A stretch of 64,000 nucleotides of DNA from Odontesthes bonariensis (Eukaryota > Chordata > Actinopteri > Atheriniformes > Atherinopsidae). The position numbers were made by a program, and so were the translations under genes. Positions 1-64,000 of the stretch are shown here, piece after piece. The notes below the pieces were generated by a model. That model was given only the letters and a program-made list of their open reading frames with translations, had not been told where the DNA came from and did no database searches. Every line of letters starts with the position of its first letter. Within the stretch, counting starts at the first letter, position 1. The stretch spans positions 35,207,711 to 35,271,710 of the forward strand of contig NC_134507.1 of NCBI RefSeq assembly GCF_027942865.1, in the 5' to 3' direction.

Positions 1-39
1 TTTGTCAGCGGTTTTGAGACTAATCTCTCTCCATACAGT

Positions 40-290
40 CAGGAGGTGCGTTTGTACAGGCAGCTGTACGAAACTGCAGTGAAACAGTAGCCTACAGGGA
101 GCACGTAAACTTCCAAAACTGGTGCACAGAGATTGGCAGAACTTTGGGGAAAGAGGGAGAGTTCTGTAAGAATGTGTGGAAGAAGCTACGGGACAGATAC
201 GTGAAGGCAAAGAAGAGGGCAGAGACTCTGTTGATGCCGGGGGCTTCAAACCTTCACCTTTCTCTGGTGTCAGATGGACAATGAGCTGAA
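40..290 (+). pseudogene. MADF-domain gene fragment, copy 1
   Basis: Reading the plus strand gives a run such as TEIGRTLGKEGEFCKNVWKK followed by LRDRY and KAKKRAE, the tryptophan- and basic-rich core of a MADF (Myb/SANT-like) DNA-binding domain. Such domains occur in host regulators and in the accessory protein of PIF/Harbinger transposons. The piece is nearly identical to 6626-6846. Compared with that copy it carries 7 extra bases after the codons for AVKQ, which breaks the frame. No upstream exon and no complete protein can be seen. It is a fragment; whether it came from a host gene or from a Harbinger element is open. Confidence 0.6.
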
Positions 291-522
291 TGGCAAAGCT
301 GGGCTGAATAAATTATTTTACTTCCTGCTTCTGAAGAGTGCAGACGTGTCTCTGCTTCCTCCTGCTTCCTCCTGCTGCTTATTGCTTTATTCGCTTTTAA
401 ATCATTCTACTTCTTTCCACAAGTCTTGGATATAATTTTATTCTTTTATTCTTTTTTCTTTTAATTGTATATTTGTAAACGGTATTAGCCCTCCTGTTTA
501 CAAAGAGAATCGGACAGAAAAA

Positions 523-1489
523 ATGTCTCCTAACCCTGCAGTATCAGTGAGCTGCACACAGTGTGAGCAACTCTTTGCGAAGGTAGCACAGCTCGAGAAG
601 AGGATTGAAACTCTGCAAGACATTCGTAACGACGAGGAATTTATTGACTCTATTATAGTTCCTGCGCAGGCTGTGGAGCCTTCATGTGCCAAAGGACTAA
701 CTCAGATCTTTCTACACGGGATCACAGCTGATGTGGAATCTCACACTGCAGCCCTGGCTGACACACTTCCCTGGATCTGTCCAAATGACACTGGAATATC
801 TGGTCAAGCTTCCAAACCGGACGGTCCGACTGACATCTCCCACTGGAACAGTGTTGGTGCCAAACCCAAATCATCAACCCCAGCCAGGATCTGGTCTCAT
901 GTTGTCCGTCGCAGAGGTAAATCCAGCACGAAACCTAAACCTCCAGGTCTCCATTTCTGGCCCCATTCCTACTGTGGGTAAAGGAACTGAACTTTTCAGC
1001 AGACTTCTTGGCCTGAACACATGGTTGTCAAATGCATGCATCGCCCATGGGATTAAGTTCATTGATAACTTTAATATCTTTTGGAACTGTAAGGAGCGTT
1101 TCAGACCTGATGGCGTGCATCCCAATCGAACTGGATGCAGATTACTTGGTGCACATTTACGTCATGCTGTTGGGACGGCAAACCCAAACATGACTGTACA
1201 GATTAGACTGAAGGACACAGCAGCGAGGCAAACAACCCCCAGCCCTCCCCCCTCACCAGACCCTTTACTCCACATCACCCAAGGTCTCAAAAGGATGTCT
1301 CTATCCCAGCCAGGACTCCAGCGACCACCATCAACCGAGAAACGCAGGGCACCCCCTCCTCCTCCTCTTACATCATCTGTCCTGGCAGAGCAGGACACAA
1401 GGGGATGTGCAGGATGTTCAAGGAGCAGCACAACACCCAGAGTTCAAAACAAAGATAGCACTGTTCAAACCAAAGATACCATGCCATGA
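523..1489 (+). pseudogene. L2 LINE ORF1 remnant (coiled coil plus SGNH esterase-like C-terminus)
   Basis: The ATG at 523 opens a reading frame with a cysteine pair (CTQCEQ) and a short heptad-like segment around VAQLEKRIETLQ, as in ORF1 of CR1/L2 elements. After about residue 80 the homology moves to a second frame (from about 731), which contains SGPIPT, FSRLLGLNTWL, FIDNFNIFW and the DGVHPN block that carries the catalytic Asp-His pair of SGNH-type esterases. The central part of the esterase appears shortened, and the proline-rich end runs to a stop at 1489. At least one frameshift and an internal loss make this ORF1 non-functional. Confidence 0.65.
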
Positions 1490-1612
1490 TGTGTTCAGGG
1501 TCCCTGCTATAGAAGTCCAACTTCTGACAGCTGTTCTGAGAACAAGCTGGGGCCCAATAGGATTCCTGTATTAGTTAGTAAAAGAAGGAATCGAAAACAA
1601 TCAACCTGCTGG

Positions 1613-4486
1613 GTGAATTTATCTAATCTGTTAACGGTACCACGTACAACTCAGAATACAACAGAGACCACTGTAAACTCCACAAAGCTAGCCTTACTTA
1701 ATATTAGATCTCTGTCCAATAAGTCACTGTTAGTTAATGACTTCATAATTTCACACAATTTAGATTTTCTTTTTCTGACAGAAACATGGTTAACAGAGAG
1801 CACAAGTGCTACTGTTCTTAATGAAGCAGCTCCCCCAAACTTTAGTTTTATGGATAAATGCCGAAATGGGAGGAAAGGTGGGGGAGAAGCTGCCTTATTT
1901 AAAGATACATTCCAGTGTAAAGATATCTCATTTGGTGATTTCACTTCTTTTGAATATCTGAGTTTTATTTTAAAGGGTGTTCCTAAAATCCTGTTCTTAA
2001 TCATTTACAGATCTCCAGGACACTGTGCAAGTTTTATTGATGATTTTTCTGAATTATTGTCTGTTATTTCGACTGATTTTAACCATTTTATCTTGACCGG
2101 GGATTTTAACATTCACATGGATAATATGACGGATGGTACTGCCAAAGAATTTTCTTCTGTGCTGGACATGTTTGGTTTGTGGCAGCATGTAACAGAACCA
2201 ACCCACCTTCGAGGTCACATTCTGGACCTGGTCATTTCTAAAGGTGTTGATATTTCTTCTGTTGTTGTTACTGATTTGGCCTTGTCTGACCATTTTTGTA
2301 TTTTATTTGATTTACATATTACTCAGAATGTTCAAACAACCAGCTTCTCAGTTAAGAAGAGGTATATCAATGAGAAAACAAGTGCTCAGTTTAGGGATGC
2401 CATAGTTATGTTACCAACAATGAGCGCAGAGTCGGTTGAAGGAATGCTGGATCATTTTAACTTGAAAATTTTTAATGTAATGGAAGCTGTTGCACCGATA
2501 AGAATCAAGAGCACCATGATCAAACAGAAAACCCCATGGAGAAACAGCACTACGGTCAAAAATCTGAAAAGAGAATGCAGGAAAGCTGAACGTAAATGGA
2601 GGAAAACAAAGCTTCAGATTCACTATGAGCTATATAAAGAAAGCCTGCGTAGTTATAACAATGAGCTGTGCAAGGCCAGACAGCTGCATTTATCTGAAAT
2701 GATTAATAAGAATGTCAACAATTCTCGAACTCTGTTTGCTATGGTTGAAAAACTCACAAATCCTCCTGAACAGTCAAACCCAGACCTCCTCTCCACTGAG
2801 AAATGCAACGAATTTGCCCACTTTTTTAGCCAAAAAATCAAAACAATTAGACAAAACATTCACGCAACACAGACAAACAAGAAAACTAATCTGTGTCTAA
2901 AACCTAGAAATAACTCTGACGTTATGTCACAATTTAATAATGTTGATTTAAAAATCCTAGAGGAAACAGTTCGGCAGCTGAAATCAACAACTTGTTCTCT
3001 GGACATAATACCATCCGACTTTTTAAAAACTGTTTTTACCTCAGTAGAAAGTGATCTCCTACGAATAGTTAACAGCTCACTGGCATCAGGCATTTTTCCC
3101 AAGTCACTAAAGACAGCTGCCATTAAGCCACTCCTAAAGAAGAGAACTCTAGATGCCTCTATGATGAACAACTACAGACCTGTCTCTAACCTCTCTTTTA
3201 TATCCAAGATTATTGAGAAAGTTGTATTTAACCAGCTCAACGACTTTCTGAATGAAAGTGGAAGTCTTGATAAGTTTCAATCAGGCTTCAGACGTCATCA
3301 CAGCACTGAAACAGCTCTGGTCAAAGTGTTAAACGACATTAGGTTGAATACTGATTCTGGTAATGTTTCAGTCCTGGTTCTGTTGGACCTCAGCGCTGCG
3401 TTTGATACTGTAGATCACAGAATCCTGTTGCACAGGCTGGAAAACTGGGTTGGACTTTCTGGAGCGGTCCTTAACTGGTTCAGGTCCTACTTAGAAGGCC
3501 GGAGTTATTTTGTTACCATTGACAGCTATGAATCTGAGCGAGTGGCCATGACTTGTGGAGTCCCCCAGGAGTCAATTCTTGGACCTCTTCTGTTTAACTT
3601 GTATATGCTCCCTTTGGGTCAGAAATTGCAGAATTTTAACATCAATTATCACAGTTATGCAGACGATACACAACTTTATGTGTCTCTGTCACCGGACGAC
3701 TGCAGCCCAGCTGACGTTCTGTGTCAGTGTCTGGAGGAAGTAAACACCTGGATGAGAGAGAATTTTCTACAATTAAATGAAGACAAAACTGAGATCATTC
3801 TGTTTGGTAGCAAAGAGAAGAGGGTCAGCGTTGGTAAATATCTTGAGACTCGGGACCTTATAATCACTGACCAAGTTCGTAACCTCGGAGTGTTGATAGA
3901 CTCAGATCTGACTTTCAGCAGCCACATCAAAGCTGTCACCAAGGCAGCTTTTTACCACCTCAGAAATATCAACAGAATTAAAGGTTTCCTCTCCCAAACA
4001 GACCAGGAGAAACTCATCCATGCATTCATCTCCAGTAGACTCGATTACTGTAACGCTCTTTTAACTGGACTTCCCAAAAAGAGCATTAAACATCTGCAGC
4101 TCATCCAGAACGCTGCTGCTGGAGTTTTAACCCGGACTAAGAGATCTGAACACATCACACCAGTTTTAAAATCTTTACACTGGCTTCCAGTCAGTCATAG
4201 AATATATTTTAAAAGCCTGCTGATGGTTTACAAATCCCAGAATGGTTTAGGCCCAAAATACATCTGTGATATGTTCAGAGAATATAAACCCAGCAGAGCT
4301 CTTAGATCCAAGGACTCAGGTCAGCTGGTCCAGTCCAGAGTCCAGACTAAACATGGAGAAGTAGCATTTAGCTGTTATGCTGCAAATAAGTGGAACAAAC
4401 TGCCAGTAGAGATTAAACTTTCACCAAATGGAGACATTTTTAAATCCAGGTTAAAAACATTTCTTTTCTCATGTGTCTATGCATGA
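1613..4486 (+). CDS. L2 LINE ORF2: APE endonuclease / reverse transcriptase
   Basis: A single open frame of 957 codons. The first codon shown, GTG at 1613, is only the first permissive codon after the upstream stop, so the true start is uncertain. Residues about 25-240 form an AP-type endonuclease (LLNIRSL, LTETWL, GDFNIH, SDHF). A basic linker follows, then the reverse transcriptase from about residue 430 to 720, with NYRPVS, LDLSAAFDTVDH, a GVPQ block and the catalytic YADD. The C-terminus (LHWLPV, WNKLP) is typical of L2. The GVPQGS block, which is normally invariant, reads GVPQES here (about 3558-3575), a Gly to Glu change expected to harm the enzyme. The lack of stops suggests a fairly recent insertion. 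Confidence 0.85.
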   Translation: MNLSNLLTVPRTTQNTTETTVNSTKLALLNIRSLSNKSLLVNDFIISHNLDFLFLTETWLTESTSATVLNEAAPPNFSFMDKCRNGRKGGGEAALFKDTFQCKDISFGDFTSFEYLSFILKGVPKILFLIIYRSPGHCASFIDDFSELLSVISTDFNHFILTGDFNIHMDNMTDGTAKEFSSVLDMFGLWQHVTEPTHLRGHILDLVISKGVDISSVVVTDLALSDHFCILFDLHITQNVQTTSFSVKKRYINEKTSAQFRDAIVMLPTMSAESVEGMLDHFNLKIFNVMEAVAPIRIKSTMIKQKTPWRNSTTVKNLKRECRKAERKWRKTKLQIHYELYKESLRSYNNELCKARQLHLSEMINKNVNNSRTLFAMVEKLTNPPEQSNPDLLSTEKCNEFAHFFSQKIKTIRQNIHATQTNKKTNLCLKPRNNSDVMSQFNNVDLKILEETVRQLKSTTCSLDIIPSDFLKTVFTSVESDLLRIVNSSLASGIFPKSLKTAAIKPLLKKRTLDASMMNNYRPVSNLSFISKIIEKVVFNQLNDFLNESGSLDKFQSGFRRHHSTETALVKVLNDIRLNTDSGNVSVLVLLDLSAAFDTVDHRILLHRLENWVGLSGAVLNWFRSYLEGRSYFVTIDSYESERVAMTCGVPQESILGPLLFNLYMLPLGQKLQNFNINYHSYADDTQLYVSLSPDDCSPADVLCQCLEEVNTWMRENFLQLNEDKTEIILFGSKEKRVSVGKYLETRDLIITDQVRNLGVLIDSDLTFSSHIKAVTKAAFYHLRNINRIKGFLSQTDQEKLIHAFISSRLDYCNALLTGLPKKSIKHLQLIQNAAAGVLTRTKRSEHITPVLKSLHWLPVSHRIYFKSLLMVYKSQNGLGPKYICDMFREYKPSRALRSKDSGQLVQSRVQTKHGEVAFSCYAANKWNKLPVEIKLSPNGDIFKSRLKTFLFSCVYA

Positions 4487-4696
4487 AATATCTTTTGACT
4501 TATCTAGACTGTTGCCTGTTTTTAAATTCATTTAAATTATTTTATTTGTTTCTCTTTATATTATTTTATGTATTTTTAATGCTTCTTGCACTCCCTGCTG
4601 CAATGCTTTTATTTTATGTAAAGCACTTTGAACTGTTTGTACATGAAATGTGCTATACAAATAAATTTGATTTGATTTGATTTGATTTGATTTGAT

Positions 4697-5717
4697 AAAG
4701 AAGCTTTAAATGACTTGGAGGGAAATATGTGGCTGTAGATGCTTTGACTGATGAGCCGGGATCAATTCTTCTTTTCTGTAGAAGACCTAATTATTCTGTA
4801 TATCTCATGTGAACTGAATACATGTGAAACAAACATCTGTAACCCTGTTTATTGGGCTTCAAGCAAGAAAACTATTGTAAAATATGAATTAATTGATTAA
4901 AATATGAATTTGATCACTTTTTTCTGGTTAAAACCAAAGTAAATTACAAAATAAATGTGTCAGTTGTGCAAAAAAACAAAAACAAAAAAAAAACAGATCT
5001 AAACCAAACATTTCATTATAAAATGTCATCATGGAAAATGTAAAACAAGCCTTAATAAAGAAGTTCTTTTACTGCTACTTATACTGTTGGGTAGATCAAT
5101 CTGCAGCACTGAACTGTATTTGATTAAATTTAAGGGTTTGGACATTGTAGAAAAGTTCTGAAGTCCTAATGAAGATTGATCCATGGCAGCAGCGACCACC
5201 ACATCTACTTACCTCCCTGACAACAACAGAGAAATTCCTACATTCAGTTTGATGAACTTGATGAAGCGTCCCCAGCTTCTCAGGCCAGTGGGGTTTGTGT
5301 CCATGTTCTGGGTCGCAGTTGGGTGACCAATAAGCCGCTAACTAAAGATCGACTGACTTTTACAGCATCTTTCAGGAAGTTTTCTGTGTTCAGAGCTTCT
5401 AACTAAGGTCATTCATCTGGACCAGCTTGGCTTTGTGACTTTACTGCAGTAACTCACCCAAATAAGAAGCTAAAGCTGAAGTGGCCTTGCTTGGCCGTTA
5501 ATCCCACTTTGTGGTACATCCGGCTCAGATCAGCAGAACTCTCATGAAGGCGTGATGGAATGAATAAAGTGGGCTGCTTCAGTGCATGGAACACAGGAGA
5601 ACTCCTCACTCCTCCTGCTGTAGCTACAGAAAAAGCAGCAATTAGACATGAACAGTGACTTCCTGCATGATCTGAGCTCTTTAACCTCTCTGCTCTGTGT
5701 TGTTTCCTCTCCTGCAG
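4697..5717. other. Intergenic, no gene recognised
   Basis: AT-rich sequence with an A-run near 4975-4995. I see no coding region, RNA gene or clear repeat boundary. The last part leads into the splice acceptor of the Ig-like exon. Confidence 0.5.
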
Positions 5718-6030
5718 AACACAGAACCATCACAGCTGAACCTGGACAGGATGGGATTCTGCCATGTCGGGTTCCACATTTCAGCATCTCTCAGGAGGTC
5801 ACACACTGCTTTAGAACGGATCCAGACATATTCTTTGTTTACGGATATGAAACTTCTGCTCCATGAGAGCCATTAAAGCATCATCCAGGTTTAAAGAAGC
5901 GGGTGGATCTGCAGGGCAGACAGATGAAGGATGGAGACCTGTCGCTGATTCTGAGAAATGTGACGACTGATGACAGAGGAACATATGAGTGTCCAGTCGT
6001 CCAGGAAGGAAGAAACCAGGAGAGTGGAGA
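5718..6030 (+). pseudogene. Broken immunoglobulin V-set exon
   Basis: A pyrimidine-rich acceptor ending TCCTGCAG at 5717 is followed by an exon starting in phase 1, the usual phase for Ig domains. The frame gives ITAEPGQDGILPC (B-strand cysteine) and, after an in-frame TGA at 5864-5866, KDGDLSLILRNVTTDDRG then TYEC (F-strand cysteine), as in fish butyrophilin/MOG-like and related V-set proteins. The C-strand tryptophan region is garbled, so a compensated frameshift before the stop is likely. No signal peptide, membrane or cytoplasmic exons are found nearby. A repeat begins at the 3' edge, and no good donor is seen. I read it as an orphan pseudogene exon of an Ig-superfamily receptor; the exact family is unknown. 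Confidence 0.65.
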
Positions 6031-6033
6031 CGT

Positions 6034-6180
6034 TGGGCCTCATGCAACAACCGCTCCTACGCACACATTTGTTCTTAACTCGTGCGTACCAGCTAAGATT
6101 CCCATAAATGTCAGTCTGCTGTAGTTCCCCTACAATCCAGCAGAGGGTGCTGTGACTAAGAGGAGCTGAATAAGTGGAAT
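6034..6180. repeat. Interspersed repeat fragment next to the Ig exon
   Basis: The start (GGGCCTCATGCAACAACC) and the CGTACG-rich text that follows resemble the ends of short non-autonomous DNA transposons that are common in fish. No matching second terminus was found, so the family is not assigned. Confidence 0.3.
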
Positions 6181-6620
6181 CTGTGATGTGCAGTTTTATC
6201 TAAGAAGCAGATGATGTTCTGGTAGAAGAGACATTTCCATCTTACTAACATGGCTGCGGGTGATAAAGTCAGAGGGTGGGACGTGGTGGAAGATGGTTGT
6301 TCTGGGAACTACCAAGAAGCTGAAGATGTAAAAATCTACTTTTATGGAGGAGACTAAGAATGACAAAGAGTTGTGTTCCTGAAACTGTGTTTTCAGTGAC
6401 TCAGACCTGATCCCACTCACTGGTGATTGATGGAAATGATCAACATGAGGATGTAACCCAACTCCCGCAGAGTCTGGGTCCTCTATGACATGAGAGCTAA
6501 CAGCATCACAGTGTGAAGAAAAAGCAATCAGCCAATCAGCTCGGAGAAGAATCTACTCAATATTTAAACATGTGGGTTGAAAAACACTGTCGGCAACAAC
6601 TCTGAGACACCTTCTGATTC
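6181..6620. other. Intergenic, nothing recognised
   Basis: Short open frames only, with no motif or splice structure that I could support. Confidence 0.4.
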
Positions 6621-6625
6621 ACATG

Positions 6626-6846
6626 AGAGCTGTACGAAACTGCAGTGAAACAGCACAGGGAGCACGTAAACTCCCAAAACTGCTGCACAGAGATTGGCAG
6701 AACTTTGGGGAAAGAGGGAGAGTTCTGTAAGAATGTGTGGAAGAAGCTACGGGACAGATACCTGAAGGCAAAGAAGAGGGCAGAGACTCAAAAAGTGGTG
6801 ATGCCGGGGGCTTCAAACCTTCCCCTTTTAACTGAATTAATTAACT
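6626..6846 (+). pseudogene. MADF-domain gene fragment, copy 2
   Basis: An open stretch reading LYETAVKQHREHVN, then TEIGRTLGKEGEFCKNVWKK, LRDRY and KAKKRAETQ, ending at a TAA near 6846. It is the same MADF-type DNA-binding segment as at 40-290 and is in better frame. MADF domains bind DNA through a tri-helical fold with spaced aromatic residues; a Trp usual in the first helix (CWTEI) is Cys here (CCTEI), while copy 1 keeps WCTEI. No start codon context or downstream exon is visible, so this is a partial gene or a transposon-derived fragment. The two copies are about 6.6 kb apart in direct orientation. Confidence 0.6.
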
Positions 6847-6856
6847 AAAAGCAAAG

Positions 6857-7200
6857 ATGGGAACATTTCCCATTAAGACTTTATTGTTTTTAAAGTACAA
6901 TTTCTCCCTTTGGGTACCCCTAGAATGGCCAATTTTTACCTTAAATTTCCAAAATCTCCACATCGCGGAAGGGGGGGTCACCGCCCCTTCCGCACCACCC
7001 CCCCCCGGGCTTGGTCGCTTCGCTCCCTCGCCTACACCACTACGCTATAATTTCATTCTAGCTAGAACCCTGATTGTTTTTGAATCGGCTCCGGATGGAT
7101 GAATTGGACTACTATTGAATGAATTGGATTATGATAACAATGAAGTGGCGCTTTATAGATAAAATGAAGTGAACTGAATTATTCTGAGGAGCAGTTTATG
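6857..7200. repeat. Degenerate repeat with a GC hairpin and a LINE-like 3' tail
   Basis: Around 6966-6992 a G-run and a C-run form a short hairpin (GGAAGGGG / CCCCTTCC). Near 7090-7185 lies AT-rich text with repeated GAATTGGA-like words and GGCGCTTTATAGATAAAATG, which resembles LINE 3' ends. Neither boundary can be fixed. Confidence 0.3.
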
Positions 7201-7941
7201 TCGGTGAGCCACAGCTAAAGCGGAACAAGTCAAATATTCTCTCTGCCTTCTGCTTCTGCACAAGAGAAACAACAAAGAAAGCAGAGCGCTGCTGAGATAA
7301 CAGCAGCTGAGTCCAGAACTCGTTAATACAACATGAATAACAGGAAAGTCTCTGAGGACATTAAACAGCTTTGGCTTGTTGTCAGATTCTGATCAATTCA
7401 TGAATTATTAAATATAAATTTCCCTGCCCTAAGAAACAGAGCCCTGAAGGAAAGATATGTGAACACAGGAAGAAGAATGCAATCATCTCTCATTTCATAT
7501 CAGCTGCAGGAAGCTTGTTTCTGTCATGAAGTCACTGAGGATGTTTTATTCATTGTGTGAAGCTTCTGCTCCTCAAGCTAAAAAAAAACATTGTTTTAAA
7601 GACTTTTAAAAAAAAAAAAATTATTATTTTTTTCATGTTTTTCAGGCTTGTTGCTCCATCAGTGTTAAAACAAGAATAAGTGTTTCATGTAAAATCTACT
7701 GATCATTGTATGGTCTTTATGCTGAGTTGTAAATAAACAGTTGGAATCATAATTCACTGTATCCTGTATATATTTGTTGGGAGAGACTTTAGTCAAGTTT
7801 AGATTACAGCAGATTATCAGGAAATATGCAGCTGAACTCAACACAAACAGCTCTGATGGCTGCAGAAGATGCAGTCTGAGGACAGAAGATTTATTTCAGT
7901 TCTATACCGATTTATTTATGCTTTACATGCAGGTTTTATCA
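7201..7941. other. Intergenic, nothing recognised
   Basis: AT-rich with A- and T-runs near 7580-7630. There is no coding signal. It ends where homology with the right arm of the inverted duplication begins. Confidence 0.4.
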
Positions 7942-10091
7942 TAATTGTGTGAGTAACTGAGCAGTTCTAGAAGCAACAAACAGATCAGTTCAGTTTTCTC
8001 GTGTTAAACGGTTCAATTCAAAGTACCGTTAGCCTGCTTAGCTGCCTTTTCCCTCTGCAGCCATGATGTTTGGACTAAAATCCGTTCACACATCTGATTC
8101 CAACACAACAGACATTTGAAAGAGTTTCACAGCTTGAAGTTGAGCCTCGTGCCCTTTTAGTGTTGGAACAGACTTAACTTTCAGCTTCAGTCATGAGCAT
8201 CATACTGCTGTCTGGGAAGTACAGGGAACAACTCCAAACCTTTTTCAGACTGCGTTAAAGATTTCTGGGTCTTTGGGGAAGATGATAAGGGTCAACTTTC
8301 CCTCGTAACCAAACACACATTTTCTTCAAACATATCTGCGTAGCAAGAACAGGAAAAGCATGAGAAAAGTTAACATCTGACCTTTAATGAAATGCAGAAC
8401 AATGAAATACAGACGAGTGTAAAGCTCGACTTCACATCAAACTGAAATGAAATATTGCTTCTTCAGATGTTTACATGAATAAACAAAGCTGGGGCAAAGC
8501 TACTTTGTGGATCTTAACTTTAAACAAAACAAGTAAGTTCAGTATAACAGAATAAACATGTTTCTACTTTCAAACAGACTGCATTTTGTCCTGTCCATCA
8601 AATCACAATTGATGCCATGTTTGTCTTGAACGTCGGGAGATCCATCCCCAGTTAAAGCAATCCCAACAAATTATAAAGCACTTTCAATCGTTCTTCAAAC
8701 ATGTGCTCCCCACAGAACATTCAGAACTAAAGTCCTGACAAGAGAAGGTGGTAATCCACAAACAAGATTTTTAATCTGAACAAATGCAAGGCTTCTGATT
8801 GGTAGTTCCTGTTGCTGCTCTCAGGTGAATGTTTGCTTATCTGCCGTAAAAATTGTTGTTGATTTAACCCAATCATTTCTCTCCTGTGTGACTACGTTGG
8901 TGTTTCTTTAGATTACCTAATGTAGTGAAAGCTGCCCCACACTGACCACAGCTGTATGGCTTCTCTCCTGTGTGAATACGTTGGTGCGTCTTTAGATTAG
9001 ATAATGTAGTGAAAGCTGCCCCACACTGACCACAGCTGTATGGCTTCTCTCCTGTGTGAATACGTTGGTGTGTCTTTAGATAAGATAATGTAGTGAAAGC
9101 TGCCCCACACTGACCACAGCTGTATGGCTTCTCTCCTGTGTGAATACGTTGGTGCGTCTTTAGACTACCTAATTGAGTGAAAGCTGCCCCACACTGACCA
9201 CAGCTGTAAGGCTTCTCTCCTGTGTGACTACGTTGGTGTTTCTTTAGATTACCTAATGTAGTGAAAGCTGCCCCACACTGACCACAGCTGAATGGCTTCT
9301 CTCCTGTGTGACTACGTTGGTGCGTCTTTAGATTACCCAATGTAGTGAAAGCTGCCCCACACTGGTCACAGCTGAACGGCTTCTCTCCTGTGTGACTACG
9401 TTGGTGTGTCTTTGGATTACCTAATGTAGTGAAAGCTGCACCACACTGACCACAGCTGTATGGCTTCTCTCCTGTATGAATACATTGGTGCGTCTTTAGA
9501 CTACCTAATGTAGTGAAAGCTGCCCCACACTGGTCACAGCTGTATGGCTTCTCTCCAGTATGAAGCCTCTGATGATACCTCAGATTTGATCGTTTGATAA
9601 CTTTCCCACAGTCCTTACAGCAGTGCCATCTGGATCCCTCTTGGGCTCCATGTTTCTGCAATGACAGAGAGGAAGAAGACTTAGATCCTTTTGAAGTTCA
9701 CACAAAAGATTTATCTAAGCTAACCAACATATTCTAACTGGACCTGGACAGGCCGAGCCACACAGGTCTCAATATCACAGATCAAACGTGAACACTGAGG
9801 GTGCGTTTATAAGTGCCCTCAGCTATCAGCACTGTGCTCTGATGTGTTCTGCACACGTTCAGCTTTTTAAGCAGTAAACTCTTGCTTTTTGCTCTTTCAC
9901 TAATTCTTTTTGTCATGATGAAACTGAAAAGGAACTTGAGCTACAATATTTCTTAATGATGTAAGGAACCAGAGTCTTGTCCAAGTTGTTCACTTAAACA
10001 CCATGTAGAGGTTGGGCTGAAAAAGGTTGATGACCGCTGGTTTAAAGGAATAAAAGTAACAGTGGTGGTAATACATGACATTCTTTACACT
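7942..10091 (-). repeat. Left arm of a large inverted duplication
   Basis: Read on the minus strand, this segment matches 30530-32773 almost throughout: the upstream intron, the zinc-finger exon, the 3' flank, and a stretch with TTAACACGAGAAAGCT-type words. Matching stops close to 7942 and 10091. The arms differ mainly in the number of finger repeats. The two copies face each other across about 20.4 kb. Confidence 0.85.
8873..9655 (-). CDS. C2H2 zinc-finger protein, terminal exon (9 fingers), left copy
   Basis: A minus-strand exon beginning right after a splice acceptor (TCATTGCAG) and ending at a TGA at 8873-8875. It encodes KHGAQEGSR followed by nine Kruppel-type fingers joined by HTGEKP linkers. 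The first finger differs (HCCKDCGK); the others repeat the C-X2-C...F...L..H-X3-H frame with the core CGAAFTTLGNLKTH. Most recognition helices have Thr at -1 and Asn at 3, so the fingers are unusually alike. One finger has Pro in its helix (GNPKTH). There is no ATG: the apparent start is a TTG in the intron. A nuclear DNA-binding role is inferred from family knowledge. Upstream exons are not seen beyond 10091, so the copy may be incomplete. Confidence 0.8.
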   Translation of the reverse strand, partial: KHGAQEGSRWHCCKDCGKVIKRSNLRYHQRLHTGEKPYSCDQCGAAFTTLGSLKTHQCIHTGEKPYSCGQCGAAFTTLGNPKTHQRSHTGEKPFSCDQCGAAFTTLGNLKTHQRSHTGEKPFSCGQCGAAFTTLGNLKKHQRSHTGEKPYSCGQCGAAFTQLGSLKTHQRIHTGEKPYSCGQCGAAFTTLSYLKTHQRIHTGEKPYSCGQCGAAFTTLSNLKTHQRIHTGEKPYSCGQCGAAFTTLGNLKKHQRSHTGEK

Positions 10092-10479
10092 AACCTTCTG
10101 TTCCAGCTTACAACTCAGAGGTCTGCAGCCATTCAGATCAACAGCCATCAGGGAAACACTTTTTTACATTTTAACTCAACCTTTGTTTCTCTTTGTTAAA
10201 ACAACTCTACAAACCTGTCATCTAACCATTAAAGACCCAGAATATTACCACCACCAGGTTCAATTCATGTAACCCAGAGACGTTAAACACATATAATGAA
10301 GATTAGCTCCTGAACCTCTCAAATCTGCAGACTGAGAGCCAGAAAACGTCCCACCACAACAATCTGCCCGCAGATCATTCAGCCTGCAGCACATGTTGAG
10401 TCTAAGCACATCTGGATCTGCAGTTCAGAGAGAGGAGATGAAACCAGGAAACACTTTGCTGTTTTTAACCAGGAAAAAC
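10092..10479. other. Inner flank of the left arm, no gene recognised
   Basis: This sequence is not shared with the right arm. Short open frames only. Confidence 0.4.
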
Positions 10480-11750
10480 ACAAACTGAGCAAATTGAACA
10501 TTTATTAAGTGACTCTAATATTGATATACTTGGAATATCTGAAAGTTGGTTGACACATTCATCATCATCTACAGCAGCTACCAGCATTCCAGGATATAAT
10601 GTATTTAGAAAGGCTAGAGAAGCTGGGCGAGGTGGGGGAGTATTAATCTATGTCAGAGAGAAGTTTCAACATGAACTAATAAGGTGGCCTAAAGACGTTA
10701 ACGCTGAGTGTATTGGTCTAAATGCATCACTCTGGTCTGCAATGTCTTTTACTGCGATTTGTGTGGATCCACCTCAGCAAAGGATGTGTTTTATGATCAT
10801 CTTCAGACAATCTTAAATCACTGCAACTCGAAGAAGGAAATCATCCTACTCGCTGATTTTAATATCAACTGGGACATCGAGTCAGGAAAAAAAATTAAAC
10901 AGCTGATAGATGAGTACAATTTGACATAAATTGGGGTGGGACGATATGCTTTGGTCACGATTCGATTGTATCACGATTCTTGATAATTGTGATTCTAGAA
11001 GTATTGTGATTGCATATAATCAGTAGGGGTGGGAATTTTGTTTTGTTTTTTCTTTGTTCCAAAGGCATCTGGTGCAACTGGTGACCTCTGGCATCAACCA
11101 GAGGTCACCAGTTCTACTTCATACCCAAAAGCCAGCAACACTTCCTGAATGAGGAAATCCAAAATCTAGAAGGTCTAATATTCTGGAAAATAACGACATT
11201 GAGGCTAGCTCAGATAACTTTATTAAAAAAGTCAATGATATTATAACGCACTTCACAAAAAAAAGGTAAATCCAAGCAACATAGAAATAATCTGTTCTGG
11301 TTGAACAATGAAATTATAAAATTAATGAAAAATAGAGATAAAGTCTTAAGGATGACCCGTAAGGTGAAAGCAGATTCTATATCGAGGCCATAAATGGGGC
11401 AAATGGTAATTAAAAGCTAATATGGAACAATCTAAATGAGTTATCTCCCCATCTTAGTGATCTACAGCTCCAGGTAAATGATGAGCTAACTGACAATCTG
11501 GGGATTACTGTGAGTTATCAATAGATTTTTCATTGGCTCAGTTGAGGAACTTACAAAGCCCTTTAAATGCTCACATATTTCATCTCTAAAAAGGCCAGAG
11601 ATTCATTTGGTCTTACTAGTGACCTTTTAAAGACCAATAAACAGGCTCTTACTGATCCAGTTGCACATCTTGTAAATCTATCCATAAAACAAGGAACGGT
11701 ACCATCGACATGGAAGATTGCTCGGGTCACCCCGTCTTTAAAGTGATAGT
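10480..11750 (+). mobile_element. Broken LINE, endonuclease to start of RT (CR1/L2/Rex-like)
   Basis: Scattered frames give ILGISESWLTH, GRGGGVLIYVREKFQ and LLADFNINWD (endonuclease), then FWLNNEIIKLMKNRDKV (linker) and KQGTVPSTWKIARVTP (start of the RT). The pieces are in order on the plus strand but separated by stops, frameshifts and inserted sequence. One insert is at about 10930-11036 (GGGGTGGGACGATATGC type repeat) and one is a hairpin at 11076-11113. The 3' half is missing. Exact clade not resolved. Confidence 0.65.
11076..11113. repeat. Perfect 16-bp inverted repeat
   Basis: Arms AACTGGTGACCTCTGG (11076-11091) and its exact complement (11098-11113) flank the 6-base loop CATCAA. It sits inside the broken LINE and is not part of its coding sequence. 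Confidence 0.8.
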
Positions 11751-12906
11751 TTGGAGTAGATTCACCCTAGGGTCATTTGAACCGTGACATCCAGCCAAGT
11801 AGCCAACCCGAAGTTTTTTTCGATATTGGCTGAACATCAGCTGAGTTACTGAGTTATCCCGAATAGCTTAGTACAAGCGCCAATGGGACCTGGCAGTATC
11901 TCCAAAATTACCACACTAAAATCACATGCCATGACACCAAACTTCTACAGTAGTGCAAATATGGTCTGTACTCACAAAACGATGCATTTGGAAGTTTGAA
12001 AATAGTCCAGGAGTTTATTATTATCAACACAAGCCTAATAGCTTCTCTGCTGCTAAAGCTGCGTCGTCGTCACTTCTGGGAGCTGGGAGCTTCAAAGTAA
12101 GATGAGGGTTGATCTACTACTGTAGACAACAAAGTATATGCTATATTCTACATGTTTTTTTATGTTGTATAGTTGTGAAATTATTTTATCAATGGAGAAA
12201 TTGAGCAGCCTTGCTTTGTTGTACTACTGAAACGTGAAGATTGTGATGACGTGACAAATTTGTTTTGTTTAGATCAACCACTCTCAGAGATCGCATGAAA
12301 CACCGATGACGGTGTCTTAGGTCTGTGTTTGGGTAACCCTGCTTGACCGTCGGAGCCCAGTCCACTGACTCAGTAGCTAACAACACGCTGGGGCAGCCTT
12401 CAGAACAAAGCCCAAACGTAGCCCGTGTTACATTACTGTTGATTGGCATTTAACAACATAATACTTTACTGCACTACTACAAAACAGTTAGATTTCGCAC
12501 ATACCTTTGCCGAAGTGGTCACCGCAGACATGAGCATTTTCAGATTCAGCCCCTCCAGTCTGTAAACGTAGGTTAGCTATCCACTTTTTGCAGCGTTGTT
12601 CTGTGAGTTTTTTCCATTTCTCACCTCTATGGGTGATTACCTTAGGTACTCGATAGTAACCCTTTCCCTTCTCTCAGTTAGACCGATTGCTACATCCACA
12701 AAACTGAGGCATTTTGGGCAAAAAAGTGGCAGACAAAACAGTGTTTTCAATGGGCTCCAGCTCAGGTTGCCCACCACTTAGGTTCGCGCGCTTAGAAAAT
12801 ATGGAAGTGACGTCAAGTTTGAATCCCTCCTATTCTTTATTTTTCTGGACTCACCTGCTTGTAGCAACGGAGTCGAACGTCCGCAGATGGCCGCCATCTT
12901 ATGGGA
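11741..12906. mobile_element. DNA-transposon-like sequence, incomplete
   Basis: Starts at CTTTAAAGTGATAGTTTGG, so the junction contains TTAA, as for piggyBac or Kolobok insertions. The LINE sequence stops abruptly here. No matching inverted terminus was found at the other end, where a segment shared in inverted orientation with 24408-24530 lies (12840-12906). A minus-strand frame at 12189-12449 has no motif I can name. Confidence 0.35.
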
Positions 12907-12919
12907 TCAAATAAGGGTC

Positions 12920-13205
12920 AGAAAGATTTTGTACTTGTACAATGAAGTTTTGAAGTTGCAAAAACATTTTGTGTCTATGTAAAATATTTTGTGCATGTGT
13001 AACAAAGTCTTGAAGTTGTAAAAATAGTTTGTGTATGTGTAACAAAGTTTTGAAGTTGTAAAAATAGTTTGTGTATGTGTAACAAAGTTTTGAAGTTGTA
13101 AAAACATTTTGTGCATGTGTAACAAAGTTTTGAAGTTGTAAAAATAGTTTGTGTATGTGTAACAAAGTTTTGAAGTTGTAAAAACATTTTGTGCATGTGT
13201 AAAAC
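12920..13205. repeat. 40-bp minisatellite
   Basis: About seven tandem units of a 40-base word (core AACAAAGTTTTGAAGTTGTA, then an A-run and TTTGTGTATGTGT). Later units alternate between AAATAGTTTGTGTATG and AACATTTTGTGCATG endings, and the first units are more diverged. Because 40 is not a multiple of 3, all three frames on the minus strand appear open; these are not genes. Confidence 0.9.
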
Positions 13206-13689
13206 AAAATCCGACGGACACACAAATTTCCCACCTTCAAGTACGACCCTGAAGTTACAAGTTTACAAAAATCAAGTTACGAGTACGAATTTTGACCTTG
13301 TTTTGACGCCTGAGTGAATAGCCAGTCAGCACGTTGCTTACTGACTTGCCAATCAACCCGGTGCCCACCCACGCACCAACCAACCATCCAATCAAGGAGC
13401 AGCAATTTCTGTCGGCCAACGACACTCAGTGGGCACACGTTGGTACTGATGGAGGAAAAACAGGATGGAGTCAAACGCTTCTGCTCAGGTAAGTTAATTA
13501 AAGATATCGGCAATATCACGATGTAGCAAAAGTTTCTCAATGTCGTCATATAAACGGTCATATAGGCCTAACGTGAAATGACAGGTGCCGTGCCAAAAGT
13601 TGATTGCTGCCAGAAATTGATTTCCGGTATGCGGGAGCGCGCACAGTCTGTTCAATTTGAAAAGCGTAGCTCAGTGTTTCGATGTTTCT
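13206..13689. other. No gene established; one weak exon candidate
   Basis: An ATG at about 13449 opens MEEKQDGVKRFCS and reaches a consensus donor CAG/GTAAGTT near 13489. It could be a first coding exon, but its phase does not fit the integrase exon at 16454 and nothing else supports it. Confidence 0.25.
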
Positions 13690-13845
13690 CTCCTCCACTC
13701 ACCACACCTGATTCAAATGATCAGCTCGCCATCAAGCTCAGCAGTGGCCTGATAAGGAGCCATTCATTTGAATGAGGTGTGTTGGAGCAGGGAACATAAA
13801 ACATGCAGGGCAGTGGGTCCCGAGGACCGGAATGAAGAAACACTG
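13690..13845. repeat. Interspersed fish repeat
   Basis: Text such as CACCACACCTGATTCAAATG and GAGGTGTGTTGGAGCAGGGA, followed by CAGTGGGTCCCGAGGACCGG, is a familiar dispersed fish repeat, probably non-autonomous DNA transposon derived. This is by recall; termini not fixed. Confidence 0.5.
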
Positions 13846-14689
13846 GTATGTGGCTCATATATGTGAGACGATAATCATCAAATGATGTTATTTTTTTTAT
13901 CTGTGTTTATGTGTTTATCGTTGTTGGATAGATGGTGATTTATATCTGGCTTACATTAAGGCTTATAAAGACATTTGGATACAGGATATTTCTTTTTGGT
14001 CTCAAAATGACTTTTTATCACTCTGCAGAGTTATATTTACAAGATTTGACCGTGTAGCAGTCACAGTGCCGTGTGGATTAAGAGGCCTTCAGTCTCTGAA
14101 GATACCCCAACATTCCTATGGGGGGAATGTTTACGTATGTGGATAAAAACCAGATCCAGAGAACAGAAAACTGCCTAATTTACAACAACCTTAAGAGCTT
14201 TTGGGAGTGAAAAATAAGCAACAGACACTTGCCATAAAAATTGGAAAACTCGAATGAACAAAGAATCTTTCTGTTGGAGAAGTGGGAGACTTACTATCTT
14301 ATCTTCACCATAAATCGAAGTTGACACTTTAACACCCTTTTTCCACCAGAAGACCGACCAGATGGCTACACACGAACTGAGAAGACTTCACTAAGACTCA
14401 CTTTTAGTCGAACCTTAAAACTATATTAAATGTGTTTGATAACCGTATACAATTTCTTTCAGGTTTCCAGCTTGATCACAAGACGCATATAGAGACAATT
14501 TGTACGATTCTGGCTTAAATATTGACAAAGAACTGATCTTGGTGGAAAATGCCCAACCTGCCTGATGGAACCACATTGCCCCCTAGTGGTCTGCAGTGTT
14601 GATTAGTTGAACATTTAAATCCCAGAGGACTCAGTAAAATGGACAAGATATATGCAACAATTAACTTCTAACGATGTCCCTTTGGTATC
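13846..14689. other. Intergenic, nothing recognised
   Basis: AT-rich, with a short imperfect hairpin near 14108-14132. No coding or RNA features found. Confidence 0.4.
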
Positions 14690-16260
14690 TATTTGGTATT
14701 TGTTTGGTATCCCCATTGTTAACACAGAAAATTAACATTGTGTGGTTCACTATTCATATGTCACGATTTCATAGATATCCATCTGAATTTTGAAACTCAA
14801 AATCGTCTCTATTATGTTGTGTGTTATTTTGATGTCTTTATATTGCAAGTCTATGTTATATCTTTAATCTGCATATCTTAACAAGTTGTGGTGTTTTCAG
14901 AATCACAGAGACAAATGTTCTATGAGACAGAGTAATGGAGAAATACAATTTCTTTGTCTCATCCAGAAATCCCCACATAAAATGATGACTAAGATCGTCT
15001 TACACAAAGACACACAGGCAGACGTCCCCACAGTTCAGGCATATCATTGGCTGAAAGAGTAGTGTAAGCTTACGTCATGCCCCGCCTCCGAGAATCAAAA
15101 CCCAGAGCCCGCGAAAAACACACTCTCTTGTTCCAGAAGAGTTTCAACCCAGAGTTTCAGAACAGAACAGAGATCACAGTTGCTCAGAGAGATTTGGAGA
15201 TGACTTGAGAAGAAAAGAAGAGCTCACCAGAGTTTGGGAGTTTCCCATAATCTCAGGAGAGAGCGGAAAGACAGAGGATGAGTGATGCAGAGGACGACCG
15301 GAGGAAGCCCTCCAGAACCCAGTGAGACCCCGGAGACGAGAAAGAAAGACCCGAACAAAGATAAGAACAGAATGAAGTTTTCCTACCAAGAAAGCCAACT
15401 CAAGCAACCTTTTATTAATCTTCCGTGGACTTAAGTTCACTTCATCAGAGAAGCAACGGACCAACTCTGACACTCGGAGGATTCGATCATCTAACCACAG
15501 CCCTCGGCACCATCGTTCCCGTTTCCCGGTGAAAAGAAGCAACTGAGAAGTCCGCTAAAGTCAGCCACCACAACCAGGAAGGCCCAGAGAGCGGAAGAGA
15601 AATCTTCTCGGACCCCGCGTGGCCGCTGCCGTGTTCCGAGCTGACTAAGCAGAACTTCAGCACAGTAAGACTGACCCGTTTTCACCTTAAAGTGGGTTTG
15701 ATGGATGTCTCGAGGCTTTCACAGAATGATAAATTAATCCGAAATGTCAGTATTTAGCGTCAAATAGTCAGCCAACCTATTTGAATACATCCAGTATCTC
15801 TCCATTCCCCATATTTTATTTTCCATTCACTAAGTGTTTTATATAATCACCCATATTCAGTGGATCTCCTGTTTGTTTAAAGGTTCATGTCTAAGATCAT
15901 ATCATTGTAATAAACAGTTCATATATCTATATATATGTTATAATCACAGATTGTGTCGTATGCTTCCTTTACGTAATGTCTGTCCAACCAAACGAGAACT
16001 TTCACGAAAGTAGCGAGATATGAGACTGATTATTAATTGATTATTAATTGATTATTAAATTGATTATTAATTTAACATACAAGGATCGTAAGATTTTAAC
16101 AGTCGTCCTCCCTGAACTGTAACTTAAAGCAAGTTAAATATCAGCGAGGTGGTGCCCTAAATTCGAGGTTTAAGGTTTATTTGAGACAGTGAGAACGTCT
16201 TATAAATCCTTATATTTGATTCATATATAAATGCCCAATAATGCTACAACCGTTATATCC
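14690..16260 (+). mobile_element. Possible LTR-like fossil (solo LTR and flank)
   Basis: A region with a promoter-like block (CATTGGCTG near 15047), a purine-rich transcribed-leader-like stretch at about 15120-15660, and an AATAAA signal near 15909, with no coding domain. This layout could be a solo LTR of a retrovirus-like element. No paired repeat, target duplication or clear ends were found, so this is a weak call. If real it is a non-coding relic. A short ATTGATTATTA tandem lies at 16028-16072. Confidence 0.25.
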
Positions 16261-17232
16261 CTACCTGACAGGCAGCGTACCTTTTGTGATGGATACTCCC
16301 ACAGGAGTCTATTTGGTGTTGCTAATGTTTAGATTTTATGATAGATAGGCTACATCTGTATATTTTTGGAGTTCATAAATTGCACAGAATGTATTATACA
16401 CTTGCTTATGGGGGGAGGTATAAATGATAACCTCTTCAATTCCTCTTTGGCAGGACGTGATGGTGGGCAGGCATATTCTGGGCAGGCATATTCTGGACCG
16501 ACTGCAGTCCAGGTTGGAGCAGGCATTGCAGCGACTGCCCTTGGACCTGGACTATCTCGAGTTCATATGCATGAGTGAAATGACTCTGATTATGTCACTC
16601 TCTGCTCACGTAGACTTCACACAGGAGGTAAGTTAAATGGTGTTTGTGCGATGTGGCTTGGTTATTCTGCAGGGTTCCTAGGTTTTGATAAAACCTGCAA
16701 TAGTCATGGAAAGCCCCCAGGTTGGTCTAATATTTACAGCCAATTCAGACATTTATGTATCTTGTTCACATGTTCCAATCAGTCCACAGACATAAGTTAA
16801 ATGCCAAAGATAAAAAAAAAACTATTGTATTCTTGGATTTAATGTTACACCACTTTGATAAATAAGGTCCACTGACTGCAGTGACTAATGAAAATGTTCT
16901 TCCTTCTTTCTTTTAGGTATTTGAAGGTCTTCTTCAGCTGCACACCCTCATCAGCACTGAATTAGATGGGAGAAGAAAAGCAGTTGTAGTGGACAGGACT
17001 GCTGGAGAAAGGGGGTGTCCAAAGTTGGTTATTTCCAAAGACCACCTCCAGCATTTGATTGAAATCGACCTGTCTATCCCCTGTATTTCCAAACTGCTGG
17101 GTGTATCAGTGAGCACAATCAAACGCAGAATGCGACAGTGGGGCCTCTCAAAAAGGGAAGGCTACAGTAAAATGACAGATGATGAACTTGACAGCTTGGT
17201 CTCTGCCATCAAGCAAGACTCCCCGAATTTGG

Positions 17233-18064
17233 GTTGGTGCTTTTTACAGAAAGATTTTCTTTGAATCATCATGATCATGCACTTGTCCATAGCATTAAAA
17301 AAAAATGTGTGCCATAATAGTAACTTTTGAAATGACAGGGTTTTCCACAAGCGCCAGCTGGCGGCCATATAGGAAACACAATTAAGTCTAGCCGGCTACT
17401 TTAATGACTTATTTTTATTGCCTATAGGCTATAAATATTAGTTTTCGATTTTAATAAAATTAAATGTTTTTCTAACAGACTAACAATACTGCCAAACTGA
17501 ACCGCACTCCATTAAAGTTGTGATTCGCTCTGCTTATACTGATAATAACCACAAATTACTCTGATCACCGCCGACTTCATTGCTCACAAGTAAGAAAAAC
17601 TCATCCGCGGCCCCCGGCATGCCAGTTACTCAGGCTATCCACTGCAAAATTTCAGTGTAATCAGTGCGTATGCAAAAGACAGATGCCAAAAGAAAGCCTA
17701 ACCGCATCGCATCGTTTAGCCCAACGTTGTCCTACCGGTAATCCAGTCTTTTCTTCAAGCGTTCAATTAGCACCACCTGCGACACGTGAGAGTGTATTTT
17801 CATTCATTTCATCAGTGTACATGATCATGGCTATGACGTAACCTAACCCCAACAGCCGCGCCCCAGCTGGCTACTTATTTAATATGGCTGGCTAGTCTGT
17901 GCCTTAGTAGAAAGTCCTGGACATTATCATAACAATGGTCATCATAGCATGTATACCTGAGAAAACCCTAACCTGAGAAAAAGTTAAATGGCTTAATTGT
18001 TTGTTCACATAATTATCAATCAATAGATCTTAAATAACAATTGTTTTCACTTATCTTCCTATAG
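17233..18064. other. Intron 2 of the integrase-like gene
   Basis: Bounded by GG/GTTGG and CCTATAG. AT-rich sequence with no separate gene or repeat boundaries recognised. Confidence 0.5.
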
Positions 18065-18317
18065 GTCACAGAATGGTAAAAGGCCGTCTGAGGGCTTTAG
18101 GCCACAGAGTGGACAAGAGTGTGGGATTCGATGCACCGGGTTGATAGTCTAGGAATACTACAGAGAATGACAAGCCTCGGATGTGTTGTGAGAAGGACCT
18201 ACAATGTCGCAGGTCCTCTGTCGCTCGTACATATAGATACCAACCACAAGTTGATCAGGTAAGTTGACAGCAAAGGACATCACATGGACATTATATATTT
18301 ACATATCGATTTCAAAA

Positions 18318-18434
18318 TTGACTGGCGGCCTGTCCAGGGTGTCCCCTGCCTCTCGCCCATTGACTGCTTGGATAGGTTCCAGCCCCCCCGCGACCCGATC
18401 GACGGATTCAGCGGTATAGATAATGGATGGATTT
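18318..18434 (+). repeat. LINE 3'-end repeat with ATGG tail, in intron 3
   Basis: Contains GACTGGCGGCCTGTCCAGGG, a CTCGCCCATTGACTGCTTGG stretch and a final GATAATGGATGGAT, a very common fish repeat end. Truncated at its 5' side. Confidence 0.55.
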
Positions 18435-18864
18435 AAAAAATGGTCTATGGCATACATTCTCCAGATTTCTGGATTCTACTGGTGTAATGGACCACGATGT
18501 ACAGTAGCTGCATTAAACAATTGATACATTTTTATTTTGAAGATATGGTGTGGTAATGTTTGGTGGAATAGATGGCTTTTCAAGAAAGGTCAGTGTCCCC
18601 ATGGAGATTAAAGTGTGTGATATAATATTCAATGTAATTTCCTTAAAGCTACACTTACCTTTCTGGCATTTTTACACTTTTCTTTTGTAATCTTAAAATG
18701 CTCCTAATAAGCTTATGGCACACTAAAATGTAAAAGCAATCCACCATATGTTGAAACTCGTCAATATTCAATTCTCATATATTTCTGATAGAAGTCCGAC
18801 CAATCATTTTATTCGGACCGAATAAAATGATTTGCCGAGCTTCCTGCCTGTCATCCGTCCCCAC

Positions 18865-19645
18865 CAGTGATGCGCGGGCTGACCCAAAGCCAGCGGGCGC
18901 CTGCAGGCATCCGCGGTCACCCGCAGTTGCGGGTCATAAAAAAATATTTTTAATGATTTTCGGGTTGCAATCGGTCGGGTCGTTTTGTCGTTTGAGATAA
19001 ACATTAAAAAATAACGTGGTAACGTGGTAAACGTTTGTAATTCAAACAGTAGACACAATGTTCTATTAAATAAATACACTTTATCGGCTGAATAACTTCC
19101 GCAGAGATGACGTACGTGGTCAGAAGTACAGTAGGTATGGAGACGGCAAGAGAGAAGGTCAAGTTGGGAGAGTGGAAGCTCCGCAAACACACACGCAGAA
19201 AAAGTAAGGTTTGGGACTCATTCGCCGAGATCATCAAAGATGATGAGCAAAGTGCAGGCTTTGTCATGTGCACCTCCTGTGAAGTTGCCTATAGCCAATT
19301 GTTGTGGGAAGGCTACCTCTATTGCATTTTTTTAGATGCTGAGTGCTAATTTAACTTGAATGCTGAAGCAGGGAAAGTTTGTCAACATAAACTTACAAGC
19401 AATGCCATCTTACAATTTTAACACCTTAAAAATGAATGCAGGTAGGCTATATGAGGTCCATTGTGCGTTGCCAATGACACTAGGATGTTCATTAAGACCA
19501 TTGGCCACTTTTTTTAAAAGCGGGACGGGAAGCGGGTCGGGTCAACATTTTTTCATAAATATTTCTTGCGGTCTGAGTTAACGGGCGGGTTAGTGGAAAA
19601 AGCGGTCGGTTGCGGGATGTTTTTTCGTCAACCCGCGCGTCACTG
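18865..19645 (+). mobile_element. hAT element with BED-finger remnant, in intron 4
   Basis: Ends CAGTGATGCGCGGG and the complement of CAGTGACGCGCGGG. It is flanked by a perfect 8-bp target duplication GTCCCCAC (18857-18864 and 19646-19653), diagnostic of the hAT superfamily. At 781 bp it is too short to be autonomous. Inside, at about 19107-19300, the plus strand reads KSKVWDSFAEIIKDDE...GFVMCTSC, the start of a BED zinc finger as found at the N-terminus of hAT transposases; the His pair is missing. It looks like an internal-deletion derivative of a complete element. Confidence 0.85.
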
Positions 19646-19988
19646 GTCCCCACGTCCCTCCCCGTTTCACTCCCTCTGCTCATGGTGCGTTCAAGTTGTA
19701 CTCGGGAGTCGGGTACACGCAAACTACAAAGCAGGCCGTGCTAACATTAGCCTGGTAGATCACAAGTTGTTTATATTCGGACAAGGCGAGCGCAAGAATA
19801 GCTTTGGTGGACGCGGTAACTGGAACGCTGATAACTCGGCTGTGACGTCATTCCCAGCTTCCCAACATTTCATTCATTTATTGTTTTTATATTATTGCAA
19901 TTAATGTTTAATAATGTATTTCTGTGGTGTTTATGTTTTCCAAATCCTCACAAAGATCATGTACCTACATGCTGCCAATAACAATGAG

Positions 19989-20522
19989 CATACATGTATA
20001 AAGTACTAGTGATTCAGACTTGAGTAGAAGTACAAGTACTCTATCAAAAAAGTGACTTGAGTAGAAGTAGAAGTGCTCTTTAAAAACCGTACTTAAGTGG
20101 AAGTACTAAAGTATTAAACATGTTTTGTATTTAAGTATTGCAAGTAGTTTATTTTTAAAATTACTTCTCAAGTACTGAAAGTAAAAGTATTGTGTAGTTA
20201 TTAAAGAAATCAGTCGAAAGTTTGAAAATCAAATTGTTTATATTATTCAAAATGTTTGGCTGTAAGAGCAGTACAGCAGAGTGTACAAGAGCACCTTGAA
20301 ACACTAGGCTTAACTCTTTGTGAACAAACAGATCAAGCATGTCCCCTCTCCATTTAAAGCATCCCTCCCCTCTCTTTCCTGCTTGTGCTTTTTTTTCTCT
20401 ACAACTTTTCCCCTTCTTAAACTGTGTGCATGCTTGTGTGTCTCTCTGTGTGTGTTTTTATATGTATGTTTGCGTGTTTGTATGCGTGTGGGTGTGTTTG
20501 TGCATGAATGTGTGTACGTTTT

Positions 20523-20571
<49 letters not shown>

Positions 20572-20760
20572 ATAATAACGAGTAACGATGCAGCACATAA
20601 AAAATGTATCGGAGTAAAAGTACTAAACTCATTGAAAATATGTACTGAAGTAAAAGTGGAAGTAGGAGAAAAAAATAATACTCCAGTAGAGTACAGATAC
20701 AGCATTTTAGTACTTAAGTAGAGTAGTGAAGTAGTTCTACTTCGTTACTATACATCTCTG
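19989..20760. mobile_element. Tol2-like non-autonomous hAT, inside integrase exon 5
   Basis: The right end, read inward, is CAGAGATGTATAGTAACGAA; the left end begins CATACATGTATAAAGTAC. Both are followed by ACTTGAGTAGAAGTAC-type subterminal repeats as in Tol2/Ac-like hATs. The flanks ACAATGAG (19981-19988) and ACAATAAG (20761-20768) are an 8-bp target duplication with one mismatch. It has no transposase and contains a GT microsatellite. Confidence 0.85.
20525..20572. repeat. GT dinucleotide microsatellite
   Basis: About 23 uninterrupted TG units, preceded from about 20429 by a longer GT-rich imperfect stretch. Open frames crossing it on either strand are artefacts. Confidence 0.95.
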
Positions 20761-20827
20761 ACAATAAGGCATCAACAACCCAAGATTTCTTCCTTCAGGC
20801 TATAGAGACACCTGGTTTTCCATCCAG

Positions 20828-21333
20828 GTAACATGCTATGTCTTGTTTTCAGGTTGCTCTTTATGTTTATATTAGATTTTTTGAACATTTTAAAAGAAAT
20901 GTAAAGTTGCCTTTACAAAATTGTTGACCCACTGACATAATCACAATATTATATGTATGTTTTTACAGTGGTCTGCTATTCAAGGATGTTTCAGTCTTAT
21001 AATATAAGCATCTTTATGTATTAAAAAAATCTTTTACAACTAGTGTCCCCTCCAGGATGCTCTCGCTCTCTCCCCCCCCCCCTCCCCCCAGTCAGGCCAT
21101 CCTCCATGATAGGATAGAGAGGACAGCTGATTTTCCTTTGTCTGCCTTTTGTGTTGAAGGAGTGACACAGTTTTGTCAACTACTAAATTAAGTCTTTATT
21201 CCGTCATTTTTTTAAGTCAACCACGGAGAATATTTCTGTTTATGCAAATGAATTCAAACCTTTTGTTGAACCTGGAAACATCTCTGCAAGTGCTTATTAT
21301 TCAGTGAGTTGTAGACTTCCTCCTCAGAAGACT
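20828..21333. other. Downstream of integrase exon 5, nothing recognised
   Basis: The next core exon (expected to encode RxDxG) was not found. A C-rich run lies near 21070-21090. Confidence 0.4.
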
Positions 21334-21649
21334 ACCCAGATAGCAAATAGTCATTGAAACGATGTTAAATCAACATCCCGCTGTCAACGTTAAAGCCATT
21401 GAATCAACGTCGAACTCTGATGTTGATTCAACAACATTTTGCACCCTCCATTATCATTGAAACAACATTGAAATCATACCTAGAGATCAACAAGATTTCA
21501 ATGATATTTCGATTACAATGGATATTGAAACAATGTTGAAATCCCAGCACATCAACGAAACTTCAATGGTATTTTAGTAACCTATGCCTATACCACAGGT
21601 TTAATCTAAAAAGGTCTAACTTAATATATTAAAAACATTATTATTAGAC

Positions 21650-21726
21650 TATTAACATTAATATCTTGTAAAGCGACCTTGAGTACCATGAAAGGCGCTA
21701 TATAAAACAAATTTATTATTATTAAT
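21650..21726 (+). repeat. LINE 3'-end scrap
   Basis: Reads CTTGTAAAGCGACCTTGAGT, a GCGCTATATAAAAC block and a run of ATT triplets, a typical LINE 3' terminus of fish genomes. Confidence 0.5.
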
Positions 21727-21981
21727 CCTGCTATCTACAGCCTGGATGGGCTATGAGCAAAATATAGAAACTACAGCAGACTAAGCCTGTAGGCTATATC
21801 GCCTAGCACAACTAACACCCCATCCATTTTTTTAAACACTCAAACAATTGTTTTTATTGCATTTTTCTTTTAATGCGCAAGGCTTTCTCCTGCAGTGGCC
21901 GTCGTCCAGACCCCCCCGCCCGGTCTGGAGCGTAGCGCAGCCACTTGTGCACAGCTTGTGCGAATTCATGTATTTGGAGTA

Positions 21982-22726
21982 CAGTGAACCCTCGCTATAA
22001 CGCGGTTCATCTTTCACGGTCTCGCTGCTTCACGGATTTGCATCGTGCATTGTGTTCTGCATTCTGATTGGCTAAACAGTCTCTCGCTTCTTCTCTACCT
22101 GTGTGTCAATAACGTTGCGGTTTAATATGTACACGTACACGTTCATTACAGTTCTCAAACATAATCGATGGTGGCATGTCGGTATATATAAATCTTTTTG
22201 CCCTGAAGAAAAAAGAGCGACAACAACTACTGATAACGATGTCCTTCTCTCGAAAAAACACACCTGCACCACGGGCTTTAGAACAAAAAAACGCTACAGA
22301 GCGGGGTCAGGATGCAGCGGCTCAGTCAGAAGAGCAGTGAAATACACGTGAGACACTATTTGTCCCACTGTACTTTGTATTTTTTTTCAAAATCATTTTT
22401 CATTTTCTCCCGTTCTAATCCAATGACTCGGGTTGCGGTGAGGCGGCGCTGATCTCCGCAATTTGAAGCCTTCAGTTCGTATTGATGATGAAAATTATTA
22501 TTTTACAGTAGGCTACATTATAGTTATATGGCTACGTTTATACAGTACTTTTATTTGTTAAACAAATGCTTGGGCCTGTAAAAAGGTTTTGTTATTTTGT
22601 TTCAATGCATTATGCAGTATTTCATTGTATAAAAATTGTAAAAAAAAAAAGGTTTCTACTTCACGGATTTCGCCTATCACGGGTTCTTTTTGGAACGTAA
22701 CCCCCGCGAAAAACGAGGGTTCACTG
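21982..22726 (+). mobile_element. pogo/Tigger-like element, non-autonomous
   Basis: Ends CAGTGAACCCTCG with its complement, flanked by TA at 21980-21981 and 22727-22728, as expected for the Tc1/mariner superfamily. The inner part resembles the leader of Tigger elements, and a short MSFSRKNTPAPRALEQ-like frame near 22240 may be the start of a former transposase. At 745 bp it cannot code for a full enzyme. It lies inside the 21334-23906 element. Confidence 0.8.
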
Positions 22727-23554
22727 TACTCAGTCGTTGAGTCAGGGCATCTAAAATAAAAAAAAAAAAAAGCAAAAAATACATTTCAGTTTAGCATAGC
22801 AGACTTCTGCCTGTGAAGGATATAAGCATATAGGCCATGTAGACAGAAACATTATGTGTGTGTGGTAGCTATCTTTCCCTCAAACATAGACATAGAATAT
22901 CCTATCCATATTTTAAGATGAAGCTTATTAAACTGAGGACTTGCTTACTTGACGATGTGGATTAATGATCTGAAAAAAGAGAAAAAGTAAATCACAGTGT
23001 CAGTAAACAGCAATTTAAAACCACTAATTAATAAAAAAAACGACAAGAAGATAGTGACAGCCACTATCCAGGCATCACGCAAGCTGACGTGTTGCTAGCG
23101 CACGCTAACTTATTCATCCAGACAACGTTGAATTCACGTCAATCTTCTGATAGTTGTGTAGCCTATTCAATCGTTTTTTTAGACACCTTGCCTCTTTGAT
23201 CGCTGATCCTAGCTAAAGGTAGGGCAAGGATATGCAGATATACTGTAACACCCCTTGCTGGGAAATAAACCGGTGAATAAAGCATTGCTAGCTAACTGAC
23301 TATTTCGTCAGGGTGTTTATGAAGCCTGCAGTTAACTTGCTTTTGACAACTTGCAGTGTTGTTGATCGGAGGAATTCTGCTTGATTTATAACAGAATGCT
23401 ATGATAGTATCTAGCCTATGCACCATGTAAACTATACATTTAACTGTGTAGTGCAGTTCAGCATTCAAAAGATTAAATCAAAGTGCTTTCTTACCTGAAA
23501 TTGATTCCGAAATAAATGGGATGGGGTGCAGTACCGCCGGTCTACCACATGATG

Positions 23555-23675
23555 GTCTCCCGGTCAACTATAAATCCATGACTTTTCGATCATCTTTCCC
23601 GGTCAACTATAAGTCGATGGCTTTTCGACATTTCCTGATTTCCCGATCAACTCAAAATCAATGACTTTTCAACAT
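23555..23675. repeat. Three-copy tandem, about 40-bp unit
   Basis: The word TCCCGGTCAACTATAA...GACTTTTCGA occurs three times with drift, in the right subterminal zone of the host element. Confidence 0.7.
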
Positions 23676-23906
23676 TACCATTATCACCCAGTAAACCAAA
23701 TATCAATGATGCATCAATCATACTAAGGATGACTATGTATCAATGTTGTTTCAATATCACTGAGGTCAACATTATGTTGTGTCGGGTTTTCATCAGTTTG
23801 CCAATAGTGATTCAATATTTATTTTGCATCAAGATTTTAATGTCAACCATTCTGATGATTCAGATGGAAAAACAATATCATTTCAATGTCAGCTTGCTAT
23901 CTGGGT

Positions 23907-24407
23907 TATCAATTTATGGTCAGACTATGTGCATACAATGTGTAATTAACACAAGTGTAGTGCAATTTGGGCAATAACTCAAACATAGTGCTATAACTTA
24001 TTTTATTTAACTCTCTTTACTTTGTATATCATGCATAGCCTATATTCTTTTTTACACTTTGTTTTAGATTAGTCTATATTAATTATATTTTTAATTATAT
24101 ATTATATTAATTATTCTATATTATACTGTAATTTAGATTTACAGAGATCATATGTGTGTGTTTGGAGCTTCTGGGGACTTGAATTTCCCTGAGGGAGTCA
24201 TCCCAAGGGATAAATAAAGTTGAGTCATGGGGCAAATAAACATGAAATATTTACTTTTTATTAAAAAAAAATATATGGACTTTGTCTGCAGTGTGATAAT
24301 TAGCTTACTACTTTGATGTTCATAATAACCTAAACATTTGAGAATTAAGCAAGTTATGTCTTGAACGTTTGAATGTTTCACCATCAACACAATGTTGTCA
24401 GTGGTAA
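23907..24407. other. AT-rich intergenic sequence
   Basis: Contains a LINE-like end with GGACTTGAATTTCCCTGAGG and GGGATAAATAAAG near 24170-24225. Otherwise nothing recognised. Confidence 0.35.
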
Positions 24408-24530
24408 GATGGCGGCCATCTGCAGACGTTCCACTCCGTTGCCCAGCAACGCGGATGAGACATCTAGCCATTCTATACCTATGAAAATAGCAACAGAAAG
24501 CTACAAGCAGGTGAGTCCAGAAAAAGGATG
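24408..24530. repeat. Segment shared, inverted, with 12840-12906
   Basis: GATGGCGGCCATCTGC, ACTCCGTTG and CTACAAGCAGGTGAGTCCAG also occur, complemented, at 12840-12906. This copy has about 60 extra bases between CCGTTG and CTACAAG. It may be a dispersed repeat, or a trace of an older, longer inverted duplication. Confidence 0.6.
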
Positions 24531-25781
24531 AATTTAGTGGTTAGACGTTAGCAGAAATGTCTTCAAATTGCTCTGTGTCATTGGTTTGATTCCTGCTCCT
24601 GGACACGGGCAGTCAGAACATGCAGCAGAGAGTAAAAAGTTCAAATAACCTAGCTGCTATTCACAGTTAGCACATCCCGCTAATGCTAATGCTAACGATC
24701 GTTACCGTTAACCGCCAAATAAGATGGAGCTTTATCCTTTTAGCTGTGTGTGAAACATACTTCTGGGCTCTTTTCTTCCTCTTTTCTAACCTTTTGGGTC
24801 AGTTTTTGACCATCCTGTCACATTTTCCACTAAAGCTGCAGTTTTCTTAACTTCTTTCTGTAGTTTTGCTGAAATCTTTTGTGATTTAAAAAGTTTGATG
24901 ATCAATGTCAAATGTAGAATGGTTCTTTCCAGACTTATCTGAGTATCATTTGGCTTTTGGATAGAAGTGTGCAGCGATGTGTTTGATGTGTTTAACGTAC
25001 ACAATATGCCATATTTCATGATTAGATCTTAAAATGACTTAATTATGGTCAATATAAATCCTTTAATTACATTAAGAGTTTAAGTTGTGTGAAGAGGAGT
25101 CATAGCATTATTATAAAGACTTGTGGGTGATCCAGGAAAGTATCACAGGAGCAGTAGAAATCCAGTTCTCCTCAGTATCAGTGTGTGATTTCTCAGATTT
25201 ACACTCAGAAGCCCATTAAAAGACAGTCTGGCTGTCCTCTTCAGAAGTGTCTCATGAAAGCTTCATTATTCACTTTCCTTTACATATCCAATATTTTCTT
25301 TTATCCACGAATCAACAAGGACTGAGCACATGATGAAAAGGTTCTGGAAATGAGAACAGGTTTAGAAACGGAGAGAATCTGAACCTCAGTCTTTGGGATG
25401 ATATTGGGACCCTTTCCTCAAACAGGATCATTGTCTTAATGTAGTAAAATGTTTTAAGTTGATGGTGTTCCACTGACTCAGATGAGATTTATGGGATATT
25501 GCACACAGTGGGTGTCAGTTTACAGAATATATCATTACATTTTTTTTCTGAATTTGATCAAAAAGCTACAAATATTTTGAACTGTGACCTTAGTGGGTCT
25601 TTAAAGAAGCATCTTAAAGTTAACAGGGATTTAAATAAAAACCAAAATAATGAGTTTAATGGAATGTGACTGGATGGTTAAAAACTGTGCAGAAAGGTTA
25701 TCAAGAGAAGAAGAAAAGTGGGTGTGGTTTAACACGCTGCACGCCACAGCTGGATTTTATCGTATGTGCTGACTGTTGCAG
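24531..25781. other. Intergenic or intronic, nothing recognised
   Basis: AT-rich with no splice-delimited open frame until the acceptor at 25781. Confidence 0.4.
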
Positions 25782-26284
25782 AGTCCATCAGTCGGAGAAC
25801 CAGAATGGAGCAGCAGAACCAGGAGCAGAACCAGGAGCAGAACCAGGAGCAGAACCAGGAGCTGAAGCAGGAGCTGAAGCAGGAGCAGAACCAGGAGCTG
25901 ATCCAGAACCAGGAGCTGATGCAGGAGCAGAAGCAGGAGCAGAACCAGGAGCAGAACCAAGAGCTGTACCAGGAGCTGATCCAGAACCAGGAGCAGAACC
26001 AGGAGCTGAAGCAGGAGCTGAAGCAGGAGCAGAACCAGGAGCTGATCCAGAACCAGGAGCTGATGCAGAAGCAGGAGCTGAAGCAGGAGCTGAAGCAGGA
26101 GCAGAACCAGGAGCAGAACCAAGAGCTGTACCAGGAGCTGATCCAGAACCAGGAGCAGAACCAGGAGCAGAACCAGGAGCAGAACCAGGCGCTGAACCAG
26201 GAGCTGAACCAGGAGCTGAACCAGGAGCTGAACCCCTCCACCAGGAACAGAGCCGGCTCATCCTCTGGGTCCGCCGGGCCACAG
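25782..26284 (+). CDS. Repeat-rich candidate exon, possibly of the right zinc-finger gene
   Basis: Bounded by an acceptor (GACTGTTGCAG) and a donor (CCACAG/GTCAGTG). In the frame with an ATG at 25805 it reads MEQQNQEQNQEQNQ and continues with EL/KQ/QN repeats to SSGSAGPQ, ending in phase 0. The zinc-finger exon at 30980 begins in phase 0 on the same strand, so the two could be joined (GPQ then KHGAQEGSR). Units of 12 bases (GAGCAGAACCAG and variants) fill 25811-26235 and a higher-order block of about 140 bases occurs twice. All frames stay open because the unit is a multiple of three, so openness alone is no evidence of coding. The link is an inference; RNA data are absent. Confidence 0.4.
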
Positions 26285-26334
26285 GTCAGTGTGGAGGACG
26301 TTTTTATTTTATTTCTTATTTATTTGGTTAGGAC

Positions 26335-28631
26335 CAGTGGCGGCTCCTCCATAGGGGCGATTTGTGCGACGCACTACCAAACACGGAGTTTTTTGTTTTT
26401 TTTTAATCTAGTTGCTAAGGCGGGACTGATCTACTGTAGGCAAACTGGTTGTATATGTCATTGTCCAATCAGATTAAGGTCCCGCCTGGTGTTACTACGC
26501 CCATTTTGTGCGATTTCTGTCAGGGTCGAATTTGCACCAGGAAGTTCCCATTGACATGAATGGTCCGTCAGTTTTTTCCGAAAATCCTGCTCCCAATGCA
26601 TTTTCTATGAGGGTTTATGTGCTCGCACAAACGACGCACAACGTGCTTTCGTCATATGTCTGTTGCGCGGGACCATGAACATTCTACGTTGAAAAAAAAA
26701 ACATTCTACGTTGTAGGGGTGGAACGGTACAAAAAACTCACGGTTCGGTACGTACCTCGGTACGGACCCTACGGTTCGGTACATTTTCGGTACAGTGCCG
26801 AATGAGGCGTGTAGCGAGGTTCGAGCACATGTAATAGATATCTGAATCCTGCCTCTTCTACAGTGGAATATGGGCGCATAGCAGATAAGATGTAAATTCC
26901 AATTGCTTCTGTAATTTTTTTGCTCTGCATGTATTCTATCCAGGGGTTACTGTAATACATTTGGGAGATGTAATTGGTCGGGTCTTTTCATGGTTCTATA
27001 GAACACATACACATCTGACGTAGGTGTGTGGTGGTCGGTAGCTACGCCCCATGTCATGCTATCACGGCTGAAATGTTTCATCATACCACACAGACAGAAG
27101 CGGCGCGTGTTTAATAAGTTAAACTTACTCTGGTCTCCTTTGTCTGCGGCGCGCTGCTCTCCTTTCTTCCTTCGTGAAACGAAGAAGTATCGCCTGCGCT
27201 TGATCCTGAGACTCTGTGAGCTCTTCCAGCCTCGATATTAGACGCCTGATGTGATTGTCCATGATTAATATCACCATCATGCAGACCATGAACACGGTGG
27301 CCTCCCCGCTCTCCATATTAGCTTCTTGGTGGTGTTTTTTCTACTTTTACCGGTTTTGTTTTGTTTTTTAATGTAGCGCTAAACGGCTAACGGCTAACAC
27401 GTCACTGACGCAGACGGCTGCGCGCGCCGCATCAGTCCCGACTCATGTGCGAATGAAGACTGAAACAGCTCCGCTGGGGAAGGACAGTTATCAGAACGAA
27501 ATTCGAGTAGGACAGTTCTGATAACTGCGTTCTTATAACTACTCTGTCCGAAAGCGTATATCTCTACGGACCAATCAGAGCTTGCATGTGGCAGTGTTTA
27601 AATGGGTCCTGAAGGAAACTCTTGCAAAATAACAGTTCCGCGTTCAGAAAACTTCCGTACCGTGTGTATTCTGCGTGGAAATGCGCGTACCGAACCGTGA
27701 CCCCCGTACCGTGACGGTTCGGTACGAATACATATACCGTGCCAGCCCTACTACGTTGTTGTTGTAACGTTGTGGTTTTCAATAAAGAAAAAAAAAAACA
27801 TTCTACGAAGAAGTTTGGAAGAATTTTGCGGGATTTTCGAGCTCGCCTTGCGAAGCAAAGATGAAACAGAGGGCTGCACCAACCCTGCTATTTTTCCAGG
27901 TAGTATTTGATGTAGCTAAATAACTTTTGTGCTCAGTCATTGACTTGTAATGATTTAAATCTTTTATATAATGTTGACAATGATAGCAGAATGTATAATG
28001 ACACATTCATTGTTAATGGTGCAGTATTACATTTAAAAAAGAGAGAAATCTCACATAAGTAAGCTGCACTTAACCATGTTTGACAACTGGTTATGCTTTT
28101 CTAAGTCATATTTTCCAAAACTTCAATAAACACTTGACTTGGATTTATATGCTGTCATTTTAATTACATTCTTTAGAATGAAAATTGAATGAATCTTATC
28201 ATTAAGAGCTTGTGTGTTTACCTATTTCATAGAATCCTGGAACAATATGAGGAAAATAAATAAATAATGGTTAAGGTGTAATATTAACTGATTGGAAAAT
28301 TATGCAAAAAATAACTAAAAATGATTACAAAAAATTATGCTACCTAGACAAATATACCTCAGTCCTATGGACTTTGATGGTACTTATGGACATAACGGGG
28401 GAAATTGCAGTCACTTTGGTTATTTGGCAGACCAAATAACCCCTCGACTCTGCGTTGTGTTTATTTAAGGAAGACAAGGAGTTTCTGGACGATTGGACAT
28501 TTTATTTCCTGTGTGGGAACATAACAGGTTTGCATCAGTGCAATCGGTTCAGCTTCGCACAGCTCACTCTGATGCAGCTTTCACAGACTGGAAATTGCAC
28601 TACCTAAAAAAAATGTCAGGAGCCGCCACTG
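26335..28631. mobile_element. hAT element with CAGTGGCGGCTCCT ends
   Basis: Fourteen-base inverted ends and a perfect 8-bp target duplication GTTAGGAC (26327-26334 and 28632-28639) define the element exactly. It is about 2.3 kb including a nested hAT of 1037 bp. No transposase frame can be read, so it is non-autonomous. It lies 50 bp downstream of the candidate exon donor at 26284. Confidence 0.9.
26714..27750. mobile_element. Nested hAT with TAGGG-type ends
   Basis: Ends TAGGGGTGGAACGGTA and, complemented, TAGGGCTGGCACGGTA; flanked by a perfect 8-bp duplication CTACGTTG (26706-26713 and 27751-27758). Subterminal GGTTCGGTACG repeats occur on both sides. A minus-strand frame at 27125-27316 ends in a basic run (RRAARRRQRRP) but shows no transposase motif. 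Confidence 0.9.
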
Positions 28632-28642
28632 GTTAGGACACT

Positions 28643-28910
28643 CAGTGTTTCCCACAGATGTGAAGGCAATGTGTGGTGGTGGGCCACGGGGGGGTTTAGA
28701 AATAACAATTCTTCAAAATAATTCCTTTGTTAATAATTGGTCACACAGAACTTTATTGTATTAATATTCACATCTTCATTGTAAACAAATGAATAACATA
28801 GCTAATTACACAGGTCGGACTGTTCAGCTGTTTCAGACTGATACCTCCGGTTCAGGCTGCTCCTCATCCTCAACACGCACGTCTCTTTTTCAGTCGCGGA
28901 AAATATTTTT
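28643..28910. mobile_element. hAT-like left end fragment
   Basis: Begins CAGTGTTTCCCACAGATG, a classic hAT-type terminus, just after the previous element. No right terminus was found, so the copy is truncated or rearranged. Confidence 0.35.
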
Positions 28911-29575
28911 CAATCAATCAAATCAAATCAATCAAATTTAATTTATATAGCCCTTTACAATCACCAACTGGTACTCAAAGTGCTTTACAACAGGATAAAA
29001 AAACAACAATACGTAAAACAAAACATAAAACACGATGCAAAAATGGTAGAAGTGCTAAAAGTGCTAAAAGTGATGCAGGGCATTAAAAGCCTTCCACAAG
29101 TGCAATAAAAATTAATTGAATAAAATTTGTATAAAATTAAGATAATTAGAGCAGAAAGAATGAGCATAGTGGCCCTAATCAGAGTTGGAACGCCAGTCTA
29201 AAAAGGTGGGTCTTAAGCTTCGATTTAAAAAGGCCGAGATCAGTGATGGTGCGGATATCAGGGGGCAGTTTGTTCCACAGTCTAGGAGCAGCAATGGCAA
29301 AGGAACGATCACCCCACTGCTTAGATCTCGACCTTGGGACCTCTAAAAGAAGCTGACCTGAAGAGCGCAGGGTTCTACCACAGTTGCGAAAAGTTAAAAT
29401 GTCTGACAGATAAGAAGGTGCCAAGCCATTAGTGGCGTAAAAAACAAACAACAGGAGTTTAAAATCGATTCTGAATCGTACTGGAAGCCAATGAAGAGAC
29501 GATAGCACAGGAGTAATGTGTTCGCGCCTTGAAGTGTCCGTTAAAAATCGGGCAGCAATACTCATACTCAATACT
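28911..29575 (-). mobile_element. L2-like LINE, 3' fragment
   Basis: On the minus strand 29571-29179 reads REHITPVLSSLHWLPVRFRI...LWNKLPPDIR...LKTHLFRLAF, the C-terminus of L2-type ORF2. It is followed by a 3' UTR and a tail of ATTTGATTGATT words (28911-28940 region). It is 5'-truncated, as is usual for LINE insertions. The motif HITPVL.SLHWLPV is shared with the L2 copy at 330-4696, but the sequence is diverged. Confidence 0.8.
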
Positions 29576-29955
29576 CATCTGGATTGAAGCAGCAAACATT
29601 CAGTGTAAGAGTTTAAAAAACCTACTTCATTTGATTCACAGCTGCTAGTGTTCTGACCTAGACAACCCAACTACTTTTTTTATTTTTTTACGGCAAACTT
29701 GCGACTAGTTAACTTTATAAAGAAGGCGTAATCGCTTGTTTGCTATGGGTCGGGTTGGGACGGGACAACATTGTATTAAAAATATAAAATATTTTTATAG
29801 GACTTTTTAATGTGTGATTTTATAGAGGCGCACATGGTACCAACCTTTCGTGAATTTCGCCAGCCGTCTTCTTTCGGTTGAGCTAATCTAACGCGACGCT
29901 GAAGCTAGCAAGCTTCAACGCTTCCAGGGAATCTTTTGAAAGATTCACATCAAAG
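29576..29955. other. No feature recognised
   Basis: Probably the continuation of whatever the LINE fragment inserted into. Contains a T-run near 29675. Confidence 0.35.
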
Positions 29956-30529
29956 TTAAGAGTCCGTACACAAAAGAGAAAAGACGGAGAGGTGACCCAT
30001 GAGAGCAGCTCTGGCTGTTTTCAACCACTGTTTAAGGGTCTTTTTAAAGGTGGTGGAATTGTCCCAGTTTCTAACACGAGTTGGCAGTGTGTTCCAGCAC
30101 TGTTCCTCTGATGGACTCCACCACTTGGCCAAACTTAGTCCTGCATCATTGCACATCAGTCTCCTCTAGTGCTCTGGTGTTTACTGTAGAGGATTCTGTC
30201 TTTATGAAATCCTGTAATAGGGGAGGGGCTAATCCTTTGGAAACCTGAAAGATGAGACAGACATCCAAAAACAGCTGATAGCTATCAAAGTCCAAGATTT
30301 TGCACTCTGATGTATGTGACCATGTTGTATAACAGCAGGAAATACGAGGAAGTATCACTGCATGCGTAGAAGTCTTCGCTGACTCCATAGTCAGGAAGGG
30401 TCTCGCATGTTTGAAATTTGATAAGTTAAATTTAATTGGATTTGTGACTTTTTTAACGTGTTGCTTAAAATTAAGATTAGAATCAAAGATTAGCCCGAGG
30501 TACTTAAAGTGTTGAACCACATCAAGTAG
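29956..30529 (-). mobile_element. LINE ORF2 C-terminal fragment at the inner edge of the right arm
   Basis: Minus-strand frames give LLDVVQHFKYLGLIFDSNLN, FKQHVKKVTNPIKFNLSNFK and CWNTLPTRVRNWDNSTTFKK, the part of non-LTR ORF2 downstream of the RT. The two frames are separated by a shift and an internal loss. It abuts the inverted-duplication arm directly at 30530. Confidence 0.7.
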
Positions 30530-32773
30530 GTTAAGTGTAAAGAATGTCATGTATTACCACCACTGTGACTTTTATTCCTTTAAACCAGCGGTCATCAACC
30601 TTTTTCAGCCCAACCTCTACATGGTGTTTAAGTGAACAACTTGGACAAGACTCTGGTTCCTTCCACCATTTAGAAATATTGTAGCTCAGGTTCCTTTTCA
30701 GAGTTTCATCATGACAAAAAGAATTAGTGAAAGAGCAAAAAGCAAGAGTTTACTGCTTAAAAAGCTGAACGTGTGCAGAACACATCAGAGCACAGTGCTG
30801 ATAGCTGAGGGCACTTATAAACGCACCCTCAGCGTTCACGTTTGATCTGTGATATTGAGACCTGTGTGGCTCGGTCTGTCCAGGTCCAGTTAGAATATGT
30901 TGGTTAGCGTAGGTTAGCTTAGATAAATCTTGTGTGAACTTCAAAAGGATCTAAGTCTTCTTCCTCTCTGTCATTGCAGAAACATGGAGCCCAAGAGGGA
31001 TCCAGATGCCACTGCTGTAAGGACTGTGGGAAAGTTATCAAACGATCAAATCTGAGGTATCATCAGAGGCTTCATACAGGAGAGAAGCCATACAGCTGTG
31101 GTCAGTGTGGGGCAGCTTTCACTAGATTATCTGATCTAAAGAAACACCAACGTAGTCACACAGGAGAGAAACCGTTCAGCTGTGGTCAGTGTGGGGCAGC
31201 TTTCACTAGATTACCTGATCTAAAGAAACACCAACGTAGTCACACAGGAGAGAAACCGTTCAGCTGTGGTCAGTGTGGGGCAGCTTTCACTTCATTAGGT
31301 AATCTAAAGAGACACCAACGTATACACACAGGAGAGAAACCTTTCAGCTGTGGTCAGTGTGGGGCAGCTTTCACTCAATTAGGTAATCTAAAGACACACC
31401 AACGTATACACACAGGAGAGAAACCGTTCAGCTGTGGTCAGTGTGGGGCAGCTTTCACTAGATTAGGTAATCTAAAGAGACACCAACGTATTCACACAGG
31501 AGAGAAGCCGTTCAGCTGTGACCAGTGTGGGGCAGTTTTCACTGCATTAGGTAATCTAAAGACACACCAACATATTCATACAGGAGAGAAGCCGTTCAGC
31601 TGTGACCAGTGTGGGGCAGTTTTCACTGCATTAGGTAATCTAAAGACACACCAACATATTCATACAGGAGAGAAGCCGTTCAGCTGTGGTCAGTGTGGGG
31701 CAGCTTTCACTCAGTTTGGTAATCTAAAGACACACCAACGTATACACACAGGTGAGAAGCCGTTCAGCTGTGACCAGTGTGGGGCAGCTTTCACTAGATT
31801 AGGTAATCTAACGACACACCAACATATTCATACAGGAGAGAAGCCATACAGCTGTGGTCAGTGTGGGGCAGCTTTCACTGCATTAGGTAATCTAAAGACA
31901 CACCAACATATTCATACAGGAGAGAAGCCGTTCAGCTGTGGTCAGTGTGGGGCAGCTTTCACTCAGTTTGGTAATCTAAAGACACACCAACGTATACACA
32001 CAGGAGAGAAGCCTTTCAGCTGTGGTCAGTGTGGGGCAGCTTTCACTAGATTAGGTAATCTAACGACACACCAACATATTCACACAGGAGAGAAACCTTT
32101 CATCTGTGGTCAGTGTGGGGCAGCTTTCACTGGATTAGGTCGTCTAAAGAGACACCAACGTAGTCACACTGCAGAGAAATGATTGGCTTAAATCAACAAC
32201 AATTTTTATGGCAGATAAGCAAACATTCACCTGAGAGCAGCTACAGGAACTACCAATCAGAAGCCTTGCATTTGTTCAGATTAAAAATCTTATGTATCCT
32301 CTGTATTTCATTGTTCTGCAGTTCATTAAAGATCAGATGTTAACTTTTCTCATGCTTTTCCTGTTCTTGCTACACAGATATTTTTGAAGAAAATGTGTGT
32401 TTGGTTACGAGGGAAAGTTGACCCTTATCATCTTCCCCAAAGACCCAGGAATCTTTAACTCAGTCTGAAAAAGGTTTGGAGTTGTTCCCTGTACTTCCCA
32501 GACAGCTGTATGATGCTCATGACTGAAGCTGAAAGTTAAGTCTGCTCCAACACTAAAAGGGCACGAGGCTCAACTTCAAGCTGTGAAACTCTTTCAAATG
32601 TCTGTTGTGTTGGAATCAGACGTGTGAACAGATTTTAGTCCAAACGCCATGGCTGCACTGAGGGAAAAGGCAGCTAAGCAAGCTAACGGTACTTTGAATT
32701 GAACCGTTTAACACGAGAAAGCTGAACTGATCTGTTTGTTGCTTCTACAACTGCTCAGTTACTCACACAATCA
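30530..32773 (+). repeat. Right arm of the inverted duplication
   Basis: Matches 7942-10091 in opposite orientation over its whole length apart from the number of finger repeats and scattered changes. Its outer edge lies at ACTCACACAATC near 32773. Confidence 0.85.
30980..32182 (+). CDS. C2H2 zinc-finger protein, terminal exon (14 fingers), right copy
   Basis: Begins after the acceptor TCTGTCATTGCAG (30979) in phase 0 and ends at TGA 32180-32182. It encodes KHGAQEGSR, a divergent first finger (HCCKDCGKVIKRSNLRYHQ) and thirteen further Kruppel-type fingers with HTGEKP linkers. Helices vary more than in the left copy: position -1 is Arg, Ser, Gln, Ala or Gly, and position 3 is Asp, Asn or Arg. 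Fingers 8-10 (ALGNLKTH, QFGNLKTH, RLGNLTTH) are repeated as 11-13, a tandem gain of about 252 bases. The last linker reads HTAEK. There is no ATG in this exon, so upstream exons are needed; 25782-26284 is a candidate. Presumed nuclear DNA-binding protein; target unknown. Confidence 0.85.
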   Translation, partial: KHGAQEGSRCHCCKDCGKVIKRSNLRYHQRLHTGEKPYSCGQCGAAFTRLSDLKKHQRSHTGEKPFSCGQCGAAFTRLPDLKKHQRSHTGEKPFSCGQCGAAFTSLGNLKRHQRIHTGEKPFSCGQCGAAFTQLGNLKTHQRIHTGEKPFSCGQCGAAFTRLGNLKRHQRIHTGEKPFSCDQCGAVFTALGNLKTHQHIHTGEKPFSCDQCGAVFTALGNLKTHQHIHTGEKPFSCGQCGAAFTQFGNLKTHQRIHTGEKPFSCDQCGAAFTRLGNLTTHQHIHTGEKPYSCGQCGAAFTALGNLKTHQHIHTGEKPFSCGQCGAAFTQFGNLKTHQRIHTGEKPFSCGQCGAAFTRLGNLTTHQHIHTGEKPFICGQCGAAFTGLGRLKRHQRSHTAEK

Positions 32774-34100
32774 GGTACTGAGCAGATTTACCAAACAGAC
32801 ATTCTGCTGTAATCTCAGATGCTCTCAGTCGCGCTGCTCACATTGTTTTAGTCCACAACTCTGTTAGCGACTGGCGCTACGGTCCTGGCTGAACAGGAAG
32901 TAGCCGCCAGAAATGCAAGACAGTCGCTGTAGCGACTGAATGTTACGCAGGACTGTCTTCCTGTATGCAGACGGTCATCAGTGAAGTCACCTCCCCCGAA
33001 TGAACCCCGTCATGTTGTGTATATGTGGCAAAACATGGCGAGCCAGCCGGGGGGCTGTTAGCGGGACAGAGACAGTCCCTCAGTCAGAGACGAACCTCAG
33101 AAGTTAAACCCAGTTTGTAACTGAGCTGACTCACAGTGGAAGTCACACGTTAGATCTGGTTCTCAGCGAGTGTTTCCTGTTGAGATCCAGCCGTGTCTGA
33201 TCAGTGCTGCAGTTTCTTGTTTTGCATTATTCTCTCCTCTTACTCAGACTACACCTGAAACTAATCAAAATCAGGAAGCAGCAAGAAGAATTGTCACATC
33301 AGCCAATTCAAAGAAGTAATAACAAGTGCTTGAAAAAGGCAAATGAATGAAGGGACATACAAATGAGGAAAATACCCTCAGTCCCCAGAAGTCTTTCTGG
33401 GGTTCCTGCTCCCAAAGCACACTGAGCGCTGCTTCTGTGCTTCAGTGTTTTTCAGTAGGTTGTGTTCACTTTTTCCACCTCCGTAATGATCTGTAAAACT
33501 GAAGGTTGTTGAAGAACACAGTGCTGGATCCAAACAATAGTGTAATGTTCCAATCTGACCTCCTGGTGGCAGTGTCGTCTCACTGGGGATTTCTCATTGA
33601 TTCTTTTAAAAGCAGGAATCAATGTCAGATATTCACGATCTGAAGGGGATGAACTCCTGTGCTTCTGCAGAATACCTGAGTTTCCTCCAGTGCGACCATA
33701 AAGTAAGTATTTTTCTCCATATATATTTATATTTACACTAACTTATAGATTTAATCTGCTGTAACTCGTGGTTAAATGGAGGTTTTTCTCTTTCTTTAAC
33801 TGCAGAATTCCACCGTAATATAATTCTAGTTAAAAAAATAAAATAATAAACTCATATGTCAGCTTTAGTTATTTATAAATGTAGATTGATGATGCATATT
33901 GGATGGAAGCTTTTGACTCTGGATGAAATGTTTTGGGTTCAGGTGGAACCGAACCAGGTCAGCACCATTATTCCAGAATTCTTTGCATCTTCTTCAGATT
34001 TTCTCTGTGAAAACAGAGACTTCTAAAACATGTTTCTGAGCTGGTGTGGATGCTGCTGGAAGGACTTCTGCTGGTCACTCAGGTAGTTTTTCACATCTGT
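32774..34100. other. Intergenic, nothing firmly recognised
   Basis: GC-richer stretch at 32840-33120 with repeated AGTCGC / AGCGACTG words, then ordinary sequence. A short segment ending AACATTAAAGTAAGT-like donors near 33700 is not convincing as an exon. Confidence 0.4.
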
Positions 34101-34169
34101 TATGATGTGTAACCGTAGCAACGGGAAAGTTGTTCACCTGTTGGTGCAGCTAACTGAGCTTCACAAAAG

Positions 34170-34360
34170 CCCAAGAACTGCCTGGAAAAATACCCCAAAC
34201 CTGGATGAGCTGAAGAGGAGACGTTTAGGATGCAGAGCAGGAACAAACTGGAGGAAAAGGAGGAAGTTTAAAGCATTTCTTACCTCGATCATCAGGGGAA
34301 ATGTGAGGTCACTGGTGGATAAGACAACTACATGGATCAACTACACACTGAAAGGTTGAA
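34170..34360 (+). mobile_element. LINE fragment, start of ORF2 endonuclease
   Basis: Reads ELKRRRLGCRAG...RRKFKAF and IIRGNVRSLVDKTTTW, the conserved opening of APE-type LINE ORF2 (NVRSL block). Only this piece is present. Confidence 0.55.
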
Positions 34361-34640
34361 TCCTAAACTTTCTATTTTCATTTTCTTTTCATAGGGACTG
34401 AGTTCAAGCCTTTTCCAGGTTCCACTCAATTTTTCTCAGTCTTCAAAGTTTGAAACCAACAAGTCGGAGACTTTATTGGGATACAGAGCATGAGACAGAA
34501 CACCAAGCAACTGAACAAACCAGAGACAGTTGATGAGCAAAGCTGCTTCACAGGAAACATGTTGGAAGACTAAAAGATAGTGTCTGTGGTCATCAGTCTC
34601 AGGTAAAAAGTGCCAAGAAAGCAGCACAAAGCAGCAGAGG
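34361..34640. other. No feature recognised
   Basis: No coding motif on either strand. Confidence 0.35.
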
Positions 34641-34712
34641 CATCGCTCAGAGGGTCAATAAACTGCTTTGGGACTCGGAGATCATATGTTCAAGTCCTGT
34701 GAGAGCTGCTCA
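34641..34712 (+). repeat. tRNA-like segment, probably a SINE head relic
   Basis: GCTCAGAGGGTCAATAAACTG resembles an internal A-box region, and GTTCAAGTCC, about 35 bases later, a B box. The cloverleaf is poorly paired, so it is more likely a decayed tRNA-derived SINE than a tRNA gene. Confidence 0.3.
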
Positions 34713-36119
34713 AAGAGTTTAAATGTCTCCAGGTTTTAGAGGCCAAAGCAAAGAGTGAAAAGCTTTAAGGTGGAAAGTTTCATCCTCTGATTTAATTACT
34801 CAAACTGGTACCTGAGCAGCTTTTAGTTTGTCAGGATGAGGGATGAAAGCTCCTAAAGAAATAAAGTCTTTAGTTCAGCATCCCAACAGAAGAATGGAAG
34901 CAGCTCAGAAAGGAGGCTGAAGCTGTGATTGGGTGGTTCAGGCAGATGCAGAGCAGCTTCTGGAAGCAGAGGGAGGGGCTTCAGCTCCTGTGGATGCTGA
35001 TGGCTGTTAGGAAAGGAAGGGCAGGTTGTTCAGCTCAGAGCAGGCTGGGATTTATCAAGCCAAAATGAAAAGAGAAACTTTAGGATTCAACCCTTGAACA
35101 GCTCAGGCTGTCGGCTGAAAGCTCTGAGCCTCAGAGAACGTGGAAACTACGACCAGACGACTTTTAAAGTTCAACAACGCTGCTCACAAGGAGCAGCTCA
35201 GGATGATGGGACGCTGCCTGGGGTTGGACTAATCATGGGTTCAGTTCCCTCAGATGCTCTGAGTCACAGCTGTCTTTCAGCTCGCAGCCCAAGCCGTGCG
35301 TCCAGATGCTCAGTCATACATCAGTTAAAGGTAGATGATTTATCTGATCTGATTATTTACAACATGTTCATTCAACTTTGGACATATTTCTGGAATTAAT
35401 GGTTTATGGCTTGTATCTTTAAAAACTTTGCCCCCTGGTGTATGAAGAGAAGAAGAAACCACAGGGACCCACTCAGGAAGAGGGCGGGCTTTATTTGGGG
35501 CTTCAACAACCAGCTCAAACTGGCCAAATGAGTGAGAGACACAACGCTGGAAACAAGTGTTCAGCAGCTGCTCTGTAAGTAGAGAAGCTGTGTTTTTCTG
35601 CTTCAGCTGAAATCCTTTAACTGTTCCTGCTCTGTGGAGAACTTCTGATAGTGGAGGGGACATTAAAACAGCTCAGGCTGAGGTCGGATGGAAAACACAT
35701 GATGATGAGCTGCTTCAGGAGGAACTTTACACAACTCAGAGCGGACAGAAACTAAGTGAAAAGAATGCAAAATAAATGCTCAGTTTGATCCAAACTCCTG
35801 CAGCTGAGCGTGTAAAGAATAAACGGTGTGAGTGGTCTGTGGGGGGGGGGGGCAGCAGGGCTTTACCACTGCTCGCCCCACCTTGTTTCAGCTCAGGTGT
35901 TTTCTGCTAAAGTCGACAGCAGGAAATGTTTGAGGAACTCTAAGAGACGGTGGTGTCAGATAGAGATGGGCTTTAGGCCACGCCCACACAGAACCTTATC
36001 AGAAAGTAGAAATGGACTGTTCCTGTACAGCACTTTTCTGATCTTAATGAGCACTCAGAGCTTCAACACTACCTGCCACATTCAGCCACACTCACACAGC
36101 ACGTCTTAGTCTGTAAATC
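34713..36119. other. Intergenic, nothing recognised
   Basis: Moderately GC-rich with no splice-supported open frame. A run of 12 G lies at about 35841-35852. Confidence 0.4.
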
Positions 36120-36129
36120 ATGCTTTCTA

Positions 36130-36470
36130 CTCGCCCTCATGACGTCACACTCAGCACCTCTCACAGGATCCCTCGGGGGACGTGGTTATACGCCTTCTCT
36201 AAGTCAACAAAAACATGTGGACTGTGTGTTCAAACTCCCACGACCCCTTCAGTAACTGCGTTGATGAATATCTGGTCCGTTGTTCCTCTGAACCGCAGGA
36301 TCAACAGTGGGCTGGAGGCTCCTGGAGTAAACCTTCCTGGGAGGTGAGCTCCTTCTCTAGGCCTGACCTGATTATCCCCCAAAGTGCTGCAACACTTCAT
36401 TTCAGTCATTTCAGAGGGGGAACATGTCAAGGTTGGCCCGTTCCAGGTGTTGTTTCCAGAGGTGCATCTT
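36130..36470 (-). mobile_element. LINE reverse-transcriptase fragment (RTE/Rex-like)
   Basis: On the minus strand this covers the RT segment whose complement typically reads CTTCTCTAAGTCAACAAAAA (the FVDLEKAY block) and a downstream part giving GRFTPGASSPLLILRFRGT. Frames are broken. Both ends are missing. Confidence 0.5.
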
Positions 36471-36655
36471 TGGGCAGAATCCATTGTCGTGCTTGTGAGC
36501 GGGTTTTCATGTCAGTGTTCAGTTCATTCAGATGCTCTAAAACTCCATCATCAATATGTCTGAAACTGTGTTCTCTGACGGAGGAACTTTAGCTGCTTGT
36601 TAAGCAGCGTTAGGCCCGAGCATCTCATTACAAAGGCTCTGCAGGCAGGTAGTAT

Positions 36656-36960
36656 TCACGCCTCTGCTCCTGTGTGGCTGCTTTTATTTGCTTTGAGTTC
36701 AGCTTCCACGTAGCAAACATTCAGAGAAACCTCAGAGGTTTTTCTCATGAAAGTTGCCTGTTCCTCAGCGTGTTGATGCAGGCAAACCAAATACTTGGTG
36801 TTCTTGTTCTGAAGTGACGGATGTTTAGTTTGGAGATGAAGTTTGAGCTGGTTTGGGACCATGTTAGACGGTTTATTTCCACACAACAAGCAAATGTTAC
36901 TGTATTGCTTAAAGTTGGATTCTGAACTTTGCCAGAATAGTCCTGTGGAGTTAGAAAGTG
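36656..36960 (-). pseudogene. BED-finger hAT-derived (ZBED/SCAND3-like) fragment
   Basis: The minus strand reads MLCGNKPSNMVPNQLKLHLQ followed by TKHPSL, which fits the second half of a BED zinc finger (C..C...L..H....H). FMRKTSEVSLNVCYVEAELK and KANKSSHTGAEA follow, as in hAT transposases and their domesticated relatives, where the block is usually ASY.VA..IA...K.HTI.E. A stop follows in place of the expected LILPAC. It is a fragment of a transposase or transposase-derived gene. Confidence 0.6.
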
Positions 36961-37600
36961 TGCATGTGAAAGCACAGCTGCAGCTTCCTCCTGCAGATGC
37001 CCGTCTGTTCTCTGATGCTGAGACTTCTCACAGCTGCAGTCTACTCTGCAGTCAGGACAGACCAGCTCACTTCTGGACAAACAGTCATCAGATCCAACAG
37101 GACCAGAGGTACAGCTGCTCTTTATTCCCAACTCTGCACAGAAGCAGCTCAGCTGTTCACTCTGCTTCCAGCCTCTATGCTCAGATAACCCAACCGGACT
37201 CCAGCTCTGCTGCAGCTCCACTGCTGGACGTGTCCCACTGCTTTATCCACCATCAGTGCATCATTTTCACACTCACCAGGTTCCCAGGACTTGGGATGGG
37301 AAATGTTAGAAATTGACCAATTCCGGTTCCATTATTGATGTCGCTTATCGATTCTCATCCAGTTATATAAAGTGCAAATATAGTACAAATGTCTTTGGCT
37401 GCAGAAACACTTTCATTTCAAGTATGCAGCAACATCTGATGTATTTGGCCTCAGGCCTTTGGCTTTTCCTGCCTGGATGAAAGGGGGAGCTGCAGGTATG
37501 CGGGAGCCTCTGATCCTCAACGTCCCAGAGATAATCAGCTTCAATCCTTTCTCCTGGAGTTGTGTTTCCTGCAGCTGGAACTGTGTGTGTTTGTTTTCAG
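36961..37600. other. Intergenic or intronic, nothing recognised
   Basis: Open frames at 36843-37316 and 36745-37221 overlap on opposite strands and carry no motif; I do not call genes here. Confidence 0.35.
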
Positions 37601-37644
37601 AGTCTCCAGCAGAGCCAGATGTCCTCTACTCTTCACTGAGGTAG
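37601..37644 (+). CDS. Possible last coding exon with an ITIM-like motif
   Basis: A good acceptor (TTTGTTTTCAG) is followed by codons for SPAEPDVLYSSLR and a TAG stop. VLYSSL fits the V/I-x-Y-x-x-L/V pattern of inhibitory tails of Ig-superfamily receptors. The exon is very short and no transmembrane or Ig exons were found upstream, so this may be a relic or chance. Confidence 0.3.
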
Positions 37645-38460
37645 TCCACCAGTCCAACCACTGATGTCCAGCTGCTGGGACCAGTTTGCTGCACCAAACC
37701 ACCAGTTTAGCTTCATGAATGGATCAGAATCTGACAACAAGCCAAAGCTGTTTAATGTCCTCAGAGACTTTCCTGTTATTCATGTTGTGTTAATGAGTTC
37801 TGGACTCAGCTGCTGTTATCTCAGCAGCGCTCTGCTTTCTTTGTTGTTTCTCTTGTGCAGAAGCAGAAGGCAGAGAGAATATTTGTCTTGTTCCGCTTTA
37901 GCTATATCCCAGACCATAATTATCCCTACTCATTAATTCCACTTTGCATTCCATATTTTGAAAATACTGGCACCTAAAGGCTGAAAATTTGGGCTAAAAA
38001 GTTCCAATTGGCATCTAAAGGGTTAATTTTCTTTAAATAATTGCAAACTTTATAGTTATGATTAGAACTGAAGTGGAATAAAAGATTTATGAAAAATAAA
38101 AGTGGAAAAAAATATGAATATGATGTTTTTAGGTGGTTTTAAAAGTGGACAAAAATGTCCCTTTTCAGAAATTAAGTTGTGTTTTAAATCAGGTATGAGG
38201 CTTATATTATAAGTATTATATTAGCTGTCAATAATATTTTATGAGGAGAAACGTCCAATATTGAGAAAAAATAAAGTATTTGGAAAAAGTCATTATCCGA
38301 TTCAGTTAAATATCAATAGCATATTTCAGCTCTTCAGATTTTGTGATAAAACTTTTCTTATACTTTTCTGAAGAAAACATTATTATCTCTTCACCAAAAC
38401 TACGAACTTCAGGCAGTAATTGTTTACATTTGTCATGATTTTTAAGACTCAGCGACCTCT
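37645..38460. other. AT-rich, nothing recognised
   Basis: The second half is strongly AT-rich and may hold the 3' terminal region of the Helentron. No hairpin with a clear Helitron end could be fixed. Confidence 0.35.
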
Positions 38461-41240
38461 TCATGGTTCCCTGGTGGACAGGACACAGAACACTGGGTTG
38501 TGATAGCTGTAATACGTTCTCATGACACCTGAGTGGAGACATCGCTGTGGCTGGGAAATGAAAATAAGGTCAAGCAGCGTGTTCCTGTCTGTGGTGGCAG
38601 AGGTGATCAGCTGTACATATCCCTTAGACTGAAACACATCTACAACTGGCTTTGTTGACCTGAACATGTTGTAGCCGTCCAGATGCAGCCTGTCTGCAAC
38701 AAAGGAGCCCTGCAGGTGAGTTTCTGTCAGACACAGGACATCTGCCAGGCACAGCTCATGATGTCTCCTGATGTCACCGATGTGAGATGGCAGTCCCTCT
38801 GTGTTGTGCTGAACAAGGCTCAGAGTGTCGGGCCTGTGTACTGTTTCTCTCACCTGAAGAAGACGCATCATGTGATCCACATCGGCTTGTCTCATGGTCT
38901 GGAGCGCTGCGCTCACTTCAGCATTGGCGTATATTTTCTTTTCATCCAAATCCAGTAAATCCAGCCCACTGAGAGACGTCCCCCGGCTGAGAGCTACATA
39001 AGCCATACCTGCTTCAGAGACTTTCTGCAGGGACACCACGGCTGCATGTGTGGTGAGGCCCTGGGTTTTATGGACAGTGCAGGAGAACGCCAGCCTCACA
39101 GGAAACTGTCTGCGTAGCACTCCGTTCTGTTTCAGCTTCTCCTCTGCTCTCTCCATGTAAACCAGATTGGCAGATTCTGGAGCTCCACTCTGGATTCTTG
39201 CTACACCTGTCTGATTATCCATCCTCAGGCCCAGCTTAGTGATGTGTTGATCATCCTCAGAAGTCACTATGCACATCAGTGTGGCAGAAGCACCGTTAAC
39301 CAGACCGTTCTGAATGTCAAAGTTTCTGGTGAGCATGACACGAGCCCCTTCAGCAGCTTTCAGAGTGTGGGCTAAATCATTTCGGCCTCCCTTACATGGT
39401 GTGTCTTTACGGGCCATTCTGCCTGTTCGGGATCTTTCTGGAAGTCATCTGCATCCATCGTGATAATGTTGGAATGGAACAAAGCCAGTGTCGCTGAGTT
39501 GTGTTCATCAACCAACTTATTGGTGGGAAAATGTGCAGAAGCTCAGTGGGACAAAGAGCTGGTTCAGTGATGGCCTGTGACAACAAATCTCTGTCAGCCT
39601 GAGACAGCTCGTCTGCCTTTGGTTTCACCCCAATCCTGTTCAGCACGTCTGCAAAGGCAACATCATCCTTCTGTCTCATGATCTCAGTCAGAGTGATCAT
39701 CTGAAAATGTTCCTGCCACAGGTCAGTATCTGCTGGGTCGTGTACACACAGAGGTTTAGACTGGCGCACAGGCGGCAGCTGATAGAAATCTCCAACAGCT
39801 AAAACTGACATTCCACCAAACGCTCTCTGATTGCCTTTGATCTGTTTCAGTCCTGCGTCCACATAAGCAAAAAGAGGCTTTGAAACCATGGAGATCTCAG
39901 CGATAGTGATGATTTGAGCATTAAAAGGTTCAGATGTGAGTTCATCCAGTTGGTTAGCGAGTCCTTGGATTGGTGCTTTCAGACTGCGTGGAAGCTTCAG
40001 CAGAGAGTGCAGTGTTGTGCCACAGATGCTGAAAGCTGCAGTTCCAGTGAAAGAAGAGAGTAAAACAGTTGGCTTTGATATGGCAAACTCCTCTGCATGT
40101 AGCTGCAGTTTGCTCAGTATCTTAGATGCCTCTGAGTAAATGCATTTCATCAGGTGGGACTTTCCTGTTCCTGCACCACCGTTGGCATAAAAGAAAAACT
40201 GCTCTGGATTTAGGCCACACACAAGTTTAATGCAGCAGTCTCTGATAGCATGGAACACACAGGCCTGCTTCTGCTTCAGGTTCTGATACATCTGCCGCAG
40301 CACAGCTGGATCCACAGCTGGGGGTTCTCTGATGGCTCTCATTTCTGTCACAGCAGCAGACTGAGGACAACAGTCGGGCACATGTTCCTGCTCATCGTCT
40401 GGCTCTCTTTGCTGCAGCTCATCATCACAACTTCAGATTCAGGAGCCAGATTCCACCATTCATCCATCACATGCTCTCTGCTCTCCTCAAACTCTACAAG
40501 TGCATTCTCAATCTCCTCAGTGTGTTTCTCATATTAGTCTCTGTGTGTTTGTATAATGTTTTTCACGCTCTCAGGACGGTTTGAGCCTGGGAGCTGCACC
40601 CAGCCAGAGTTGTACAAAGACTCGTAGGTTGGAAGATGGGCACTTGGTATTTCATACTCGGATCGGTGAGGAAGGTACAGTCTCAGTAATCTGGCATAAA
40701 ACTGCTCGGGGTGTTTCTCCTTGGAACATTGGTAATATCTGATGACAGAGGGCTTATCATTTTTCCGCCTTTGGACAAATCCCAGCTCATTCAGAAGTGG
40801 TGAAACACCATCACGCTTTGAGTGGTCTGCACTGACAAACCTGCAGCCAGCAGCAAAATCAGCCGAGCACATCTCCTCATACTCTGGGGTCTCGGGTCTG
40901 GCTTTGTATTTGTCACTCAAACTCGTCATCCAGACATTACGAGACTCTGACGGGGTGTCCTCCAAGAATGACATGGGGCGACTCATTTTCACTGGACTGT
41001 CATCAGTAGGAATGAACACAACACTGCGTGAGCACTTCTTCATCTTTATTCCACATGCACGAGTCACACACTCCTGAGCACTGATCTCGCTCTTTCTGGA
41101 GTGAGCTGCATGCCAGCTCTCATCTCATCACACTCATTAACTCTGTCCATGTTGGAATTCTCCATGACAGTTTGCAGGTACTCTGACAGACCACTTTCCT
41201 TCTTTGGGATGTATTTAGTCAGATACTGTACACACGAGTA
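38461..41240 (-). mobile_element. Helentron (Helitron with endonuclease), 5'-truncated and broken
   Basis: Minus-strand order: the segment between Rep and helicase (41067-40534, with an upstream piece to about 41240 reading ESGLSEYLQ and NECDEMRAGMQL); a PIF1-type helicase (40381-38800) with Walker A GGAGTGKSH, GDFYQLPPV, TEIMRQKDD, VHKTQGLT and AYVALSR; then an AP-endonuclease-like domain. Rolling-circle Rep is absent. The helicase needs at least two frameshifts (about 40380 and 39510). Walker B reads IAEISMV instead of IDEISMV. The endonuclease has its beginning (LVQHNTEGL, LCLTETHL) and end (LLDLIF, SYHNPV) but lacks the middle. The helicase-endonuclease fusion marks the Helentron branch known from fish. 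Confidence 0.85.
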
Positions 41241-41814
41241 AGCAGCTGCCCTGCAGTGAACATCATGTGCTGATTGGCTGCTTTATTTGTCAATCACTGA
41301 CACTGCCCACAGGAACAGGACAGTATATTCAGCAATAAGGTAATACTTTCTGCTGACATGGCAGACTCGCTTTAACTGGAAACACTTGAGATATTTATAT
41401 TACATTTACATTATATTACAACAACAGATATTTAGATATAAATATAAATGTATGTTTATCCGTCAAGTAAGCAGTTATAGAAGTTTGTGGAAATTTTGTT
41501 AATAGTACAAAAAAAAATTGTGTCTTACAATGAAATCAAGTGACAGGTTTAGGATTATTACAACTTCCATCTTTCAAAGTGTTTTTCAGCTGAAATCCTG
41601 TCAGTTTTAGCCCTGTTATATGTGTAACCTGGACATCTTGTAGCTGTTATTTAAGAGTCGTAACCTTTAATTTTATCACAATAACATGGTGTGTTAGACT
41701 TAAATGTTATAAAATGTAATCTCAGCAAGAGACATTATTAAAACTTTAATCAGAGTTCCCCAAAATGACTAATACGGTGCATGATTCTATCATAAGTTCA
41801 ATGGATACAGTCAA
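41241..41814. other. AT-rich, nothing recognised
   Basis: Upstream side of the truncated Helentron. No coding signal. Confidence 0.4.
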
Positions 41815-42415
41815 ATTTGCATGAGCTATGTACTGACCGAGGGATCGGACCTGTCCTGCATAATGTTAATCTCCCCCTTTTGTGTAAATGGCAGAGCAGA
41901 GCCTTCCGTTATCAGGCCCCTCTCTGTGGAACCAGCTGCCAGTTTGGCTTCAGGAAGCAGACACCCTCTCTACTTTTAAGATCAGGCTTAAAACTTTCCT
42001 TTCTGATGAAGCTTATAGTTAGGGATGGCTCAGCTGAGCCTGAAACATCCCATAGTTCTGCTGCTGTAGGCCCAGCCTGCTGGGGGAGCTCCCATGATGC
42101 ACCTCTCCTCTCCATGTACATGTGACATCATTGTTGTCATTAACTTGTTCCTCTCTCAGCAGGTGTCCCTGGCCTGGTGTTACGCTGCTTGTTGTCCCCT
42201 CTTTTCTGTCCTCTCAGCCCCAGCTGCTCCAGGCAGATGGCCGCCCTTCCTGGTTCTGGTTCTGATGGAGCTTTCTTCCTGTTAAAACTCAGTTTTTTCT
42301 TCCCACACTTCTGTGCGTGCTCGGGATTGAACAGAAGTTACGGTGCATTTTGTAGGATTCCTTAGCTAAGCTACTTCTTTTAATTGTGTCTGTGTTAATA
42401 AAACTGAACTGAAAT
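41815..42415 (+). mobile_element. LINE 3'-terminal fragment
   Basis: Around 41890-42025 broken frames give AFRYQAPLCGT and, shifted, LWNQLPV and KTFLSDEAYS, the C-terminus of a non-LTR ORF2. A 3' UTR follows with AGATGGCCGCCCTTCCTGG and TTTCTTCCTGTTAAAA, ending in AATAAAACTGAACTGAA. This terminus is abundant in fish. 5'-truncated. Confidence 0.7.
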
Positions 42416-42880
42416 GACAAATAAATGAACATGTGCATCTGTACTGTTATATGTTACGTTAAAACAGAGAACTGAAATATATCTTTATTGAATAGATGAA
42501 TAAATCTGAAGTCTGATTCTGTCCAGGGTTTCTTCCAGGCGTCCTCCCTCTGTCACCATCTCACATCTGAAATTCCTGTCAGTAGTATTTCAGAGCTGAG
42601 CCTTGGTTGGGAGAGTTTTTATCTTCACTTCATCTTCACAGACTATATTACCACAGCAATACAACTGAGCCAAATGCTGGATTTAAATTCATTTTTATTA
42701 GATTTTCAAAGAAACGTCATTAATAAAAATAGAACATAAAACAATATTAACTATGTGTAAACTATATACATATATATGAAATTTATTCTGCCAGAGGGCA
42801 GGGTCTTTCCAATGCCTCAATGTTAATGATTTTGTTCCCAATATATTTTATATTTAGAAAGACTTTACCCTTTTCCAGGG
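42416..42880. other. AT-rich, nothing recognised
   Basis: No gene or repeat boundary identified. Confidence 0.35.
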
Positions 42881-42884
42881 CTCC

Positions 42885-43012
42885 CACAAGTCCTGGGAAA
42901 TATAAAAGACTTCGGTGCTGGACATGAGGAGCTCCAGCACCCCCCTGTGCTGCTCTCCATCACGCCCATCACCTCCACTCCAGCTGCCTCATCAGTCACA
43001 ATCAGCACCTGC
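42885..43012 (-). other. Weak exon candidate
   Basis: Minus strand: acceptor-like GTTTGTTTTGGCAG then VLIVTDEAAGVEVMGVMESS. No family recognised and no partner exon proven; a minus-strand candidate at 44075-44146 has similar quality. Confidence 0.2.
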
Positions 43013-43144
43013 CAAAACAAACAGCACTTATGTCCCATAATACCTTGCAGCTAGATATTAAACCCCTTTCTTACTCCTTGTTTATTTCTTTAATCTCTTT
43101 CTCAATTGTGTCAGATCATTTGCCATTTTATGTCTGTATAATAT

Positions 43145-43560
43145 ACACTAGATTGCCAAAAGTATTCACTCACTCATCCAGATAATTAAATTCAGGTGTT
43201 CCCATCACTTCCATGGCCACAGGTGTAGAAATGCAAGCCCCTCGGCATGCAGACTGCTTCTACAAACATCTGTGAAAGAATGGCTCGCTCTCAGGAGCTC
43301 AGTGGGTTCCAGCGTGGTGCCATGATAGGATGCCACCTGTGCAACAAGTCCAGTGGAGACATTTCCTCGCTCCTAAATGTCCCACAGTCAGCTGTCAGTG
43401 GTGTTAGAACAAAGTGGGAGCGACTGGGAACGCCAGCAGCTCAGCCACCAAGTGGTCGGCCACGTAAAATGACAGAGCGGGTTTGGAGGTCTGTAGCAAT
43501 GGACTCTGCAGAAGGTTGGCGACCTTTCTGCAGAGTCCATTGCTGCAGACCTCCAAACTT
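43145..43560 (+). mobile_element. Tc1-like transposon relic with internal fold-back
   Basis: Starts near TACACTAGATTGCCAAAAGT, a Tc1-type terminus. The frame at 43247-43500 gives MARSQELSGFQRGAMIGC, LCNKSSGDISSLLNVPQS and GRPRKMTERV, the paired helix-turn-helix DNA-binding part of a Tc1 transposase with its GRPR hook. The catalytic DDE part is missing. At about 43482-43557 the sequence turns back on itself: arms of about 32 bases read GGAGGTCTG..AGCAATGGAC and its complement. Confidence 0.75.
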
Positions 43561-43660
43561 CATGTGGCCTTTTACATGTTTAACCAGAGAAAACAACTCC
43601 TTGTATGTGCCTACCGACTTGGCAAATAAAGCTCATTCTGATTCTGATTAGAATGTGTTT
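43561..43660 (+). repeat. LINE/SINE 3' end with GATTCT tail
   Basis: CTCCTTGTATGTGCCTACCG, GGCAAATAAAGCTCATTCTG and repeated GATTCT words match a common fish retroposon terminus. Confidence 0.5.
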
Positions 43661-44339
43661 TTAGATTAGATGAATTAGAATGCTTTTTACTTCTACATTG
43701 CTGTAGGGTGTTGTGTGCAGGAAGTCCCCTCCTGCATCCATGTTGGACTTTAAGTGGGTAATCCTGCACTGGCTGCCGAGGTCCAGCTCCTGGACTGCAG
43801 CTTCCCGCCACAGCGTGAGGGAGGCAGAAGCTTTATCCTGTACAGAACACAGTATGAGATGTCAGAACTATAAAGGCACCAGAGATTACTCTGTAATGTG
43901 CAGCCTACAAGTGACCACAGTAAACATATAAACAACCAACGCCGCAGAAAGAGACAGTTAGGACACTCCCATAGACTACTAAGGTACTCACAGAATATGA
44001 AAGTTATCTTATTTTATCTTCCCTTATCTAGAAACCACAGAGGTTGTCCCTCCTCTCCAATCCTCCCGTTCTCTGGTCTTACCTGCTGCAGCTTCACCTC
44101 ACGCAGCGGGACCTCCTCTCTCCCACTGCGGACCTTTTTCACAGCTGAGAGCTAAATAAGAACAAGTTCAATCACTTAGTGATCTAATTAGACCTAAACA
44201 TGTCATTGCAACAGCTTTTCTGTAATAAAACATTTCAAATACTGGTAGGCATTACTTTGTCTACCTAAAATGTTTGTATCTCTGAATTACAATTAAGCAC
44301 GGTCATTTATCTGAGTGTATTAGTGTGTTCTTCTGATGA
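43661..44339. other. Mostly unrecognised; weak minus-strand exon candidate at 44075-44146
   Basis: The candidate has acceptor TTAGCTCTCAG, codons for VKKVRSGREEVPLREVKLQQ and donor CAG/GTAAGACC. Its protein family is unknown. The rest shows no features. Confidence 0.25.
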
Positions 44340-44690
44340 AGACAAATCAACATACCTGAACAACTTTGCCCTCCAGTGTGAGGAGGCCCTTTGTCCCCTT
44401 CACATTCTTTATAGTTGTGTGTCGGGACGGGGGACAGAGGAGGGCTTTCCTGCAAAGGGGTCCATCCTGCAAACCTTGCAGCACCAACCCCGCTCCATGC
44501 TGTCAGAGGTGGAGAAGATCATTAGGCTTTCCCTGGCCCTGCCCATATCTGTCACAGCATCTGAGCGCTCTTTCTCAGCCTGAAAACCTGGCTGCGCAGC
44601 ACCATGACGCAGGAGAGACTCACACATTTGGCCATTATGAACACTCACAGTGACCTTATGGATAAATTGGCTTAAACAATTTATCAAGAA
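44340..44690 (+). pseudogene. hAT transposase C-terminal (dimerisation) fragment
   Basis: Reads MLSEVEKIIRLSLALPISVT then ASERSFSA, which matches the hAT dimerisation block (L.LPVS.A..ERSFS). After a stop and shift come KTWLRSTMTQERLTHLA-like codons and NTHSDLMDKL. Upstream codons for LQTLQHQPR belong to the same domain. The catalytic centre is absent. The fragment's C-terminal end runs into the inverted repeat at 44677. Confidence 0.65.
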
Positions 44691-44930
44691 TACATCTTCA
44701 ATTTGGAACTTCTTACCGAATTTAATTTTCTCTAAATTAGGAGGCCTAAATTTCTTTTTACTTTGTAATTATAATGTTGAAAAAATCCCCTCAAAACTAT
44801 CCTACTTTCATAAACAGATGCTTCTTTCTTGGTGATTGATCTGCAAACATAATTTTCCCCCACATAGATACTACATATGGAGCAATATTGGTATGAAGTT
44901 CCAAATTTAAAATGGGTTCTTGATAAATTG
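44677..44930. repeat. Inverted repeat with about 41-bp arms
   Basis: Arms 44677-44716 and 44890-44930 (CAATTTATCAAGAA...TTTGGAACTTC.TACC) are complementary with few mismatches around a loop of about 173 bases. Weaker pairing continues outward to about 44659 and 44953. It may be the ends of a small element. Confidence 0.7.
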
Positions 44931-44950
44931 TTGCCAATTGCCAATTTATT

Positions 44951-46330
44951 TAGAAAATAGTAATACCACCTCAAACCAACTGGGTTATGTGTCGCACACG
45001 GAGCAAGACACCTGAGCTCAGCCACTCTGCTGGGAAATAATATGGGCACGGAGCGCAAAAAGAGCGAGATGAGGAGGTAACTGGGCTATATAGTCCATCC
45101 CACCAGCAGTCAATGGCTATTTACCCTTATTGCGTGTGCAATTAGGGCCGTCATGATCATAGGATGCGAAAGCATCTATGCTACTACACCAGCCTTCACC
45201 ATTTCCCCAAGGAAAGACAGCGCCAGTGCATTATGAACCTCATTTATCCTCCTCTCTGCATCAAACACATTCATGCTGCCTTAACTGAAAACCGTCATTT
45301 CCACGTTGCAGGACTATGGTGGGAAACCGCCCAAACTCGCCTTAACCATGGCCTGAACAGGCTAACGTTATGCCTGTTTGGTTCGTTAACTAGCTAACTA
45401 ATGCTAACGTTAGCTAGTGAACGCTAACAGTCAGAGCAGTAATTAAAACATATTAACAAACATACTTGCTTGATAACTTACCTTATTTATTCTTCTTCAA
45501 AAGAATAAAAAAAAAGTGGACTCAGCAGGCTGCCCTCAGTGCCCCGGCCTGTGTGCTGGACTGCTGCGTTGCTGACATAGACCTAATATACTTTGCTGAG
45601 GGGGAGAGACTGAATGTCGCACCATGCACACTTCTTCTTCTTTGAATGCGCAGTGGGAGTGAGACTGTGTTGCTACTTATTGTTGAATGAGCTTCACTCT
45701 AAATAAAGTCATCTTCACTGTAAACACTAAGTTTTTTGCATTTTTCACCATGCAACTAACTTTTACTTCATAAAAATCAGTCATAAGTGCATATGGTAAT
45801 TAACCTAGTAAAGTTAAGGAATGTATGTATGTCAGGGCAGCTATTGGACTTTACAGTGAAGATGTATTGTATATAGATAATCCATGAGCCTAGTCAAGCG
45901 GTGAAGTTGTAAAGCAATGAGATTGCTGAGATTTTCTCATGAGAATGAGAAAAAAGTGATCAGAGCTTCATCCTCTGTGGCTGGTTGACTGTTAGAGCTT
46001 CCAGCTGCCTCTAACTCCCACACCTCAAAAATCAAATGTCCCTCACAGGGTAGACATCTCAGGTGATGGTCTGACTGGGGTGGTTTATATAATCTATGTG
46101 TAGAAGTGTTTGTGTTCTACCACCCAGGTATAGACAATAGTGATCCATCAACTACTATTTCTATTTATAACACTCTAATGCACTCTCCTTCACAGTGACG
46201 GTGCTGCTGTCAACACAAATAATTATTAACTTCCGTCACAGAAATGGATGTTAATGACATGATTTTTATCCATAAGGACAATTCTTTCCAATTCTAAAAA
46301 AAAATACAGTTATATTTACTTCTGCGTCCT
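44951..46330. other. Intergenic, left flank of the small-RNA array
   Basis: AT-rich; short GCTAAC/GTTAGC words cluster at 45360-45430. No gene recognised. Confidence 0.4.
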
Positions 46331-46368
46331 GCATGTCTTTTGTTGAAACATCTGACAATCATCCTGTG

Positions 46369-46400
<32 letters not shown>

Positions 46401-46595
46401 AAGTTAACCAGCTTGGGCTGCTGCTGATTGGTTGGCAGACACCTCTGTTTCTATTGGCTCTCAGTCTCCATGTTTCTGATCCTGGACCTGCTGAGATGTC
46501 CCAGGCCATTGTTGGCTTTGATCCTCATACGTTTAACTTTGTCCTGAGCGGGCGGGAGTGCAAAGTTGTACCATCTGAAACGGCTGAAGAGTGCA
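46331..46595 (+). repeat. Left edge of the small-RNA array, rearranged spacer
   Basis: Sequence of the 5S-downstream spacer (TGCATGTCTTTTGTTGAAAC onward, compare 47287-47408) is interrupted by a CA microsatellite (46369-46396). It then jumps at GTCCTGA to the distal U2 upstream sequence (GCGGGCGGGAGTGCAAAG, compare 48132). About 720 bp of monomer, including the antisense 5S and U5, is missing between them. Confidence 0.8.
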
Positions 46596-46783
46596 GCGGC
46601 TTCTCGGCCTTTTGGCTAAGATCAAGTGTAGTATCTGTTCTTATCAGTTTAATATCTGATATGTCCTCTATATGAGGACTACATATTAAATGGATTTTTA
46701 GGCACAGGGGTTGAAAAAGGGGCTTGCTCCGTTCACTCCACGCATCGACCCGGTACTGCAGTGCTGCCGGGAACGGTGCACTC
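46596..46783 (+). ncRNA. U2: U2 snRNA, copy 1, full length but promoter-less
   Basis: Matches vertebrate U2 from the 5' region CTTCTCGGCCTTTTGGCTAA through the branch-site-recognition GTAGTA, the Sm site region GATTTTTAG and the terminal GAACGGTGCAC, 188 nt. The first bases read GCGGC instead of ATCGC because distal promoter sequence (ending AGCGG) is fused directly to about U2 nucleotide 5. About 105 bp of proximal promoter, including the PSE-like element present upstream of copies 2 and 3, is gone. It is therefore probably not transcribed normally. It differs from the other copies at a few sites (GATATGTCC, TGCTGCCGG). Confidence 0.9.
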
Positions 46784-47150
46784 TTCCCAACTCTTGTGAA
46801 ATAACAAAACCAGCGGTACATGGTGGTAGTTTCAGGGAGCCGTTGTATTCTGACTTCTAAAATAGGACTATAATCTTTAGAAAAGACGCAGTTTATGAGC
46901 ACGTCGTGGGACTGAGCTTCCCTGGTTTCCCTGTATGACCATGAACACCAAACTACACACAGAGAACAGAGGAGCTTGACAGACACACACTAAGTTATCT
47001 GAGAGTCCCATTTTCAGCTGCAGAGAACAATCACATCAGGGAAGTCGACGTGCAGGCTCAACATCAGCCTCTCAAGCCAACTCTCTGGTGAAATAGGGGA
47101 AACGTATGGTTCCAGCACCTATGTAACACATATTTGTCACAGGGATTGTG
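46784..47150. other. Array spacer between U2 and 5S
   Basis: Non-coding spacer repeated at 53872-54238 and 62924-63291 with only a few differences. Minus-strand open frames here run into the antisense of U2 and are not genes. Confidence 0.85.
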
Positions 47151-47268
47151 GCTTACGGCCACACCGCCCTGAACACGCCCGATCTCGTCCGAACTCGGAA
47201 GCCAAGCAGGGTCGGGCCAGGTTAGTACTTGGATGGGAGACCGCTTGGGAATACCAGGTGCTGTAAGC
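47151..47268 (+). rRNA. 5S rRNA: 5S rRNA, copy 1
   Basis: GCTTACGGCCACACCGCCCT through GGTGCTGTAAGC, 118 nt, followed by a T-run as RNA polymerase III terminator. The C box (GGATGGGAGACCGC) is intact. The A box reads AAGCCAAGCAGGGTC, one change from the usual AAGCTAAGCAGGGTC, and GGGCCAGG replaces GGGCCTGG. It may be functional or a variant type. Its product is the 5S component of the large ribosomal subunit. Confidence 0.92.
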
Positions 47269-47491
47269 ATTTTTCTCTCTTCTCTCTGCATGTCTTTTGT
47301 TGAAACATCTGATGATCACCCTGTGATCCATCTTGCTGATCCTGGATCTGCTAAGGTGTCCCAGGTCACGGTTGCCTTTGATCCTCATACATTTAACTTT
47401 GTCCTGACAAAGGAGCAGTTCCAAAAAGTCAAACAGGGACTGCCTTTGCATTTGACGCAGTCAAACTGCATGCGCCTGGAGAAGCCAAAAG

Positions 47492-47567
47492 GCTTACAGC
47501 ACCTGGTATTCCCAGGCGGTCTCCCCATCCAAGTACTAACCAGGCCCGACTCTGCTTAGCTTCTGAG
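47492..47567 (-). pseudogene. 5S rRNA: Truncated antisense 5S, copy 1
   Basis: The minus strand matches 5S from about nucleotide 43 to the 3' end (AGAAGCTAAGCAGAGTCGGG to GTGCTGTAAGC). The 5' part is missing. Its A box (AAGCTAAGCAGAGTC) and GGGCCTGG are nearer the usual vertebrate form than the sense gene 230 bp away, so it derives from a different 5S type. Confidence 0.88.
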
Positions 47568-47809
47568 ATAAAACTCTGGCTTTTTAGTCTGCGAAAAGAG
47601 AGTGAAAGTGAACTCCACTTTGAGATGGCTCTGGGATTGGGCCGACTGGGAGAATTGCTTGAAAAAAAGCTCTACACCCAATGAGCGGTCAGAACAAAGC
47701 CTCAAGACCCCTAGTCTTTTGCACAGAGTAAAAGACAAAGCAGCCATTGAATAGGGCCCGATTGTTCCTACCTGGTCGGCCGAGGAGCCAGCGTCTCAAC
47801 CAAGCAAAG

Positions 47810-47828
47810 CTCACCGTGGGGAAGGTGG
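47810..47828 (+). promoter_or_regulatory. Candidate PSE of U5, copy 1
   Basis: CTCACCGTGGGGAAGGTGG lies about 47-65 bases upstream of U5. It resembles the vertebrate snRNA proximal sequence element (TCACC...AAAGTG) in both position and sequence. Inference from spacing and motif. The same element recurs at 54898-54916 and 63951-63969. Confidence 0.5.
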
Positions 47829-47874
47829 CTATACCAACTAGCCTGATGCACTGCTCCCGCAGTGTCAAATTCTC

Positions 47875-47994
47875 GTACTCTGGTTTCTCTTCATAACGTA
47901 CAAGTCTTTCGCCTTTTACTAAAGACTTCCGTGGAGAGCAGCATTAATGAGTTGTTTCTATTTTTGGAAGGCTTTACCTTTGCGGGTGAAGCCC
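47875..47994 (+). ncRNA. U5: U5 snRNA, copy 1
   Basis: GTACTCTGGTTTCTCTTCAT starts the gene, loop I is the invariant CGCCTTTTACTAAAG, the Sm-type site lies in CTATTTTTGG, and a 3' hairpin (GGCTTTACC / GGGTGAAGCC) ends it at about 120 nt. U5 aligns exon ends in the spliceosome through loop I. Upstream lies a PSE-like element, downstream the U2 promoter region of the next unit. Same strand as U2 and 5S. Confidence 0.92.
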
Positions 47995-48292
47995 ATTCTG
48001 TCTGTGCAAAGGAAATCTTCTTGCTGTGCCAAGTGACTTCTCGGAGTAGAGTCACCTTATTTGTTGAGACCGTGCCCATGTTCAAAGCTGGAGCGCTAAA
48101 TTGTTTGTTGTTTGAATGGTGCTCAGTGGAGCGGGCGGGAGTGCAAAGTTGTACCATCTGAAACGGCTGAAGAGTGCTCACTGCAGCGGGTGGGCGGAGG
48201 TGCAAAGTGACGCTTTGTAGGCAAAAAAAGAGCACCGCCACAAGTGCGCATTGTGCCAGGAAGGGCGCTCGGACGTGAAACAGTGGAGGGTT
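47995..48292 (+). promoter_or_regulatory. U2 upstream region, unit 2
   Basis: Spacer and promoter preceding U2. GCACCGCCACAAGTGCGC at 48232-48249 (about -61 to -44) resembles the U5 PSE candidate (CACCG...AAG.TG). GGGCGGGAGTG and GGGTGGGCGGAGG at 48134-48201 are GC-box-like words. The same region precedes U2 copy 3 at 55083-55380. Confidence 0.5.
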
Positions 48293-48751
48293 ATCGCTTC
48301 TCGGCCTTTTGGCTAAGACTGCGATCGCCTCCTTTGGGTGGACTATTTTATGCCGTTTCGGCATTAAATTTTTCTCGCTTTGGAGGTTCTTTTTTGCGTT
48401 CGATCAAAGTATTCCAAGTCGTTTGTAGTTGGAGTTCTTTGCCTTTAAATTTTCTTGTATTACCCTTTTTTTTTTTCCAGGTTTTTGCTTTTTGAACGAG
48501 TTTCAGCTGAAACAGGGTCGGTGTTGGTGTTCCATTTTTTTAGAGGAAGGTAAGTATCCATTTTTAGTACCTTTTAATCCACTTTTTACTCTTTTATTGG
48601 GCTTTTAGTGTGATATTTATTTTTGTTCTTTTAAGCATTTTATTTAAAAACTGTTTGTGGTGCCTCCATCATGTCGGCAAACTATGCTGGCATGAGGAGG
48701 CACCACAGCGCTAGATTTTTATTTAAAGAAAAAGAAGGAAAGCTTATAGAG

Positions 48752-49758
48752 ATGTCCTAATTGGACTTCTCTCGGAAGCTAATTCAAAACATATTGAACT
48801 TCAAGCCAGACGATTTGAATTGCATCCTGTCGTTGCCTTTTAACAAAGGTTTCGATGTAAGTTTTCGCACTGCAGCTTTGCTGCAGGAGTTTTGGATGAG
48901 ATTTGGTAATGTGCAAGCCCAGTTTTCTGCGTTTACTGTTGAGAAACTTACTGACAATACTCTGAAGACAGTAATTGTCAGAATGTTCAATGAAATGGTG
49001 AACGCAGAAGATATCTGTATATGGTTGGGAAGATTCTGCACTGTTAAAGGCCAGGCAATGAAGGTGAGGGATGTCGATGGCATCTGGAACTGCGCCTGGA
49101 GGGTCCCCATCCAACAATGGCAAGACCCCCAGGGCTTCCAGGGCCTGAAACAATCTTTTGCCAACAAACTGAAATCCTTAAAAACACGGAAGGAAATGGA
49201 GGGCAGACCGAGGCAGTTAACGAGCTACTTGAAACAGCTGGGCTGGAAAATTCAAACTTCCCGCCAAAATCCCTGAATGGTGGACAGCAGTCAGGTGAGG
49301 CCGAGGAGGGGGAGGGGCCTGCTACACCCCCACCAATGGAGAGTTCTGGAGAGGAGGAGGAGGAGGTGGTGCAGGCAGAAGGCGGAGCTAGTTCAGAATG
49401 TGAAGAAGTCCAATCACAGGATGATAGCGAGGATGCCTCCCTCCCAGATGCCCAGCAAACAAAGAGGCTTGCATCAGAATTGTCCTCTGATTCTCCTATA
49501 GTCTCAGAGAAGAGGGGAAGAGCTGGGACTACCTCAGACAGTTCATCTGTGGAGGAGCCCAGAGTCTTCCCCTCCAATTCACCAAATGAGGTCTCTTTTT
49601 TAAATGTAGTTCTGCAATCAACCCCTAGAGACTCAAAGTTTAACAAAACCTTGCAACAGAGGCCAACCCCCAGAGTCCGACCGGGGAATAGAGCTCAACA
49701 CCCTCGCCTCTCACCTGTAGAAGTGAAGGAAGAGCTCCGTTCACAAGAAATTACATAA
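48752..49758 (+). pseudogene. Keno-1 ORF1, defective (zinc knuckles deleted)
   Basis: The ATG at 48752 is followed by TCC and a TAA (48758-48760), where Keno-2 has AGA. Up to GFQGL it parallels Keno-2 ORF1. Then 225 bp present in Keno-2 are missing (between about 49148 and 49153), which removes all three CCHC knuckles without shifting the frame. A further 1-base loss near 49180 shifts the frame, so the acidic Ser-rich tail continues in another frame to a TAA at 49758. ORF1 normally binds the element RNA; this copy cannot supply it. Confidence 0.85.
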
Positions 49759-49807
49759 CTGCTTTTAAGACATTTTAAATGTTTTAACCCTCATTTAGTC
49801 TTTTAAG

Positions 49808-52800
49808 ATGTCATACCTGTTGTTTTTAACCATACTCATGACACTCACTCTCTCAACTATTAATGTGAGAAGTGTAAAGTCGAAATTTAGAGCCCAGAGT
49901 GTTTTATCCTTTCTTAGTTCTTTTAAGTCAGATGTTCTTTTAATACAGGAATGCGGCCTACCGTTTTTAAAGCACTACAGACAGTGGGAGGAGATGTGGC
50001 CACAGACATCATTGTGGAGTGGATCCAACCAAAACAAAAATGACGGAGTGGCCATTTTGATCAAAAACCCTCAGGTTCTGGTGAAGGGCAGCACTGTGGT
50101 GAGAGACGGACGGGCACTTTTAGCACATTTGACTTTTATGGGACAAGATTTTAACCTCTTAAATATTTATGGCTTTAACGAAAAAAATGACCGGTATGAC
50201 CTTTTAGAAGACCTGCAGTCCCACATGCTAGGTAGGGCACCACTAGTTTTAGGGGGTGATTTTAACTGTATTTTAAGCAGGAGTGACAGAAAAAGAGCAG
50301 GGGAATTTTTTAAAGTTGACAAAACATTGGATTTATTACAGGGCATATGCAAGGATTTTAAACTTCAGGACTGTTTTAGGACCATGCATCCCAGAAAGGA
50401 GGGCTTCACCTGGTTCAGTGGTGATGGCACCAGAGCCTCTCGTATAGACTACCTTTTTACACGGGACTGCCCACCAACCGATGCTAGATTGACCCCCGTG
50501 TTCTTTTCTGATCACCTAATGCTTTCCTGCACCCTATCACTCTCTTCGGGTGTGACTTCCGGAAGTGGTCTGTGGAAACTAAACTGCTCCCTTTTAAAAG
50601 AAAATGAAATAGTTAGTCAGTACCGGGAGCAGTACCACGAGTGGCAGACCCTTCAAGACTTTTACGATACACGTGCACACTGGTGGGAAATGGTGAAGGA
50701 AAAGACCCAGACTTTCTTTAGACAGGCAGGTAGGAGAAAAAAGAATAGGGAAAACAGAAGCATGATGGGACTGCAGAAGCGACTACAGCGCTATTTTAAA
50801 TTAAACCAACAAGGGATGGATTTTAATGATGAAATTAAACAAGTGAAAACAGAGATGTCGATTTTAGCAGATATTAAAAGTAAGGGTGTCATTTTAAGAA
50901 GCAGGGAACGAGAAATAGAGGAAGGAGAGAAGTGCACAAGGTATTTTTTTAAGAAAATTGTGAATAAAGGGGGGGCCATTTTAAAGCTAAGAAAAGAGAA
51001 CGGCTGCACAGTTGATTCAATGGAAGAAATTAAAGAAGCTGTTGAACAATTTTATCGTGAACTGTACGAACAAAAACCTGTTGAAATGGACACCATGACA
51101 GAAGTTTTAAATTTCATAGAAAAAACAGTAAAAGACAGTGTGCTTTTAACCCAAGATTTTACAATTTCAGAGTTAAATAAATGTTTTACAAATTTTAAGA
51201 AAGGGAAGTCCCCAGGACAAGATGGACTTCCCTTGGAATTTTATTTGACCTTTTGGGATATTTTAGCACCTGACTTGTTTACTGTTTTTATGGAATTTGA
51301 GCAACTTGAGCGACTTCCTGACAGTTTTAGAGCAGGGATAGTGACTCTTCTTCACAAAAAAAAAGACAAGACTGACTTGAAGAATTGGAGACCGATTACA
51401 CTTTTAAACTTTGACTGTAAACTTTTTAGTAAACTTTTAGCTTCACGTATGTCCTTGTTTTTAGAAGACCTGATTCACCCGGATCAAGCCTGTGCCATCC
51501 CGGGGAGGAAGATAACCGACAGCCTCGTACTGATCCGAGACACCATCTGTTATGCGAGAGACAGAAACATTTGGCTAGCAGTCCTAAATTTAGACTTTGA
51601 GAAAGCCTTTGATCGGGTCTCGCACCAGTACCTTTTCCAGGTACTGCCAAAAATGGGGTTCCCAGAAAGGTTTATAGCTTGGGTGGGTCTGCTGTACCGG
51701 GGCATTACCAGCAAATTCCTTGTTAACGGGCATCTGACAAAAGCAGTAAACATCCACTGCGGTGTCCGTCAGGGTTGTCCGTTATCTGCCCTCCTCTACA
51801 TCATCTGTGTGGAACCACTGGCACAGAGCTTGAGAAGGGACCACCGAATCAATGGGGTGAGAGTCCCGGGGAGCGGGGGACTATCGACAAAGTGTGTTTT
51901 ATATATGGACGACGTGAACATTTTATGTACAGACCTAATATCCATCAATAGGACTCTGGACTTGACTGACTGGTATGGACGGGCCTCTGGGGCAAAACTA
52001 AACAGAAACAAGACCCAAGCCCAATTTTACGGGCCATGGACAGCGACTGAGACTGCAGGACTCCCCGTGACTATAACCCAGACAAAACAGAAAATACTGG
52101 GGATTAATTTTGACAAGGAAGGGGGAGGGACATCAAACTGGCCAGACGTGGTAGGGAAAGTAAAGCAAAGACTAGGATACTGGGGACTTAGAGGACTGAC
52201 CATTGAAGGAAAGGTTTTAATCATCAAAGCCGTGATTTTACCTTTGCTTTTACTAATCAGTTCTGTTTTTATCCCACCTAGAAAAGTGCTTTTAGACCTG
52301 GACCGAGCCATTTTTTATTTTCTGTGGGGCTCCAAGTGGGAAAGACTGAGGAGAGATGTAATGAAGAAACAAAAAGAGAAAGGAGGAAAAGGAGTGCCTG
52401 ATTTTTATTTGTTTTTAGGAAGCAGATACACTACACTGCACATCCTACAGGCCACAGACCCATCCGGAAACCCCAAAACTAAAGCAATGACACGATTCTG
52501 GATGGGTTCTTACCTCAGAAGACTGAAGATTTTACCCACCGACCTAAAAGTGCCTGTGTCTTTTAGCCTGCCACCATCCTATGCTTTTATCCAGACGTTC
52601 TTAAAGCATTTTAACTTGGAGGCAGAGGAGTTGCATGTTTTAACAAACCACCGCTCTTTGATTTCTGTTGTGCAGGAGCGGGAACCAGTGAGTCCGGTGC
52701 GTGGGCTCGCGTTCGGTGAGCCCTCAACAGTTTGGTGCAACGTCAACCATTCCGCTTTCCCAAACAGACTCCGGGACCTGTCGTGGATGGTGGCTCATGA

Positions 52801-53338
52801 GATCCTCCCAGTCAGGTCCGTTATGCACTCCCGGGGCATGTCAGCGATCTCAACCTGCCCGCGACCTGGTTGTGGCGCGCCCGAGTCGGTGAGGCACCTG
52901 CTCTGGGAGTGCAGCGCTGCTGCAGACCAGTGGGCAACAGCCGGCTCCTTGCAATTCCCGTACTTGCCAGCAAGGGAGGTCCTCACAGCACAACTCGTGC
53001 TCTATGGGGTGAGCCAAACAAAAATAAAAAAGAATGACTTTGCCAAGCAGTGGCTCACCCTAGCCGCTATGAAAGACGCCATGTGGACCTCCAGGAACTT
53101 GCTGGTGAGGAAGCGCATGCAGATCCCCCCCGTGGCTGTGATCCGGATGGCCGCAGCGGCGGCTCAAGCGGCCGGAGCTGCAGGCGGCGGGCCTAGGACA
53201 CATCCACAAAGAAGAATCGCCTCTGTGCCCATTCGGATGAAGGAGCCGGAGCTACACACAAAAAGGTCAAAGCAGCGACGGCCTGGCTCTCCGGGTGAGG
53301 CAGGTGGGAAGGAGCAACAGGGTGGGGATCTCCGCTGA
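49808..53338 (+). CDS. Keno-1 ORF2: endonuclease and reverse transcriptase, intact frame
   Basis: A protein of 1176 aa from ATG 49808 to TGA. The AP-type endonuclease (residues about 15-240) has NVRS, Glu48 in LIQEC, GDFN at 150-153, Asp214 in SRIDYLF and SDH at 234-236. The reverse transcriptase (about 480-780) has [27 protein letters not shown] and catalytic YMDD at about 699-702. Near 1017-1035 a C-terminal cysteine-histidine cluster (CPRPGC...H....C) follows, as in Tx1/L1-group proteins. All key residues that I can read are present. It would nick U2 DNA and prime cDNA from it. Confidence 0.9.
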
Positions 53339-53871
53339 GCTCCACGACAGGATCCCGAGAGACCTACTGTTTGGGGGAGCGAAATGAGTTTCCCTGGGTA
53401 GGGACTCACTGCGCTCCTGCACAAAAAATGGACTTGGAAGAGAGCATTTTAACTAATGCACTCCTTTTTAAAGACACTCAATACAAACTGCTACTCGCAT
53501 GAGAACTACTTCACATGTAACTTTTTACCTTAGACAACATTGACCTTATCTGTAATATCCCATGGAAAACTTGTTTTATTGTTGTTTGTTTTAAATGTGG
53601 TTATACAGATTACACTTATTTATTGATGTTTTTATTCATAGGTAAAACATATGTCTTAAATATGAAGTTTTTATGAAAATGTGATGTATTAGTGTCAATA
53701 AATTTTTTTCAAAAGAAAAAATCTGTTCTTATCAGTTTAATATCTGATACGTCCTCTATATGAGGACTACATATTAAATGGATTTTTAGGCACAGGGGTT
53801 GAAAAAGGGGCTTGCTCCGTTCACTCCACGCATCGACCCGGTACTGCAGTGCCGCCGGGAACGGTGCACTC

Positions 53872-54238
53872 TTCCCAACTCTTGTGAAATAACAAAACCA
53901 GCTGTACATGGTGGTAGTTTCAGGGAGCCGTTGCATTCTGACTTCTAAAATAGGACTATAATCTTTAGAAAAGACGCAGTTTATGAGCATGTCGTGGGAT
54001 TGAGCTTCCCTGGTTTCCCTGTATGACCATGAACACCAAACTACACACAGAGAACAGAGGAGCTTGACAGACACACACTAAGTTATCTGAGAGTCCCATT
54101 TTCAGCTGCAGAGAACAATCACATCAGGGAAGTCGACGTGCAGGCTCAACATCAGCCTCTCAAGCCAACTCTCTGGTGAAATAGGGGAAACGTATGGTTC
54201 CAGCACCTATGTAACACATATTTGTCACAGGGATTGTG
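53872..54238. other. Array spacer between U2 and 5S, unit 2
   Basis: Near-identical to 46784-47150. Confidence 0.85.
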
Positions 54239-54356
54239 GCTTACGGCCACACCGCCCTGAACACGCCCGATCTCGTCCGAACTCGGAAGCCAAGCAGGGT
54301 CGGGCCAGGTTAGTACTTGGATGGGAGACCGCTTGGGAATACCAGGTGCTGTAAGC
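54239..54356 (+). rRNA. 5S rRNA: 5S rRNA, copy 2
   Basis: Identical in sequence to copy 1 as far as I can read, including the A-box variant and the T-run terminator. It lies 7088 bp after copy 1, which equals one 1697-bp monomer plus Keno-1 minus the 11-bp U2 deletion. Confidence 0.92.
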
Positions 54357-54579
54357 ATTTTTCTCTCTTCTCTCTGCATGTCTTTTGTTGAAACATCTGA
54401 TGATCACCCTGTGATCCATCTTGCTGATCCTGGATCTGCTAAGGTGTCCCAGGTCACGGTTGCCTTTGATCCTCATACATTTAACTTTGTCCTGACAAAG
54501 GAGCAGTTCCAAAAAGTCAAACAGGGACTGCCTTTGCATTTGACGCAGTCAAACTGCATGCGCCTGGAGAAGCCAAAAG

Positions 54580-54655
54580 GCTTTCAGCACCTGGTATTCC
54601 CAGGCGGTCTCCCCATCCCAGTACTAACCAGGCCCGACTCTGCTTAGCTTCTGAG
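54580..54655 (-). pseudogene. 5S rRNA: Truncated antisense 5S, copy 2
   Basis: Same fragment as at 47492-47567 with single-base differences (GCTTTCAGC at its 3' terminus, CATCCCAGT). Confidence 0.88.
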
Positions 54656-54962
54656 ATAAAACTCTGGCTTTTTAGTCTGCGAAAAGAGAGTGAAAGTGAA
54701 CTCCACTTTGAGATGGCTCTGGGATTGGGCCGACTGGGAGAATTGCTTGAAAAAAAGCTCTACACCCAATGAGCGGTCAGAACAAAGCCTCAAGACCCCT
54801 AGTCTTTTGCACAGAGTAAAAGACAAAGCAGCCATTGAATAGGGCCCGATTGTTCCTACCTGGTCGGCCGAGGAGCGAGCGTCTCAACCAAGCAAAGCTC
54901 ACCGTGGGGAAGGTGGCTATACCAACTAGCCTGATCCACTGCTCCCGCAGTGTCAAATTCTC

Positions 54963-55082
54963 GTACTCTGGTTTCTCTTCATAACGTACAAGTCTTTCGC
55001 CTTTTACTAAAGACTTCTGTGGAGAGCAGCATTAATGAGTTGTTTCTATTTTTGGAAGGCTTTACCTTTGCGGGTGAAGCCC
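54963..55082 (+). ncRNA. U5: U5 snRNA, copy 2
   Basis: As copy 1, with a T for C in the strand after loop I (GACTTCTGTGG against GACTTCCGTGG). The upstream PSE-like element at 54898-54916 is unchanged. Confidence 0.92.
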
Positions 55083-55380
55083 ATTCTGTCTGTGCAAAGG
55101 AAATCTTCTTGCTGTGCCAAGTGACTTCTCGGAGTAGAGTCACCTTATTTGTTGAGACCGTGCCCATGTTCAAAGCTGGAGCGCTAAATTGTTTGTTGTT
55201 TTAATGGTGCTCAGTGGAGCGGGCGGGAGTGCAAAGTTGTACCATCTGAAACGGCTGAAGAGTGCTCACTCCAGCGGGTGGGCGGAGGTGCAAAGTGACG
55301 CTTTGTAGGCAAAAAAAGAGCACCGCCACAAGTGCGCATTGTGCCAGGAAGGGCGCTCGGACGTGAAACAGTGGAGGGTT
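55083..55380 (+). promoter_or_regulatory. U2 upstream region, unit 3
   Basis: Repeats 47995-48292 with few changes. The PSE-like GCACCGCCACAAGTGCGC lies at 55320-55337. Confidence 0.5.
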
Positions 55381-55571
55381 ATCGCTTCTCGGCCTTTTGG
55401 CTAAGATCAAGTGTAGTATCTGTTCTTATCATTTTTACTCTTTTATTGGGCTTTTAGTGTGATATTTATTATTGTTCTTTTAAGCATTTTATTTAAAAAC
55501 TGTTTGTGGTGCCTCCATCATGTCGGCAAACTATGCTGGCATGAGGAGGCACCACAGCGCTAGATTTTTAT

Positions 55572-57542
55572 TAGTGATGGCAAAACGAGGCTTTTTGAAG
55601 CATTGAATCATTTTGAACCATTGTGTCATAAAGTGGTTCACTACCCGAAGCTTCATTCAATTCCCTTGGGTGACATCTACTGGCGTAGCGATTGTTGCAC
55701 CATATGAAGCCCTGCGAATGTGATGCATATAATAACACTATAATAAAACTTATGTATGTATGTGTGTTGTATATATTTTGTAGGTTTGTACATAGGTTTG
55801 TAGTACCTTATTAAAGATTGATTAATTTACCCATGAAATAATAATTTGCCCTCTCCGGGTCGGGAATGAGATCCTTCCCCAAGTGGAGGAGTTCAAGTAA
55901 CTCTGGGTCTTGTTCACGAGTGAGGGACAAATGCAGAGGGAGGTCGACAGGCGGATCGGTGCGCCATCAGCAGTGCTGCGGGCTCTGCACCGGCATGGTG
56001 AAGGAGCTGAGCCAGAAGGCAAAGCTCTCGATTTTAGAACCGCTGCTCCTCCGCAACGAGAAGAGTCAGATCAGGTGGCTCGGGCATCTGGTTAGGATGC
56101 CTCCTGGACGCCTGGTGAGACACGTCCCACTGGGAGGAGGCCCCGGGGAAGACCCCGGACACGTTGGATCTCTGGCAGGGGAACGCCTCGGGGTCCCCCC
56201 AGAAGAGCTGGAGGAAGTGGCCGGGGACAGGGACGCCGGGGTTTCTCTGCTTAAGCTGCTGCCCCCGCGACCCGACCCCCGGACCAGCGGAAGAAGATGG
56301 ATGGATGGATGGAATAATAATTTAAAAACAATGTGAAAATGTTTGGTTTGTCATTCATATTTTCTTTGGGAGTGTGCTTGGTGTAATAAAGAGGGTGCTT
56401 GTGTTACTTCAGGTATTTTAATTCAAGAAAAGTAGTTTTTGCACAGTGGAAGGACTCAAACGGTTTCTTTTTTTTTTTTTAGTCAATTTCTCCAACTTTG
56501 GAAAATACTCTGTCACAGGTGTAGCACTCGTGTTAGCCTTTGCGTTAGAACTACAGTCTATGCTACTAAGACCTAGGTTCTGAGGAGTAATAAAGAGTAT
56601 GGTTGTAGTAAACAACTGACAGGTTTATTGCAGCAATACACATAAACAAAATATATATAGAATATCACAATTTGAGTGACTGGAAAAATAACCCAAATAA
56701 AATAGAGCTCTTTTCTTACAAATAAAATAAAATAAAATAAAATAAAAGTACCAAAAAACAGGGAATAATTTGTTTCCAAACCCTGGTTCCGTTGTTCAGT
56801 TCTTGTTCTAGTAAATGTTCTTTGTGTTTCTTGTGTTATTTCAAATCTCTTTTGTACACTACCCGGGTAGGTATAAGTGAAAGTGTATTTCCAGCTGGGA
56901 AATCCTGAGAGTTCCAAGATGAATTCAAGATGAATCCCTGTAGCAGCTGGCCAGTCTACTAACAGGAATCTTCAGAGTATCGTCCATGGGTCTGGCTCGC
57001 CATCGAAGACTCCACTCAATCACGGGTCTCAAAAAAACCAGTCTACACATTTTGTGCAGAACAACAAATAAAATTACTTAATAACTTCAACACATATCAA
57101 ATCACCATGAATGAAATGATGTCATGTATCAATCGCTGCATCAAGTTTACAATTTTTCTAACTTGTAAATGGAGATAATCTCCCAAAGAAATCATTTTTA
57201 ACCGTTTTTAGACATGACTTCTTCGATGGTTGCTCCATGAGAGAATAATCCAAAACTCCGAATATCAAAAAATGAGAGCTGTTCGTAACGTATAATACGT
57301 GTAGAACGGGGACATGAACCGGGGCTTCAGCCATCTTGAATACACTGAATCGCGGAAAATGTTCAAAGCTCCGCACATCAACTCGAAGCAGTCAGCTGAC
57401 TCGGTCTGAATGAAGCAGTGAAGTGGTTCAAACGTCATCAGTGACGTCACAAGAAGCAAGCTCCGGCCCACTGCTTCACTATAACTACCCTGTCGAGTTT
57501 GAAGCGTGCTACGGAGCTTCGGGGTTGGAGGTAACATCACTA
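55572..57542. mobile_element. hAT element in the Keno-2 5' UTR
   Basis: Ends TAGTGATG with its complement CATCACTA, flanked by a perfect 8-bp duplication ATTTTTAT (55564-55571 and 57543-57550). GAAGC/GCTTC and GTGGTTCA words recur near both ends. No transposase is readable, so it is non-autonomous. It contains a Rex3 fragment and a TAAAA pentamer run (about 56718-56745). Confidence 0.9.
55848..56312 (+). mobile_element. Rex3-like (RTE clade) LINE 3' fragment
   Basis: Starts CTCTCCGGGTCGGGAATGAG and ends in GATGGATGGATGG, with CGGGCATCTGGTTAGGATGC and AAGCTGCTGCCCCCGCGACC between, the 3' end of Rex3/RTE elements. It is flanked by an 11-bp duplication AATAATAATTT (55837-55847 and 56313-56323). 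An internal part is missing near 56035 (GATTTTAGAACCGCTGCTCC). 5'-truncated. Confidence 0.85.
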
Positions 57543-57579
57543 ATTTTTATTTAAAGAAAAAGAAGGAAAGCTTATAGAG

Positions 57580-58809
57580 ATGTCCAGATTGGACTTCTCT
57601 CGGAAGCTACTTCAAAATGTATTGAACTTTAAGCCAGACGATTTGAATTGCATCCTGACATTGCCTTTTAACAAAGGTTTTGATGTAAGTTTTCGCACTG
57701 CAGCTTTGCTGCAGAAGTTTTGGATGAGATTTGGTAATGTGCAAGCTCAGTTTTCTGCGTTTACTGTTGAGAAACTTACTGACAATACTCTGAAGACAGT
57801 AATTGTCAGAATGTTCAATGAAATGGTGAACGCAGAAGATATCTGTATATGGTTGGGAAGATTCTGCACTGTTAAAGGCCAGGCAATGAAGGTGAGGGAT
57901 GTCGACGGCATCTGGAACTGCGCCTGGAGGGTCCCCATCCAACAATGGCAAGACCCCCAGGGCTTCCAGGGCCTGAGACATCTCCCATCAATGATTGTCT
58001 TGGGAGAAAACAGAGGCTACATCCACTACCAGGGACAGCCCAAACTCTGCCGCAAATGTGGGGAGCACGGGCACCTGGTGGAGGCCTGCACGAAGGTGTT
58101 TTGTGGCAAATGTAGAGGAATCGGTCACACCTTCGAAGAGTGTACAAATGGCAGAAAGTGCAATCTCTGTGGAGAATCAAACCACCTCTTCAGAGATTGC
58201 CCAAAATCTTTTGCCAACAAATTGAAATCCAAAAAAACGCGAGAAGGAAATGGAGGGCAGACCGAGGCAGTTAACGAGCTACTTGAAACAGCTGGGCTGG
58301 AAAATTCAAACTTCCCGCCAAAATCCCTGAATGGTGGACAGCAGTCAGGTGAGGCCGAGGAGGGGGAGGGGCCTGCTACACCCCCACCAATGGAGAGCTC
58401 TGGAGAGGAGGACGAGGTGGTGCAGGCAGAAGGCGGAGCTAGTTCAGAATGTGAAGAAGTCCAATCACAGGATGATAGCGAGGATGCCTCCCTCCCCGAT
58501 GCCCAGCAAACAAAGAGGCTTGCATCAGAATTGTCCTCTGATTCTCCTATAGTCTCAGAGAAGAGGGGAAGAGCTGGGACTACCTCAGACAGTTCATCTG
58601 TGGAGGAGCCCAGAGTCTTCCCCTCCAATTCACCAAATGAGGTCTCTTTTTTAAATGTAGTTCTGCAATCAACCCCTAGAGACTCAAAGTTTAACAAAAC
58701 CTTGCAACAGAGGCCAACCCCCAGAGTCCGACCGGGGAATAGAGCTCAACACCCTCGCCTCTCACCTGTAGAAGTGAAGGAAGAGCTCCATTCACAAGAA
58801 ATTACATAA
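57580..58809 (+). CDS. Keno-2 ORF1: CCHC zinc-knuckle protein, intact frame
   Basis: A protein of 409 aa from ATG 57580 to TAA. The N-terminal 130 residues have no motif I can name. Residues about 157-210 hold three C-X2-C-X4-H-X4-C knuckles ([42 protein letters not shown]), which bind nucleic acid in ORF1 or Gag-like proteins. An acidic, Ser- and Pro-rich region follows (about 245-370), then a basic tail ([11 protein letters not shown]). It ends 49 bp before the ORF2 start. It is the complete counterpart of the damaged Keno-1 ORF1. Confidence 0.88.
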
Positions 58810-58858
58810 CTGCTTTTAAGACATTTTAAATGTTTTAACCCTCATTTAGTCTTTTAAG

Positions 58859-61800
58859 ATGTCATACCTGTTGTTTTTAACCATACTCATGACACTCACT
58901 CTCTCAACTATTAATGTGAGAAGTGTAAAGTCGAAATTTAGAGCCCAGAGTGTTTTATCCTTTCTTAGTTCTTTTAAGTCAGATGTTCTTTTAATACAGG
59001 AATGCGGCCTACCATTTTTAAAGCACTACAGACAGTGGGAGGAGATGTGGCCACAGACATCATTGTGGAGTGGAACCAACCAAAACAAAAATGACGGAGT
59101 GGCCATTTTGATCAAAAACCCTCAGGTTCTGGTGAAGGGCAGCACTGTGGTGAGAGACGGACGGGCACTTTTAGCACATTTGACTTTTATGGGACAAGAT
59201 TTTAACCTCTTAAATATTTATGGCTTTAACGAAAAAAATGACCGGTATGACCTTTTAGAAGACCTGCAGTCCCACATGCTAGGTAGGGCACCACTAGTTT
59301 TAGGGGGTGATTTTAACTGTATTTTAAGCAGGAGTGACAGAAAAAGAGCAGGGGAATTTTTTAAAGTTGACAAAACATCGGTTTTATTACAGGGCATATG
59401 CAAGGATTTTAAACTTCAGGACTGTTTTAGGACCATGCATCCCAGAGAGGAGGGCTTCACCTGGTTCAGTGGTGATGGCACCAGAGCCTCTCGTATAGAC
59501 TACCTTTTTACACGGGACTGCCCACCAACCGATGCTAGATTGACCCCCGTTTTCTTTTCTGATCACCTGATGCTTTCCTGCACCCTATCACTCTCTTCGG
59601 GTGTGACTTCCGGAAGTGGTCTGTGGAAACTAAACTGCTCCCTTTTAGAAGAAAATGAAATAGTTAGTCAGTACCGGGAGCAGTACCACGAGTGGCAGAC
59701 CCTTCAAGACTTTTACGATACACGTGCACACTGGTGGGAAATGGTGAAGGAAAAGACCCAGACTTTCTTTAGACAGGCAGGTAGGAGAAAAAAGAATAGG
59801 GAAAACAGACGCATGATGGGACTGCAGAAGCGACTACAGCGCTATTTTAAATTAAACCAACAAGGGATGGATTTTAATGATGAAATCAAACAAGTGAAAA
59901 CAGAGATGTCGATTTTAGCAGATATTAAAAGTAAGGGTGTCATTTTAAGAAGCAGGGAACGAGAAATAGAGGAAGGAGAGAAGTGCACAAGGTATTTTTT
60001 TAAGAAAATTGTGAATAAAGGGGGGGCCATTTTAAAGCTAACAAAAGAGAACGGGTGCACAGTTGATTCAATGGAAGAAATTAAACAAGCTGTTGAACAA
60101 TTTTATCGTGAACTGTACGAACAAAAACCTGTTGAAATGGACACCATGACAGAAGTTTTAAATTTCATAGAAAAAACAGTAAAAGACAGTGTGCTTTTAA
60201 CCCAAGATTTTACAATTTCAGAGTTAAATAAATGTTTTACAAATTTTAAGAAAGGGAAGTCCCCAGGACAAGATGGACTTCCCTTGGAATTTTATTTGAC
60301 CTTTTGGGATATTTTAGCACCTGACTTGTTTACTGTTTTTATGGAATTTGAGCAACTTGACCGACTTCCTGACAGTTTTAGAGCAGGGATAGTGACTCTT
60401 CTTCACAAAAAAAAAGACAAGACTGACTTGAAGAATTGGAGACCGATTACACTTTTAAACTTTGACTGTAAACTTTTTAGTAAACTTTTAGCCTCACGTA
60501 TGTCCTTGTTTTTAGAAGACCTGATTCACCCGGATCAAGCCTGTGCCATCCCGGGGAGGAAGATAACCGACAGCCTCGTACTGATCCGAGACACCATCTG
60601 TTATGCGAGAGACAGAAACATTCGGCTAGCAGTCCTAAATTTAGACTTTGAGAAAGCCTTTGATCGGGTCTCGCACCAGTACCTTTTCCAGGTACTGCAA
60701 AAAATGGGGTTCCCAGAAAGGTTTATAGCTTGGGTGGGTCTGCTGTACCGGGGCATTACCAGCAAATTCCTTGTTAACGGGCATCTGACAAAAGCAGTAA
60801 ACATCCACTGCGGTGTCCGTCAGGGTTGTCGGTTATCTGCCCTCCTCTACATCATCTGTGTGGAACCACTGGCACAGAGCTTGAGAAGGGACCACCGAAT
60901 CATTGGGGTGAGAGTCCCGGGGAGCGGGGGACTATCGACAAAGTGTGTTTTATATATGGACGACGTGAACATTTTATGTACAGACCTAATATCCATCAAC
61001 AGGACTCTGGACTTGACTGACTGGTATGGAAGGGCCTCTGGGGCAAAACTAAACAGAAACAAGACCCAAGCCCAATTTTACGGGCCATGGACAGCGAATG
61101 AGACTGCAGGACTCCCCGTGACTATAACCCAGACAAAACAGAAAATACTGGGGATTAATTTTGACAAGGAAGGGGGAGGGACATCAAACTGGCCAGACGT
61201 GGTAGGGAAAGTAAAGCAAAGACTAGGATACTGGGGACTTAGAGGACTGACCATTGAAGGAAAGGTTTTAATCATCAAAGCCGTGATTTTACCTTTGCTT
61301 TTACTAATCAGTTCTGTTTTTATCCCACCTAGGAAAGTGCTTTTAGACCTGGACCGAGCCATTTTTTATTTTCTGTGGGGCTCCAAGTGGGAAAGACTGA
61401 GGAGAGATGTAATGAAGAAACAAAAAGAGAAAGGAGGAAAAGGAGTGCCTGATTTTTATTTGTTTTTAGGAAGCAGATACACTACACTGCACATCCTACA
61501 GGCCACAGACCCATCCGGAAACCCCAAAACTAAAGCAATGACACGATTCTGGATGGGTTCTTACCTCAGAAGACTGAAGATTTTACCCACCGACCTAAAA
61601 GTGCCCGTGTCTTTTAGCCTGCCACCATCCTATGCTTTTATCCAGACGTTCTTAAAGCATTTTAACTTGGAGGCAGAGGAGTTGCATGTTTTAACAAACC
61701 ACCGCTCTTTGATTTCTGTTGTGCAGGAGCGGGAACCAGTGAGTCCAGTGCGTGGGCTCGCGTTCGGCGAGCCCTCAACAGTTTGGTGCAACGTCAACCA

Positions 61801-62389
61801 TTCCGCTCTCCCAAACAGACTCCGGGACCTGTCGTGGATGGTGGCTCATGAGATCCTCCCAGTCAGGTCCGTTATGCACTCCCGGGGCATGTCAGCGATC
61901 TCAACCTGCCCGCGACCTGGTTGTGGCGCGCCCGAGTCGGTGAGGCACCTGCTCTGGGAGTGCAGCGCTGCTGCAGACCAGTGGGCAACAGCCGGCTCCT
62001 TGCAATTCCCGTACTTGCCAGCAAGGGAGGTCCTCACAGCACAACTCGTGCTCTATGGGGTGAGCCAAACAAAAATAAAAAAGAATGACTTTGCCAAGCA
62101 GTGGCTCACCCTAGCCGCTATGAAAGACGCCATGTGGACCTCCAGGAACTTGCTGGTGAGGAAGCGCATGCAGATCCCCTCCGTGGCTGTGATCCGGATG
62201 GCCGCAGTGGCGGCTCAAGCGGCCGGAGCTGCAGGCGGCGGGCCTAGGACACATCCACAAAGAAGAATCGCCTCTGTGCCCATTCGGATGAAGGAGCCGG
62301 AGCTACACACAAAAAGGTCAAAGCAGCGACGGCCTGGCTCTCCGGGTGAGGCAGGTGGGAAGGAGCAACAGGGTGGGGATCTCCGCTGA
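58859..62389 (+). CDS. Keno-2 ORF2: endonuclease and reverse transcriptase
   Basis: 1176 aa, the same length as Keno-1 ORF2 and different at about 17 residues by eye. Endonuclease residues (LIQEC, GDFN, SRIDYLF, SDH) and the YMDD centre are intact. The RT block that reads VRQGCPLS in Keno-1 is VRQGCRLS here (about 60820-60843); the Pro is strongly conserved in reverse transcriptases, so activity may be reduced. The C-terminal Cys-His cluster is unchanged. Confidence 0.9.
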
Positions 62390-62923
62390 GCTCCACGACA
62401 GGATCCCGAGAGACCTACTGTTTGGGGGAGCGAAATGAGTTTCCCTGGGTAGGGACTCACTGCGCTCCTGCACAAAAAATGGACTTGGAAGAGAGCATTT
62501 TAACTAATGCACTCCTTTTTAAAGACACTCAATACAAACTGCTACTCGCATGAGAACTACTTCACATGTAACTTTTTACCTTAGACAACATTGACCTTAT
62601 CTGTAATATCCCATGGAAAACTTGTTTTATTGTTGTTGTTTTTAAATGTGGTTATACAGATTACACTTATTTATTGATGTTTTTATTCATAGGTAAAACA
62701 TATGTCTTAAATATGAAGTTTTTATGAAAATGTGATGTATTAGTGTCAATAAATTTTTTTCAAAAGAAAAAAAATCTGTTCTTATCAGTTTAATATCTGA
62801 TACGTCCTCTATATGAGGACTACATATTAAATGGATTTTTAGGCACAGGGGTTGAAAAAGGGGCTTGCTCCGTTCACTCCACGCATCGACCCGGTACTGC
62901 AGTGCCGCCGGGAACGGTGCACT

Positions 62924-63291
62924 CTTCCCAACTCTTGTGAAATAACAAAACCAGCGGTACATGGTGGTAGTTTCAGGGAGCCGTTGTATTCTGACTTCTA
63001 AAACAGGACTATAATCTTTAGAAAAGACGCAGTTTATGAGCACGTCGTGGGACTGAGCTTCCCTGGTTTCCCTGTATGACCATGAACACCAAACTACACA
63101 CAGAGAACAGAGGAGCTTGACAGACACACACTAAGTTATCTGAGAGTCCCATTTTCAGCTGCAGAGAACAATCACATCAGGGAAGTCGACGTGCAGGCTC
63201 AACATCAGCCTCTCAAGCCAACTCTCTGGTGAAATAGGGGAAACGTATGGTTCCAGCACCTATGTAACACATATTTGTCACGGGGACTGTG
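62924..63291. other. Array spacer between U2 and 5S, unit 3
   Basis: Near-identical to the spacers of units 1 and 2. Confidence 0.85.
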
Positions 63292-63409
63292 GCTTACGGC
63301 CACACCGCCCTGAACGCGCCCGATCTCGTCCGAACTCGGAAGCCAAGCAGGGTCGGGCCAGGTTAGTACTTGGATGGGAGACCGCTTGGGAATACCAGGT
63401 GCTGTAAGC
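63292..63409 (+). rRNA. 5S rRNA: 5S rRNA, copy 3
   Basis: As the other copies, with GAACGCGCCC in place of GAACACGCCC and a longer T-run after GTAAGC. The A-box variant AAGCCAAGCAGGGTC is shared by all three. Confidence 0.92.
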
Positions 63410-63632
63410 TTTTTTCTCTCTTCTCTCTGCATGTCTTTTGTTGAAACATCTGATGATCACCCTGTGATCCATCTTGCTGATCCTGGATCTGCTAAGGTGT
63501 CCCAGGTCATGGTTGCCTTTGATCCTCATACATTTAACTTTGTCCTGACAAAGGAGCAGTTCCAAAAAGTCAAACAGGGACTGCCTTTGCATTTGACGCA
63601 GTCAAACTGCATGCGCCTGGAGAAGCCAAAAG

Positions 63633-63708
63633 GCTTACAGCACCTGGTATTCCCAGGCGGTCTCCCCATCCAAGTACTAACCAGGCCCGACTCTGCTTAG
63701 CTTCTGAG
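63633..63708 (-). pseudogene. 5S rRNA: Truncated antisense 5S, copy 3
   Basis: Same as copy 1. The U5 gene expected at about 64016 lies just beyond the end of the window; its upstream region runs to the last base. Confidence 0.88.
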
Positions 63709-64000
63709 ATAAAACTCTGGCTTTTTAGTCTGCGAAAAGAGAGTGAAAGTGAACTCCACTTTGAGATGGCTCTGGGATTGGGCCGACTGGGAGAATTGCT
63801 TGAAAAAAAGCTCTACACCCAATGAGCGGTCAGAACAAAGCCTCAAGACCCCTAGTCTTTTGCACAGAGTAAAAGACAAAGCAGCCATTGAATAGGGCCC
63901 GATTGTTCCTACCTGGTCGGCCGAGGAGCGAGCGTCTCAACCAAGCAAAGCTCACCGTGGGGAAGGTGGCTATACCAACTAGCCTGATGCACTGCTCCCG

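Follow-up and report, generated by a model that had tools for sequence, protein, structure and literature searches.

Why do two LINEs lie at the same base of neighbouring U2 genes, and what became of the genes that received them? The question is raised by a 64,000-nucleotide stretch of contig NC_134507.1 of Odontesthes bonariensis, which was analysed as a whole and is called the window here. An earlier note had described two Keno LINEs inserted within the GTAGTA hexamer of U2. Our data very probably reflect two U2-specific non-LTR retrotransposons of the Keno kind, of APE type, each of which entered one of two neighbouring U2 genes of an array in an insertion of its own.

The U2–5S–U5 array

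Rfam models at gathering score gave nine matches in the window, four of them to U2, and outlined an array of U2, 5S and U5 genes that begins at 46596 and reaches almost to the end of the window. Three U2 genes lie in this array: copy A is unsplit, and copies B and C are each split by a LINE.

46596-46786, +, U2 copy A, unsplit (Rfam, 179.4 bits)
48293-48318, +, U2 copy B, 5′ part, U2 1-26, with the LINE directly after it
53721-53874, +, U2 copy B, 3′ part, U2 38/39 to end, the site of the earlier note
55381-55431, +, U2 copy C, 5′ part, U2 1-51, GTAGTA intact
62774-62927, +, U2 copy C, 3′ part, U2 38/39 to end
47151-47269, 54239-54357 and 63292-63410, + (first copy), 5S rRNA genes of the array (Rfam)
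47875-47987 and 54963-55075, + (first copy), U5 snRNA genes of the array (Rfam)

Three of the Rfam U2 matches (53698-53874, 62749-62927 and 55381-55557) come from split genes and are stretched into the LINEs by the full-length model, and the 5′ part of copy B scores below gathering (25.1 vs 46 bits). Judged from their sequences, the split genes B and C would be unable to yield normal U2 RNA. Copy A begins with GCG rather than ATC, and differs from the empty site obtained by joining the flanks of copy C at five nucleotides (1-3, 67 and 170). The region upstream of copy A (46400-46600) is rearranged and consists of two spacer segments that flank U5 elsewhere. Because of this start and the rearranged upstream region, copy A, though unsplit, may be inactive too.

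All three array spacers seen carry a truncated 5S on the minus strand (5S 44-118, 89-92% identical; 47492-47567, 54580-54655 and 63633-63708). As far as the linkage passages of PMC3464664 go, U2–U5 linkage is called common in the fishes studied and is named in Drosophila as well, soles have a U1–U2–U5 linkage, and 5S lies apart from U2–U5 in the fish studied there. By its linkage, the array would thus probably come from a fish.

A shared 3′ junction in U2

The A-rich 3′ ends of both LINEs meet U2 at nucleotide 38/39, with A38 at 53721 and 62774, and both elements are in sense orientation relative to U2. Directly after the A-rich ends, starting at these two positions, stands ATCTGTTCTTATC, which occurs also in the unsplit copy A (46633) and in the 5′ U2 part of copy C (55418). 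When one mismatch is allowed, the whole window holds five matches to ATCTGTTCTTATC, four exact ones on the + strand and one with a single mismatch on the − strand (15360), vs a mean of 0.10 and a largest count of 1 in 100 shuffles. The junctions at 53721 and 62774 thus confirm that two LINEs with A-rich 3′ ends sit at one base of U2.

Each junction reads CAAAAG, a run of As and then TCTGTTCTTATCAG; with A38 included, the run has six As in copy B and eight in copy C, two longer. Because U2 nucleotide 38 is itself an A after an A-rich tail, a cut at 37|38 is indistinguishable from one at 38|39 in both copies. The earlier placement of the junction at U2 nucleotide 38 therefore stands in that both elements end at the same base, and its precise side of A38 can be read either way. 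The numbering was right: counted on the joined empty site of copy C, GTAGTA is U2 33-38, and the hexamer has the same numbers in human U2. The two 3′ junctions are likely independent, and if so, the probability that the same base of the 191-nt U2 is hit twice is about 1/191.

In the passages of PMC4640811 and PMC6136364 that deal with this target, 38|39 is the printed U2 site of Keno, and also of Utopia, a distinct kind of element. The Keno 3′ target is given there as TCTGTTCTTATCAGTTTAAT, placed 37 nt into U2 (PMC6136364), and the legend of Fig. 1 in PMC4640811 has the branch-site-binding sequence of U2 marked together with the junctions. As the junction at 38|39 matches the printed Keno target, the 3′ junction of our two elements is an already published Keno insertion site.

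The elements and their family

48319-53720, +, Keno copy B: long 5′ UTR, broken ORF1, open ORF2, A-rich 3′ end
55432-62773, +, Keno copy C: start 264 bp deeper in the 5′ UTR than that of copy B, hAT-like insertion, ORF1 and ORF2 open
49799-53338, +, ORF2 of copy B, 1179 aa stop to stop: Exo_endo_phos, RVT_1, zf-RVT (Pfam)
58850-62389, +, ORF2 of copy C, likewise 1179 aa between stops, with the same three Pfam domains
57580-58809, +, ORF1 of copy C, 409 aa from the first ATG: two ZCCHC3-type RNA-binding domains, CCHC zinc knuckles (Pfam)

Over their 3′ 4.6 kb, the two elements have an identity of about 99%. When the 3′ UTR, two pieces of 5′ UTR and both ORFs served as BLAST queries at E 1e-3, no further Keno copies turned up within the window, and the only extra match was a weak one of 46 bp inside copy C.

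In both ORF2s, Pfam places an APE-type endonuclease (Exo_endo_phos, 20-239) N-terminal to the reverse transcriptase (RVT_1, 521-770), and among its models it lists no additional nuclease at E 0.001. Both also carry GGDFNC, SDHLML and YMDD, presumably the catalytic motifs. In a PDB search, residues 16-876 of the copy C ORF2 aligned with the LINE-1 ORF2 protein (E 2e-85) and its endonuclease part with the LINE-1 endonuclease; LINE-1, R2 and reverse transcriptase-like chains were matched, with no Keno among these. The LINE-1 ORF2 protein is alike in its endonuclease–reverse transcriptase layout; no specificity for U2 genes is known of LINE-1.

Keno is described as a Tx1-type, U2-specific non-LTR retrotransposon of frogs, fish, lancelet and hydra, in sections of PMC4640811 and PMC6136364 that also give it a 3′ junction with downstream TCTGTTCTTATCAGTTTAAT and an APE-type endonuclease. 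Its 3′ junction at U2 38|39 is found in both window copies, with A38 ambiguous, and the APE-type endonuclease expected of Keno is present in both ORF2s. By target site and domain content, then, the elements are an ordinary example of the known Keno kind. Together with the sense orientation, the same two features uphold the earlier view that Keno-like LINEs split the U2 copies.

Utopia, which has a restriction-like endonuclease and uses the same 3′ site, has to be weighed here. According to the Utopia sections of PMC4640811, Utopia and Keno have identical U2 3′ flanks, and downstream U2 starts at nucleotide 39 in Phytophthora Utopia. However, in the same sections Utopia generally encodes a single protein whose endonuclease is restriction-like and C-terminal, and its target duplications are absent (arthropods) or 20 bp long (reptiles), vs 13 bp in copy C. 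Our elements have an N-terminal APE-type endonuclease in the ORF2 of both copies and a separate ORF1 with zinc knuckles, both of which speak against Utopia, and the probability that the elements are Utopia rather than Keno is negligible.

Pattern searches outside the window were made in viral and prokaryote collections, which are little informative for such elements: the ORF2 pattern had three matches and no relatives in viral contigs, and the A-rich end joined to U2 had none in viral contigs, as had a pattern two bases shorter in genome contigs.

Coding capacity and 5′ UTRs

The ORF2s of copies B and C differ at 29 of 3540 bp, by 12 synonymous and 17 non-synonymous changes. Over 786.7 synonymous and 2750.3 non-synonymous sites, this gives pS 0.0153, pN 0.0062 and a pN/pS of about 0.4, which, with such small counts, is compatible with a source lineage under purifying selection.

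The ORF1 of copy C matches both Pfam ZCCHC3 RNA-binding domains (E 4.1e-25 and 6.7e-17); one of its CCHC models is above the Pfam cut-off and the second just below. The Pfam matches suggest that Keno ORF1 and the cellular ZCCHC3 protein may have a common origin. Among the matches listed in a literature search on ZCCHC3 and retrotransposon domestication, none was about the origin of the protein as far as titles and opening lines of abstracts tell, and the copy C ORF1 had no match among PDB sequences at E 0.01. In copy B, ORF1 starts with an ATG at 48752, its third codon is a stop, and a stretch of about 226 bp that would include the zinc knuckles is missing.

Several features were seen in the 5′ UTRs. 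A near-perfect RNA hairpin is identical in both copies (48656-48707 and 55505-55556), with a folding energy of −42.4 kcal/mol and a z of −8.3 (folded from copy C); in copy B it lies 44 nt ahead of the ORF1 start codon. Rfam searched on 48280-48800, around the copy B hairpin, at E up to 1 gave nine matches, none at gathering score. Within 48465-48555, copy B also has a 3′-splice-site-like polypyrimidine-CAG stretch and, about 70 bp on, the 5′-splice-site consensus AAGGTAAGT (48547), one of five on the window's + strand, the strand scanned. The 5′ UTR of copy C contains a 1971-bp insertion (55572-57542), for which copy B is the empty site; its ends, TAGTGATG...CATCACTA, from which we take the name hAT-like, are bordered by an 8-bp duplication, ATTTTTAT.

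Different 5′ ends and the fate of the hexamer

55419-55431, +, target site duplication TCTGTTCTTATCA (U2 39-51), left copy
62775-62787, +, target site duplication TCTGTTCTTATCA, right copy

The 13-bp duplication around copy C is perfect, and joining the flanks restores a U2 of 191 nt. The copy B locus lacks a target duplication and has lost U2 27-37 (or 38), a loss of 11-12 nt, and with it the hexamer, of which at most A38 is left, depending on whether this A is assigned to the target. In the earlier note, the insertion had been thought to separate the last base of GTAGTA from the rest. This is contradicted in both genes: copy C keeps U2 1-51 with the hexamer on its 5′ side because of the 13-bp duplication of U2 39-51, and the 5′ part of copy B stops at nucleotide 26. 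The further idea of the note, that such a target ensures permanent homes, would be an argument from selection.

The elements themselves differ at this end too. Copy B carries 264 bp more 5′ UTR (48319-48582) than copy C, an alignment pairing 48585 with 55434, and U2 27-51 is present on the 5′ side of copy C and absent from that of copy B. Because of the additional 264 bp in B and of U2 27-51 found in C only, neither copy can be derived from the other by plain duplication. Differing 5′ ends thus argue for at least two insertions.

Target-primed reverse transcription is the established scheme for non-LTR elements, and the observed junctions, duplication and open endonuclease and reverse transcriptase frames can be read along its lines. 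The ORF2 endonuclease would nick the bottom strand opposite U2 38|39, and reverse transcription of the element RNA would begin at its A-rich 3′ end, primed by this nick. A top-strand cut 13 nt downstream, after nucleotide 51, would then give the duplication of copy C. For copy B, another kind of 5′ resolution, or a later change, may account for the loss of U2 27-37 (or 38). Both events would be separate at the 3′ end as well.

One insertion, two insertions or exchange

A shared 3′ junction might also be one event copied, if a Keno-bearing unit of the array was duplicated after a single insertion. Blocks 49152-54947 and 58205-64000 are indeed collinear and 99.0% identical over 5.8 kb, from the LINE through the junction, the U2 3′ part and 5S into the spacer. 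However, the 5′ junctions, 5′ UTR lengths and target outcomes differ between B and C, and the flanks point the same way. In a comparison of 1227 bp of flank among B, C and A, 16 sites were variable, with the patterns A|BC at three, B|AC at seven and C|AB at six, so B and C show no shared history apart from A. Summed from these patterns, the B and C flanks differ by 13 from each other, vs 10 and 9 from that of A, which has no LINE in its U2. A single insertion followed by duplication is hence very unlikely.

A closer alternative is that two insertions took place and that gene conversion or unequal crossing-over within ORF1 then made the 3′ part and junction common to both copies. Such a course has much in common with two separate insertions as proposed above and differs only in the origin of the second 3′ junction. 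Divergence between the copies falls from 13/558 (2.3%) in the 5′ block to 39/4558 (0.86%) in the rest of Keno (Fisher p 0.003), and the 3′ portion of Keno and the flank are about equally similar between B and C (ORF2 29/3540, flank 13/1227). Both would allow that exchange between array units carried one 3′ junction to both copies. However, the 5′ block covers few sites and the difference is a modest one: its first part, in the 5′ UTR, differs at 1/130 sites and its second, the end of the 5′ UTR with the ORF1 start, at 12/428 (deletion edge trimmed), and the flank is without B–C affinity. We therefore consider exchange somewhat unlikely, and continue to favour two separate insertions.

Other elements in the window

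Another LINE, at 1490-4486, has endonuclease and reverse transcriptase in an open frame of 998 aa, and a fragment 47% identical to it lies on the minus strand at 29188-29571. A search with its pattern (1490-4483) elsewhere gave eight matches and no relatives. In addition, a Pfam scan found a C2H2 zinc-finger array at 30938-32182 with repeat units of 84 bp, and DNA comparison placed DNA about 88-92% identical to it on the opposite strand at 8873-9697.

Meaning of the locus

In both split genes, the element stands in sense orientation after the upstream region of U2 and the start of the gene, 26 nt of it in copy B and 51 nt in copy C. The U2 snRNA promoter might thus drive transcription of U2–Keno chimeras, an idea that we hold tentatively and consider unlikely. 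The upstream region differs between B and C at 3/459 bp. If the idea were true, the target U2 gene would supply a promoter as well.

The target site and the parallel use of the same site by Utopia are already in print, in the passages of PMC4640811 and PMC6136364 cited above. What the present locus offers is a clear Keno-type pair, with both ORF2s open, that displays two 5′ outcomes, a 13-bp target duplication in one U2 gene and a loss of 11-12 nt in the other.
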